A program made the position numbers and the translations under genes. A stretch of DNA of 64,000 bases from Paracyclopina nana. Taxonomy: Eukaryota > Arthropoda > Copepoda > Cyclopoida > Cyclopettidae. The stretch spans positions 13,020,001 to 13,084,000 of the forward strand of contig JAGUCH010000001.1 of assembly GCA_019096065.1 (NCBI GenBank), written 5' to 3'. Positions 1 through 64,000 of the stretch are shown piece by piece (positions within the stretch are counted from its first letter, which is position 1; each line of letters starts with the position of its first letter). Below the pieces are notes generated by a model. It worked only from the letters and a program-made list of their open reading frames with translations, made no database searches and was not told the origin of the DNA.

Positions 1-736
1 TTGACCTCCAGCCTCGAAATGATGAAGGCATGGCTAAGGCCATTGAAGAGTGGGAGAGGATATCACATCTTGCCCTTCGTTTTCAAATAGCTTTCAAGCC
101 ATTTCCTTTGATTGAGCCTTCTGTCATTCCCAAGGATTGTGGAGACTGATGAATTCCCTTCTATGCACAGTATTTCAAAGTTTCAACAAAAGTTTGTTAA
201 CAACTTTTGATTGGGGCTAAAAAGGCTTTCTTGAATAAAAGCTTTCATCCAACGCAGACTATAATGATGCTCAAGATGAACTGAATAAAATCAATGAGCC
301 AATTAACGAGAATTCTTCTAATTGATCTACGTCATCCTAATATACTAGCTACTAGGGAACATGAAAAAATGAATGTTGGCTATCACACTTTTAAATTCAA
401 GTTGGCTTGACCTAGAAGGGATAAGAGTTCACGGACTTCTGAAACAGTTCTGAGATGGCTTGTCTAAAACCTGATATTGTTCTCAACCATGTCATCATAA
501 AAAAATAACAAATTAAAGAGAAAGAGGTTAGCTGCTGAAAAAAATTGCATAAATCTCTATGACCTTTGCTACAGCTGTCCTGAGCATTGCAAGTCACCAT
601 GTCAAACGTCCATAATGACCTCGCGCGATCCACGAGTCTTCCTTTCTGAGAACAGCTTAAAATTGTAAAAAGGAAGCTGACTCTGCTAGAATTGCACCAT
701 TTTGATTGAATCACAAGCACTCGTTCTGTTTACTGC
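1..736. other. Intergenic, no gene recognised
   Basis: No open frame here has coding character or credible splice partners. The only ORF over 100 codons (minus, 412-720) has no recognisable motif and its start lacks support. Confidence 0.5.
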
Positions 737-740
737 TTAA

Positions 741-1133
741 GGGCGATCCCATATTCGAATTTTTAGTAAAGTTACCTTGCTAAAACAGCAACCTTACTTG
801 ATCAGTTAAGTTCAGCTTGTTCTAGCCAAGTTCGGTTCGTTTTAGTAATGTTCAGTTGACCGCTGAGCTGACACGCCAACGCGTTGTACATCAGCTGCGT
901 ATGAGCAAAGTTAGCATTTCTCAATTAAGCAAGCTTCAGCTACTAAGCATAAAAGAACACTTTTTGTAGCTAAGTTCAGCTTGGCAACTGAACTTAGCTA
1001 GGCAAGCAAGCTAGTGCTACATAAAATTAAGCTAAGTTAAGTTCTACCTACATAAATATCAGAGAATGGAACTGAACTAAACTTTACTTTTTACCTAACT
1101 TAACTTCACTAACAGGTCAATATGGGAACGCCC
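741..1133. mobile_element. MITE, PIF/Harbinger-like, 393 bp
   Basis: The left end reads GGGCGATCCCATATTCGA and the reverse complement of the right end reads GGGCGTTCCCATATTGA, so the termini are inverted repeats. The element is flanked by TAA on both sides (738-740 and 1134-1136), matching the 3-bp TWA target duplication of PIF/Harbinger elements. The interior is rich in degenerate AAGTTCAGCTT-like words and has no open frame. Family assignment is inference from TSD and TIR style. Confidence 0.72.
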
Positions 1134-1623
1134 TAATGAATATATGTTTGAGAAGGTTGTAAACCGGATCGTTTTTTTACGAAATGAGACGGAAACCCAG
1201 TTTCCACTTGCTCCCTGTTAGCTGCTAATATCTCAATATTAAGAAGTTTTACTTTCTTTGTCTGATCAAGTGTTGTTCATGAGCAAATCTAGTACCTTAT
1301 TGTTCAAAATGATAATTGCTGAAGTTGTTTAGCTCCACTTGCAATCCATGCCTATTAATTAAGTTTCTTTTTTATGTTATACGACTAGCATTTAGCAAAA
1401 AACTAGCCTATATAGTGTAAAAACTTTAAAAAGGCTTATTTTAGTTAATGAAAAAATAATTTTAGTTAATGAAAAAATAAAATCGTTGCTTGTTTGAGTT
1501 CTTCATGCAAACCACAAGAGCTCAATCAGGGAGACCTGCGCGTCAATTTGCGTCACAATGCACGCCGCTAAGTAAACGATATGCTTAAAACCAGTATTAC
1601 CGTACGCGCGTAAGCCAAAAACG

Positions 1624-1661
1624 CTATAAAAGACGAATTTGCCATTCGAATCGCCATCAGT
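1624..1661 (+). promoter_or_regulatory. TATA box plus TCAGT initiator
   Basis: TATAAA lies at 1625-1630 and an arthropod-type initiator TCAGT at 1657-1661, about 32-34 bp downstream. A 5'-UTR exon follows, ending at 1701, then an intron GTAAGT...TTTAG (1702-1765) whose acceptor lies one base before the ATG at 1767. This is the core promoter of the secreted-protein gene. Confidence 0.65.
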
Positions 1662-1766
1662 TTCAAAGTTTCCTTCGCTACCTAACTTCTTCAAAACTCA
1701 AGTAAGTAACAAATTCAACGTAATTTTTTAAAGCGCATATTTCTAGCAATATTATTATAATTTAGA

Positions 1767-2276
1767 ATGAAAGCATTCATTACCTCCACTGTCGCCCTCT
1801 TGGCCGTTGCCAGCTTCGTTGAGGCCACCTTTGTAATCACTACTGCTGCTGCTGGGACTGCTGCTGTTGGCGCCATTGCTTTAACCGGAGGAACTGCAAC
1901 AGCCCTGGCACTTGGGGGTGGTGTTTTGCTCCTTAAGGGTCTTGCTATCGCTGCCATTGCTTTAGCTGCAAACTCCAACAGAAGAGGACGTAGGGCAATA
2001 AACGAGTCCGATGATGCTGCTTTCGTTGTCTTGGCAAACTCTGAGCCTGCTCAATGCTACCGCCGTCTGATCTGCGACTTGGCCACTGGCACCTTCCCCA
2101 AGAGCGAGAACGACATCATTTTGAGCTTATTCAACAAGGAGGCTTCTATTGAGTCACCCAAATTCGAGTTCTCGACTGCTGCCAAGTTGGGCAAGCAGAT
2201 CAAAAATGTGGAGGTTTGTGAGCTGAGGTACAGCTGCCCTCTTAATACAGCTGAGCTCCAGAGTTTGCTGAGCTAA
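1767..2276 (+). CDS. Small secreted protein with paired C-x5-C motifs
   Basis: This is a 169-aa protein from a single coding exon. Residues 1-20 form a typical signal peptide ending in VEA. Residues 21-70 are a hydrophobic Ala/Gly/Thr-rich stretch that could embed in membrane or self-associate. A basic RRGRR stretch near residue 75 may be a processing site. The C-terminal 90 residues look like a folded domain with four cysteines arranged as two C-x5-C pairs (CYRRLIC and CELRYSC), probably two disulfides. The ATG is supported by the promoter and 5'-UTR intron directly upstream. The layout resembles small secreted arthropod proteins, but I do not recognise the family and assign no function. It is the only conventional gene in the first 4 kb. 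Confidence 0.8.
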   Translation: MKAFITSTVALLAVASFVEATFVITTAAAGTAAVGAIALTGGTATALALGGGVLLLKGLAIAAIALAANSNRRGRRAINESDDAAFVVLANSEPAQCYRRLICDLATGTFPKSENDIILSLFNKEASIESPKFEFSTAAKLGKQIKNVEVCELRYSCPLNTAELQSLLS

Positions 2277-2896
2277 GCCGACAACCATCATTTTGATTTG
2301 AATACCTTCTGAAGACCTCTACACGACGAGGAGAGAATGCGGGTTGATTCATTCCAAGCCCCCATTTTGCCTCAAGACCATTTCTTCGAAGGATAGTTGA
2401 AACTGGAAACCAAAACTTTTATGTCTGATATACAACACTTGCTTTACTTCCTGTATTATGTAAAGGAAAATCATAAAAAAACTTCATTGTAACCTTTGCC
2501 TGCACTTTTTGCTCATTACTTCGACAAACAGGTCTGCCACTTGACTCGGGTTTTCGTACTTGAAATCAAAGCGCCACTTTTGCGACTTATAGAGGTACCT
2601 ATGCTTGCATTTGCCTTGTAATCTTAGCACCCTAGCTAAATCTTTGAACCACTTCTTGCAACTCATCTGTCTCATATTAATTGTTGCACGACTGCATTTT
2701 GAAGCAATGGACAGGGCCATCCACTCTGACAATTCTAGGCATAACTATGCAAATTGATTCACCTAACTCACCTTAGTTCTTTCGTCATTAGTTCGATGGC
2801 GCTTGTGCTGCTTACTTCAATTGAAAAATCGGGTAAATCAAATTCAGATTTTAGCGTCAATTGTTCTTCTTGAGTGGAAGTAGCGGCTCTGCTGGT

Positions 2897-3019
2897 AAAA
2901 GGCACTTTTTGTGAAAGGCACCTACATAAATTGGCACTGCAACAATTGGCACTATTGTACAATGGCATTGCAATAAATGGCACTGCAATAAAAGGCACCA
3001 TTCATAAAAGGCACTGCCA
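2897..3019. repeat. Degenerate GGCACT tandem repeat
   Basis: The word GGCACT or GGCATT recurs every 15-22 bp about eight times between A-rich spacers. It ends just before the half MITE at 3026. Confidence 0.6.
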
Positions 3020-3025
3020 TAACTA

Positions 3026-3135
3026 ATAGCAAGCAAGACAAATGAGCTTTATCAGGGACTCAAAATTTCGCAAGTTGGTGACACGGTATTTTTGGGGCGC
3101 AAATAGCTTGCTGAGGTGTTCGCAAAGTTTGCAAG
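3026..3135 (+). mobile_element. Half copy of the ATAGCAAGCAAGACAAATG MITE
   Basis: The 19-bp terminal sequence ATAGCAAGCAAGACAAATG followed by about 90 bp is nearly the same as the left part of the complete element at 31,033-31,353. The right terminus is missing, so this copy is truncated. Confidence 0.75.
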
Positions 3136-3299
3136 ATTTGCATGCATGCGCTCAATGTCACCAACATCACATGATTTTTATCGCAAAAAAGGGGCATTTT
3201 CCGTTTCTTGAGCGTCAGTTTGCTACCCCACAAACCAAATCAAGTGTATTTTATCCCGATTAATTCCATTCGGAAATTCAATCATGGCCAATCAGATTA

Positions 3300-3832
3300 A
3301 TTTTGATATACATCAATTCACCTATGTCCATTGATTACTCGCATGTTGTTTTTTTCACTCTATCATAATTAGTCTTTAAGATATTCAATTTTAAAATATT
3401 CGAAATGGCGACAATTTGACACACTCAAAGTGTTTAAAATATTTTCATCAATCTTTAATTTTCGAATTGATATGACTTTTATATCATATAATTTAATCAT
3501 TCATCATTCTATTTTTTTTATATTCCTAAATATCAATGTCCCTATTTTATAACTATTAATTACCCATTTAATTAATAAAAATTGGATTAACTTTACTCTT
3601 ATTTTAATCACATGCAATAATCCAACATTCTAATCTAAATTGTTTAAATGAAATGTATACTAACTTTATCTAATATGCTTTTTTATTTGTATATTATATT
3701 GCCACTTTTAAATTTCTTAGTACTTAATTTTTATATATTTAATGCTCTCTAACTCCCAACTGTTGTGGCTTCGTAGGTAACTATTTTATTAGGACTTTGC
3801 CTCTTTTCAAATTAGAAAATCAATCCCATCTC
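3300..3832. other. AT-rich spacer, no gene seen
   Basis: Very AT-rich sequence with no supported coding frame or repeat structure. Confidence 0.5.
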
Positions 3833-4372
3833 ATTCACTTCTAACTGACACTAAGCATGCATACCATATCCTGTTCCAGGGAAATGCCCATTGCTCATAA
3901 AAGGTATATTTTTCAGCCACTAACTCCAAAGTTTTGGGATTAACTTACTACCTATTCATTCCCAATTCATACTTAAGTGCCTTCAACGCAGTTGCATAAC
4001 TGAATTCACTTCTAACGGACACTAAGCATGCATACCATATCCTGTTCCAGGGAAATGCCCATTGCTCATAAAAGGTATATTTTTCAGCCACTAACTCCAA
4101 AGTTTTGGGATTAACTTACTACCTATTCATTCCCAATTCATACTTAAGTGCCTTCAACGCAGTTGCATAACTGAATTCACTTCTAACGGACACTAAGCAT
4201 GCATACCATATCCTGTTCCAGGGAAATGCCCATTGCTCATAAAAGGTATATTTTTCAGCCACTAACTCCAAACTTTTGGGATTAACTTACTACCTATTCA
4301 TTCCCAATTCATACTTAAGTGCCTTCAACGCAGTTGCATAACTGAATTCACTTCTAACGGACACTAAGCATG
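3833..4372 (+). repeat. 171-bp tandem repeat, about 3.15 copies
   Basis: Units start at 3833, 4004, 4175 and 4346, exactly 171 bp apart, and differ at only a few positions. The fourth copy ends after the word ACACTAAGCATG. No coding potential. The small coiled-coil gene starts 145 bp downstream, so the array lies in its upstream region. Confidence 0.93.
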
Positions 4373-4517
4373 TTTTTCAAAAACTTGCTTCATTTCAAAC
4401 TTGATTTTGCTCATTGTTTGGTTTGTCATCTATAAACTAGTATATTTTCTTGTATATAAGTTTATCTTTGTATCACTGCAGTTCATAATTGTATCTTAAC
4501 GAGACTTGAGTGTAGAC

Positions 4518-4773
4518 ATGGATCCAAACGAGATTAAAAAATTTCTTTCATTACTATGCGAAAATTTGCAACTTCAATATTTGCAAAAAAAAGCTGACAA
4601 TAAGTTGAGGTAACTATTTATTATCTAATTACTATCTATATTTAATATTAATATACCGTCTTAGGATTGTTAAAGAGGAGGCTACAAAATTAGAAGCGGA
4701 TATAAGAGTTGTTGAGGAAGAAATTGATAAACTTAGGAGTGCGTTTGAAAAATCTAACAACGCCGAGAAATGA
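4518..4773 (+). CDS. Spliced 66-aa coiled-coil protein
   Basis: Two exons, 4518-4609 and 4665-4773, join in phase 2 across a 55-nt GT-AG intron, giving 66 residues and a TGA stop. After a short hydrophobic N-terminus starting MDPNEIKKFLSLL, the product is Lys/Glu-rich with heptad spacing (IVKEEATKLEADI then EEEIDKLRSAF), so a small helical coiled coil is expected. An AATAAA lies at 4850-4855. The gene sits between the 171-bp array and the direct repeat that precedes the EnSpm-type transposase locus, so it may be an accessory gene of that locus. No family recognised. The tidy splice and coding periodicity support it, but it is short. Confidence 0.55.
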
Positions 4774-4849
4774 TGTCAATAACATAGTAGTCGTCTATTA
4801 ATGACTTATTTCATTTCAGCTGTATTACCTTGCATAGATGATAATTTGA

Positions 4850-4855
4850 AATAAA
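4850..4855 (+). terminator. Poly(A) signal of the 66-aa gene
   Basis: AATAAA 77 bp after the stop codon. Confidence 0.45.
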
Positions 4856-4920
4856 TATCAATTAACATTATGTATAATCTGCTTAGAATTCGTTAATCCT
4901 TGACAAAGAGTATGAGTATT

Positions 4921-5013
4921 TGATTGGCTGTTTACATCACGTGATCGAGCATTTGGAGAAGAAGCTAGCTTTGCTATGCTATGATTGGCTGTCGCTGGAG
5001 CCGACCTGCCATT
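4921..5013 (+). repeat. Left direct repeat with CCAAT and E-box words
   Basis: This segment is repeated in the same orientation at 12,089-12,173. Shared landmarks in order are ATTGG, CACGTGATCGAGC, TTTGGAGAAGA, GCTATGATTGGCTGTCGCTG and GAGCCGACC. It holds two inverted CCAAT boxes and a CACGTG E-box, so it could be a duplicated promoter module as well as a boundary repeat. Confidence 0.85.
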
Positions 5014-5133
5014 TTTGAGCCGACTTTTTAAAATAATAGATGATATGTTGACTAATCATTGCAGTATATATTTCTGAAGAATGCCAAAACATTTCATTTC
5101 ATAATAATCGTGATGAATTCCAAAAAAAAAAGA

Positions 5134-5448
5134 TTACTTATTTTCGTCTTCACTATCAGTGACGTAGACAATGGCCGGTTTCTTCTTTTCAAACTTGCAT
5201 CGCACACTGTTTTGCATACCGCTATTACATGCATAGAATTGTTTCTTAGAGTCGATCTTTGGCAACGCTGGTTCATCTAAACCATCTTCTTTTTCTTTCT
5301 TCGCAGCAGTCAGTTCCATTCTTACGAACTTTTGGGCTCTCGACATTTGAACATGGCCAATTCGCGATTGTTTGTTACCAGCTAATTCATTTAGCTTAGC
5401 AATGAGTCGCTTTCTCTTGAGAAAACTTTTCTCATCCACTTTTTCCAT
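5134..5448 (-). CDS. Basic 104-aa protein beside EnSpm transposase
   Basis: A single-exon frame with a genuine ATG (complement of 5446-5448) encodes 104 residues. The N-terminus is strongly basic (KSFLKRKRL), the middle is Lys/Glu-rich, and the tail is acidic (TDSEDENK), which suggests a small nuclear or nucleic-acid-binding protein. It follows the transposase gene on the same strand, its start 122 bp beyond the transposase stop codon, so it may be a second gene of that element, as CACTA elements commonly carry an accessory DNA-binding protein. Family not recognised; a transposon role is inference from position. Confidence 0.55.
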   Translation of the reverse strand: MEKVDEKSFLKRKRLIAKLNELAGNKQSRIGHVQMSRAQKFVRMELTAAKKEKEDGLDEPALPKIDSKKQFYACNSGMQNSVRCKFEKKKPAIVYVTDSEDENK

Positions 5449-5569
5449 GTTTCGGCTTTGGTTTGTTTGTTTATTTATCAGAGTGATTGATCGAATTTGT
5501 ACCCATGCAATAATTCAATGCTCTGTATAATTTACTGATTGAAATGAAAATATTTTTTATTCATATAGA

Positions 5570-8236
5570 TTAGACAAAAAGAGTGGAAAATGATACTGCA
5601 TATATAAGATCACCAACTATGACACATTTGCATTTCACTTGCTTTTTGAGGACTGGAAACAACTCATCTTTTTTAACTATTTTCACAATCTTTCGAAGCA
5701 TAATAGCGTCATAATTCAGTTCAGGTGTTTCCTCATCGATGAATTTATCGGTCTTGATTTGGTTGCAAAAAAATTTGTCATCCTTTTCCGAAACAACTTC
5801 GTAAAAAATCAAATTATCAGCAAGAATAAACGCATCATTTGCATTTTTCTTCCCTTGCTTACTAGTCACACGAATGACTCTCTTACAATGATGTTTCTGC
5901 ATTGTCAAAACATTGGCTTTGTTGATCAGTTGCTTTCCATACGACTATTTAAATATGTTTTAGTCATTTCATCATATTTATAGGTAAAATATATGTACCT
6001 GAGTATTGTTTTCAAGAAATCTCTTCAAATAGCCGTAATTGTTTTCGAATTGTTCAGCGGATATATCATCAAATTGGTGATCTTCTCTCACCTGAAAGAC
6101 ATGGCTGAATGCGTGTAGGTTATAAGAACATTTCTTCTCTCCAAATTGCTCGCACCACATTTGATAAAAAATGTCTAATAGTTTTTCAAGAGGCAAATAC
6201 GTTTTTTCATGACAGAAGTCCAGCATTTCGTTGTCTAGAAGAACTGCTTTGCATAGAAATCCAAAAAACTTGAATAATCGTCTCAAATGCTTCTGAGAAA
6301 TTGTTCTACTTGCTGTCACTATGTCACAAAATGATTCTGCTAAATGCCAGAATGCACAACAAGTAATAGTCACAAATTCTTCAGACTTAAAATGAACAAA
6401 GGATCTTTCAAGATCTCTTGGTTTTCTAGAAAATTCAGATGGCAGCTGGATAGTTGTCCATGTTTCATCGAATCTGTAAAGATGTTTAAAATTGTTATTC
6501 AATAAAAACATATTTATTGAGAGATTATACTTTTTAAATACAGAGATCACTCTTTTAGGAAACGTTGTTGATTTTCCCGAAATTCCAAGCATAAGTTTGA
6601 GTAGGCCTTTTGCAAGGCCTAAGAATAAATTATGCATTGGCTCAACTGGAAAATCTTTGACTATATCGAAATGAGGAAGTCTGAGAAATGGTGAACTGCC
6701 CATAATACCAAATTTGACAAAGTCAGTCAATTCTTTATCTGAATTCTTGATGTTCTCAACAATGCGCATCCAGTCAATGTGTGTTCGCATCTCATATTTC
6801 TTCTTTGTCGGAGGATAAGCAATAGAACCATGTCCCAAACTTATTCCAACTGCATAGCATCTCTCACATGAGCAGTAACCACCATGTCCTTTGAAACACT
6901 TCCCTGATGAACGACATGGAGCATCTGCTATAGCACAATGGCATATGAAGCCATCCATCAAACCATCATAAATTATCTTCTCCATTAGTGAATTGAAGTC
7001 AACCTTAGATTTTTTTCTAAAAAATTAAATTAAAATAACAACATAACTTATATTAATTTATAGTGAGATTATACCTGTACTTATGTAGACCGACATTATA
7101 AACCAATCTGCAGCCAAAAAATCTTACGCACAAAACAGTGGCTTTGTCAATCCCTGATTCGGTAACCGGCACACCATCAAATGACAAGTCATATTTAACA
7201 TTCATAATGCTGTTGCTATCGATTATCAAGTTGTGGTTTTTGGCATGGAATAAATACAGCTCAAGTATTGTTAACTTTGTCCATTCAGAGAGTATTTCAA
7301 AATCTTTAGCTGGATATTTCTTCCTTGGAAACGAATCTTTGTCATTTAGGTTAATTATTCGTCCGTTTGCTTTCTCCAACAATTGATAATCAATTTTTGG
7401 TTGAGGAATGCTCTTGTAAAATTTCTTCTTGATCGTTGCAAATGATTTAAGGTTGGGATACTTGTGCCTCATTGATGCGCGCAATAAATTCCACATAGCC
7501 CGAGCAGCATTTTCAGACATCATGAGTTCAGTGTAGGCCATGATGTACGAGTCAGCGATGTATTCCATAGCAGCTTCATCAGGCATTGCTGCTGCCTCAC
7601 CAAAAATGTCAATAAATTTTTCAAATGAATAATTCTCCTTGAGACGATGTTTCGATGTGTCCAGAAACATATACTTCTTATCTGCTGTGTAGCAGCCATC
7701 AATTACTCCATAAGCATTGTCATGACTGCATAAAATTACCTATAAATTGCGTATAAAGTTTAATTTATATGATGAAAAGATTGACATTTCATATATTAAA
7801 CCTCATCTGGAAGTAAGTTGATTTTCTTAAAAGGTAATCCATCGTTGTTTTCACAGAACGCTGCTTCTGTGGACATAGAATCACTTTCACTTGAAGATAG
7901 CATATTGTCACTACTAGTATCATCCTAAAGTTATATTTAAAATATTAAGTATGCTCATGCAGTAATTTTTTGAATAATGACCTTCTTTAAATATTTCGAT
8001 GAGTTGTCAATAGAGTCATCTGATGACGAAAGCTCGCGCTTCAATGTGGCTGTCAATGAAACATTTTTGCTAGCGTCTTGTAAATCGTTTGCTTTCACGT
8101 TGTCAGCACTTAATTGTTCACTAATCACATAATCATTCGAATGAACGGCTTCTGGATCCTCATTTCCATCTAATTCACGTAAAATCCTTTCGATGCGCCT
8201 TTGTCTAAATACTGCCATACGCTCCTTAGATGACAT
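5570..8236 (-). CDS. EnSpm/CACTA-type transposase, intact, five exons
   Basis: Exons on the minus strand at 8236-7982, 7924-7802, 7740/7739-7075, 7016-5999 and 5944-5570 join at GT-AG sites into an uninterrupted frame of about 811 residues. The N-terminal 130 residues are charged and Ser/Asp-rich. The next exon holds a helical region. The large exon has the transposase core typical of animal EnSpm-type proteins: DAPCRSSGKCFKGHGGYCSC with a following ERC (zinc-knuckle-like cysteines), then a PVEPMHNLFLGL motif corresponding to the D-x-MH block, where Glu replaces the usual Asp. The last exon is a lysine-rich beta domain with CVIVGDLIYAVSF. No stop or frameshift occurs, so the copy may be functional. 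It is transcribed divergently from gene A, with 508 bp between the two start codons. Confidence 0.85.
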
Positions 8237-8744
8237 GATTACGTTCAACTGTCTCTATAATTTCAATATGGCATTTGTTTAATTTACTCGAAATAAATAG
8301 CATATTAGGACGAGATCATAAACTATTAACATTAGTACATAAATCCAATACTATAACACTGTAAGCCATAATTTTACAAAATGCATATTTAACAAAAATA
8401 AAACCTTATGTTGTAATGAAATGATCAAAGTTCTTACTTCTAACTTAAATTTAGCTGTAACAAAATTAAAATGTCTAATAATTAATTGCTCGATTTAAAA
8501 AAAAAATAAATATTTACAGTGTTAGAATTGCAGTAGCGCAAATAAAAAGTCGTGCCGGTACTGCTTCCGTTGAGACCAGCACAGCATCAGGCAGACGCCA
8601 TTTTGTCTTTGGGCAGTCACTCACTGCGCACGTTCAGCCGGTACGGCCAATATAACTAGGCAACGTATGCCGGCCAGAACTAGTTTAGTTGAGACATTTT
8701 GCTGAGCGGGAAAAATTAGCGCAATAACTCATTTCCTGTCAACA
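8237..8744. promoter_or_regulatory. Divergent intergenic region, transposase and gene A
   Basis: This 508-bp spacer separates two start codons pointing away from each other. The half next to gene A is GC-richer (8540-8690) with CACTCACTGCGCACG and GGTACGGCCAATATAACTAG words; no canonical TATA box is seen. The half next to the transposase is AT-rich. It probably drives both genes. Confidence 0.5.
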
Positions 8745-11626
8745 ATGAAAAAGACGAAGGAGCAGTTGTTGTACGAAAAAAGAAAAAAATTTCGAGCAGA
8801 CTTCAATATGCCTCCGCCAACGCCATTGCCATCGCCAGGAGCCAGTCCATCAACCAGCGCGGATATCTTTCCTACATCAATTGGCGTATTGATTCCGGAT
8901 TGCGAAGATTGGACCGGATTGGCCAAGGAAGACGCCGTCCCTCGTCAAGGAAAGTGCGAGTATGATCGGGTGATCATTGTTACACCTGAGGAGTTTGAGC
9001 CAGTATCCATCTATCCAGTCGATACAACGTGTGGATATTCTGGGAAAACGTTGGCGGATACTTTTGGATACGAACCAAAAGGGCGGCTGACTGACAAACA
9101 TCGTCTCAAGGAGGGCAAAATGCTTATTAGCAGTCGCACATCTCGAAAATGCTTCATTTTTTGCCGAGTTGAAAATCGTAAGTATACAACTAACCATTTG
9201 TTGATGTTATCTATAAAAATTATTTTGTTTCAGGAGTTCAACGTTCGCGAGTAGCCACTCTTTTGAAGTTCCTCAATGATCACTTCGTCGGCAAGACAGA
9301 GTCTGAACGTATGGAAGTGTACAATCAAATGGTTCACCAGTACACCGAAAAAGTCATGGCCGAGTACACATTTCCGAGTCGTGATCCCAATGGGGAGTTC
9401 TACTTCCACAAAATTGGTGACGTTGCTGGAAGGAAGGAGGCTCAGTCAAGAAGCGTCGAGGACGCAATTGTTTCGGTAAATTTGATAATTTATAGCGACA
9501 ATATAGTATTTTAAACAAAAATTTCATTAGGATGACTTTGATGCGGCTCAATCATCAACCCCTGTGCCAAGCCCAGCAAAGAGGACCACTCGTTCATCGC
9601 GTACCAAGAGCAGCCCGCTCAAAGTACAAATGTCTTTTTCTACTAGACCAAAAGGAAAACAACGAGACGAGGAGGAGTCCGCTCATGACAAGACAGTTGT
9701 TCTTGAATCGGCTGTGGATGAGGATGCTCCTCATGACGATGATGCTCCGACCATTGAACGTGTGCCATCGATTACATTCAACCCCCCCGATTTTGGAACT
9801 GGCGTGTCCTTGACTACATCGCAAATAGATGAGATGGCACGTTCCGTTGCTGATCAGGTCATGCCAAGGTTGATGGAAGCACTCGTAAATCGTGATCAAC
9901 GCCTGATCGATGTCCTGATGCTCATCAAGGATGATCTGGCATCGATCAAGACTGAAATAGTCAAAGGTCAGTCAACAAGTGCTGGCTTTCAAGATGCTCT
10001 GGTCACGGTGGGAGAGAAATGCGACAGCTTGGTCAAAGTATCAGATTTGTGCGAGGGCATCAATAAGATGACATTATCGACAAAGGAAGCAGTCACGGTA
10101 ACCCATTTATTGATCAAATATACAGACATTATATTAAAACTATTTTCGCTTTTCAGAAAAAGGTCGCTGACCAACAACAAGCACTTGCTACGTGCAAGGC
10201 AATCCTGGAGAAAGTCTCTAAGATCGAGGATGCGCTGAAGGACATCAAATCGTCCAAGGTTGAGCGTGTGTCACTTGCGCGGAGGATAGTATGCAAATAC
10301 ATTCCTGTGGATCGCGTGACAGCAGGACATGACATGTTCTTTGGATGCAGCGTCATTAGAGAGGTGATGCTATCGGCAATCGTCACCATTGTCGATAACA
10401 TTCGTTTTGAGGTATTGTCGTCGAAAATGCCTAGCAAGATTGCCACTTTCCTCTTCACGAGCAATGCGTTGGCGCATATGATTTTTGGAAAGTCGACAGC
10501 GTAAGTTTGATATTGATAATTTATTGACATTTTATATACACACAGTCTCTGTTTATAGTGGTAACGCGCTGAAATGTTGGTTCAAGCGCAAGCTTCCAAC
10601 AGGCTGCATTAAATTCATTTCCGAGGTCGTCTCTGATCATCATCAAAGACGAAACATGACAGAACAGCAAATTCTTCGCATTTCTGTCAGTGATGTCAAC
10701 AAGAAGTTTGCTGACGGTTTCAGCGCAGCCAGACAGCGTTTGACCAAAGAGGTATGTCGCGTAGCCAATGATTGGGAGATGGCGATGTCCGTTTTGTACG
10801 AAGAGGCGATGGAGTGTTGGACCAAGAACCAGGTACTAAACTTGTAGTCAATCAAAATTATGTTGGTTGCTTATGTTTGATTTATTACTTTAGCACATCA
10901 ACACTGACCCGAGCATGACTTATGAGCAATTCAAAGTCACTTACGGGCATTCAGAGGATCTCCAGGAAAAGTTCGAATCGGATCCTCTTGGGATAGATAT
11001 TGCCAAAAGTGACGTACTGAAGAAATTCAAAGGGGCCCATGGATCTCCAATCGACACCATCGAGGAGGCATGCAGAATTATCGCTGCTGTATGTCATGCG
11101 CTAGGACGTGACCCGAAAGATGTTGAATTCGATGAGATTGAAGGCATTAGAAATGTAAGTTCCTATATAAAATAATTTATATACAGATTATACACTAATT
11201 ATCTTATTTTTGTTGTAGCCGTACGAGGTATACTCCAGGTATACATCTGGCCTAGACATGAATGCCGTGCTCGAGAACATTCAACGTGGATGTGATGTCA
11301 GGGACGAGGATCGAGAGGACAGCGACGAAGTTTCGGATGAGGTTGTCACTCCACCAGCGACAAGGCAGAAGCTGCAAGCAAAGAGGCGCTCGGCAGATAA
11401 GATTTCACCACTTTCGAAGCGACCACGGAAGTCAGCAGCGGCAGAGAAGAAAGCTCTACTGGAGGCGAAGAAGATGGAGTCTGCGCAGAAGAAGATGGCT
11501 GCAGCCAACGCTGCTTTGGCGAAGAAGCAGTCAGTCGCGTCTCCTTCAGCAGCACGAGTTGCCACTCGCTCACAATGCCCAATGCCTCCAAAGGACGACA
11601 GCTCTTCCGAGGCTGAAGAGTATTGA
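8745..11626 (+). CDS. Gene A of an unrecognised three-member family
   Basis: Seven exons (8745-9177, 9234-9475, 9531-10097, 10157-10500, 10559-10832, 10894-11154, 11219-11626) join to 842 residues with phases 1,0,0,2,0,0. Module 1 (about 70-145) has YDRVIIVTPEEF, a CGYSGKTLADTFGYEPKG motif and FCRVENR. Module 2 (146-225) has YTEKVMAEYTFPSRDPNGEF and FHKIG. Residues 226-415 are low complexity and acidic with a predicted coiled coil. Module 3 (about 440-620) has YIPVDRVTAGHDMFF, FLFTSNALAHMIFG and LKCWFKRKLPTGCIKF, with a vague BEN-like feel. Module 4 has DPSMTYEQF and IIAAVCHALGRDP. The Lys-rich, acidic tail contains a nuclear-localisation-like KRPRKS. A nuclear, chromatin- or DNA-associated role is inference only. 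Confidence 0.83.
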
Positions 11627-11736
11627 TTGCTACCAGTCAACTTTTTTTTTTCGGCCAAGAATTGAGTAAAAAGTACTCCACCCTAAATTTTATGTGTGCT
11701 TAGTAGGATAAATTAGCATGAGACCTAAGAAAGACA

Positions 11737-11742
11737 AATAAA
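11737..11742 (+). terminator. Poly(A) signal of gene A
   Basis: AATAAA 111 bp after the stop codon of gene A. Confidence 0.5.
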
Positions 11743-12088
11743 TTTCAAGCATGATATGTAGTAGAGGCTTATTATTGCTAAGGTATCGTCCATTTCTCAT
11801 ATTCTATATGTTAATCGACAGAAGCTTCGTTGAAAGAAATCTTTTTTAAAAAAATCGTAATGTAATCAATGTCTCTATATTTTCTCTATAATCTCTCAAA
11901 TTTTGAGTTTTAGTCAATTAATTATAGGGTATTGAATATGATCAGCAAATTTTTAAAAAAATGATTATATTTGTATCTATTTTTATGTAAATCATTAAAA
12001 ATTAGCAAGGCGTAACGTTAAAACTTATTGTAATTTGTTAAAAACCATAATAATGATGTGCAACAATAAGTTCGTAGTGATCAGTTTT

Positions 12089-12173
12089 CATTGGTTGATA
12101 TTGTCACGTGATCGAGCGTTTGGAGAAGACGCCTTATTTGCTGTGCTATGATTGGCTGTCGCTGGAGCCGACC
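12089..12173 (+). repeat. Right direct repeat upstream of gene B
   Basis: Second copy of the 4921-5013 repeat, same orientation, identical over GCTATGATTGGCTGTCGCTG and GAGCCGACC and over CACGTGATCGAGC. It lies after gene A and 340 bp before the TATA box of gene B, fitting either a promoter module or the right edge of a 7.25-kb duplicated or mobile unit. Confidence 0.85.
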
Positions 12174-12512
12174 AGTGTCTTCGTTTATGAGCTGAACGCA
12201 TCGTTGCACTATTAAATGAATTAATTGGCATCTATTAATTAAAAAACAATTAATCTAATAAAACAATAACTATTGCCAATTTATCCTAACATTACTAACA
12301 TTACTTCTGTATTTGATACTTATGTAACTTTACTGTTTCTCGTATTTTTCTATAAACAATTTTTATCGTATTCCCCATGCATGAAGTATTTTTAGTTTCT
12401 TATTATTTTCTTGTTGTAGCGCGTCACATTTACTTTAATTTTGCTATTTATATTATTAAATAATCCAATATAGAGCTCGCGCATTAGGTGAGGTTGGGTG
12501 ACATCTCAGCCA

Positions 12513-12520
12513 TATATAAA
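12513..12520 (+). promoter_or_regulatory. TATA box of gene B
   Basis: TATATAAA 162 bp upstream of the gene B start codon; the transcribed leader between them shows no open frame that joins the gene. Confidence 0.55.
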
Positions 12521-12681
12521 TTGCGTATTTTACGGTTGCTCATTGCCGCCAACAGCTGCCAGATAAATTCTACTGCCGTAATCCGCCAAACTAGCCGCAA
12601 TACATCAGCAAACATTCTCAGTAAATTTCTCAGCAAAAATAACAAAACGTGCGTTTTCAAGAAGCAAATTTCATAGAGACG

Positions 12682-13812
12682 ATGGCGAACAAAAAGACGA
12701 AAAGATTCGTCACATTAGCAGAGAAATTAGGAGTAATCGTACCTTTGTGTGAAGAGACGTGTCACCTCCCAAAGGATGAAGCTGCCAAGAGGCCAAGAAT
12801 TGGAAACTTCAACCGGTTGATCATCTTTAATCCGTTCTTGAAGAAAGACAGGATGTTCTGTCAAGGATTTGACTATTTCTGCGATGTCACTGACCGAAAC
12901 TTGTTTCAACTTTTCAACTTCAATCCCCGCAAAGAATTAGCCGATGACAACCGAAAAAAGGGACATTCCGTTCTCCATAAGCGAGAACAAGAGGAGTTTT
13001 TTGTCTTTGCGCGCATTGAGGATGGTGAGTGCTAATAATTTGAAAACGTATTGTTAACGTCTGATCAAGCATATCCTCATATTTTAGCCGTTTCTGTATC
13101 TCGGGTCAATCGAATCCTCTCATTTTTGAACGCTCATTTTGAGTCGTGCGTCTCGGATAATGATCGCCGTGGATTGTATATGGAAATGGTCGATAACTAT
13201 TCCGAAAAGTTGATGGCCTACTACACTTATCCACCCAAAGATCCTCAAACAAAAGAGTTCTATTTTCACTCTCGCAAATTGGCTTTGCGTACACGCTTGG
13301 TTGTAACTCTTTCGTCCAATAGTGAGGTAATATCAATAAGTTTGTGATAGTTTGTATAATTTGTTGAAATGATATTTGTTAAATAGACTGAAGTTGCGCA
13401 AAATGAGCCAGCCATTGCAGCAACTGGTCATGGCAAGGATCTACCAAATGGCCTCGTGGATGCAATTGCTAACAAAATCACACCATTGATCGAAAATTAC
13501 TACATTGAGCGTCAAAGCAGGATCGAAGACCTACTTAAAACGATCCATGGTGATGTCAGAGTCATTAGTGGCTCTATTGAGAGCGTCAAAGTTGATAATT
13601 TGGAGACGTTGCAAACTATGACTGAATGTTTCGAAAAAGTAAAAGATACTTTTGAGACTTTGTACACAGTCAAAGCTGAAAACAACAACATCGCTAATGA
13701 CACTACGGCAATTTTGGATACCTGCAAGGCGCTAGCTGATGCTATTGTAACGGTTGGTCAACACGTTGTTGACATCAGGGCAGCCATGAGGGCTAACGGT
13801 CAAATCCCCTAA
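12682..13812 (+). CDS. Gene B, short paralogue of genes A and C
   Basis: Three exons (12682-13024, 13088-13326, 13387-13812) give 335 residues. The first two introns have the same phases (1, then 0) and positions as in A and C. Module 1 is conserved (FNRLIIFNPF, CDVTDRNLFQLFNFNPRKEL, FFVFARIED) although the G-K-T of the motif in A and C is replaced. Module 2 is conserved (YSEKLMAYYTYPPKDP then EFYFH). The last exon is a predicted coiled coil and then stops, so the large C-terminal modules 3 and 4 are absent. It has its own TATA box and a poly(A) signal 51 bp after the stop, so it looks like a complete short gene, perhaps a partner or competitor of the long forms through its coiled coil (inference). 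Confidence 0.82.
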
Positions 13813-13863
13813 CTACAACCATTCATTAGCGATACTTTTCTATCACTATGTACGTCATTGATG

Positions 13864-13869
13864 AATAAA
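13864..13869 (+). terminator. Poly(A) signal of gene B
   Basis: AATAAA 51 bp after the stop codon. Confidence 0.55.
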
Positions 13870-14086
13870 ATCAATAATCACGTCAGAATTTAAAAAATGA
13901 CTTTGCGTTCATTTTTCAGTTAATATTGAGTAATTATTCTTAAAATATAGAGGCTTAACTGTTACAATCTTGTTTTTAAAAAATAGATCGTTAATTACGA
14001 TGTCTCTGCTTATACTGAGATAGATTTTAAATTTTCTCATTACGTACGGTCAGCTGCAAAATTAGATACAAGTACAACCACGTGGC

Positions 14087-16998
14087 ATGATGAAACGTTC
14101 CAAGAAAGGCTCAATTTTTGAGGATGACCTTCCACCAATTGAGCCTCATCAACCGAGTGATGTCATTGGCGAAGAGTTGACGATTGTTGCCGGCGTTGAG
14201 GTCCCAGAATCGGAAAGTACTGCTCATTTAGACTTGAACAAATCGGTTACTCTTCCAAAAAGCGGAGCAAATTATGATCGCATCTGCCTTTTCGATCCAA
14301 ACAAGAAAAGGGATAAGTTATTCATCCGCTACATTACTCACCGTTGCGATATTTCTGGGAAAACATTCTCTGAAATTTTTGGATTCAAACCAAACAAGAC
14401 TCTCAAGAATTCATCAAGATTGAAACCATGCCTTGTACATGATGGCACTGATTTTGCGACAACGTACATCTACTTTAGGATTGAAGATCGTAAGCTCTAT
14501 TTTTCACCAATTTTTTTTCATTTATTGACATGTTATTGATTTTTTTTAGGAGTTACCGAAGGCCGTTTGGCGAGTGTTCTTGAATACCAGAACAATCTCT
14601 TTCGAAAATTGAAGACGCTTCTCCAATTCCAAAGGATGTATTCTCAAATGGTGTCGACATACCCAGAGAAGTTGATGATGGACTTCACTTTTCCACCCAT
14701 TGATTTGAAGACGGGAAAGCATATCTTCCATAATTGGTCTGGACAGAATTTGAGAAGCAAGCCTGTGTCAATGCCAATGACATCTGATAGCGATGCGACT
14801 GCTAAGGCAAAAAAACTACCAAAGGTTATTTGATCAATTTTTATCTTAGTTTGCAAGCAATTGAAGCATAATTTATATCTAGGACATTCCAATCATTGAT
14901 GATAGTGATGATCAAGTAGACGACGTCGGACATGATATCGCTAACCTCAAACGAAAGAGGGATGGACTAAAGAGAGGAGCGCGTGGCAAACGGCCTGAAA
15001 ATTTGGAAGAATCTGATCAGTCTGATAGTGAATCAGGTATCAGTGACATTTTGCCTCCAAATGAGATTGTTAAACGCACGAGTAACAATGCCAACGTGGG
15101 AGGAATTGTCACAAATGATGATGAGATGTCTCAAGATAGACGTAATCCTCAATTTGAAAGTGTTCTCACTCGTGAATGGCTTGCTAAGCTACAGCAGAGC
15201 ATATTTGAAAAAATTGATGATGCGAAGGCTGAAATCATTGAGCACATTTCGATTGTTGCTAATGGAAATGGTGACATCAAGCAACTTTGCGAGAAGATAA
15301 ATGAGAGTTCTGCTTCATCTTCCAAATGGATTAAAGCTGCTGTTTCAATTAAACCGGTAATTAAAACTGATTAATGATTAAAAATTGCTAATTCGTATAC
15401 TTAACTTAGCGAAAAGTTGAGGAGCAACAAGAGATACTGAAGACAAACAAGGCCATTCTTGAGCAGACTTCAGTCATGAAAGAGCAAATGTCTTTGCTCC
15501 GTACACTTCCTGTTGAGAAAGAATCGCTTGCCAGGCAAATTGTAATGCGACATTTGCCAGTTGATCGAGTCACCATTGGGCATGATTATTTTTTTGCTTG
15601 TGATGTCGTAATTCAAGTTCTTCAAACTGCCATCAAGCCACGCATTGACAAGATTGACTATCCTCAATTGAAGAGCAAGATGGGTGGATTCATCAATTGA
15701 ATCTTGTTCACAAACAATGCGAGGGCGCATTTAATTCTCGGTGAAAAAGTCACGTAAGTCAATATTTTCTCAATAAGACGAATATATATTTAAAATATTT
15801 TTAATTTATAGAGGCATTCACAACAAGATCTGGTTCAAGAGGGGTTTTCCGAATGGGTGCATAAAACTTGCAGAGGAGGTGGTGACGTCGTATTTACTGA
15901 GACGGAAAGTGGATGAACCTTATGTCAAAAAGACTTCGATTCAAGACATCAAGAATCGTATGGGCGATGCGCTAAGTGGTGATCGCCAAAGATTCATCGA
16001 TGATGTTTGCAAGAAAGCGTCGTCTGGCAAAGAGGCAATGAAAGCGTTGTACTTGGAAGCCTACTGGTTCTGGAAGAATAATCGTGTAAGTGAATTTGAA
16101 TTTATTGTTTTTGTTACCTAAATTAATCGATTTTTATTATTATTAGCATGCCAACATGGATCCATCCATGACATATGATCAGTTTTTCGACACTACCAAA
16201 GATATTACCGCATTGAGTGTCAAGCTTCAGTCGGACAAAGATGACGAAGGCAGCATTGGCGACCAAAATTTGTCAATTGACGATTTCCCGAAGTACAAAC
16301 ATTTGTTAGTGAATGCGAAGAAGGGTGCTGGTGAACAGATCAATGGATTAAAGGATGCCACGAAAATCATCGCTGCTGTTTGCTTGGCTTTGGACAAGAA
16401 CCCTGACACGGTACTTTTCAACACAATTGATGGGGTGATGAAGGTATATATTGACTATAATTTATCAATAATATCTAAAAACCTAATCATAAATTTAATT
16501 GCAGCCAAAACAAAAATACTTGGAATGCTTAGCAACATGCGAAGACGTGGTTGAATCCATTCGTGAATGGAGGACTAAGGATGCATTGCGTAGTGTAATG
16601 ACACCATCAAAGGACACGACAATCGTTGAAGGATCTGAAGATGACTTTGAATCAGAAGCGGAAACAAAGAGAAGAGCCATTAAAAGAAGACGGGAGGAAA
16701 TCCCATTTGAGGAAGATGTGAGACCGGCTAGACCATCAGCAAGGTCTGTAAAAATGTCGTTATTGAGCCAGCAAGTACCAAAGAAGACCAATCAATTGCC
16801 AAAGAAGTGCCAATCGCAACAGCCATTTATTCGTGTTGAAAATGATGATATTCCAGAGTCAACTGATGAAAAGCAACAGAAATGCTCCTCAGATTCTCGA
16901 GTAAATCAATATTCACATTAGAAAATTAAAAAATCTAAATATTGTTCTAATTTTAGAGTGCAACGCGTGAAAACTCCTCATCTGATGATGAAAATTGA
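14087..16998 (+). CDS. Gene C, long paralogue with an in-frame TGA
   Basis: Eight exons (14087-14489, 14550-14824, 14883-15356, 15410-15753, 15812-16085, 16147-16443, 16505-16900, 16957-16998) give 835 codons including the stop. Exons 4 and 5 are exactly as long as in gene A (344 and 274 nt) and all shared introns keep their phases. Conserved blocks: YDRICLFDP, CDISGKTFSEIFGFKP, YPEKLMMDFTFPPIDL, HLPVDRVTIGHDYFFACDVV, WFKRGFPNGCIKL, DPSMTYDQF, IIAAVCLALDKNPDT. A TGA at 15698-15700 (codon 481) interrupts the frame where gene A has a sense codon, while the downstream 354 codons stay open and well spliced. The mutation must be recent, or the codon is bypassed, or only a truncated gene-B-like product is made. 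The Ser/Asp-rich tail mirrors gene A. Confidence 0.8.
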
Positions 16999-17544
16999 AG
17001 AGGCAATGGGCGTTTCCTGGATTAACATGTATTTGTACTATTTTTGATGAAAAATTATTCCAATCTGAAATCATTTGATATGCAATGATAAACTGGAAAT
17101 ATATGCCTCATTTTTGTAAAAAAAACCGACTTATTATTGTATTCTTTATGTAGACGAATTCAATATTTTAGAAACTACGAAGTGTATATTTGAAAATATA
17201 CAGAAATGCATTTAAAATAAAAATTATAATATAATTTAATTCACAATTCAAAAATTAAAAAAAACACGAAAAAAAATGACATTAATGGAATTTAGAAAAT
17301 GCCGAAAAAATGCTTATGAAAATAAGGAATTCAATTAAATATGATATGAGAGAAAAATAAAAATAAAATAGAAATAATTTACATTAACATAGCATATAAA
17401 TGTATTTTTAATTATATTTAACTTGTACATATATAGAAAAAAATGTAAAATAGTTATATTTATAACTATCTTTAGTTACATTTATTGACATAATATACTT
17501 AATAAATAGACATTTGTAGATTCGTAGTTTGAAAAAAAAATTGA
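16999..17544. other. AT-rich spacer between gene C and giant element
   Basis: Long A and T runs with no coding signal. It ends where the terminal inverted repeat starts. Confidence 0.6.
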
Positions 17545-17850
17545 AAAAGGGGCTGGCAAATGAGTCACTATGATTTGACACAAATGAGGCATTGCTTTTT
17601 TTGACTATAGGACTACCCGATTTTTTTTGCCCAGCTCTTCAGGGGCCCCATGGGAACGCCAAAATACCAACGATTTTTTCTCTACGTGCCCGGGAAGTGC
17701 CTCAAATTGAGGATTTTTATCCGCCTTGCCATCCGCCATTTCGCGAATTTTTTTTTATCCCGGAGTTTTAATTTTTCCGTCAAATTGCCGCGCGTTAATT
17801 GCTTACTGTGACGTCACGTAAGCTGAAAAAAACAAACAGCAACAGCTGCA
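17545..17850 (+). repeat. Left terminal inverted repeat
   Basis: About 300 bp matching the reverse complement of 35,815-36,117 with scattered mismatches. Landmarks: GGGGCTGGCAAATGAGTCAC, CTCTTCAGGGGCCCCATGGG, CTCTACGTGCCCGGGAAGT, GGAGTTTTAATTTTTCCGTC, TGACGTCA. Confidence 0.92.
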
Positions 17851-18179
17851 ATGTGCGCACTGCGCAGAATTTGAGAATGTCTGAGACTTTTTGGTGATAA
17901 TTACTGTAAAAAAAGAGCTAAGACAAAACCGGGCCGAATTTCCCGAGATTTTCAGGCCGGGAAAAGGAGCCAAGCATTGCCGAGGAAACGCGCAGAATTC
18001 CCGTGAAAAAGAGGCCACGATTTCTGTGAACAAAGTGCCTAATTGTCAGAATAACAAGCCCAAATGCTAAATGCCATGACCAAAGGTAAAGTTACTCTTA
18101 ATTCTTTGTTTGAAATATTCAAAAAAGGATATTTTCAGAGCTCGCTCAGTGAAGCTAAGCAAAAAAGCCAGAGCTTCCA

Positions 18180-18500
18180 TTAAAATGAGAATCGGCCGTC
18201 AAAGCAGCCTTACATTCATAGACAAGAAGCCTCGGATTCGGCCGTCAAAGCAGCCTCATATTCCTAGACAAGAAGCCTCAGATTCGGCCGTCAATGCAGC
18301 CTCAACATTCATAGTGAAAAAGCCTCGGATTCGGCCGTCAAAAAGCCTCGAATTCGGCCGTCAAAACAGCCTCGGATTCGGCTGTCAAAAAGCCTCGGAT
18401 TCGGCCGTCAAAAAGCCTCGAATTCGGCCGTCAAAGCAGCCTCAACATTCATAGTGAAAAAGCCTCGGATTCGGCCGTCAATGCAGCCTCAACATTCAGT
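18180..18500 (+). repeat. Subterminal array, GCCTCGGATTCGGCCGTCAA
   Basis: About ten imperfect copies of a roughly 20-30 bp unit built on GCCTCGGATTCGGCCGTCAA, interspersed with GCAGCCTCAACATTCA. The same motif recurs at 27,120-27,700 in this orientation and inverted at 29,613-29,810 and 32,940-35,720, as expected of subterminal transposase-binding repeats. Apparent open frames here arise from the repeat. Confidence 0.88.
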
Positions 18501-18719
18501 CAAAAAAAAGCCTTGGAAGATTGCCATGGAAACAATCCATGAGAAATTGGCTAAATTCTGGAGGAAAACGGGCCGTAATTCACAAAAAAAGGCGCCGGAA
18601 CTAAAAGGAGCCCAGATGCCAAATTCAGAGAAAAAAAAGGTAAAATTACCCTTATTTCTTTGTTTGAGATATCAAAAAAAGATATTTTCAGCGCCAGTTC
18701 TGTGTTAAAATGAAGGCGT

Positions 18720-19880
18720 GGCCAGGTATGGCTGCAAACCCTTCGACATGATACCCAGTCATCAGCCAACATTGTGGAGGCCAAGGATATTTGATGGGCC
18801 ACGCCTACGGCCTCACAAGCACCCCTCACCTCGGCTGCCTGTACTATGGAGTACAGTGGAAACGCAAGACCTTCAATATGACACGAGGGAGGGGCTGAGG
18901 CGTGGCTGCTAACCCATGAACTAGTTCACCAGACCTCAGCCAAAATTCTGATGGCCAAGGATTTTTGATGGGCCACGCCTACGGCCCCACAAGCACCCCT
19001 CACCTCGGCTGCCTGTACTATGGAGTACAGTGGAAACGCAAGACCTTCAATATGACACGAGGGAGGGGCCGAGGCGTGGCTGCTAACCCATGGACTAGTT
19101 CACCAGACCTCAGCCAAAATTCTGATGGCCAAGGATTTTTGATGGGCCACGCCTACGGCCCCACAAGCACCCCTCACCTCGGCTGCCTGTACTATGGAGT
19201 ACAGTGGAAACGCAAGACCTTCAATATGACACGAGGGAGGGGCTGAGGCGTGGCTGCTAATCCATGGACTAGTTCACCAGACCTCAGCCAAAATTCTGAT
19301 GGCCAAGGATTTTTGATGGGCCACGCCTACGGCCCCACAAGCACCCCTCACCTCGGCTGCCTGTACTATGGAGTACAGTGGAAACGCAAGACCTTCAATA
19401 TGACACGAGGGAGGGGCCGAGGCGTGGCTGCTAACCCATGGACTAGTTCACCAGACCTCAGCCAAAATTCTGATGGCCAAGGATTTTTGATGGGCCACGC
19501 CTACGGCCCCACAAGCACCCCTCACCTCGGCTGCCTGTACTATGGAGTACAGTGGAAACGCAAGACCTTCAATATGACACGAGGGAGGGGCCGAGGCGTG
19601 GCTGCTAACCCATGGACTAGTTCACCAGACCTCAGCCAAAATTCTGATGGCCAAGGATTTTTGATGGGCCACGCCTACGGCCCCACAAGCACCCCTCACC
19701 TCGGCTGCCTGTACTATGGAGTACAGTGGAAACGAAAGACCCTCAAAAGAAAAGAGGGTGTGTTGGGGGAGTGACTGCAAACCCATGGACTAGTTCACCA
19801 GACCTCAGCTAAAATTCTGATGGCCAAGGATTTTTGATGAGCCACGCCTACGGCCTCACAAGCACCCCTCACCTCAGCTG
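18720..19880 (+). repeat. 174-bp satellite, about 6.5 copies
   Basis: Units anchored on ATGGGCCACGCCTACGG start at 18,794, 18,968, 19,142, 19,316, 19,490 and 19,664, exactly 174 bp apart, with a diverged last copy (19,837). Within each unit GCCACGCCTACGGCCCC pairs with GGGGCCGAGGCGTGGC about 75 bp downstream, and CTGTACT/AGTACAG flank a 4-nt centre, giving a hairpin of about 109 bp. Because 174 is divisible by three, long repeat-derived frames stay open; I do not regard them as genes. Confidence 0.93.
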
Positions 19881-19994
19881 GCTGCTCTGTGATACCTTGG
19901 TCCTCTATTAAACTGAATTTTAAAAAAGCTGCTTTACTAGAATCTTAAAACTTTTAAGAAATCTTAAATGATGCTAATAAATATATTATGTTTA

Positions 19995-22900
19995 TCACTG
20001 TTTTTTATACAAAAACACTTGGCATTTTGAAACTCCAGCAGACATCTTTATGGGATGGCCTCCATCCACCTCAAAAAATGAGCTGTCATCAAGAACATGA
20101 GCAGTGTAGTGCCCTGAATCCAGAGAGCCTTTGTGCTCAATAGCTGACACCAGCTGGTAGCTAGCAGACTCCCCCATTGTTGGTATGGCTAGAATTCCTC
20201 CAATGTCAACAGGGGCCTCCACTTTTTGACTTTGGCCATTACTCCACAAGATCCTATTGATGGAAACTACAAGGATTGGTGTGGGATTGTTGAAGACCTT
20301 CTTCAGCTTCTCAGTGTAGGCTTGACCACAACTGCTGCATTTTCCCTGTCTTTGGTGGGAGAATGAGTCTTGTATTGCCTCCTGTAGAGTACTCATTGGG
20401 AATTCCATTGAGTAAACACCAACCACAGTAGGTTGAGAACACTGTGTGAATGATTTGCATCCACAACCTGACTTTGTGGTGACCTCTACAATTTCAGGCT
20501 GAGCAACTTCAGCCAAAAGACATCCTGGGCTTACATCATCTGGCAGCAAGGCAAAGAAGAAGTCCTCAGCTGCTTTGTACTCAGCCAAGTAGGAGTGGTC
20601 TCTTTTGAGCTCTTCAACAAAGAGTTTCAAAAGAGGCTTGTCTTCAACTGTCACACTAGTGGCAACTTGTATCCATTTTGTCATGGCAGCATTAAAGCCA
20701 TCTCTTGGCTGAGGCAGATCACTCCACCTAGTTGTCTCTGCTGCCAAGCCTGACTGTCTAATTGCCCAGAGCAAACTAACCACACCAGAGGCCAGCCAAC
20801 AAGAGGTGCTGGAGCTGTTCTTGATCTGCACAAGCCTCAAGTTGCCAACAGCATGAACTGTAATATAAATATACTGTCAAAATCAATCCTTAGAGTGACA
20901 CTTGTAAAAGGCTACTCACTTTGAGCCTGATAATTGAAGCTGTCCAGGGGCTCCTCATCAACCTCCATAGCTTCATCTGGTTGCTCTTCTTCAGATATAT
21001 CTGCTATGGATGGCTCATCATCTAGGACCAAGTGAGATGACTCTGGAGGGTCATTGACAAGGTCAAGATCATCTAGTTGAGTAGTGTCAAGGCCTTCAAT
21101 AACAGATTCTTGATCATCATAATCATCGAACCCTCCAACCATTGGATCATCATCCTCATCTGAGTCTTCTGCATCTCCTTGGCCATCAGGGAAAACCTTT
21201 ATTCAAAGAGCAGGTTTAGGCATTTGCATAACATATAAACAGTTATTTGCACCTTATTGAAAGGATGCCTTGGCTGCAGGTGGTCTGGCTTCCTAGTGTC
21301 AGTCAAGGGCATTGGGCACACAATTGGACTCTCCCACCAAGGACACAAAAGCAGTAACAGAAATGCCAAAGGATGAGCTCCTAGGCCCATCATTCTGCTG
21401 CATACATCAGGGACTCTTGCCTGGAAAGCAATGAAGTGAGATTCAAATAAACAATAAGTGCAATCAAGTACCTTGTTGGAGCATCTCCAGCCAAAGAGGG
21501 ACTGTAGCCCAGACTTGAGGTCCAGTTTTGTGTTGGGCTGGTTGGCAAAGGCAATCATGACCTCTTTTCTGTACTGCTTTGCCTTGGAACTCCTATTGGC
21601 AGATGGAAACCTTGTGTACAATATCAACAGTCCATCTTTTGGAAACTCTCCAAACTCCTCTATGTCCCAATCATCTGGGCATTCCTCCAAGAGCCTGGCC
21701 TTGATCTCTAATTTTGAGGTCTCTTCCTACAAGCTGCAATAAATTCTTCATGGCTTTTAAAGTCACCAAGGCAGTCCTCCAGCTCAGCCCTTCTTGCCAA
21801 AGTAGTATAAAAGCCAGCTCTTTTCCAGCGATAATTGCCCATGGCTTAAGAAAAAATATTATTTTTTTCAAAAGACAATTTGTAGCACATTTGATCCTAC
21901 CTAAGTCCATTATTGCAGACTTATCTTTCTCTTCTAGCACTGGAATTTTGATAGGAAAGTGATCTCTCATGGCATCAAGGTCACTCAATGGAAAAGTGGT
22001 CCAGTTCTTGTCATTTTTCCTTGGGAAGCCATCTAAAACAAGCATTGTATGTGTGATCAGTACATGTATTGTTTAACTCACCAATCTTAAATGGAAACTT
22101 CACTTTGGACTCAAAAGGATTGATGAGATTGAGCCTCTTGTCAATCAAATTAGCCAACTCTTCTTGCTCCTCCTCATTGGCAAATTTCACATGAAACTTG
22201 GCATGGCTCTGGTTGTATGCTCCAATGCTGCACCCATATAGGATCTGGAGCTTAGATATAGCAGCATACTCCTGGTTCAGCCTAGGCAAAAATGGTTTAT
22301 GTCTCACAGTTTCTAATGGAGCTTATGTTCTTACCCAAGCTTTTTGGCCATTGGAGAACCAATTGGTTCAAGAAAGTGGTATTGAAGAGGAGTTGTCCAT
22401 ATTTTGTCCTGTTTTATGGCAGCATGAGCCATTTCAACACCTTACAAAGAAAGAAAAGAAACATTAGGTTACAGAAGTTGAAAATCTAGTTGATTCACCT
22501 TTTCTCAAAGTGCCAACCAAACACTTGTGGTTTAAGATCTTGTCTCAAGGCCATCCAGCCCTTTCGTGCTGACTGGTTCAATCTTTTTGGTTGCACCTGA
22601 GAAAATAAAAAAAATGACATACATGCCATAAGAAGGTGCTAAAAGTAACTCACTGTTAAACTGCATTATTTCTTCAGGGTCAGGGCCAAGAGGAGCAATG
22701 AAGACAGCACCAGACTTGAGGCAGTAATCCTTCAGAGTTACTAGATTGCTCATATCAAGGTTGTGGGGCACAAAATCATAGCCCTTGTCCACAATGACAA
22801 GTGCAAAATGCTTTTCAGTACCCTTGAGGATGTTGATCATGCCCAAGTCCAATTTGCAGCCAGCCTGTTGAGCCTTGATCTCATCACTGATTATTTTGCC

Positions 22901-24330
22901 CATTATAACAGTGTCACCATGTGCAGGTGAGATGCTAGCACTGGTCATACTGAAAGCAACTACATGACCTTCAGCTGTTGTGACATTGGTGATAGTTCCA
23001 CAGTGGCCTGAAATAAAAGCATCAATGTACTTCTTAAATCACATTTAAGCAAAAGATCATCTTACATGCATTTTTGGCACTGTAGGTACTCTTCTGAAAC
23101 TCCATATCAGAACTCTTTGAAAAGGTATCTTGGTGGAGTCAATGATGACCAGGTAAGGAGTCCTGTCTTTGCCAAGAGGATCAGCAAACTTAGAGGTAAT
23201 GGACTTCATCTGAACACTCTGCCGTTTGATCATCTGCTCAAAGGCAATGTCTTTTTCTGAGTCTGTCAAGTCAAGCCTTGACCAGAATCCAAACTCATCA
23301 ACAAGGGTGGAATAGTGCACCAAAGCACAGTTCCAAAATGTGTTAGAGACACCTTGCTTGGTCAGTTGGAAGAGGATTGACAACAGATCATTGGAAAGGT
23401 TGTGTCGTAGCTTGAGCCTGAACAGAACCACTGTAGCAGGGATTGACAGAGAGGTGTGCTTTTTGGAAAGCCCATTTGAAGCCAAGGTCTCAACCAGAGT
23501 CCAAAACTCCTTGGCATTCATGCCAACACATTTTTGGAGTTCCATCTCAGTCAGATATGAAGGATTCATAAACTTGTTCCTCCAAGCTGTCTCAGCATTG
23601 GGATAAGCATGTGGTTTATGCCTCCCATCCTGGAGATGCTTCTTGTATTCAGAAAGCCCAAGCTCATGAACAAGGCTATCAAGCTCACTTCTTCCCTTCA
23701 GATGGCTATCAATTTGAGGAGGATTCAGCAAAGATACCTTCCAAAAGTTGTCATCAATGTCAATGATTTTGAAGCACTTGCTGCGTGGACTCAGCACTTC
23801 TTCAGAAAGCCTAAAAACCTCCTTTCTACCGTCATCAACAACTTTGATGTTTTTGGGCACCTTGATAGCATTTTCTCTGCCTGACTTGCACTTTTCAGCC
23901 AGCACTTTCTTGTAGAAGCTCCTAGACTTTGTGGTACCATATGCCTCAAAGTTAAGTGCTCTATCCTGGAGGGAGGGACTGATGGCAGGAAAATGCCTGG
24001 GATTGACACTTTCTCCTCTGATAGGAGCTCAAACAGTTGCAATGGAGTGAACTGATGCAACAATTCCACAAGCTTTGAATTTGGACTTTTCTGACTGTAG
24101 GTTTGGAACTCTGCTGAGGACTTGGAAGCTCTGAAGCAGTAGTGGCTGTCCAAATTGTAGCTTCGAGAGAAAGTTTTTCCACAGGTCTGACATTGGACAC
24201 TCTTTTTGGGCTCATGGATTCCACGTGTGTGTCGGAAAAAGTTCTTCCTTGAACAGTCTGTCTCAAGCAGATGAAATGACCTATCATCATTGCACTTATG
24301 GCAAAAGCCATAGTGAATTGGAGCAGGCAG
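19995..24330 (-). CDS. Transposase (DDE_Tnp_4-like) fused to USP-like protease
   Basis: Ten exons: 24330-23066, 23007-22654, 22596-22499, 22440-22335, 22281-22082, 22032-21901, 21844-21472, 21420-21253, 21196-20920, 20857-19995. The first acceptor-bounded exon encodes two zinc-finger-like units (FCHKCNDD and VQCQTCGKTFSRSYNLDSHYC-type, about 24,150-24,310), then a helical region with RLKLRHNLSNDLLSILFQL resembling the HTH of DDE_Tnp_4 proteins, the first catalytic-type Asp in IDSTKIPF and a second in VIVDKGYDF. The third acid is not assigned. A middle region and an acidic linker follow, then a 290-aa domain with a Cys box (STSCWLASGVVSLL), CxxC pairs and a His box (HKGSLDSGHYTAHVL, then FFEVDGG) of ubiquitin-specific proteases (C19, or C98/USPL1-like). 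Single-base losses near 24,011, 23,117 and 21,725 break the frame. Any exon upstream of 24,330 was not found. Confidence 0.68.
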
Positions 24331-24741
24331 CTGAAATTGAAAAATTGCATCAATTAAGTAAGCTCAAATGGGGATGAAACATAAAAAATCATGACAATTA
24401 TTGTAGTATACTTTGATGCGCAATATCTCGGCAACGGAGCGTCAGAGCTGACTCCTTTTGCACCCATGAATTCACGTTGAGCACCTCTACAACTTTTATT
24501 ACTAGTGCAAACCTCTAAGATCACTTTCATTTCGAAGTTTGTCTCTGCTCAGTGCAAACGGAGCAATTTACTGTTAAAGAAATTCTAGAAAGCAAATCAC
24601 TTCAAGTCCAAGAGCCAACGTATCAATAGAATGACCACAATAGCACAGCCTTCCTTGTGCTATGTAGAATGCAGCATTTCCATGATATAAGCTTTTAATA
24701 GCTGTGAACTTATTTTTCATAAGTCCACCAGTATTTTTGCC

Positions 24742-24951
24742 ATGGATGAAAGCTTGAAACTCAATGAAAAAGTGCCACTTGACAAGGTTGCGCACATTGG
24801 GCCGAAACCGCGCCAAAATGCCAAAAGTGCTGCTCGCCAGAACGTTACTTATCTCGTAACATTAAAAAAGCAACACGACTATAGGGTTCTTGATATTCCT
24901 CCGGGACTGGTGGTTTCAAAATGGTTTAAAAAAAAGTCAAAGACAAGATGA
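24742..24951 (+). CDS. Possible 69-aa basic ORF
   Basis: ATG-initiated frame of 69 residues, Lys-rich and ending WFKKKSKTR. It overlaps an 80-codon minus-strand frame (24,574-24,816), and neither has a recognised domain or splice partner. One may be an exon of a neighbouring element gene. Weak call. Confidence 0.2.
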   Translation: MDESLKLNEKVPLDKVAHIGPKPRQNAKSAARQNVTYLVTLKKQHDYRVLDIPPGLVVSKWFKKKSKTR

Positions 24952-25044
24952 ACAATATTTTTCTATCAGGTAGCTCAGCTTAAGTGCGGCAAGTGGCTCA
25001 GCAATCCAAAAGCGCAGTATTAGCAGGTTGCACAGGAAGTGTAT

Positions 25045-25730
25045 TGCAACGGCGGCCTCTACCGCAACGGCGGCCTCTACCGCAACGGCGGCCTCTACCG
25101 CAACGGCGGCCTCTACCGCAACGGCGGCCTCTACCGCAACGGCGGCCTCTACCGCAACGGCGGCCTCTACCGCAACGGCGGCCTCTACCGCAACGGCGGC
25201 CTCTACCGCAACGGCGGCCTCTACCGCAACGGCGGCCTCTACCGCAACGGCGGCCTCTACCGCAACGGCGGCCTCTACCGCAACGGCGGCCTCTACCGCA
25301 ACGGCGGCCTCTACCGCAACGGCGGCCTCTACCGCAACGGCGGCCTCTACCGCAACGGCGGCCTCTACCGCAACGGCGGCCTCTACCGCAACGGCGGCCT
25401 CTACCGCAACGGCGGCCTCTACCGCAACGGCGGCCTCTACCGCAACGGCGGCCTCTACCGCAACGGCGGCCTCTACCGCAACGGCGGCCTCTACCGCAAC
25501 GGCGGCCTCTACCGCAACGGCGGCCTCTACCACAATGGCGGCCTCTACCACAAAGGTGGCCTCTAACGCAACGGCGGCCTCTACCGCAACGGCGGCCTCT
25601 ACCACAATGGTGGCCTCTACCACAATGGTGGCCTCTACCACAATGGTGGCCTCTACCACAATGGTGGCCTCTACCACTACGAGGGCCTCTACCACTACGA
25701 GGGCCTCTACTGCAATGGCTGCCTCCACTC
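25045..25730 (+). repeat. 18-bp minisatellite, about 38 units
   Basis: Unit CGCAACGGCGGCCTCTAC, with 27 essentially perfect copies from 25,045 to 25,530, then about 11 increasingly diverged copies (CACAATGGTGGCCTCTAC, CACTACGAGGGCCTCTAC). The divisible-by-three unit keeps several frames on both strands open; these are repeat artefacts unless transcription is shown. Confidence 0.95.
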
Positions 25731-25859
25731 CACAGCCTCTATTGCACCTTGGGCACTTCAAGACCAGAAAAGGAGCTGAACAGAGTAGTCCTAACAACTA
25801 GCCATTTTTTCTTACCTTGGATGGAATGTCCCTATCAGGTCCTGAGCAGCGGAAAAATG

Positions 25860-26309
25860 TTATTGATGTGTCACACTTGACCAACTTTTGGAGCAACTTT
25901 TGGACATCAATAGAGCTAAGGTTTTCAGCACTTTTTTCCCAACGGTCAAAAGTTTATCACCAGCCAATATTGTCAACTCAAAGATATCACTTAAGAAATG
26001 CTGATTATCATCTGTTCTGAGTCTGTCTAGCAAATCTTCTTGCAAATTGAAGAAAACCTTAACATGAAGATTTGACTTCATTGTTGTGCAGTTGTATCCA
26101 GACTGAATTAGATTGCATTTATTCGTCAGTGAAAGGAGTATGCATTCAAAAGCCTCAAATATCAACATGCTCAACAGGGTGCAAATAATGAACTCTTCAC
26201 TCATGCACTGGAAGATATCAAGTCTCAGGAAACAATGCAAGAGTATTAAAAGGGTTTCAAGTGTGTGATTGCCCTTAATTAATGAATTAATGGAGCTATT
26301 TTGAGACAT
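25860..26309 (-). CDS. Unrecognised 149-aa protein in giant element
   Basis: A single frame with a real ATG encodes 149 residues. Residues 18-75 are hydrophobic (LETLLILLHCFLRL, FIICTLLSMLIFEAFECILL), followed by a polar helical half (LQEDLLDRLRTDDNQHFL, LTVGKKVLKTLALL). It lies between the minisatellite and the inverted membrane-gene fragment, on the same strand as the latter. No signal peptide of classic form and no known family. Could be a membrane-associated accessory protein or an exon of a larger gene. Confidence 0.4.
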   Translation of the reverse strand: MSQNSSINSLIKGNHTLETLLILLHCFLRLDIFQCMSEEFIICTLLSMLIFEAFECILLSLTNKCNLIQSGYNCTTMKSNLHVKVFFNLQEDLLDRLRTDDNQHFLSDIFELTILAGDKLLTVGKKVLKTLALLMSKSCSKSWSSVTHQ

Positions 26310-26352
26310 TTCAGCTCAAAATCTCAATAAATCTGGGATTCAATTCAATTGA

Positions 26353-26839
26353 CTAATTGTTCAATACTGCTAGCTCTTGAATGATTTCCTCTCTATTGAT
26401 GACATTAGGCAAGTCATGATTCTTGAGATCAATTTGGCCAGATCTCCTGGCTAGAAACCAAGCAACCAATCCAGACACAATTGGGAGGATCAGTTCCAGG
26501 ATCTCCACTGGCACTGAATTGAGGACATCATTAATCCAAGGAATATTAGGTACAGTCTTTCTGGCATTTCCCCACTTGAACTCCAGTCTTTCCTCATCTG
26601 TGTGGGCACTTTTTGGCAACAGGACATGAATATTAAGCAGGTTTTTCTTCCTGGAGTAGGACCTTATTACAGGAATGACTCTGAAAGAATATCCAATTAA
26701 TAAATGCAAATCAATATTATCATAACTGTTGTTACCCTGGCTTAAAGGCATCTGCAGCTTTGAGATCAATGTATTCCTTTCTTGGGTAGAGCTCTTGATT
26801 TTTTTGACCCACAATTCTCTCTAATTCATCAAGTCTTAT
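26353..26839 (-). pseudogene. Inverted 5'-truncated copy of membrane-protein gene
   Basis: Exons 26839-26736 and 26690-26353 encode the C-terminal part of a paralogue of the gene at 28,190-29,483. Matching blocks include QELYPRKEYIDL against EDLYPKRLFVDV, FKPG followed by VIPVIRSYS, and the C-terminal membrane segment SVPVEILELILPIVSGLVAW then FLARRSG. A 45-nt intron (26,735-26,691) interrupts it where the other copy is continuous. Upstream the homology stops at about 26,839, where a truncated TIR begins, so the 5' two-thirds are lost. Confidence 0.72.
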
Positions 26840-26960
26840 ATCACGGAGTTTTAATTTTTCCGTCAAATTGCCGTGCGTTAATTGCGTATCGCTCCCACTG
26901 TAGTGTGTGACGTCACTCAGCACTTAGCCGAAAAAACAAAAGCAGCTGCAATGTGCGCTG
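26840..26960 (+). repeat. Internal truncated TIR copy
   Basis: Begins TCACGGAGTTTTAATTTTTC and continues CCGTCAAATTGCCGTGCGTT, TGACGTCA and GCAGCTGCAATGTGCGC, matching the inner part of the left TIR; the outer 220 bp are missing. Details (TCACGG, GCCGTGCG) match the right TIR better than the left. Confidence 0.85.
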
Positions 26961-27119
26961 CGCGAAACAGAATTCGAGCTCTGTGGTTTTCAGCTCAAAT
27001 TCAAAGAGAGAAAAAAGAGCCTAGAATTCCCGTGAAAAACAACCCGAATTAAAGGAAGAAAAAGCATAGAGTTAACGAACTTCCATTACGGAATTTGGCC
27101 TCAAAAGCCCAAACATTCA

Positions 27120-27700
27120 AAAATGGATTTGGCCTTCGAAGCAGCCTCAATACTCATCGTCAAAATGCCTTGGATTCGGCCGTCAATTAAAGCAGCCTCA
27201 ATATTCATTGCCAAAAAGCCTTGGATTCGGCCGTCGAAGCAGCCTCAATATTCATTGCCAAAAAGTCTCGGATTCGGCCGTTGAAGCAGCCTCAATATTC
27301 ATTGCCAAAAAGCCTTAGATTCGGCCGTCAAAGCAGCCTCAACATTCACAGTCAAAAGGCCTCGGATTCGGCTGTCAAGCAGCCTCAACATAAACAGCCA
27401 AAAAGCCTCTGATTTGGCCGTCATTCGGCCGTCAAAAAGCCTCGGATTCGGCCGTCAAAGTAGCCTCAACATTCACAGTCAAAAAGCCTCGGATTCGGCC
27501 GTCAAAGCAGCCTCAACACTCACAGTCAAAAAGCCTCGGATTTGGCCGTCAAAGCAGCCTCAACATTCACTGTCAAAAAGCCTCGGATTCGGCCGTCAAA
27601 GCAGCCTCAACATTCACTGTCAAAAAGCCTAGGATTCGCCGTCAAAGTAGCAGCCTCAACATTCATAGTCAAAAAGCCTCGGCCGTCAAGAAGGAACCCA
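27120..27700 (+). repeat. Subterminal motif array behind internal TIR
   Basis: About fifteen copies of GATTCGGCCGTCAAAGCAGC alternating with CTCAACATTCA, same orientation as 18,180-18,500. The TIR plus array layout repeats that of the left end, marking the start of a second element copy. Confidence 0.88.
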
Positions 27701-28189
27701 GATACGGATCACAAGTACTTTGCCAAGACTTGGCGAGATTAATTGGAGACTTGAGACTCTCTCGAATGGGTCTTCTCGTGAAGAACAGGCCTTATTGCTG
27801 GAATAAGCAACACAGAAAAAGAAGCTGAAATGGCAGTGAAAACAATCATATGCCTTGAAAATCCTAGGCCTTGAAAATCCTACGCCTTGAAAAACCTTTC
27901 AGCCTTGAAAAACCTTTCAGCCTTGAAGAACCGGGAGCTGAGGATACACGCCAAATTCCAGTGAAAAAGAGTCCCCTTTGTCAGACCTCACATTGGGCAG
28001 CAAATTGTGCATTAAGATCTTGTTGCTGCTGACAGCTTCAGGAGTCAAGGTGATTAATACAATTTTCCTTCATCATTGAATGAATGAAAAAGCCATTGTG
28101 ATACCTGATGAGCCTGTGATCGAAATCAAGGGATCTTCTCCAGTTTGATGAATACCTTGTCACATTCCACAGGTGACTTCTATTTCATC

Positions 28190-29483
28190 ATGTTTCATTT
28201 GCTTTTAATGGCATCATTCTTGGCCAATGTGCATTGCGCTAATGAGGTAAACTGCATTCATGGAAGTTTTTAGTGTCACAATTTCAATAGTCTTCTCTTC
28301 TTTCTCCAGGATAACTTTATGCCCATAAATGTGAGCTTAAACTTGACAGAGGTTGAAGCTCAGTTTGGACAACTTTTGGAAGGCATCCACTTTCGATTGG
28401 ACACCCTCAACAATGGATCATATTATATCCCAGCTAGCCCAAAACTTGAGAATGTAGATCCAAGGAGTGAATGGCGAGCTGCAATTTTTGCAGCTGATGC
28501 TCTTATCCAAAGAAAGGCAATTGTGAGATTGACATCTTTGAGTACTCGTCTTGAACGATGCATCTACAAATACAAGTCAGTCAAGCAGACCACAATATTG
28601 GTTAAGGCCAAAGAGGAGGAAGGAGACCTAATCCAAATAAACGATTCCTGGAGGGTGGACCCAACCGATGACCAGAAGCTTGGCACTTTTGTATCCTCAT
28701 TTTTCAAAGGTGTGGCAAAATACGGACAGTTCGTCTTAGATGGTGAACCTCTGGAACTAACCAAGACAATTTTCCAAGACATTGTTGCTGGCTATGAATT
28801 CGATGAAGGAGATTTTAGAAAGGTTGATGACGAGGACAGAACCTTGCTTTTGACATCATTCAATTTTATCCAAGAACAAATCAACCATCTGAGTGACAAT
28901 GTTGCACTTATTTGCGACATTTCTCATGATCTTAATGAAGGTATTTTTTGCTCTAGCTCTTGCTTGTATGGAATTGTAGGTAGGTGCTTTTTTTCTTTGC
29001 AGAAATAATCAACCCAAATGTTCAGCACCTTACTAACAGCATCATTGGCTATGAGGAAATGGCAAACATAATAAGCCAGAAAATGAGGATTTGTATCCAA
29101 AAAGGCTGTTTGTTGATGTTGAGCTTGATGACTTGTACAAGCCAGGAGTAGTCCCAATTGTGAGAACTTACAGCAAGCAAATGAATGTTGTGACCATTCA
29201 TTGCCTAATGCCAACATCCCATATTGAAGAGGACAATGAGGAAGACAAGGTCTACCACTGGGGAGCATCAAGGCAGCAATATCAATTCACAAGCTGGCTT
29301 CATAGCATGTTGAATTCAATACCAGTGGAGATTATGGAGCTTTGTAGTCCCATCATCACTGCAATTATTGCTTGGATCCTGGCTAAAAGATCAGAGAAGA
29401 AAAATCAACTTGAAGTAGAACAAGTCATTGCTGATAGAGGCCTTTTGCTTGAAGAACTCAGAGCCAAAGCCCCCACTTTATGA
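28190..29483 (+). CDS. Signal-peptide, single-pass membrane protein (frame broken once)
   Basis: Exons 28190-28246, 28310-28940 and 29003-29483 are joined by GT-AG introns. The first exon is a signal peptide (MFHLLLMASFLANVHCA). The second encodes about 210 residues of ectodomain with N-glycosylation motifs (NVSLNLT) and predicted helices. The third carries a conserved juxtamembrane block and a C-terminal membrane anchor (SIPVEIMELCSPIITAIIAW) with a basic tail. Exon lengths total one base short of a whole frame: an A run at 29,080-29,083 appears one base short relative to the inverted paralogue at 26.4-26.8 kb. The layout (signal peptide, helical ectodomain, C-terminal anchor) suits a cell-surface or envelope-like glycoprotein; no family recognised. 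Confidence 0.66.
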
Positions 29484-29612
29484 TGCATTTTTATCATTTG
29501 ACCCACAGTGAAGTAAAATTAGGAGTGACATAAAAGAAAGCTAAATGGTTGCAATAAAAACAATCAGTTTTGATTCCTCAGGTGTCAGTTTGCTCCTAGG
29601 GCAGCCAATTCC

Positions 29613-29810
29613 AAGGCTGTTTTGTTGTCCAAATATGAGGCTTCATAGAAATCCACAATGCATTTGAGGCTGCATTGAGGGCCAAATCTGAGGCTGCTTT
29701 GAAGGCTGAATCCGAGGCTGTTTTGATAGCCAAAACCAAGGTTTTTTAAAAATCCTGTATCTGAGGCTGCCTGCTATGATGGCCAATATGAGCCTGTTTA
29801 GAAATCCACA
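29613..29810 (-). repeat. Degenerate inverted subterminal motifs
   Basis: Five or six diverged copies of GAGGCTGCTTTGA-GGC-GAATC, i.e. the subterminal motif in the opposite orientation, 130 bp after the membrane-protein gene. This suggests the former right edge of a short element copy. Confidence 0.65.
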
Positions 29811-30612
29811 TTGATTGTGTCATCTTGTTAAGTTTGTTTTGGCTGCTAGTTACATGGTCATCCGCTTGTCACACCCAAGGCCTAGTATTTTTAATTAGCA
29901 ACACTTTGCATCAGCTGATGTTTGCTTGTCATGGGCCCATATCTTCACTCAAAGACTGGCAAAACCCTCTTGTTCCAATTATTTCCCCTTTCGGGTCCTA
30001 ACGTAGGCGAAAATTGAATAAAGTGATGTACTTTTTTTAAGGCAAAATTAAAAAGTAGTAGTATCTGGATCCCTCAATGACAAGATTTTCACCTACTATT
30101 TTGATGACTAACGTCCGATAGCTGCCTCGCTAGTTGATTGTTATTGTTATGAGTGAGGAGTCTATTGCATTTTTAACTTTTAACAAATTAACAAGGCAAT
30201 ACATCATAGTAAATCAATATCAAATTAGTGACTTAAATCTTAAATAGCTTTTTCTGTGAAAACTGTAGTGAGCATCTCAAATAATATTGGGATTGGGGTA
30301 AAAGCTGAACCATTGGAAGTCAAGTTTTGACTGTTTTGTTTTGCTCTATAAAAACATACTCGGATTTTGCAGCCTCAGCCTCCGGGCACTTTTCAAAATG
30401 GACAGCATTATCAACCTTGATGGCGATAATGTCCAACTGGCAGTTGGTCCTCATCAAAATGATAACATTGTCCACATTGACGTTGAGCTTTGATTCAGTT
30501 TTTGAAGTGAGTGCTTTTATTTTGTTATTGATGCAAATAAAAAATATCGTCAAAGCAAAGCTAGTTAACTCGCTAACAGTCAAGAGAAGTTATAACAAAA
30601 GAAAAGGGAAAA

Positions 30613-31812
30613 ATGGCTGCATCTCAAGTTTTATTATTGGTTTTTCTAGTCCTTGGAATCACTGAGGCCTTGATTTGCATCCAGAAGAAGGGAAATCTGA
30701 CTTTTGAGATATCTACCAAAGGCAGTTGCTACTACAAGGTAAATAGAGTGATTGATGCCTTTCTTTTTATTACATTGTAATTATTTATATTTCAGTGCAA
30801 TAAGGGGGAAATGGTTGAAGCTGGAGCTACTGAAAGCAGCCTTATTGGAGATTTGTTCAATTACCGGACTTGTAAAAGCGACAAGTAAGTGGAATCAATG
30901 TTATCAACAGTGGTCAGAAACGACCAAAGTGGTCATTTTTGACTTGATTTGGTCAAAAAAAAAAATGGTGATCGGAAAAGTGCTTGCAAGAAAATGACCA
31001 AAACTATCTAAAAATAGGTACTTCTAGCCAAAATAGCAAGCAAGACAAATGAGTTTTATCAGGGACTCAAAATTCCGCTAGGTGGCGACACGGTATTTTA
31101 GGGGGGCAGATTACTCGCTGAGGTGTATGCAAACTTTTGTTCAGGGTGGTATTCGGTAAATATTGAAGAAAAAACTTCATTTTTCGCCTTCAAAATCAGT
31201 GTATGGATAAGAATATCTGAACTAGGCCATGAAAATAAATTACTTTTAAAGAGCATATTTTTTAATCTTGAGCCAAATAAGCCCCCTTGACCACTAGCGA
31301 CGCCAAAAAGCTCTCGTGTCATTTTACCGAACTACATTTGTCTTGCTTGCTATAGGGCACAATTCCAATTTTCACATGCATATTTTTCCTTATAGAAAGG
31401 ATCTGAGATAGATAAAGCTTGCAAAAAGCTTGATCTCAAAAGAAATATATAGCCAAAACCTCACTTTGATGTACAACAGCTTCTGAAGAATCAGGCTACT
31501 TTTTGCTCAGTGCTTGGACACCAAAATAACAATTCCAATCGAATATGTCTTATCGTTGCAGGTGTAACTATGATCCCTGTTCTTTAGAAGAAACTGAAGT
31601 CAACTTTGTAGCCATTTTTGGTAGCCTGGCAGCTGTTCTAGTTTGCCTCATCTTTGCTGCATGTGGAGCTTTGTACTACAAGAGGAAGTGGGTATTTATC
31701 ATTACTTTCTAATTTAATGCACTGCATATCTTTTATCTCGAATAGGCTTTGCTTTGGCAGCCCTGGAGGAGCCCATTATGCTCTTGATATTGCCCAAACC
31801 AGCAAATGCTGA
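30613..31812 (+). CDS. Type I membrane protein, 135 aa, four exons
   Basis: Exons 30613-30738, 30796-30884, 31562-31687 and 31746-31812 join with phases 0,2,2 to 135 residues. Residues 1-19 are a signal peptide (MAASQVLLLVFLVLGITEA). The ectodomain (20-80) has six cysteines (CIQ, CYYK, CNKG, TCKS, CNYDPC), suggesting a small disulfide-bonded module. A strong transmembrane helix (FVAIFGSLAAVLVCLIFAA) is followed by YYKRK and a 20-residue cytoplasmic tail with HYAL and a terminal SKC. AATAAA overlaps the stop region (31,813). The 677-nt second intron hosts a complete MITE. No family recognised; frame and splice sites are intact, unlike its neighbours. Confidence 0.72.
31033..31353. mobile_element. 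Complete 321-bp MITE in an intron
   Basis: ATAGCAAGCAAGACAAATG at 31,033-31,051 has its perfect reverse complement at 31,335-31,353. If the outer TA is the target duplication, the TIR starts GCAAGCAAG, as in Tc1/mariner-derived MITEs. A truncated relative lies at 3026-3135. It sits wholly within the second intron of the 135-aa membrane-protein gene. Confidence 0.9.
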
Positions 31813-31818
31813 AATAAA
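31813..31818 (+). terminator. Poly(A) signal of the 135-aa gene
   Basis: AATAAA starting one base after the TGA stop codon. Confidence 0.6.
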
Positions 31819-32233
31819 AGATTTTGCATCACTTGAAGAGCAGACGTTCAATTTTGTGGGTCGAAAAAGGCAGCCCGTGCTCAGCGATTTTCTGCGCTAA
31901 TAGCTGTTACAGTGTAGTTGAGTGATAATAAACTTATTTATTCTGACGAGATGATGCTGCTCCAGGAAAGGTTTGACCAACTGAGCCAAGCAATTTTTTT
32001 GCAGAACTTTAAACAAAATGCGACTGAAATGGTGAAAATGAAAGCTTTTCCTTGGTTTTCCTTGGATTTGGGTTTTGACCTTGCATCAGCTTGTGGTTGA
32101 GCTCGGGAAGCTATCCTGGAAGAAGATTCTTCTTCAGTGGAGGCCTCGGTGTCAATCTCAGTATCTTCGTCTCCATGGCTTGTCGTTTTTTTGCCATCCT
32201 AGGCCAAGTTTTCATGCCCCAAAAATAAGTAAA

Positions 32234-32583
32234 ATGTATGAACTTGATACATATTTTAGTTCTACATGGTGTAAGGAAGGTGTAGAACCCAAATAATCCT
32301 CTGTCCTACAACTTAACCAATTAAAAATAGAAACATTTCAGTTTTTGCTCCTGCTATACTGAACGAAGGCTAGTTTCATTTCATCAATTAAATATGCTTT
32401 GCATGTGGTGTAGATGTATGAACTTGATACATATTTTAGTTCTACATGGTGTAAGGAAGGTGTAGAACCCAAATAATCCTCTGTCCTACAACTTAACCAA
32501 TTAAAAATAGAAACATTTCAGTTTTTGCTCCTGCTATACTGAACGAAGGCTAGTTTCATTTCATCAATTAAATATGCTTTGCA
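32234..32583 (+). repeat. 180-bp tandem duplication
   Basis: The segment starting ATGTATGAACTTGATACATA at 32,234 is repeated at 32,414, almost identical over about 170 bp. No coding frame. Confidence 0.95.
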
Positions 32584-32584
32584 G

Positions 32585-32805
32585 GTTGTTCAGGATGTTC
32601 AGGATGTTCAGGTTGCTCAGATTGCTCAGCTTGTTCAGCTTGTTCAGGTTGTTCAGGTTGTTCAGCTTGTTCAGGATGTTCAGCTTGTTCAGGATGTTCA
32701 GCTTGTTCAGGTTGTTCAGCTTGTTCAGGATGTTCAGGTTGTTCAGGTTGTTCAGGTTGCTCAGATTGCTCAGCATGTTCAAATTGTTCAGCTTGTTCTA
32801 GCTAT
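32585..32805 (+). repeat. 9-bp minisatellite, TTGTTCAGG/C
   Basis: About 24 copies of a 9-bp unit (TTGTTCAGG, TTGTTCAGC, ATGTTCAGG, TTGCTCAGA). It keeps frames open on both strands, giving Leu/Asn- or Val/Gln-repeat artefacts. Confidence 0.93.
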
Positions 32806-32899
32806 TGTATTGGATGGTTTTGGGAGCATTTGTAGGCTGGGAATGCAGTCCTCGCCCAGCTTTGAGATCGGAGGCTATTTGACTGTGAATGTTGAGGCT

Positions 32900-35720
32900 G
32901 CTTTGACAGTTGAATAGGTTAGGTTAGGTTAGGTTAGGTTTTTGACGGCTGAATCCGAGGCTTTTTGACTGTGAATGTTGAGGCTTCTTTGATGGCCGAA
33001 TCCGAGGCTTTATGGCGGCCGAATCCGAGGCTTTTTGACGGCTGAATCCGAGGCTTTTTGACTGTGAATGTTGAGGCTTCTTTGATGGCCGAATCCGAGG
33101 CTTTATGGCGGCCGAATCCGAGGCTTTTTGACGGCTGAATCCGAGGCTTTTTGATGGCCAAATCCGAGGCTGCTTTGATGGCCAAATCCGAGGCTGCTTT
33201 GATGGCCGAATCCGAGGCTGCTTTGATGGCCGAATTCGAGGCTTTTTGACGGCCGAATCCGAGGCTTTTTGACGGCCGAATCCGAGGCTTTTTGACGGCT
33301 GAATCCGAGGCTTTTCGACTGTGAATGTTGAGGCAGCTTGATGACCGAATCCCGAGGCTTTATGGCGGCCGAATCCGAGGCTTTATGGCGGCCGAATCCG
33401 AGGCTTTATGGCGGCCGAATCCGAGGCTTTTTGACTATGAATGTTGAGGCTGCTTGATGACCGAATCCGAGGCTGCTTTGATGGCCGAATCCGAGGCTGC
33501 TTTGATGGCCGAATCCGAGGCTGCTCAACTGTCATTACCCTGGCTTAAAGGCATCTGCAGCTTTGAGATCGGAGGCTATTTGACTGTGAATGTTGAGGCT
33601 GCTTTGACAGTTGAATAGGTTAGGTTAGGTTAGGTTAGGTTTTTGACGGCTGAATCCGAGGCTTTTTGACTGTGAATGTTGAGGCTTCTTTGATGGCCGA
33701 ATTCGAGGCTTTTTGACGGCCGAATCCGAGGCTTTTTGACGGCTGAATCCGAGGCTTTTTGACGGCTGAATCCGAGGCTTTTTGATGGCCGAATCTGAGG
33801 CTTTTTGACGGCTGAATCCGAGGCTTTTGATGGCCGAATCCGAGGCTTTGTGACGGCCGAATCCGAGGCTTTATGGCGGCCGAATCCGAGGCTTTTTGAC
33901 GGCTGAATCCGAGGCTTTTTGACTGTGAATGTTGAGGCTTCTTTGATGGCCGAATCCGAGGCTTTATGGCGGCCGAATCCGAGGCTTTTTGACGGCTGAA
34001 TCCGAGGCTTTTTGATGGCCAAATCCGAGGCTGCTTTGATGGCCAAATCCGAGGCTGCTTTGATGGCCGAATCCGAGGCTGCTTTGATGGCCGAATCCGA
34101 GGCTGCTTTGATGGCCGAATTCGAGGCTTTTTGACGGCCGAATCCGAGGCTTTTTGACGGCCGAATCCGAGGCTTTTTGACGGCTGAATCCGAGGCTTTT
34201 CGACTGTGAATGTTGAGGCAGCTTGATGACCGAATCCCGAGGCTTTATGGCGGCCGAATCCGAGGCTTTATGGCGGCCGAATCCGAGGCTTTTTGACTAT
34301 GAATGTTGAGGCTGCTTGATGACCGAATCCGAGGCTGCTTTGATGGCCGAATCCGAGGCTGCTTTGATGGCCGAATCCGAGGCTGCTCAACTGTCATTAC
34401 CCTGGCTTAAAGGCATCTGCAGCTTTGAGATCGGAGGCTATTTGACTGTGAATGTTGAGGCTGCTTTGACAGTTGAATAGGTTAGGTTAGGTTAGGTTAG
34501 GTTTTTGACGGCTGAATCCGAGGCTTTTTGACTGTGAATGTTGAGGCTTCTTTGATGGCCGAATTCGAGGCTTTTTGACGGCCGAATCCGAGGCTTTTTG
34601 ACGGCTGAATCCGAGGCTGTTTGACGGCTGAATCCGAGGCTTTTTGATGGCCGAATCTGAGGCTTTTTGACGGCTGAATCCGAGGCTTTTTGATGGCCGA
34701 ATCCGAGGCTTTTTGACGGCCGAATCCGAGGCTTTATGGCGGCCGAATCCGAGGCTTTTTGACGGCTGAATCCGAGGCTTTTTGACTGTGAATGTTGAGG
34801 CTTCTTTGATGGCCGAATCCGAGGCTTTATGGCGGCCGAATCCGAGGCTTTTTGACGGCTGAATCCGAGGCTTTTTGATGGCCAAATCCGAGGCTGCTTT
34901 GATGGCCAAATCCGAGGCTGCTTTGATGGCCGAATCCGAGGCTGCTTTGATGGCCGAATCCGAGGCTGCTTTGATGGCCGAATTCGAGGCTTTTTGACGG
35001 CCGAATCCGAGGCTTTTTGACGGCCGAATCCGAGGCTTTTTGACGGCTGAATCCGAGGCTTTTCGACTGTGAATGTTGAGGCAGCTTGATGACCGAATCC
35101 CGAGGCTTTATGGCGGCCGAATCCGAGGCTTTATGGCGGCCGAATCCGAGGCTTTTTGACTATGAATGTTGAGGCTGCTTGATGACCGAATCCGAGGCTG
35201 CTTTGATGGCCGAATCCGAGGCTGCTTTGATGGCCGAATCCGAGGCTGCTCAACTGTCATTACCCTGGCTTAAAGGCATCTGCAGCTTTGAGATCGGAGG
35301 CTATTTGACTGTGAATGTTGAGGCTGCTTTGACAGTTGAATAGGTTAGGTTAGGTTAGGTTAGGTTTTTGACGGCTGAATCCGAGGCTTTTTGACTGTGA
35401 ATGTTGAGGCTTCTTTGATGGCCGAATTCGAGGCTTTTTGACGGCCGAATCCGAGGCTTTTTGACGGCTGAATCCGAGGCTTTTTGACGGCTGAATCCGA
35501 GGCTTTTTGATGGCCGAATCTGAGGCTTTTTGACGGCTGAATCCGAGGCTTTTTGATGGCCGAATCCGAGGCTTTTTGACGGCCGAATCCGAGGCTTTTT
35601 GACGGCTGAATCCGAGGCTTTTTGATGGCCGAATCCGAGGCTTTTTGACGGCCGAATCCGAGGCTGCTTTGATGGCCGAATTTGAGGCTTTTTGACGGCC
35701 GAATCCGAGGCTTTTTGGCT
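32900..35720 (-). repeat. Higher-order repeat with TTAGG blocks
   Basis: Dense inverted copies of the subterminal motif (GAATCCGAGGCTTTTTGACG and variants) are organised in units of about 701, 862 and 863 bp, judged from (AGGTT)5 blocks at 32,916, 33,617, 34,479 and 35,342. Three units also hold a 36-bp piece of the membrane-protein gene (33,535, 34,397 and 35,260). The near identity of the 862-bp units indicates recent amplification. Apparent reading frames are repeat-derived. Confidence 0.92.
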
Positions 35721-35814
35721 GTGAATGCCTTATTTCATCTTCCTTTTTTGCTTCCTCTTTTTTCTGTTGGGCAGAAAATCAGCTGTTGGCCTGTTGCTGT
35801 TTTTGTTTTTCACG

Positions 35815-36117
35815 AATTACGAGCTGTGAATTATGATGACGTCACTACGGGGAGCGCTAAGTAAATAACGCACGGCAATTTGACGGAAAAATTAAAACTC
35901 CGTGATTAAAAAAATTCGCGTAATGGCGGATGGCTAGGCGGATAAAAATCGTCGATTTGAGGGACTTCCCGGGCACGTAGAGAAAAAATCTTTTGAGTTT
36001 TGGCGATCCCATGGGGCCCCTGAAGAGCTGAGCAAAAAAAATCGGGTAGGCCTATAGTCAAAAAAAGCAATGCCTCATTTGTGTCAAATCATAGTGACTC
36101 ATTTGCCAGCCCCTTTT
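35815..36117 (-). repeat. Right terminal inverted repeat
   Basis: Reverse complement of 17,545-17,850, ending CTCATTTGCCAGCCCCTTTT. It contains TGACGTCA, GACGGAAAAATTAAAACTCC and CCCATGGGGCCCCTGAAGAG. Confidence 0.92.
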
Positions 36118-36726
36118 ATTCCGGACTTTAAGTGAGTAATACATATAAAGGCTAATTATAGAACCGATTATGGTTTCAATTATAATTGCATAAGTTTTTA
36201 ATATGTTAATATTTTTTAATTATTTCAATCATGCGTTCTCAATAGAAGGTACGGGTGATAATGAAAACAAAAAATCAATCCTAGCCTTGATTCTTAGTCG
36301 TCACTATTTCCGAATTCATATGTTTAGCGATATCGTTACGCTTTTCTCTGTAGTAATAGACATTACTAGGAAATAAAATGCCCAACGAAATCAATGTTTT
36401 TGTACAACTATTTTTTGTTTTGTTTTGTGGGGTATAATAGTTTCATTTGGCAAAATATGTTAACATTGTTAAACATTGTTCCATAGTTTATCCAGATAAA
36501 GTTTAAAAGAGCAATTGTCGTAAGAGGTCACTTTACATTACAGATCATCTTGGTAAGGGCTAGGGGTAAAAAGGTGTTTCACTAGTAGGAGCTGCAGAGA
36601 GGTTTGAAGCCGGCATCTATGCGTCAGTTTGTCTTCCTCATAGCCTATGTTACTAACTTTATATTTCATATTATCTGCTAGCATACACATGCAAGTTTGT
36701 TACTTAATTTTTTTACATATTAGTAT
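36118..36726. other. Intergenic, nothing recognised
   Basis: AT-rich with no coding frame of note; flanks the giant element on the right. Confidence 0.5.
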
Positions 36727-37446
36727 ACAGTCTGGCCCATAGATTTCTGTACACTTTGAAATCAAAAGTTTGTGTTATCACTTCCGGAAATTGTCGACAA
36801 AATGGATACTGTTGGAAAGCTTGAAACTTAAGCCATCTTTTTTAGTTTTGAGATTTTTAAAAGTATTAATTCAAATTTTGATTTAGACCACAAAATTGAT
36901 AGTTACTCCAAATTCACGTTTTTTCACTGATTTTTTTGATGAAAAGTCACTTTCACAAAAAAATTATTTATTCAATTTTACATAAAATTGGTTAAACATT
37001 TGATCTTCATAAACAAAAAATTCCAAAGATGTGATGTTTAAAACACTAATTTTGAAATTTTTTTAGTAGGCAGTGGCCTTATTGTATTTTTTCTTTTTAC
37101 TGAAAAATATCCCTTCCAATCATCCACCTTTCTGATGAGCCAGTACAGTGCTGCAAGATTTTTATTCATGAAAAAATGACAAAAAATAGCCAGGATTAGC
37201 TTAGCTGAAATTTTGGTCAATAATAGCCGGTTTTGGCAAATTTGCTTTTTTGGGAGAAAAATTGAGGGTACCTCAGGAAAATTAAGTTATCTCATTTTTT
37301 TACTTTTAATTTCTTTTATCCATTGAAGCAAAAAAAGATGGCAAAATATTCAAGCTTTCCAATGATATCCATTACGTCCAATATTTCCCGAATTTGTAAC
37401 ACAAACTTTTGATTTCTAAGTGTGCATAAATCTCCGGGACAGTCTT
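36727..37446. mobile_element. 720-bp non-autonomous TIR element
   Basis: The first 130 bp (CAGTCTGGCCCATAGATTTC onward) match the reverse complement of the last 130 bp imperfectly; the best-conserved stretch is GAAATCAAAAGTTTGTGTTA and a later TTGGAAAGCTTGAA word. No transposase inside. The CAGTC-type end next to TA recalls Tc1/mariner, but family is inferred. Confidence 0.75.
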
Positions 37447-38306
37447 TCAAGGCAACTATTAATTTTTTTTTCAGAATCCACGTTTCTTTTAGTTTGCCGA
37501 TTATTTCGAGCAAAGGTTGTGTGAATATCATTTCCTTTTTGCGCTAACTAGGCATGACTTTGTGCATGTGTTCACTGCTGTACGTAGATCCTCTTCACTC
37601 TAAGTGGACACTATTGCAGCTCACTGCTTGTTGGGCAAACTTTCCTCAGAAAGCCAATAATAACGAATTCTCCCTAAATGCAACTAGTGCCAGCCGATTA
37701 CTCATACTTGAAATATGCTCGCTCCATGCAATCATCGTGAATTATTCACTTCCATTTTATGACGCCAATGAAGTAAATGAAGAAATTTTCTCATAGACCA
37801 TTTATTTTTCATGAAAATTCCTGAACGGCACGTTGACTTTGCATTAACTTCTTTTAGAAGTAGGCATTTTCAAAAGCTTGTAATAAGCACTTTAAGCGTG
37901 CTTTTTGTAGCCATGACAGAATGCTTTCGACAATTTCGAGGAGACTTGTAATGCATTATTTTTTATCAAGGCTAGCTTATGGTGCGATATGCGTCACGTA
38001 TAATGTATATTTGTCGTTATTGCCGTTATTAAAATTGAATGGTATACCATTCCATCGTTTCCAAGCAACCGAGAGGCCTAACTAGGCACTCGGTGTAAAA
38101 CAAGCGCCTCCAATCGAGCCCTTTCTTTAAGCAGAAAGTGGCTTGAAAGTAATTGCTAAATAATTCAATTAGACATATATCAAGAGTTCAGCATAGTTGA
38201 CTTTGCTTTGGTTACCGTTTCCTTAGCACTCACTCAGCCTTTACGTGGACAAAGGCCACGGTCAAGGCTTCTTACTAAAGCTTAGTCCCTGTACATTGCT
38301 CTCATC
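37447..38306. other. Intergenic upstream of the 1784-aa gene
   Basis: No conserved coding frame; short frames near 37,554-37,796 have no supported start or splice sites. The last 300 bp are presumably promoter and leader, without a clear TATA box. Confidence 0.4.
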
Positions 38307-41300
38307 ATGCGAGGGCCTATTATATTCGGTTTACTCGTCGTTTCGGTTCAACAATGCTTGAGTGCAATGTATCTCGGAGATGCGTTTTGCAGCAGCAGTG
38401 AACTTGAAGACGAATGTGACGCACGTGGCCCTTTTGGAGAATATTGCAATGAAGGCAGCCAACCTAGGTGAGTACTTTTCCCACCTTATCATGTATTCAC
38501 GTTAAGCAAATTGGCTTCTTTTAGGAAATGTCGAGCTCAAACTGTCAGCATCAATGAAACGAATTGTTCAGATTTATCAATTACTTTGCTAGAGCAAGTT
38601 CCTCCCTCATATACGTTGGCAGCATTCATGACTCAACAAAAATGCACGATACCTAATTCAATCAACTCAAGAGATACTGCAGGCTTTCAGCTCTTGAAAG
38701 AAGTATCTAATATTAACTCTAATGCTACCTCCGTATCTTTCGGCCCTGTGGATGGAAGTAACTTTTGTGGCCTATGGAATCTGGTCTTCGTCTTATCTGA
38801 TAATGCCCAATTCTACGTAGAGCATCAAGTAGAAACTTTGTTTGTGAACTGCTCTAACGTCAACTTTGGCGTAGATGTAGCCATTAACGATACACTAGTC
38901 GTTTCTCCGGAGACTCGAGGTCCCCTGAATGACGTTTCAGTCAAGATCACTAACATTGGAAATGGCAAATGTCAGCCTCAAGTCATGATGTGCTTGTTTT
39001 GTGATCACTCGAGCCAAGCCATCAACAACAACCCAATGGTAAAGCTACAAAGTATATTTTTTGTGTCTTTTAAGAACGCCTATGCCACTATTTTCAGGGC
39101 ACAAAAGCCTTTACTAAATTTCTAGCTTCAAAGCCCTTTAATAAGAAGATGCAAGAATTAGATGACTGCCATCCCCTGCACGAATCTTTTTTGATTCCAT
39201 CTGAAACTGGATTCCTCGATTTAGAAAATATTACAATTCCTTGCAATAACCCCGCAATTGAAGGTCAACATTGTGGGGTAATTGTTTTTGCCGATCCCTT
39301 GGATACATGCTTGGATACTGACTCATCGGACAATATTGGCTACATCCCTGTCTTTGTCAATTCATCCGATTGCTTCTATGAAAAAATGAATGACAATGAA
39401 AAGTGCCAAGCTTTTAGTGATCCTATGTCGGATTCGATGGGTCTTTTCAAGTACTCACCTTACAGAGGTGCATATGGAGCCGTATTTAGAGGCAATGCAA
39501 TCATCAATGTCAGACGCGAAAATCCACTTGCGAAAATCATTAAAGGAAGGTCTCGAATTTCTGCATGGAACAAAGGACTGTGCGATGACCAATGCACATC
39601 GCTGTACAACTTTAAGAAAGCTACTTACGATGCTCAAAATAAATTTTCCTCTAGAGTTCTCGATTTGGCGAGCAACCTGGCGAAAAAAGCGAGTTCAATT
39701 GATGCGTCAAGGGGGGAAAATGATAAAATGATCAAAATTACTTCTTTCATGAGCACATTGTTAAGGTGTTCTATTGAGGATTCCGAGACTTGTCCATTTG
39801 CACCTGATATTGTCAGTGGACTCATAATGCTGATAAAAGATGCAATGCAAATGAAACATCATAGAAATCGGGGTAGTCATGGAGGAGACGATGACGAAAA
39901 TGATGATGACTACAAAAATACTGTTTATGACGAAGACTACGACAGCGGCTACGACGAAGATGATTTTGGTTATGATGATGGAGGATCAGGAACTGATAAT
40001 GAAGGCTCTGGTGATGAATACAATGGCTCATATGATCAAGGATCAGGCTATGGAAATGTACGGAGGAAGCGTCAAATCCTGAAGCGATTGGGTGACACGT
40101 TGGGTTGCAGTGAAGCTGCAGGTCTGGGAGATTGCTTGAAAGACAAGTTTAAGCCTAAAAGGGCTGATTCTGCTGATGGCAGAGGAGCTGGTTCGGGAGG
40201 AGATTTTGAAGAAACACTCGAGGAGCTCGCTAAAAACTTTGAATGGGATTCGGAAGAAAGCTCGACAACTGAAAGTAGCGCTATAAAAGAAATAATCGAC
40301 TCTCTTGGCAGTGACGGCTTTAGCTTAGATGGTCTGAAATCTAAGCTGACAGGATTTTTAGGATTCAACTCGACAAAAACTCAAGCTGGTATTTTGGGTA
40401 AATTGAGCTCAATGTTTGAGTGTGACACATCGGAAAATATCCATGACTGCTTACAAAAGGAGGTTACAAACCTACTGGACAATCCTGGAAGACCTGATTA
40501 CCCCGCAGTTACAGATATACTTGACAAAATCGGCCAGAAACTTGATTGCAAGAGAGATAACATCCTTAGTTGCATAGAAAATGCCACTAAACTCGAGAAC
40601 GAACAGTCGAAGGCATTTGATAATATAAGGTCAGAAATCGAGACTTTGATTAAGCAAGGAAACAACCAGGGAAGTAATATGGATTGGAGTGGAATTAAAG
40701 CAAAATTGTCGGGACTGCTAAAGCAAAATGTAGGTGCCAGCAATGATTCAGGCATTCTTACGCGATTGAGCAAACAATTGGACTGCAAAGAAGGCGACAG
40801 CTTGCCTGATTGTATCAAAAATGCAGTGAAGGAGATGCAAAGTGGCTCTTTGGATTACCAAGGAAGTGAAAGTTTTGATTTTGCATCAAAGAGGCTAAAA
40901 AGTAGCTCGAAAAGTAATGAAAGGCAACAGGGGCGTGACACAAAGCAAAGGGGAAATAAATCAAATCAGTCCCAGCCTAGTCGGAAAGGGGAAAAAGATG
41001 ACTCTAGAAGCGATGAGAGTAGTGAAGACGAATCAAGTGAAGAATACCATTACAATAATGACAGTCAAGGTAGGAATACTGGCTTGCAACAGCAAAAGGG
41101 AAAGGGGGGAAAGGAAGACAACCAGCTACAAGGAAGCAGAGGACAGAACAGTAGAAGGCAGCAAAATAGAGGCGGAAAATCTGGAAGCGAAGAGAGTGGT
41201 GAAGACGAAGATAGTGAAGAGTATTATTACAATAATGATAGTCAAGGTAGAAATGCTGGACGGCAACAGCAAGGGGGAAAGAGAAACAACCAGCAACAAA

Positions 41301-43837
41301 TAGAAGGAAGCAGAGGACAGAACAATAGAAGGCAGCAAAACAGCGGAGGAAAATCTGGCAGTGATGAGAGTGGTGAAGACGAATCTAGTGAAGAGTATTA
41401 TTACAATAATGACAGTCAAGGTTGGAGTGCTGGACGACAACAGCAAGGAAAAGGAGGTAATCAACAGGGACGAAATCAAGGTAATCAAAATTCTCCTGCA
41501 GATCAAGACAGGCAAAATCAAGGCAAGGGAAAAAATGGACAGCGGCCTCCACAAGGAGAGCAAGATCAACAGGGCCCAAGTCAAAGAGGACAAGCCAAAA
41601 ATGGACAGCAAGGTCAAAAGGGCCAGGCTGGAAATGGACAAGAAGGTCAGCAAGGTTTCGATCAAAATGAGCAACAAAGGCAAGGCCAGCAGGGGCAAGG
41701 TCAAAGAGGGGCTAGTAAAAATGGACAACAAGGTAGCAAAGGACAAGGCGGAAATGGACAAAAAGGTCAGCAAGAAATGAGTCCTGACCAAAATGGACAG
41801 CAAGGTCAAAATAGACAAGACGGTCAAAAGGACCAGGTCGGTTTTGGACAAGGGGGTCAGCAACGTCCTGATCAAAATGGACAGCAGCGTCCTGATAAAA
41901 ATGGTCAGCAACGTCCTGATCAAAATGGACAGCAGCGTCCTGATAAAAATGGTCAGCAACGTCCTGATCAAAATGAACAGCAAAGTCAAGGTCAGCAGGG
42001 ACAAGGTCAAAGAGGACCAGTTGACAATGGACAAAAAGGTCAAAAAGAGCAAGGTGGAAATGGACAAGGAGGCCAGCAAGAAATTGGCTATCAAGATAAA
42101 AATGGACATCAAGGTCAAGGTAAGCAAGGTCAAGGTCAAAGAGGAGTTGATGGAAATGGGCAAGGGGGTCAAAATGGACAACAAAGTCAAACAGGACCTG
42201 GTAAAAATGGACAACAAGGTCAAAAAGAGCAAGGTGGAAATGGAAAAGAAGAAATTGGTCCCAATGCTCAGCAAGGTCCTGATCAAAATGGACAACAAGG
42301 AATGGGTCATAAAGAAATAGGTCAACAAAGTCCTAACAAAAATGGACCTCGTGGGCAAGATGAGCAGATTCACGGCCAAAAGGGATCTGGCCAAAAACTA
42401 CCGATTGACAATGGCCAAGAGGACTATTATGAAGATGGTTACACCTACCCGGAAAATAAGGAATACCTCTATGATAAAGGTCCCGAGGGCAATGAAGATT
42501 ATTTGTCGCAGGATGGAGGCTCTAATGACAATGACTCTAATAGGCATAAAGGACAGAGACGAAATGATCAAAATTGGCAGCAACAATGGCCAAATCGAAT
42601 TGGTCAGCGTGATGAAGGCCGAACTAGTTTTAGTAAAGATCGTCGACCAAATAAAGATCAGCAAGGCTATTATGGTGACCGAGGACAAGGATGGACGCAG
42701 AATGGAAAATATGGCAGCCAGCAAAACTGGAAGGGTAACAAAAATCCTTTGGATTCTTTAGAGAGGAAAGTGGTCTCGTTGCTGAGATGTGGAAATAGCG
42801 GGAAAATGTCCTGCAACGCACGACCCCTTGCAACTGATCAAGTCATTGGAGAGTGCGCTTGCCACTTGATTTGGGCAAAAGATTCACCATCTAGTAACAA
42901 GTTTTGCCAGTTTTTAAATGATGACGAAAAGGAAAATTTCGCTGATTTGGCAATAATGACATTGAAAAATGGACTGCCCCAGTTTCCTGAAAAAATGAAA
43001 GTAGCTTCAAAATTCACGACAATACTAAGAACAGCTGCTTTGGAGGTCGCAGCCTCGATGAAAGCACCTGTGGAAGCATCCGAACTTGAATCAACGATGC
43101 TGAAAGCAAAAGAAAGGTTGGCTAACTTGACGAGCTCAGCGAATGGAGATTTGGGCCCCTTGCCTGTAGCAGTTCATGACTTCATTGACAAGCTTACAAA
43201 AGATGACTACGTTTCTATTGCGAGCATCGTGAACGAAATTTTAGGCTTCTTTACAATGGGAAATAGCTGCGACTTTGATGGAGTGACGGGTTTTCCCACG
43301 AGAGAAGAGTTTTGCCAGAGCCACCTTGATGATATGTACTCTAGGCAAATTATGGATTGCAATTTTGACTTGAACACTCATGTCAATGCGGCTGCAGAAT
43401 GGAACAACTTCATGTGGGGCGTGTTTCCCATGAGCAACGAGACCGTGGATAGGTATATAACAATTGGCGGACATAAAGCAAGACATCCTCTGTAAGAATA
43501 ATGATTTTTCAGCTCTTACGTTGATACGGAAGACGACGCGGCTTTTATGGGCTCTCCTCGCCGGCGAATGACGCCAAAAAAGAAAGCCCAACGTGGAAGC
43601 CAATGCAACCAAGGTTCGCCCAAAGGTCAGTCTCCTCAACAAGTATTCTGGCGGATGGAAGACGAGACTTTCAAGGTCGGCACTTTTTGCGACTTGACAA
43701 AAGCGTACCACTGGAAACCTGTGGCATCTTGCAAAAAGTGCAACTCTTGCGGCAAACGCAGCGAAGGTTTCGGTGGCAACAAGGGCCGTAAGGACAATCA
43801 GGGAAATAAAGGAAAAGGAGGATTCCGCCAATATTGA
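38307..43837 (+). CDS. Secreted 1784-aa protein with Gln/Gly-rich domain
   Basis: Exons 38307-38467, 38525-39038, 39098-43452 and 43513-43837 (introns of 57, 59 and 60 nt) give 1784 residues. A signal peptide (MRGPIIFGLLVVSVQQCLSA) leads into a cysteine-rich N-terminal region (20-450) with many N-glycosylation sites. An acidic Asp/Tyr/Gly tract (about 490-545) ends at a furin-type RRKR (547-550). Then come about four copies of a helical motif with paired cysteines (ILxxLxxxLxC...LxDCI, 550-810), a long low-complexity region of GQQ, NGQ and RPDQNGQQ repeats (about 830-1440), and a folded C-terminal region with further cysteines and a basic tail. An extracellular matrix, adhesive or cuticle role is inference. 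An in-frame TAA at 43,493 is removed by the 60-nt intron 43,453-43,512. Confidence 0.85.
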
Positions 43838-43850
43838 TCAACTATATGTC

Positions 43851-45084
43851 CCCAACAAAACCCTGTTTTAACCTGTAACTATGTTGCAACTATCTTACCA
43901 ACGAAATATGACAGCCTAGTTGACCACCCTTAAATGGAGACACGCATTAAATTGATTATGGCACCTTGTTGGTGTAGTGAGGGGCTAGTGAAAATGATAT
44001 AGTGCATTATGTTTCAAAGTGACTTGAGCCACTGGTGATGTACCATATCATTTAAGCATAGTGCACTGATAGTGTATACTTTTAAACTTTCAACCATAAT
44101 GCTGCTACCAGACGCATGGTTCACTACCACGTAACTGCTAGTGCACTACCTAGTTGTAATTAAGTTAAAGGATTATTTATTAATGTAATTATCATATCAT
44201 TATTTTGATTTAAGCATGGTCCACATAAACATCCAAGCATACTTGATGGTGCATGAACTTAGATGACATCACTAGTGTTGACATAGTGTGTAACAGATTT
44301 TATTCTCCAAGGCCCTTTAACCAAGCATCCTCTTATGAGCAGTTAGTTCCATACAGTCAGCGCTAAGTTTAGGCGCAAGATGGTGCTGACTATCAAACTT
44401 AAACTTAGACAGCATGGCTGAATGATTAGATAAGAATAAAAGAGTGGATGATAGTGACTGAATCACACACAAAGTATACAGTATTGAAATATTAAAAAAA
44501 TCTCAGCTTTTGTTTGAAAATGAGAAGCATGATATTTTCTAACTCAGTTTTCATGTTGTTCTAAACAACATTCATTAATGATGATTTTTGAAATCTTAGA
44601 ACCATTAAAAGTTATTGATAAGAACAATTTCACAAATTATTCAATTGCTAGCAGAGCCATCTCTGAACAGTTTACTAAGTTAGATTAGATGCCAACTTCA
44701 CCTAAGGCGTTGAACATAGTATCAGACTCGTGAAAAGGTAGTTACAAAAAACATAGTAGATGAATAATACAATTTGCAGCATCCCATCATGATGGGCACA
44801 TAGTTAAAAAAAGGTGGTGTTGCCCAAGTTTGTAACTTGCTAGAAACTACCTTCATGGCCTGGTTGCAGCATAGTGAGAAAAATGGTAGTAGTACTATGA
44901 AAATGTACTTGGTTTTCACTAGGCCTGTCACATAGTAGGAAGATAGTTACAGGAAATGGTAGTGGCAACCAAGTGAATTTTTGCCATGCATTCTTAAAAA
45001 CCAAGTTTCTGGGTAATTCAACTACCCATTTTTTACCAACTACCTTTTCATTGGTGGTCAACTATACCAAAAGGTTTTGTTGGG
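43851..45084. mobile_element. 1.23-kb non-autonomous element, CCCAACAAAACC ends
   Basis: CCCAACAAAACC at 43,851 has its exact inverse GGTTTTGTTGGG ending at 45,084; inside the ends TAGTTGACCACC and its inverse GGTGGTCAACTA also pair. The interior has many TAGTGCA, GTAGT and CTACC words and no credible coding frame. It begins 14 bp after the stop codon of the 1784-aa gene, within its 3' UTR. Superfamily not assigned. Confidence 0.72.
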
Positions 45085-47792
45085 TCACTTAAAATGTACC
45101 GTAATAAAATAAAGAAATAAAGTGGAATGAATCCTGTGCGGCGAGTGAAAGTTTTCGGCCCCCTTCCCAACATAAAAGCAGACATGATGGGATGTGTGTC
45201 TAGCAACAAAGAAAGCCGCGGCTACTAAAGCTGCCGTGTCCTGTAATTTATGGCCATTCAAGGACAATGGTTGAAAAGGCCAGCATTAAGCTTCTCGCTG
45301 CTTCAACATGGCCCACCCATCAAACAATTATACGATTAACTGAGCCGTACGAGCGCTCTACGGGAGCTCTTGTTCGTTGGACACCCCTCAAAGACCCGCT
45401 TTAAAAGCATATTATATGCGCCAGATCCTGCTTTAAAGGAAAGCTGTCTAGACGGGGAACCAAAAAGAAGACATCTCATCTAGCTTTTTCAGCCTAGCGG
45501 CATTCCCTCATGAGATCGATTGCTGCAAGCAAAAAAGTCGCGATGCTGATGGCGATCGCGCACGAGATGATCGAGCATTGACCTTTGATGTTTATGCGCT
45601 AGAAAATGGAGCCAAGGCCGACGATGATCAACCGGCGGTTGCAGCCAGCGATTTGCACAAATTCGCGGAAATATGCGGAGTAGAAAGGCCAGTTTTCACT
45701 CTCTGTGCATGGCCTTTATTAGCAGCCGCGGCAGCCGCTGCGCTAGCGGAACAAAGCTTGAGGCGAGGGGGCCAATGCACTTTTGCACAGGCGCATGCAT
45801 TGACCTTTAAGTTACCACGCGTACTGGAGGCTATTCTAGTGCAGGGCTAAAGCGTCGAAATTCGCAATGAAAATCCTGTTACCCCGTCCTCCTTGGCCCC
45901 ATTGGGACGAGGAAAAAAGCTCCATTTTTATCATAATTAGAAGAAATGCGCGAGTAGTAAGTTAAGGCTAAGGATCCGAGTGCGGTGCACACTCGCGTCG
46001 CCCAGCCCAAGCAGCCTTGAGTTTTAAGTCTGCCAAGAACCTGCTCCCCTGCCAAGCATTCCTGTCAAGCCTCGCGCTGCCGAACCGGCCGACGAGGTCG
46101 ACAGCCGAAAGTAGCAACATGGCGAGGGAACCAACGAGACGTGACTGCAGCTAAGTGCGTTGAAACTTTGTCCAATTTTCGAGGCTTCCAGCTCCCATCC
46201 GTGAATTTGAACGCGTCCACCAGCAAGGGTAAGTGTCAGTGAAGGCGTTGAGAGGCTGAAAAGGCTCAACACGGCCTTTTTTCTGTGACATTTGCGGCCT
46301 AGAATGTGCCTTTGTAGCGCGCGCCGCCCCAAGTTCAATCTAGGTCATTTCCCCTCTCGCCTCCCACACTCGCATCAATCGTTGAAACAAAGGCCATTAA
46401 ATGGCCAAAAACGTACGGAAAATGCGCAAAGGCTGGCTTCTCGCCTTTTTTCGCGGGGCTAAAGTACCTACTTGGCCCTGAATCTCCGATTTGATTGAAA
46501 AATGTGCGTCATCTCTCCATTGTTGTGACACCGAGCGATTTGACGGAAAATCGGAGCGCCCACGTTGTTTACCTAAATATCAATAATATGAGGCGCTTTT
46601 ATCGTGAAAAGGGCATGCGTGCATTTCGACTTTGGGCAGGGTGACGTTCCGTTTGGGCCTTTAAAGGACCTTTTTGTGGGCCCGTCGGAAAAAGCGCGAT
46701 GGTGGGGGGGAGTGGAATGTGCGGAGTGAGGGAGGGATTGCAGCCGAGCGCGAATCGGGCCGTCCTGGCCGGAACGAGCAAGTTGGCCTTGGAGCTCTTT
46801 GAAACTGTGCAGACGACGGCGATGATGATGACGAGGCTCGTGTCGTCGTGTCTGGTTGGAACGAGGACTCGCGTAAGCTAGCAGAGCAGCGAGTGCAAGC
46901 AGGCCATCGACGGAGCGCGTTAGCTCGGCTAGAGGCCACATGGAACGCGGCTAGCGATAGACCGACGTACAACGATGACCTTACACGGAGATCGCTCCAA
47001 ATCACGACGCTTACCAGCCGGAATTTCTCTTTTGAGCCATCTCAGGGACACCGTCCACAAGAGTGACGTCAAGATTCTGGAATGCACCACCTGAGGCCTA
47101 AGCCATTCAAACGGCGCCTAATTAAGCGAGTATTAAGCGAGTTTTTTTGTAGTGATTTCAGACTGCTTTTGATGGTCAGTTTTGAGCACATTTCCGAATT
47201 TGCCGTAATTGTAAAGTTATCGATTATTTCTTATCTGGATGCTAGTGCCACGGTTTCTCAACTGAAAAGCGAAGACACCAGGGCTAACGTGCAATAATAT
47301 CGTAGCTATTTTTTCAAAACTGTAGTTCACGGTTAAACTGGGCACAGCAATCGTCGCATCTCTAAATGTGCGCCAAGTCTTGCTCGTCTTGCCGGGTGGT
47401 GCTGGTTTAAGTCCCGTGCACCTCGCCGCAGCCGCGGTTTGCTTCGCGTTCGCCGAGCCGGTCCGCGCAGCAAAAGAGAAAGACTACAAACTAAAGCAGA
47501 CTCGCGCGACTGCTGCAGCTCGTACTCGATATAGCAGTAGTGCCGATGGAGACAGAGGCAAGAGTTCATGATCAAGTTCACCGCAAATCGACGACGACAG
47601 TCCGCCGCGGATAGCAGTAGCAGCCATTTTTCAGCATTTTCGCCATGTCTGTGAGTTTCGTCGTCCACCGAAAACTAGTTTCCCCCGAAGGCCACCAAGG
47701 TCAATCAACTCGTTAAAGTCGCAAAGTTAGTGGCGGAAACCATCGCCCCATTCATTAGATCTGATAAACATCATAATTTTTTGTTTTTGCAG
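45085..47792. promoter_or_regulatory. GC-richer region upstream of EcR
   Basis: No conserved coding frame. GC content rises between 46.0 and 47.6 kb, with TGACGTCA-like words near 47,065 and several CG-rich blocks, fitting 5'-UTR exons and promoters of EcR. The acceptor TTTTTGCAG at 47,784-47,792 precedes the coding exon, so at least one upstream noncoding exon exists; its position is not defined. Confidence 0.5.
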
Positions 47793-47873
47793 ACTCGCCA
47801 GCCTGAGATTCGACTTCATTGTACAGCGAGGATCATTGTTCGAAAAGGGTGATGTCGTCTTGACAAAGGCGAG

Positions 47874-49580
47874 ATGTCCCAACAGTACACCATCATCCAG
47901 CAGAGGCCCCCCGCCCAAGTGCTACAGGCCGTGGCCTCCGGCACGACCTTCACGCTGAGGGAGCCCTCCCCCATCACCACGCTGACGCCCATGAGCCCGC
48001 CCACCATGTACAACCTCCAGAACCCGCAGAGCCCGCTCTTCGACAACAGTAATGGAGGGGTGCAGTTCACGGAAATCAAAACTGAACCCCAGCCTTACAG
48101 CCCGTCAAACGCCTCGACGTCGCCCCCGTCGGACCTGATGCTCCAGCAGCAGCAGCAACCCCATCACATGCAGCTCCAGCAGCAGCCAAGCTCGGGGTCA
48201 GCAGCCAAGTCCAACTCACGCCCGCAAGAGGATTTGTGCCTAGTGTGCGGGGATCGCGCCTCGGGCTACCACTACAACGCTCTCGCGTGCGAGGGCTGCA
48301 AGGGATTCTTCAGACGGTCCATTACGAAAAATCAGAGCTACAAGTGCAAATATGGCGATAACTGTGAGATTGACATGTACATGCGACGGAAGTGCCAGGC
48401 TTGCAGGTACAACTTTCGTTTTCCACTGGCGACCTTTGATTGATGCCCTACTTGCTGTTTTCAACCTAATGTTTTCGCTGCTTTCAGGCTCAAGAAGTGT
48501 TACGCCGTCGGGATGAGGGCCGACTGCGTTGTGCCCGAGGAGCAGTGCGTGAAAAAGCGAATGGCCAAGAGCAAGAACAACAACGGGGAGACCAGCCCCT
48601 TGATGATCACGAATGGCGGCCACATGCGGCATTTAAGCGGGGGCAGTGATACAAACGGGGCCACTCTGGTCCTCAAGAGGCCGGCGCCGCTCGTGCACGT
48701 CGTGCGACCCCTCAAACCCGAGGAGGAGGAACTCATCAACAGGCTTGTGTACTTCCAGTTGCAGTTCGAGTACCCCAACGAGGAGGACTTGAAGAAAGTC
48801 TACCACGTGCCCCTCCACAGCCAGGGGGCGGAGAACGAGGGCGACTGCCTATTCCGGCACATCACCGAGATGACCATCTTGACAGTGAACCTCATTGTCG
48901 ACTTTTGCAAACATTTGCCAGGGTTTGCATCCCTCGAGAAGGATGACCAGGTTGTTATCCTCAAAGGATGCTCCTCAGAAGTCATGATGCTCAGGGCAGC
49001 GAGAAGGTGAGATTCGCCGCTGCGAAAATCTGCAGGATTTTTATGCTAGAAATCAGAAGTTGGTAAACATATAGATAAGCCGAAATGAGGTCAAGGATCC
49101 CCCTTGAATTTTGTTTAAATGCCACTTGGTAAACATGCTCACAATAATGATGATCCTTCCAGGTACGACCCCCAAACTGAGTCTATCATCTTCGCCAACA
49201 ATCATCCGTTCACGAAGGAGAACTACAAACAGGCTGGCCTCCGCTTTGAGGCTCTTTTCCGCTTCTGTCGCCGCATGATCAAGATGAAGGTGGACAATGC
49301 CGAGTTCGGATTATTGACCGCCATCACGATTTTCAGCGAGCGCAAGAATCTCAAGCAACGGAAGAGGGTCGAGAAGATTCAGGAAATCTACGTAGACGCC
49401 CTCCGGTCATATGTGATGTCTCACCGTAAAAAGGACCCCACGGTGGCCTTTGCCAAGCTCCTAGGGGCTCTGGTCGAACTCCGGAGCCTCGGCAACCTCA
49501 ACTCGAGGACGTGCTTTGACCTCAAGCTGGTCAACCGCCGCTTGCCGGACTTCTTGGCCGAGATCTGGGACATCAAATAA
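47874..49580 (+). CDS. EcR: Ecdysone receptor (nuclear receptor NR1H1)
   Basis: Exons 47874-48406, 48488-49006 and 49163-49580 encode 489 residues. The A/B region (1-120) is Pro/Gln/Ser-rich. The two-zinc-finger DNA-binding domain starts [20 protein letters not shown] near residue 122 and includes the P-box [25 protein letters not shown] and the [10 protein letters not shown] extension; an intron splits it at the usual CR|LKKC position. A hinge with [10 protein letters not shown] leads into the ligand-binding domain (about 275-489): [61 protein letters not shown] and the AF-2 helix [10 protein letters not shown] at the very end. The protein heterodimerises with RXR/USP and binds ecdysteroid response elements in the nucleus. 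The ligand-binding domain is diverged from insects. The start at 47,874 is the first ATG after the acceptor in frame; upstream alternative exons are likely. Confidence 0.97.
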
Positions 49581-50664
49581 GCAAGAAAAGCGCTGTGTCA
49601 GCTGTCGCGCTTGCGCGTGCAAACGCGTGACCGCCGGCGGCCCCTTTGTGGGGCTGCTACGGGCATTTCAAGAAAGAGAGTATTTTCAGCGAAACTCATC
49701 ACGTCGTCGTAGAATACATTGCAAAACTATGTGTTGTTGGACTAGATCAGCGAAAAAACACTACTTTGCTTTAGTGCAATCAAACAGCAACGAAAAGGAG
49801 GAGGAGGAAGAAGCTATTGATGACGTATGCGTGTACATGCAGTGTGTGAGAACAATTTCAGCATTTCTATCATCAAGGATGACAACAGTGTTGCCCTGGG
49901 GACAAAATCTTCACTACTACTTTCTACTCTTCTCCCCCAAAACATACAAGAAAAACGAACCACTGAAAAACTGCCGAGTATTTTGGACACATTTGACGCG
50001 ACGATGACTGAACCGTAATTCATTTTCTGGCTCAAAATTGATATTTTTTCGGGGTACATATAATAACAGTATGAAAAACAACAGAAACGACAACGCACAG
50101 TGCCTTCGGTTTCCAGAGCTTTTTTTCTACTGCGCTACTACTACCACAACTGCTGAAGAACGATATATATGCTACTACTAACGTTTCAAATACTTCTGCG
50201 AGAAAAGATGGCACTGCCAGAACGTAAAAGATGGACTTGTACTACTATAATTGTCGCTGCCATCTCTAAAAATACTATTTCAACACCACTACTACAGCTT
50301 AGGACCCTCCCCAAGAATTGCTCCTTCTTAAAAATCACTACCACTACTAATTACTATCTATTAGCTATATACACAATTGATACTGCTCCTACCACAACTG
50401 CTACTACTACTACTACTATGATTCTGTGCATGATTGTGTGCGTTATTATTTTAAAGTAAATGTTGTTTAGTACCTGCCGCTATGGAAATCGTAAGAAAAT
50501 AATATTTTTATGGCGCACAATAACATAATCATGAGATTATTACCATAGTACTTAAGAGAGCCTACTTTTTTAATTCCCCCCCAATGCTGTTAACTTCTCC
50601 CCCCAAACACAACCAACCTCAGATTCCCCCCTTGATTCTTCTCTGGTTTTTGTACAAAAATAAA
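49581..50664 (+). other. Probable EcR 3' UTR
   Basis: AT-rich tract with CTA/ACT microsatellite stretches (about 50,255-50,420) ending at the first clear AATAAA (50,659-50,664). Frames inside are not supported as genes. Confidence 0.55.
50659..50664 (+). terminator. Poly(A) signal of EcR
   Basis: AATAAA about 1.08 kb after the EcR stop codon. Confidence 0.5.
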
Positions 50665-50699
50665 CAGGCTGACTACTTCTGCTGAACACACACAACTTT

Positions 50700-53600
50700 T
50701 ATTTTTTCCCTTTTATGGAGATAAAAATCTATTGTACTACTCTTATTAAATGTACTATTACATATTATTAGATTTCTTTTGTGCTATCACATCATATAAT
50801 ATACCCAATTATTGGCATCAATTAAAGTCAACAAAAACACATAAATACTACTACATGAGAGAAATACATTCAAACGACGAAAGAATTGTGTGTACGTGGC
50901 GTGGTTCATTCCGGAAAACATGCGCGTATCCTCATAGCAATGTTTTATTTTCAAGCGCTCGCGCGCGGATGTATCCGTCTGCCAATTGATGCAGAACAAT
51001 TGCATTTTTTCATACATCTGCGAACGCATCACGTCTGATGCTAATTTTAGTATAGGAACTTTTTCGTTTCCTGCGGTATCGCGATTTGCACAAAATGTTC
51101 CCTCATCTGGTTTTGTTTGTTTTTTGCAATGCCCGCCCGTGCTTTTTTTACCTCTGACTTGGCTAATTTCCTTGTGTAGAGAAACTTGGGTAAAAAATGA
51201 GGTCGAACATTTTGTACCAGACCTATCCAGTAGAGGTAATACAGGTTTCCTATGATCTGAATTGGCTTATGTTTCTGTTTGATGACATTGACCCTCGAAT
51301 GAAGACCTGAGAAAGTGAATTTATTTCCAACAAGTTTGCACGACGGCGGCGGCAACGCAAGCTAGCTCGCAATCCGAGGCTGCTGACCTCAATAGCTTAA
51401 AGGTCTTTGTCAAGCAGTTGCAGTAAGGGAAAGTAGGACATTGGCCTCAATTTTCGACTGCTGCACATGCTAAAAAAGTCGAGCGAGCTCTCTCGCGCCG
51501 AGGCTAGCTAGCCTGGCTGGGTGATAAGGAGAAGAAGCACACTGTGGCATTTTGGCCGCAAAATATCAAGCGTGCGCGAAATAATTTTGCAAAAATATTG
51601 GCAATTTTTTAGACTACATATGTGTCTCTGCTACGAAAATGCACGATTGCGATTTTAGAGGCTCGCTATTCTCCCAACGCCACAGAAAAAAAGAAACAAA
51701 AGGTGTCTGTCTAGATCATATGCTATAATTCACCTCCTGCAACTGTGAGATAACATGGACTCTCTGATCCATCTAGGTATTTTAGGAAGAGCTTTTCTCT
51801 TCCATTCAAAATGCTACTCAGCAAACAGGTAATCAGGAAAGGCTTCTATTAGAAAGGCATGCATTCATATGCTTTAGCCGATTCTGTATTTGCCGAAAAA
51901 AGTCTCCAGACTATTCCTTGGAGAGCATTGACCGAAGCCAATAGTCTGGGTTTTTTTGCAAAAAGAAAAGTTTTTGCGCTCTTTTTGCTTTGGAGTGCAA
52001 ATTAATATCTTGATGCACATTTCTGATACGGCAATAATGAAGATTAATCCAGTCGTTTTTGCTTTCACCTCAATGATAGATTGTGTGTTGTGCAATTTTC
52101 TTCTCTTTTGCTGTGTATGAAGATTATTTAAAAGTTGTAACCTTAGTTTGGGTGCAGTTTTGCAAACGCATGCTTAGAATGCAGAAAAACTAAACGCGAT
52201 AAGGAAATGAACTCATTTCATTGTCAATATTTGCTAATGTTTCGGTGAACATAGGTAAATTGCGTGATGATAACCTAACTCTTTGGCAAAGCTTAAATTG
52301 GGAAAATGTGAACAATTCGCTGTTATAATAAAGATAACAAGCAGGAAAATGTTGTTTAATTAGCAACAATCTAATGAGGTTCTTCTTCGACATCTCTCTC
52401 ATGCCAACGTGAAGATGCATTAACGAATTCCCGATTTGCAAATCTGCATTTAACTCGTTTTCACGGTCAACGTTCTCTCATGCTACTCGCTTTGTGAAAT
52501 AAAGAGTACAAAGAGATAGAGGTCGTTCGCATTGAGAAACGAAAATTGGCCATTTTGTGCTGGGATGATGACAAGGCCTGACTTTGGATTGCTTTCTTTC
52601 ATGTCCCATGGGGCCAATGCCTTCGGTATACTATTTCAAGAAAGCTACGGCAAGCTCTAGGAGTCTCGCGGAGCGTGATAAGCATATTTTTCTTACTTGT
52701 CATGCAGAACTAATCATGATTTTTCTGGTCCCTAAATCCTGTGATAAACTGAAAGCCCCTCTTCAAAGTGCAAGCAATGTTCAAGGCTCGCGCGGTATGT
52801 ACGAAGCGTCATCAAAATCTTGGAAAATAACTACAAGATCAAATTACTAACTAGGAGACAAAAAAGGAGCAAAGTGCTTTGAGAGGCTAATTTTGCCAGG
52901 AATCTCTTAAAGAGGGATAGAGTTACACGATTTTTGCATTTTTTAAAGGTGCCTTGGCTTTCACTTTTCTACACACATGTGAAATATAATCTGAAGATGA
53001 AGCCTCATTAAAATTCGTTGAACTTGCTGAGAATTGCACTTTTCGCGCACAAATTGTTGCCAATTCACGCAAAATGCATTTTTCAGTCTCGACTCGTAAT
53101 TCTCAACAGGTCGATCGTGATGAACTAGCTTTGTAAATCATCAATGCATCGAGAGTAATTTGGACCAGCTAGAGGACCCGATATAGTTTATCCATAACTG
53201 CTATCAATAGCATTTCATTCCTAGCCAGATTGAGCACAACAACGTGGGCCTGCAAAAAAGATGATAATGCAAAAAATGTTGGCGAATTGTTGTCTATGCT
53301 GGGAATTCTAAGTTTTTTCAAACTCTAAATCACTAAGTGTGACAAAGTGCCACAAATGTGTTTTGAGGTGCATGATCAAGCAATAAAAATTGCAGCAAAA
53401 ACACTAATTCAACCATTTACCTCTTCGGAGGTGAATCAGAGCAAATGTCGAATCCTTATAACTTTAAACACGAGTCTTTTTCACATTTTTATTTGACTGC
53501 ATGTGTCCCAAAAAGAATTCGTTGAGAGATAAAGATCAATGTTGTTGTTTTTCTGGGAATCTAGCTCGAGCTGAAGGCAAATTATATATAGCAACAAGTT

Positions 53601-54139
53601 GTTACTGCGTTCTTTGTTAAAAAATGGCGGGTAAAAACAATTAAAAGCAGAAAAACTTTTCCTTCTTCATCCGCTAGAATCACAAATGTTTCGCAAATTG
53701 AATTTTTTAAGCAAATGTCACTGTGAGAAGCTGTCGAGTATAAAAATATTTTTTCAAAGTTTTTGATTTATCTTTCTAACTAGTGGAGAATGTTGCATGA
53801 CTTCAAGCGAAAAAGAAGATGCATTTTAGCTCAACAACGCAAAGGCAAGTTTGCATGCTATAGCTGTCTGCATTTGAACTTTATAAGAGGGAGAATTTCT
53901 GCCGCTACGTATTCTCTTGCTCGAAATAGAGAAGCTTCTATCAAGGATTGACTCCTTTACTTTGCTGTTATAAGCTTTACCTGCATCAAATCGTAGCTAG
54001 GAATATGCAAGATCATTTGCGTGGAACACGCGTAAAAAATAATAAGAGTGCTCTTTGAATCTACTCAAGTAGAGAGAGTGCACTTCAGCTGTTTATTGCC
54101 ATTTTTGGCATATAGTAGTCTAAATAGGTACAGTCATGA
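50700..54139. other. Long intergenic region, no gene seen
   Basis: About 3.4 kb without a frame showing coding character, domain or splice pattern. Some CG-bearing palindromic words occur near 51,480-51,520. I see no repeat array or RNA gene. Confidence 0.5.
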
Positions 54140-56263
54140 TTAGTAAGGTTCATAAACGGCTGGCATGCCTTTAGTATTGCTGGAATATTCGCCAATCAAT
54201 TCTTGCGAAAAGGATGCTGTTAATTTGATTTGCTTGTTGCCAACCTGCACCGTTTTTCCAGGATCATCAGAGATGTGCACCTGGTTTTTCTCTACTCGTC
54301 TTTGCTGCCAAACTTCGTAAGCGAGAGTGATCATTGACAATAAAAGGCCGACCAAAGTGGCCAGAAATATTCCACCCAGAGAGCTCAAAGTAATGCCTTT
54401 TGAGTCATCGAGGACTGGACAATCGTTTCTCTCTTTGCTGTCCCAGTATCGCACTGAATTAAAAAAATGCACTATTTAAGCATATATCTGTGAAGCAAAA
54501 CTTTACCTGTGAGTTGTTCAAAATACCTCTCCTTTTGCAAGGCTAAAATGGCTTTGCTAATCTCTTTCTGCAAATGGCTCCCTTGTTGAACCGCAACTGC
54601 CTAGCGTGAGGTACTTGTATGTAGTTAGTTGAGAAACAATTAAGGATTTTTTTGAAAGAGCTTACCAAAGGCTGCTCAGCAAATGGCTCTCCGACCTCGA
54701 TAAAATTGCAGTTTTTGTAGTAGTGGTATCTGACTTCGGATGCATCATGGATGAACGCAAAGTCACCGTGCACAGCAGCTTCCACTCTTTTAAAGCCTTC
54801 CTCAGGACTCGAAAGGGGCCCGCTCGACTCAATCACCTTGAGGATGTGAGCGTATTGCTCCCGCACTGGGTAATCCCAGACTCGATATTTGCTCTGATCA
54901 GAGGAGCTGTTAAGTGTGATTTCTTTCCACTTTCGGTAAAGCTCCTCTTCAGCACCAGCCATGTTTTTGAAGTACTCCATGTAAGGCGAGTTTGCGACAA
55001 CAGAGAAATTTATCCTGGATTGGCGAGCCAACTCCTCCAGGCTTTGTACTGTTGTCTGCATCCTAGCAAAAACCAGTGATTTACACGGCCAAAGAAAATT
55101 GCAGATAAGGCTGCTTTTACCTTTCAACTGTCAGAAAGGCTGCCAAGTTGGCTGTAAAAGTTGCGAGCATAAGTACGATGAAAAGCCAATAAGCTGCCAC
55201 CAAAACTCTTCCAGACAGAGCTTTGGGGCATTCGCCACCTCCCTGAGGAGTCAATGAGGTCAAAGCAAACCAGATACTTTCCCCAAAAGTAAAGTCGCGC
55301 GCCCCTTCCGGATAGGCATCTTTGTTGTTGTAGTAGGAATATGGGGAGAAGCGATCCAAAGCCCACAGGAGAAACGAGACGGCTACGACGGCACCCAAGA
55401 TGCCAAACCAGACTTCTTGTTTCAATACGCTCATGAACTTGAAAATGGATTGGTCAGGCACAGCTTTACGGAGCAGAATCGAAATTCCAGACTGCAATGA
55501 AATTCAATATAGGGATCTGCTAGCCATCAAAATTGGCCATTGCTGTTACCTGATCAAAGTAAGGTGCTACAAAGTCAATGACTTCTTCCCTTTCAGTAGT
55601 CATTGTGAGCGTAGCCACTGAAATGTCAATCTCACCAGATATCAGATCTCCCACAATCCCAGTCCAAGAGCCATTTGGGAGTTTATGGCCATATGCATTT
55701 TTCGAGGAGGGTACAATTTCATACTCGAAATCCAAATGCTGTGCAAGCTTTTCCAAAAGGTCAATGCAATACCCTGTCAATCCTTTGTTCGGTTTTGAGC
55801 TGTCCATGTACTTGGGATCAATGGGAAACTCAGAGCCATTGATGAAAGCCCAGGGCAGCCCTAAAACCACCCCAACTCTGAAGAACCTTTTGATTTTTTG
55901 CATTTGGTATCCTACTGCTGGTGTAAACTTTGCCTTTGGGTCCCATGAGCCAACTTGAATGGTATCACTCTTGTTCTGCAGCCTCACGTTCATTTCAAGG
56001 AATGGCAGTATAAGAGGTATGCCATGCTTGTCCTTCTGCAGAACGTAACGGGAAGCATTAACCCTCGTTGCAAGATAGCTTTCAAAGTCTGTTCTGGTTT
56101 GATTACTACTACTGCCAATGCTGCCACAAGACCAAAATTTGGAAAAAGTTTTGCCATCTTTCGCCAATTTCAGCGCTGTTTCAGCCAGAAATGCTGCCGA
56201 AATCTTCACAATGTTTTCTGCCATAGGAGTAGAGCATTGGCAAGACGAGCCTATAATCAGCAT
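54140..56263 (-). CDS. Ir25a: Ionotropic receptor co-receptor Ir25a, N-terminus incomplete
   Basis: Exons 56263-55550, 55491-55121, 55062-54666, 54600-54507 and 54453-54140 give 629 residues. S1 of the ligand-binding domain includes GYCIDLLEKLA, NGSWTGIVGDLISGEIDISV and TEREEVIDFVAPYFD (the binding Arg of the TxxR motif is present). M1 is VWFGILGAVVAVSFLLWAL; the pore has SLTPQGGGECPKALSGR; M3 is LMLATFTANLAAFLTVER; S2 contains FIHDASEV and EQPLAVAVQQGSHLQKE; M4 is GGIFLATLVGLLLSMITLAYE. These are signature Ir25a blocks. Ir25a is a broadly expressed subunit of chemo-, thermo- and hygrosensory IR complexes in sensory cilia. Family members usually exceed 900 residues with a long amino-terminal domain; only its last part (from about YLATRVNASRYVLQKDKHG) is seen. 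The frame is closed by TAA just upstream of 56,263, so either upstream exons are missed or the domain is truncated. Confidence 0.93.
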
Positions 56264-56551
56264 GTTTTCAGCTATGAGTTATGATGAAATGGAGGTGAAG
56301 AACTGGGTTCGAACAGTTTTATGAGTAGAAGAGTGATGAAACGGGTTTGAGTATACTTTATTTGCTAGGGTGAAGTGAGCGAAGCAAACTTTAGCATACT
56401 GAAGTAAAAATGCAGGTAGAAGTAACATATACCAGCGGCGTGCGCGTAGAGCCAAAAAAAGAGAGATCGGGCGTCGTGACCTACTTGTGGTCGTCGTCTG
56501 GTTCCATTTCTTCATAGATATCCCCCCGGAAGAAGAAGCTAGCCTTCCACG

Positions 56552-57117
56552 ATGAAGGCTAGGACCAGTCAGGTATGATTGAAGAAATGAATCACGACGT
56601 CTAAAATAATGTGATTTTTCCAATTTAGGTGTCGATTTGCATTGCCTATGTCGATCTTCTTATGATGATCCATCGTTTGCCCATGGACGAACTGGGGAAT
56701 GGCGATGGGGTAGACCAGAGAAGTGTCAATTTTAGGTTGGAGGCCGCATCAGTGGTGAATACGTTGAAAAGGATCATTTTGTCGTTGAAAAGGAGACAGT
56801 ACGAGGAGGTGTGCCGGTATTTGAAGAGATCACCAATATTCAGGAGAAAAGTGCGGAGGGCTCTTGAGAAGAATCTTCACATTGACTTGTCATATTTCCG
56901 TGATCTGGTTTTAGAGGACTCCAACCAAATAAGGGCAGCGTCATCTTCAAAATCCGGATCAGGCATTATGATGCAGACAAGAGAGAGTCTTGAGATTACT
57001 ATTTCAAATATGGGTGATGAAGATGACCAAGTGGAAGCTGTTTCCAGGGAAGTCATGTTGTGTGATGAAATATCATTAGAGTATGATACTTTTGAGAATG
57101 AGAAAGATGATGAATAA
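56552..57117 (+). CDS. Unrecognised 171-aa helical protein
   Basis: Exons 56552-56572 (MKARTSQ) and 56629-57117 join in phase 0 across a 56-nt intron. Residues 30-110 are strongly helical and basic (VVNTLKRIILSLKRRQYEEV, SPIFRRKVRRALEKNL), and the last 40 residues are acidic (GDEDDQVEAV, FENEKDDE). It lies head to head with Ir25a, with starts 289 bp apart, at the edge of the cluster of broken frames that follows. No known domain. The spliced, intact frame favours a real gene; function unknown. Confidence 0.6.
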
Positions 57118-57186
57118 ATTGTTAGTGATGTTTTTGGGCTGATCTTCTCCATGTGGACTTATTGTAGATTTCGTTGTGGGCTGATA

Positions 57187-57687
57187 TTAAAACCTGTTCC
57201 TTGCTTCATGTTGGGCGAGTCCTCTTTGGCGGTTAGTAGTGGAATTTCCCCTGAAGGCAAGCCTGTAAAGTTTCTGTACTGTGTCTTCAATGGACTTCAA
57301 TCTGCTTAATTCATCAATGTCCAGGATGAGTTCTTCAATGGAGTGTGGTTCGCAAATGAAATTGATCTTTTTGATTGGCGAATCCATAAGGAAGTGAAAA
57401 TAGTTGTTGCAGAAAGAGTAGTTGATGATGATGCGACAAAGTGTTCCGTGATACTCTATGGTTGAGTTTGATGAAGCTTCAACAAATGTCACTAAATTGA
57501 AGGCTTTCAAGATTTTAGAGATGCCAATGGTCACATGAATGATTTGAGTTTTCTTCATTTTTCTTAATGAGATAATTTTGGCCACGATCGTAAACGCTCC
57601 AATGATCATGCAAATGAACGAGGCCAAGGTAAGCCATGTTTGCATGATTAGATTGGTGCTTTCGAGCAATAGTTGCAAAAGATGCAT
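57187..57687 (-). CDS. Single-pass membrane protein, 166 aa
   Basis: From the ATG at 57,687 the frame encodes 166 residues. A hydrophobic segment (about 15-50: MQTWLTLASFICMIIGAF then TIVAKII) is the likely membrane anchor, followed by a KKTQIIHVTIGI domain, a Cys/Asn-rich stretch (YSFCNNYFHFL) and a helical C-terminus. It converges with the 171-aa gene (69 bp between stops). The frame extends upstream to 57,741 without a better start, so an upstream exon is possible. Family not recognised. Confidence 0.5.
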   Translation of the reverse strand: MHLLQLLLESTNLIMQTWLTLASFICMIIGAFTIVAKIISLRKMKKTQIIHVTIGISKILKAFNLVTFVEASSNSTIEYHGTLCRIIINYSFCNNYFHFLMDSPIKKINFICEPHSIEELILDIDELSRLKSIEDTVQKLYRLAFRGNSTTNRQRGLAQHEARNRF

Positions 57688-58001
57688 CTTTTGTCTGGTA
57701 GCTGTTGTCAGGCAACTAGCTTGAATTCGCTTAGAGTGCACGTATAGCTGAACAGACTTGTGGTGGCAACAGGTGAAGTCAGGAGTGTGGACCTGTAGCG
57801 GGCTGAATGGGCTGTATTAACCTGTCTCTTGCATGAGGTTGAGAAGCAGGGACATGAGGTCAACTTTTTGGGTAGCATTCATAAGCCAGGTCATTCGAAT
57901 TTTCGCTCTCGGTCAGTCACCATTACGGTTTTATAAGTCTTTGTCAAGGTAAGTTACACTTTAGCATTTTCTTCAGGGCTGTGGAAACATTTGATTTGTA
58001 G

Positions 58002-58487
58002 ATGGCTGATTTCATAACGGAGCTTATTGCACATGGCCTCCAATTCTGGATGGCCAACGATTCTAGTCAAGAAGTATTCGCCTTTGAAGAGATTCCTTGT
58101 GGATTTGGAGGCGTTGACGGAGGCTGCGTCGGCTTGTCACCTCGTGCCTAAGGGCTCTTTGTCCTTGCCATGGCCATTCTGGCCTTGGCATCACTTGACT
58201 ATCGGATGGCATGGCGGGATTACTATGTAGGGCCAAGTAGAGTGGAAGCTGGGAGATGGCGACGAAGACTTTTGAGAAGGCTGATCTTGGCACTGATTGG
58301 CATCAAGTATTGGCCTGGCTGGAGGCCTTGCCAGCCTTTTCATGGAGTCCCTTGCCTGGTCAGGGTCAACCAGGCGATACGGATTGATGGCTATGGTGTT
58401 GATGATCCTGTGGTGTCACAAACCATGTCCTATTCGCCACCAGTTTCTCCATTCTGTTTCTTCTTCCCTCTTTTTCCTTTCTGTTAA
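58002..58487 (+). pseudogene. Small membrane-protein frame split by in-frame TAA
   Basis: An ATG at 58,002 opens a frame of 49 codons (MADFITELIAHGLQFWMAND...), stopped by TAA at 58,149-58,151. The same frame stays open for another 111 codons starting with a hydrophobic stretch (LFVLAMAILALASL) and basic residues (RWRRRLLRRL). Both halves look coding. A nonsense mutation is the simple reading; use of the internal ATG at 58,170 is possible. No family recognised. Confidence 0.4.
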
Positions 58488-58500
58488 GCTTTGTAAATAG

Positions 58501-58840
58501 ATGTTTCCTCAGCCTTTTAAGTTTGCTAGTTTTGCTTTACTGTCAATCACTTTGTTTAATCATTGCCTTTCAGCTATGTCATCAGTTCAGCGTATGAACG
58601 AGTATCGGCTCAGTAAGGTAGCCTCGGAGGTCGGCGAGATCCGGAATGGGGTGTCCAAGTTTGTGGATCCGAATTGGCTTAAGGCTAATATGTGTCAGCC
58701 TGAAGAAGGTGTGGGGTCACCTGTTGATTGGTGAGCTCGGTTTCTTGGTGGTGGTGGTGTACATGGTCCTCGCCTTCCTCGCCTTCCTCAAGGCATATGG
58801 TGTACGGGCTTTTCACTAAAGTAAGTTGAAATGAATTTTA
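58501..58840 (+). pseudogene. Secreted/membrane protein fragment with frame change
   Basis: An ATG at 58,501 starts a signal peptide (MFPQPFKFASFALLSITLFN then HCLSA) followed by about 50 polar residues and a stop at 58,734. A hydrophobic anchor (GELGFLVVVVYMVLAFLAFL) is encoded just downstream in another frame. The combination suggests a type I membrane protein whose frame is broken between the two parts. Confidence 0.4.
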
Positions 58841-58849
58841 AAGGCAGCT

Positions 58850-59346
58850 TTCACTTTCACTGTTCCTGTGTTCTTCAAGGCTCTCCGGAATGTGTGGCTT
58901 GACATCTTTGTTAAGTTCCTGGCAGCTGTGTTCTTCCCGCTGACGTTTGGTCCATTCCTGGGGTATGTATTTCATGACATGTGCGGGAAGGAGCAGTTGC
59001 CAGTGAGGCCGGGCTTCACGGAGGCTGCTCAGACGTTGGCCAATTTGGTGCGTGGTCCTGCCTTACTTGTTAGCCACGAACTTCGATGGGAATGACGCGC
59101 TTGTGAGAGAGGTGTTGTCTGGCGAGTACCTCTCTCTCGCTTTTCCCCCGCCAGGCTCCACAGAGAGGACAGTGTTGGTCCGTGACCTCATCCTCCCCGC
59201 TTGGCGAGATGGCCCGAAGATGTGGAGTCAGGTCAATCGAGTTGGCCTACCCCATCAGCACCTTTTGAGGATGTCAACCTCGAGGATGGCATTTATGATG
59301 CTGTCGGCGATAACGGCGAGGTAGTGGCCTCGCTGACTGGCCAGTA
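58850..59346 (+). pseudogene. Coding remnants in shifting frames
   Basis: Frames 58,868-59,095, 59,052-59,324 and a short frame ending at 59,348 (FEDVNLEDGIYDAVGDNGEV) overlap end to end, each taking over as the last loses coding character. The first has a hydrophobic stretch (FLAAVFFPLTFGPFLGYVF). This looks like one gene with at least two frameshifts. No family recognised. Confidence 0.35.
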
Positions 59347-59625
59347 ATGGTAATGGTCGCTGCCGGTGACCAGGAGGGTCAAGGGCAGCAGCCCTTTTCA
59401 CAAGGGGGCCTGGATTCTTCCAGCCAGGCTGCCCCAACTCCAATGGAAGTCCCGAGTCGGAGGATGGCCATTAGGGCCAAGATGGCTCCTAAGAGAGGAG
59501 GTCAGCTCGAATGGCTGTCCTTTAACAGAAGAAGAAGCTTAAAGCTAGTCACTTTGTTTAAGAATTGTTATGATGTTAAGCCAGCAAATGACCAATATAT
59601 GGCAATTACTTTGAAAGGTGTGATG
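59347..59625 (+). CDS. Possible 93-aa Gln/Ser-rich ORF
   Basis: ATG-initiated frame beginning just after the stop of the preceding fragment. The first half is Gln/Gly/Ser-rich, the second basic (RAKMAPKRGG, FNRRRSLKL). No known domain; may be the next small protein of the block or another remnant. Confidence 0.3.
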
Positions 59626-60150
59626 TGACTGATTTTTGAAGATTCCTTATAATTGACAGATTTACTTTCCTTATTATGGCGTCCGGAAGTAGGCCTGAGA
59701 TGACTTGTCAAAACATCAGCTGATAGATGAATGAGGATGAATTTTCCCACGGTCCACATGACAGTTGTTGTTGTTTACTAATCATCAAGCCGCGTGAATC
59801 GAGCAGTTATTTTTAAGGCTAATTTGGGAAAATTTTGCTTTGATGGTTTTGATCATTTTCAAAGATTTTAAAAATATAATCAGAGAATGCCATTACGCCA
59901 TCGAGGGCGTCAATTGGTGAGGATTTTGGCGTTTGGATCCAAGGAGAATCAGGTTGGAAAATGAAGTGTCTAGATCGAGCTATTTTTCCGACCAACATAA
60001 TTTTTGTTGACACTTTCCTAAAGCATGGCAAAACAAAGTGATTTTGTTAATTTGATTCGAAAGTGGATGCAAGTGATTCCAAATGCATTTTAATCAGTTT
60101 TTACACTGGGCCTTTTCAACTTGGGAGGTCAGAGTGGACATCAGCGACGA

Positions 60151-60330
60151 TTTTCTCAGTGGAAGAAGTGTTCACCTCAATGTTGTCGTCATTTTCGACG
60201 TTGTTGCCGGGCCAGAATTGTTGTCATCAGCTTACCATTTTCTCAGTGGAAGAAGTGTTCACCTCAATGTTGTCACTATTTCGACAAGCTGTTTGCCGTC
60301 AGAATTGTTGTCATCTGCGACATGAACTTC
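60151..60330 (+). repeat. 87-bp tandem duplication
   Basis: TTTTCTCAGTGGAAGAAGTG begins at 60,151 and again at 60,238, and the following sequence including CAGAATTGTTGTCATC is repeated. The 29-codon period keeps three frames open. Confidence 0.85.
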
Positions 60331-60636
60331 AACTGCGGTTTCAACGTGAATAGTGGGAGTGTTGGGTAGAGTTGAAGGTGAGTTTCAGGTTTTGGCATCA
60401 TCTCCATGAGCTTGGCCTTTTTGTGCTTCATGGCCTCAAGTTTACGCTCGTTTTGATAATGCTTTTCTCCACAGACTTTAAGATGTCCTTCGAAGGGTCA
60501 AGAATATCCTCGTCAAGTTTTCATTTTCCATGGAGTCCTTGGCTTTCCTCATCTTGGTAAGTCGTGACTTGGATTCTGGATCTCAACTTTTTGTCTTGAC
60601 GTTTCACGTATTTTCTAGCTCTGGTTCCAAGCTGTC

Positions 60637-61402
60637 TCAGAAGGAAAAGTTGTTCTCTGAGCACTTATGAAGGCAATATGTGAAGAATGCCAAAGCCAGG
60701 AGGACTAAGATCGAGGTGGGGATGGTGAGCCACATCGTCAAGGTGGGATTGTTTCTCAGAGCGGTGTCGAATCCAGGGGTTCCAATCAATTGGCCAAATG
60801 GGGACCGTACCAGTCTTGACATCTTCTAGTGAGGCAATTGTAGCTTGGAGCTCAATGTTGAGGACCTTTTGATTGGATAGATCCTTTTGGAGGTTAAGGA
60901 TTTCTGTATTGAGGCGTTCTTCTTGAGCTGACATGGTAATTAGCATATCCTCAACCTTGGATTTGGCATAATCATAGAGTTTTTCCAGGATGATGACTTT
61001 TCTTTGACAAGGGACATCACGGAGACCTTGATTGGGATTCAATCTGGATGAAGCATTGATCAAATCTTGAGAGGCCACACTTATGTTTTGAAAAAGAGCC
61101 TCTTGCTCCTCAAGATCGGTGTCTGCCGTTGGATCCAGATAAGTAGATTTGTTATTCTCCTTCTCTTCTGTTATCATGGCAGCATAGGTTTTTTGGCACT
61201 TGTCAAGTTGATCAGTCAAGGTGGTAATTTTGGTCTTAAATTCCTGGTTGTTTTCCTTGAGTTCAGCTTCGGATGCAAGACAGGTGGTTAGTCTTTGTTG
61301 ATTGAGGACATAGTTATTGAGGAATTCAATCTCAGAGATTGATTTGGCTTCTATGGCAGAAATCAATCTTAAGGTGATGACGAAGAATTGGAGTGGACTC
61401 AT
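60637..61402 (-). pseudogene. Signal-peptide coiled-coil membrane protein, frame broken
   Basis: The ATG at 61,402 starts a signal peptide (FFVITLRLISAIEA), then about 190 residues of heptad-rich sequence (QQRLTTCLASEAELKENNQEF, MLITMSAQEERLNTEILNLQ), i.e. a long coiled-coil ectodomain. A membrane anchor (LTMWLTIPTSILVLLALAFF) with a KCSENNFSF tail follows in a different frame (60,639-60,822), so the frame changes near 60,825. The architecture resembles the giant-element membrane protein at 28.2 kb, without clear sequence identity. Confidence 0.5.
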
Positions 61403-61572
61403 GTTGCTTCTTCTTGGTAGTAGATGAGACTGAGGTTTTGCAATTTGATAGTGTATCTTCGTCGTGCTTAATGTGCACTAGCAGCTCATTAAAAATTGCT
61501 GTTGTGTTGAACTAGATATAAAATGCTTGGATATACTGTATTTGAAGGCGAAAAGTTGATGTTGCATATCCA

Positions 61573-63046
61573 TTAGTCATAGTAGGGGTGAATTTTGCTT
61601 GCTGCTTGAATTTCATCCTCACTTGTATAACAGGAATAGTTGCTGTGTCTCCTGGGATCAATGCTATGGACATGAGCAACATCAATCACTTTTACAGATC
61701 TTTTGGCTCTTGGGGTTCTTCTTGGTGGTCTTGAAGGTTTTGTGTTGTCCATTTGTTTCTTTGATTTTGAATCTTGAGTCACAAAATAGACATCACTTTT
61801 ATCATCATTTTCCCCCTCGCTTGAAGAGTCCTTTTTTGATGGGAGAAAAGTGGCCATTTCAGTTTCATTACGATTGGTAGTTTTGGGACTCGCCTTGTTG
61901 GCAGGTACTTTAAAAGCAACAAATCTTTTTCTTTTATGGCACATAAATCCATCTTTCCGACAGCTTTATGACGAGAAAAGGCTGGTGATCAAGGTGACAA
62001 TTCCAGATATTCCGCCTATGATACTAAATATAATATCCAGCACTTTAGGATTTGTATGTTTAGTGATCCAATCTGGCAGTTTTTCTTTTGCCTTATCAAA
62101 AATCTCAGTGATGTTGATTGATGGCTTATCAGCTGGAAGTGTTTTTATCACCTTGGCCTTTTTTTGTCTTAGTGGGTATAGAGCCATTAATAACTGTAGT
62201 AGGAGGGTTGATTTCATGGAGTTTTGTTTTTTCTTCTTCATCACAAATGCAAATTTGGTTGCCATCCATAGATTTTGCACTATTATCCAATCTCTGAATA
62301 ATATTGTCCGCTGTGACATAATCATTCACTAGATTAGGAAGAAGGTCAAAGATCAGCTCCATATTGGGTGGAGTAGATTCTAATAGATTCTTCACTTCTT
62401 GTAGAGGGTGGTCCAGAAAGAGTTCATCCACATTGCTTTCTTGATATTTATCGCACCAATCAGCTTGATTCAACTCTTGGATTAACTCTTTTCCATTTGG
62501 GGGAAGTTGTCTTTGATAGTAGTGAGTTCTGCTGAGTAAACTTTTCGAAGGGAAGTGTACTTTTCATAATTGTCTGGAATGGCAGTCACACAGTGTCAAA
62601 GCTTGTCCGTTCCTGCAAGCCACATCTTCAATTACAAAAATAGTGTTGTCAGCTGTAATTGTTTGGTACGACGATCCGATAGCACTTGTTTTCATCAAAT
62701 GAAGTAGGCTTGACACTTAGATTCTCAACATTGTCTCCCCAGTATAGTGGAAATGGTTCACCGTCAAGTAGTAGGAATCAGTTCTTTTGTCATATTGAAG
62801 ATTTACCCAGATTTTCTTGTCATCGAATTTGAAGTTAGGTGGGTCTCTCACACCTGCCTCTATCTTCTTTAAAACAGATGCAAAATCACCTTTGGGCTTG
62901 ATGAAAGTCATCTTCTCGATCTCGCAGACCAATTTTGAAGTGGCAAACTTGTCTTGAACATTGATCAGCTTGTAAACTTTGTCGTTGACAATGCGACCTT
63001 TTGCAAAAGTCTCCACATCAGTAATTTGAGTTCGAGATGGCATCAA
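61573..63046 (-). pseudogene. Fragmented membrane-glycoprotein-like gene
   Basis: Consecutive minus-strand frames at 62,717-63,046, 62,129-62,473, 61,966-62,325 and 61,573-61,944 read like one protein in pieces. They have Cys and N-glycosylation motifs (CICDEEEKTKL, NITEIF), then a C-terminal membrane anchor (LDIIFSIIGGISGIVTLITS), then a basic tail (KRKRF, RRTPRAKRSVK). The frame changes at a seven-T run (62,159-62,165), and an in-frame TAA at 61,966-61,968 separates anchor and tail. An envelope-like origin is possible but unproven; I do not attempt to restore it. Confidence 0.45.
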
Positions 63047-64000
63047 CTAGAGGCTCTAGGAGCTGATGTAGTTGATTGAGTGTTTCTGACAAGGACACAA
63101 TGTTGTAAGCCTTGCAGAGGGGAGTGCTTGTCACACTCGTGTTGTGGAGCAGTGTTACAACGCCAAACTCCACAGAAGTTGTTTCCTCCTTGTAATCATA
63201 GTTGGGCTAGAAGTCAAAGTAGAGTGTAGAGGTTATCATTCATCCATCATCATTTGTATCACATTTGTCTAATATTCATTCTGCGAAATGTACAGTAGGT
63301 TCATATGGCATTGCTTGTTCATCTTCTTCATCATCCAGGAACATCTGGTCAATGATTGGAAGCTGAGAGTTGACACTTTGAGCTTTTTTCTTTGCTCCTT
63401 TAGTCTTTTTGATTCACCACGTGTCATTACACGGCCCTTTCAATGGGCTTGAAAATGTCCTCATCAAGAATTCGAGTCTTTGGATTTCCATGTACGGTTC
63501 GAGAGATTCCAATGTGAAGTGTGATCCAAGCATGAATCTAACACTTAATGGCAAATTTCCATAGAGCTCAGCCGCGAGGAGAGCATTTCTTCAGGAGATT
63601 CTGTGAGCAGGAAAGACAACTCCATTGAAACTTTTTAGAAGGCATGTGTTTTGCAAGTTCTTGAGGACCAGGTAAGGGCTCGTGGTGATAACGTACTCCA
63701 AATCTTTGGCTTTTCATGTTTTCTCTTATCAAGCATGAAAACGTAAGTGCCAGGCCTCATAGTTGATGTCTTTTCCAGGAATCTTTTCTCTTGCTTGCTT
63801 TTTTGAGCTGAGTGTTCTTATTGATTGCTTCTGTATAATGGCGTCATGAGCTTTCCAGATGTCTTTGATTGTGCTTGGTCTCGACAATGTCCTTTTCTGT
63901 AATTGGTCTTAGTCTGTCGTGATCAACTCCAAAATAAGCATAAATGGGGCTAATGTTGCCAATTCTTGGTGAGGGGCGAGTGTTCAAGGATAGTTGAACA
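63047..64000 (-). other. Further coding-like remnants to window edge
   Basis: Minus-strand stretches (e.g. around 63,060-63,200) show coding-like composition that leads into the frame at 62,717-63,046, but every frame is interrupted. They are probably the upstream part of the fragmented membrane protein, continuing beyond the window. Confidence 0.3.

Follow-up and report, generated by a model that had tools for sequence, protein, structure and literature searches.

A 64,000-nucleotide stretch of the Paracyclopina nana genome, analyzed here as a whole and referred to as the window, contains an 18.6-kb segment whose two ends are inverted copies of one another and enclose several genes, and this raises the question of what kind of element the segment represents and whether it has moved. 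An earlier note, made from the letters alone, suggested a giant DNA transposon or a composite of two, with accessory membrane-protein genes.

Ends and repeat anatomy of the window element

The inverted ends described at first as 300 bp long are real, but their length is nearer 260 bp. Positions 17545 to 17754 and 35908 to 36117 are 94% complementary without a gap, and a gapped alignment of the terminal inverted repeats (TIRs) extends over 257 bp at 93%, inward from G17549. The outermost AAAA and TTTT are target sequence, and the element proper, element A, therefore spans 17549 to 36113 (Table 1). Inside the TIRs lie subterminal arrays in mirror orientation, as originally described, and strand-specific counts of the motif core GATTCrGCCrTC bear this out: the core occurs five times on the plus strand of 17545 to 19000, six times on the plus strand of 27000 to 27900, and 59 times on the minus strand of 32900 to 36117, with no occurrence on the opposite strand of these three intervals and none elsewhere in the window (outside 17000 to 36200). 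The right array is further organized by (TAGGT)5 blocks at 33616, 34478, and 35341, which define a higher-order period of ≈862 bp. An Rfam scan of the whole window at the gathering threshold returned no matches. The animal genes in the window encode nuclear-receptor and ionotropic-glutamate-receptor domains.

Table 1 Coordinates of features of element A (window positions) and of its family-I relatives (contig positions)
Feature	Position	Strand	Remarks
Element A, complete	17549..36113		18,565 bp; reads GGGGCTGGC...GCCAGCCCC; sister copy B collinear end to end
Left target half	17544..17548	+	AAAAA; Spy-type AAA side; duplicates nothing in right flank
Left TIR	17549..17805	+	257 bp
Left subterminal array	18192..18506	+	23/47-bp motif
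Tandem repeat	18755..19884		174 bp, 6.5 copies; present in elements C and D too
Transposase gene, multi-exon	19995..24363	-	C2H2 finger, HTH_Tnp_4, DDE, middle domain, acidic stretch, C-terminal USP; coordinates lack first exon
USP/UCH (peptidase C19) domain ORF	19995..20876	-	293 aa; has both a Cys box and a His box
Minisatellite	25046..25725		18 bp, 38 copies; shorter in element C
Membrane-protein gene I, 3' part only	26356..26838	-	5' exons present in C lost at junction
Composite junction	26839..26840		Common to A and B; B collinear across
Truncated internal element end and subterminal array	26840..27682	+	Lacks outer 208-211 bp of TIR
Membrane-protein gene II	28274..29483	+	One hydrophobic segment near C terminus
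Right subterminal array	32939..35717	-	23-bp motif
Right TIR	35858..36113	-	256 bp; 93% vs left TIR
Right target half	36114..36117	+	TTTT
Element B	C8:5785513-5804254		18.7 kb; sister of element A
Element C	C1:9902730-9915666		12.9 kb
Element D	C9:835557-851710		16.1 kb; decayed
Element E	C5:105728-113434		7.7 kb

Family-I copies and their insertion sites

To place element A in the context of the genome (92 Mb, 10 contigs), we carried out a search for facing copies of its end, as the earlier note had proposed, using the first 92 bp as query. This end is found at 35 genomic places, all of which were scored: 26 are arranged in 13 facing pairs (two with one shortened end) spanning ≈1.7 to 18.7 kb and nine are single, and the ends thus do not occur only as unlinked solo repeats. 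Several derivatives of 2 to 4 kb lack the transposase part. The sister copy B is collinear with A throughout; the two copies have unrelated 500-bp flanks, and each stops precisely where its TIR does. From 19,000 to 36,117 (≈17.1 kb, left end excluded) A and B differ by 12 substitutions, and the first 1.5 kb contains 48 differences, a pattern that would fit the exchange of one left end. This comparison of sequences shows recent copying of the 18.6-kb unit.

We then used the joined flanks of 11 elements as queries for uninterrupted (empty) sites. Such sites were recovered for six family-I relatives (L021, B, C, D, E, and L018), among them the copies of 18.7, 16.1, and 12.9 kb, and in every case AAA of the left flank directly adjoins TTT of the right flank, with zero bases duplicated and an ungapped junction; the same search found no empty site for copy A. 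Of the features that the first reading had wanted to see, empty sites were thus found for relatives but not for the window copy, and the target duplications are missing at these sites. For L021 (2.7 kb), 10 of 13 matches cross the junction, seven over all 200 bp and three over 198, and two empty sites were aligned base by base. The empty sites of B and C were aligned over 400 bp, that of D is identical in 367 of 400 columns with a 4-base gap located 15 bases to the left of the junction, the two of E each match at 120/120, and that of L018 (2.5 kb), which lies in a satellite, matches at 119/120. The queries for E, L018, L019, L020, L022, and L023 returned 307 matches in all, and their results rest on the matches listed.

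The flanks themselves tell the same story in the 11 elements with both ends matching the pattern, a count that leaves out F, L017, and L024, for which one or both ends were missed. AAA stands at the left in 11/11 and TTT at the right in 10/11, and in 10 of the 11 no base is common to both flanks that could represent a duplication. The exception to the right-hand TTT is L019, whose right end reads AAATTTT; this places AAA on both sides and is readable as a 3-bp duplication. Comparison of occupied with empty sites, a comparison at the level of sequence, shows the mobility of the 12.9- to 18.7-kb members, their exact insertion points, and the absence of a duplication. The near-identical sister copy B and the six relatives with empty sites substantiate the giant DNA transposon first proposed.

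Composite structure and membrane-protein cargo

The composite of two elements, offered at the outset as an alternative, can be traced to a single junction at 26839/26840. The sequence on its left side matches positions 8202 to 8341 of element C at 99%, and the 5' exons of membrane-protein gene I are cut off there; the right side matches the right end of C, inward from 12727, and corresponds to an element end that reads inward and begins at about TIR position 210. Judged from these alignments, the window element is a composite of a C-type element and an inward-reading element end. Element A originated by fusion of an element with the transposase and gene I to the end of an element with gene II; the fused unit retained outer ends that match each other and was subsequently mobilized in one piece.

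The accessory membrane-protein genes are likewise real and correspond to genes I and II, two diverged copies of a single-TM protein gene whose aligned products are 38% identical (the single hydrophobic segment near the C terminus was computed on the E copy). Elements A to E and a relic at C1:15.507 Mb are the only places where these genes were found; at the sensitivity used, the diverged family II described below yielded none. Gene II exhibits a dN/dS of 0.19 between B and E over 244 codons. The membrane proteins may be cargo that serves the element, with a role at the membrane. A PDB sequence search with the membrane protein gave nothing believable, and viral contigs contained no relative of it. 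Two Pfam-level candidates, SLATT_1 (E=0.11) and MCU (E=0.14, on a probably noncoding ORF), were judged chance matches.

A transposase gene with a predicted C-terminal deubiquitinase domain

Several genes do lie between the ends, as first described, but the transposase gene was overlooked among them. In copy A, the USP ORF matches Pfam UCH with E=1.4e-9, above the cut-off. A spliced transposase model built from copy B, which lacks the first exon and comprises 1,280 codons, likewise matches UCH above the cut-off (E=1.5e-8), and matches DDE_Tnp_4 (E=4.5e-4, 20.3 bits) and HTH_Tnp_4 (E=0.013, 15.5 bits) under the respective Pfam cut-offs of 24.8 and 27. From ORFs and splice signals, transposase and USP are predicted to form one polypeptide. 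The exons of A encode two catalytic Asp residues, one in VIIDSTKIP and the next in IVDKGYD, and a GVE motif, all three of which are, as judged by eye, common to families I and II; the DDE residues that fall outside the Pfam match are putative assignments. GLESK was considered as the site of the catalytic Glu and dropped in favor of GVE, a motif that is also present in family II.

The family-I and family-II USP domains are 36% identical over 285 aa and retain the Cys box (..CW..S) and the His box (SGHY). USP dN/dS is 0.18 to 0.22 in the four calculable comparisons; two others are near-identical and one is saturated. Comparison of the window copy with the near-identical B reveals single-base gaps that interrupt some frames of its transposase gene. 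Because 16 of the 18 one- or two-base gaps from 19,000 onward are bases absent from A, the broken frames probably reflect assembly error rather than decay, and the exons in B and C that match the broken exons of A are open. As queries against the protein database, the ZF-HTH-DDE exon, the membrane protein, and the USP ORF returned 0 hits among 2387, 3058, and 939 candidates, respectively, a PDB sequence search with the USP ORFs gave weak USP matches only, and an NCBIfam scan of two proteins gave no matches. An AlphaFold model of the USP ORF alone was discarded (mean pLDDT 32).

Family II comprises diverged relatives with the same gene order

Transposase and USP are found at five further loci, with 27 to 39% identity over the matched pieces, and at every one of the five the USP lies on the same strand ≈4 kb downstream of the transposase. 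The order of transposase then USP on the same strand is thus found at 9/9 transposase loci (A to D and the five further loci); one additional locus harbors the middle domain and USP with no transposase match. A family-II end, L048, recurs in facing pairs of ≈14.5 kb (contig C6), 16.0 kb (C2), 10 kb (C6), 13.2 kb (C3), and 6.6 kb (C1), as well as in smaller pairs, and 10/10 ends of the five large pairs read AAA|G. Of the five further loci, four are located inside L048-end pairs, in elements of 10 to 16 kb, and the fifth (C2:10.62 Mb) has one end among the matches listed. For the 14.5-kb element II-a, an empty copy of the host repeat (L052) joins the flanks ungapped at 194/197, and a second empty copy (L053) has two extra T at the junction. 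The 6.6-kb element II-e occupies the same AAA|TTT position as element B in another copy of the same host repeat, and the empty site of B serves as that of II-e too (196/200).

Relationship to Spy and other PHIS transposons

Spy, reportedly first described in 2014, belongs to the PHIS superfamily. In the passages cited here, Spy elements make no target site duplication (TSD), insert between AAA and TTT, and have TIRs of 5 to 691 bp (PMC4482050, PMC11304231); the AAATTT target and lack of a duplication distinguish them from all other DNA transposon groups (PMC4482050). In the same source, element lengths run from 1,165 to 5,910 bp, and the number of ORFs is given as one, or in its discussion as one or two; the protein is ≈700 aa long. 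Since the AAA|TTT target and absent duplication match this description, we classify element A as a giant multigene TIR DNA transposon that is Spy-like in its mechanism and a probable member of Spy. The absent duplication, which the earlier note missed, is what leads to Spy, and neither this link nor the transposase and its deubiquitinase domain had been part of that note.

Element A shares with the published accounts of Spy the lack of a TSD, insertion between AAA and TTT, a TIR length (257 bp) within the described range, a transposase predicted to combine DNA-binding and DDE domains, and an animal host. In contrast to these accounts, elements that carry a full-length transposase and/or USP here are 6.6 to 18.7 kb long, their intron-rich gene has at least 1,280 codons and includes a USP, and they carry extra cargo genes and include a composite member, A, with 18,565 bp and several genes. 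ISL2EU duplicates AT within A|AT|T and PIF/Harbinger duplicates TWA, and most members of both encode THAP and YqaJ, or else a Myb/SANT protein, according to the passage on these groups (PMC4482050). These PHIS members have an A+T-rich target, as element A does, and a transposase of the DDE_Tnp_4/HTH_Tnp_4 type, which is the type predicted for element A, but the missing target duplication rules out ISL2EU and Harbinger: the empty-site junctions contain no AT or TWA duplication. No THAP, YqaJ, or Myb/SANT was seen among the element ORFs scanned.

Proposed mechanism and alternatives

We consider it very likely that element A is a PHIS-type cut-and-paste transposon that works as Spy does and inserts between AAA and TTT without a TSD. 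The transposase would cut precisely at the terminal G/C of the inverted repeats, and the element would be placed between the two halves, AAA and TTT, of a target resembling AAATTT; no TSD would result, which a flush cut of the target would explain. The encoded PHIS-like protein would be the enzyme, the USP, as part of the transposase polypeptide, may deubiquitinate the transposase or repair or chromatin proteins during transposition, and the subterminal arrays may be transposase-binding sites.

Alternatively, the AAA|TTT target and lack of duplication may have arisen independently in a USP-bearing PHIS/IS5-like lineage outside Spy. The transposase is too diverged for curated cut-offs, no relative of it was found in the protein database, and a Trichomonas protein joins an IS5-like Transposase_11 to Peptidase C19 (PMC2836005, in the passage concerned); the target, absent duplication, and TIR length nonetheless match Spy as described in the passages cited above (PMC4482050, PMC11304231), and we regard an independent origin as rather unlikely. 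Similarly doubtful is movement of the 18.6-kb unit in trans, in which the transposase of the unit itself is dead and an intact relative was responsible for the spread of both copies, A and B. This would be in keeping with the broken frames of A relative to B and with the existence of several 2- to 4-kb derivatives without the transposase part, but A and B have almost no substitutions in the transposase region, the 16/18 small gaps at which A lacks bases resemble assembly error, and in B and C the counterparts of the broken exons are open.

A chance rearrangement that brought the inverted ends together, or a segmental duplication that gave rise to A and B, would be compatible with the negative search for an empty site of A but is highly improbable given the unrelated A/B flanks, the exact cuts at the TIR in both, the empty sites in six relatives, and the 13 facing pairs. 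Equally improbable is a self-synthesizing Polinton/Maverick or adintovirus-like element, which would fit a size of 15 to 20 kb, long TIRs, and several genes: a Pfam scan of 18 of the element ORFs, which could miss short exons, found no PolB, integrase, ATPase, or capsid family; PolB and integrase, already reported missing in the earlier note, were not found in the spliced B model either; there is no target duplication; and the predicted DDE enzyme is PHIS-like.

Cargo capacity, protease fusions, and other composite elements

If element A is indeed Spy-like, it is about three times longer than reported relatives. The active cgSpy loses ≈12% of its activity per kb of cargo in the passage that reports it (PMC11304231), and natural Spy-like elements of 13 to 19 kb, one pair of them near-identical, would show that this cargo limit is overcome in nature; the USP domain and subterminal arrays would then be candidate causes of large-cargo mobility. 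The elements would also show that selfish elements carry membrane-protein cargo in animals. More tentatively, and on balance doubtfully, the combination of a TSD-less PHIS transposase and a deubiquitinase in one protein may define a distinct giant animal transposon lineage that would include families I and II with their kin. In such a lineage, cargo would be kept under selection, the protease would allow elements several times the size of their relatives to transpose via ubiquitin-dependent repair, and large units would fuse and move as composites. Among the papers listed on Spy, giant transposons, and USP or deubiquitinases with transposons, a scope from which subscription papers were largely absent, no description of such an element was found.

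Known systems resemble parts of this arrangement. Ginger1 transposases, as presented in PMC2836005, carry a C-terminal OTU or Ulp1 protease and are flanked by TIRs, and thus share with element A a ubiquitin/SUMO protease domain at the C terminus of the transposase; unlike element A, they have a Gypsy-integrase-like catalytic domain, a protease of another family, and a smaller size (2.6 to 7.1 kb in the table of that source). The Trichomonas Transposase_11-C19 protein resembles our predicted polypeptide, by description, in joining an IS5-type transposase to a USP-type peptidase, but is from a protist, and the passage on it gives no element of such size. Finally, Teratorn is likewise a composite giant cut-and-paste element, described in the cited passages as a piggyBac fused to a herpesvirus with a length of 180 kb (PMC10175614, PMC5601938), whereas the composite reported here joins two members of one transposon family.

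Insertion sites of the elements
Comparison of sequences L058, L059, L009, L010, and L041 reveals that two different families, in one case represented by B, the sister copy of the 18.6-kb element A, have entered separate copies of one host repeat at an identical AAA|TTT position; this position, used by both families, is a natural insertion hot spot. At locus L019, the right flank following the element end reads AAATTTT rather than TTT, and AAA is therefore present at both sides.

Probable exchange of sequence among copies
The left end of A diverges by ≈3 to 4% from that of B, whereas the remainder of the two copies is almost identical, a pattern that suggests that ends have been exchanged between copies. 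Comparison of A with D, a decayed 16.1-kb relative, reveals 95% identity in the USP end of the gene vs only 66% in the finger/HTH exon; given these identities, the two parts have separate histories, attributable to recombination. Four (TAGGT)5 blocks, which resemble arthropod telomere repeats, lie within the subterminal array of A, the last three spaced by ≈862 bp.

Coordinates of features discussed in the text
Feature	Position	Remark
Left end of A	window 17549-18999	
(TAGGT)5 blocks	window 32915, 33616, 34478, 35341	
Open frame, 1,473 codons	window 39074-43495	purine skew strong in part
Elements at the shared hot spot	C1:10484223-10490802; C8:5785513-5804254 (B)	
L022 derivative	C1:1303330-1307369	4.0 kb
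Decayed relic	C1:15507159-15509154	
ORFs directly beyond II-b	L049 7164-9306	GDTDS motif

Neighboring open frames and derivatives
The ORFs adjoining II-b, a large member of the more diverged family II, harbor GDTDS, a motif known from DNA polymerase B, and are perhaps part of another large element; they match no Pfam family, nor does the 1,473-codon frame. The decayed relic is of the same element type and retains fragments of the middle domain, USP, and membrane gene. In the L022 derivative the gene is reduced to its 3′ part, in which a USP frame of 306 codons is open; as read by eye, this derivative seems to interrupt an ORF that runs on across the joined flanks, presumably that of a TVP23-like host gene.
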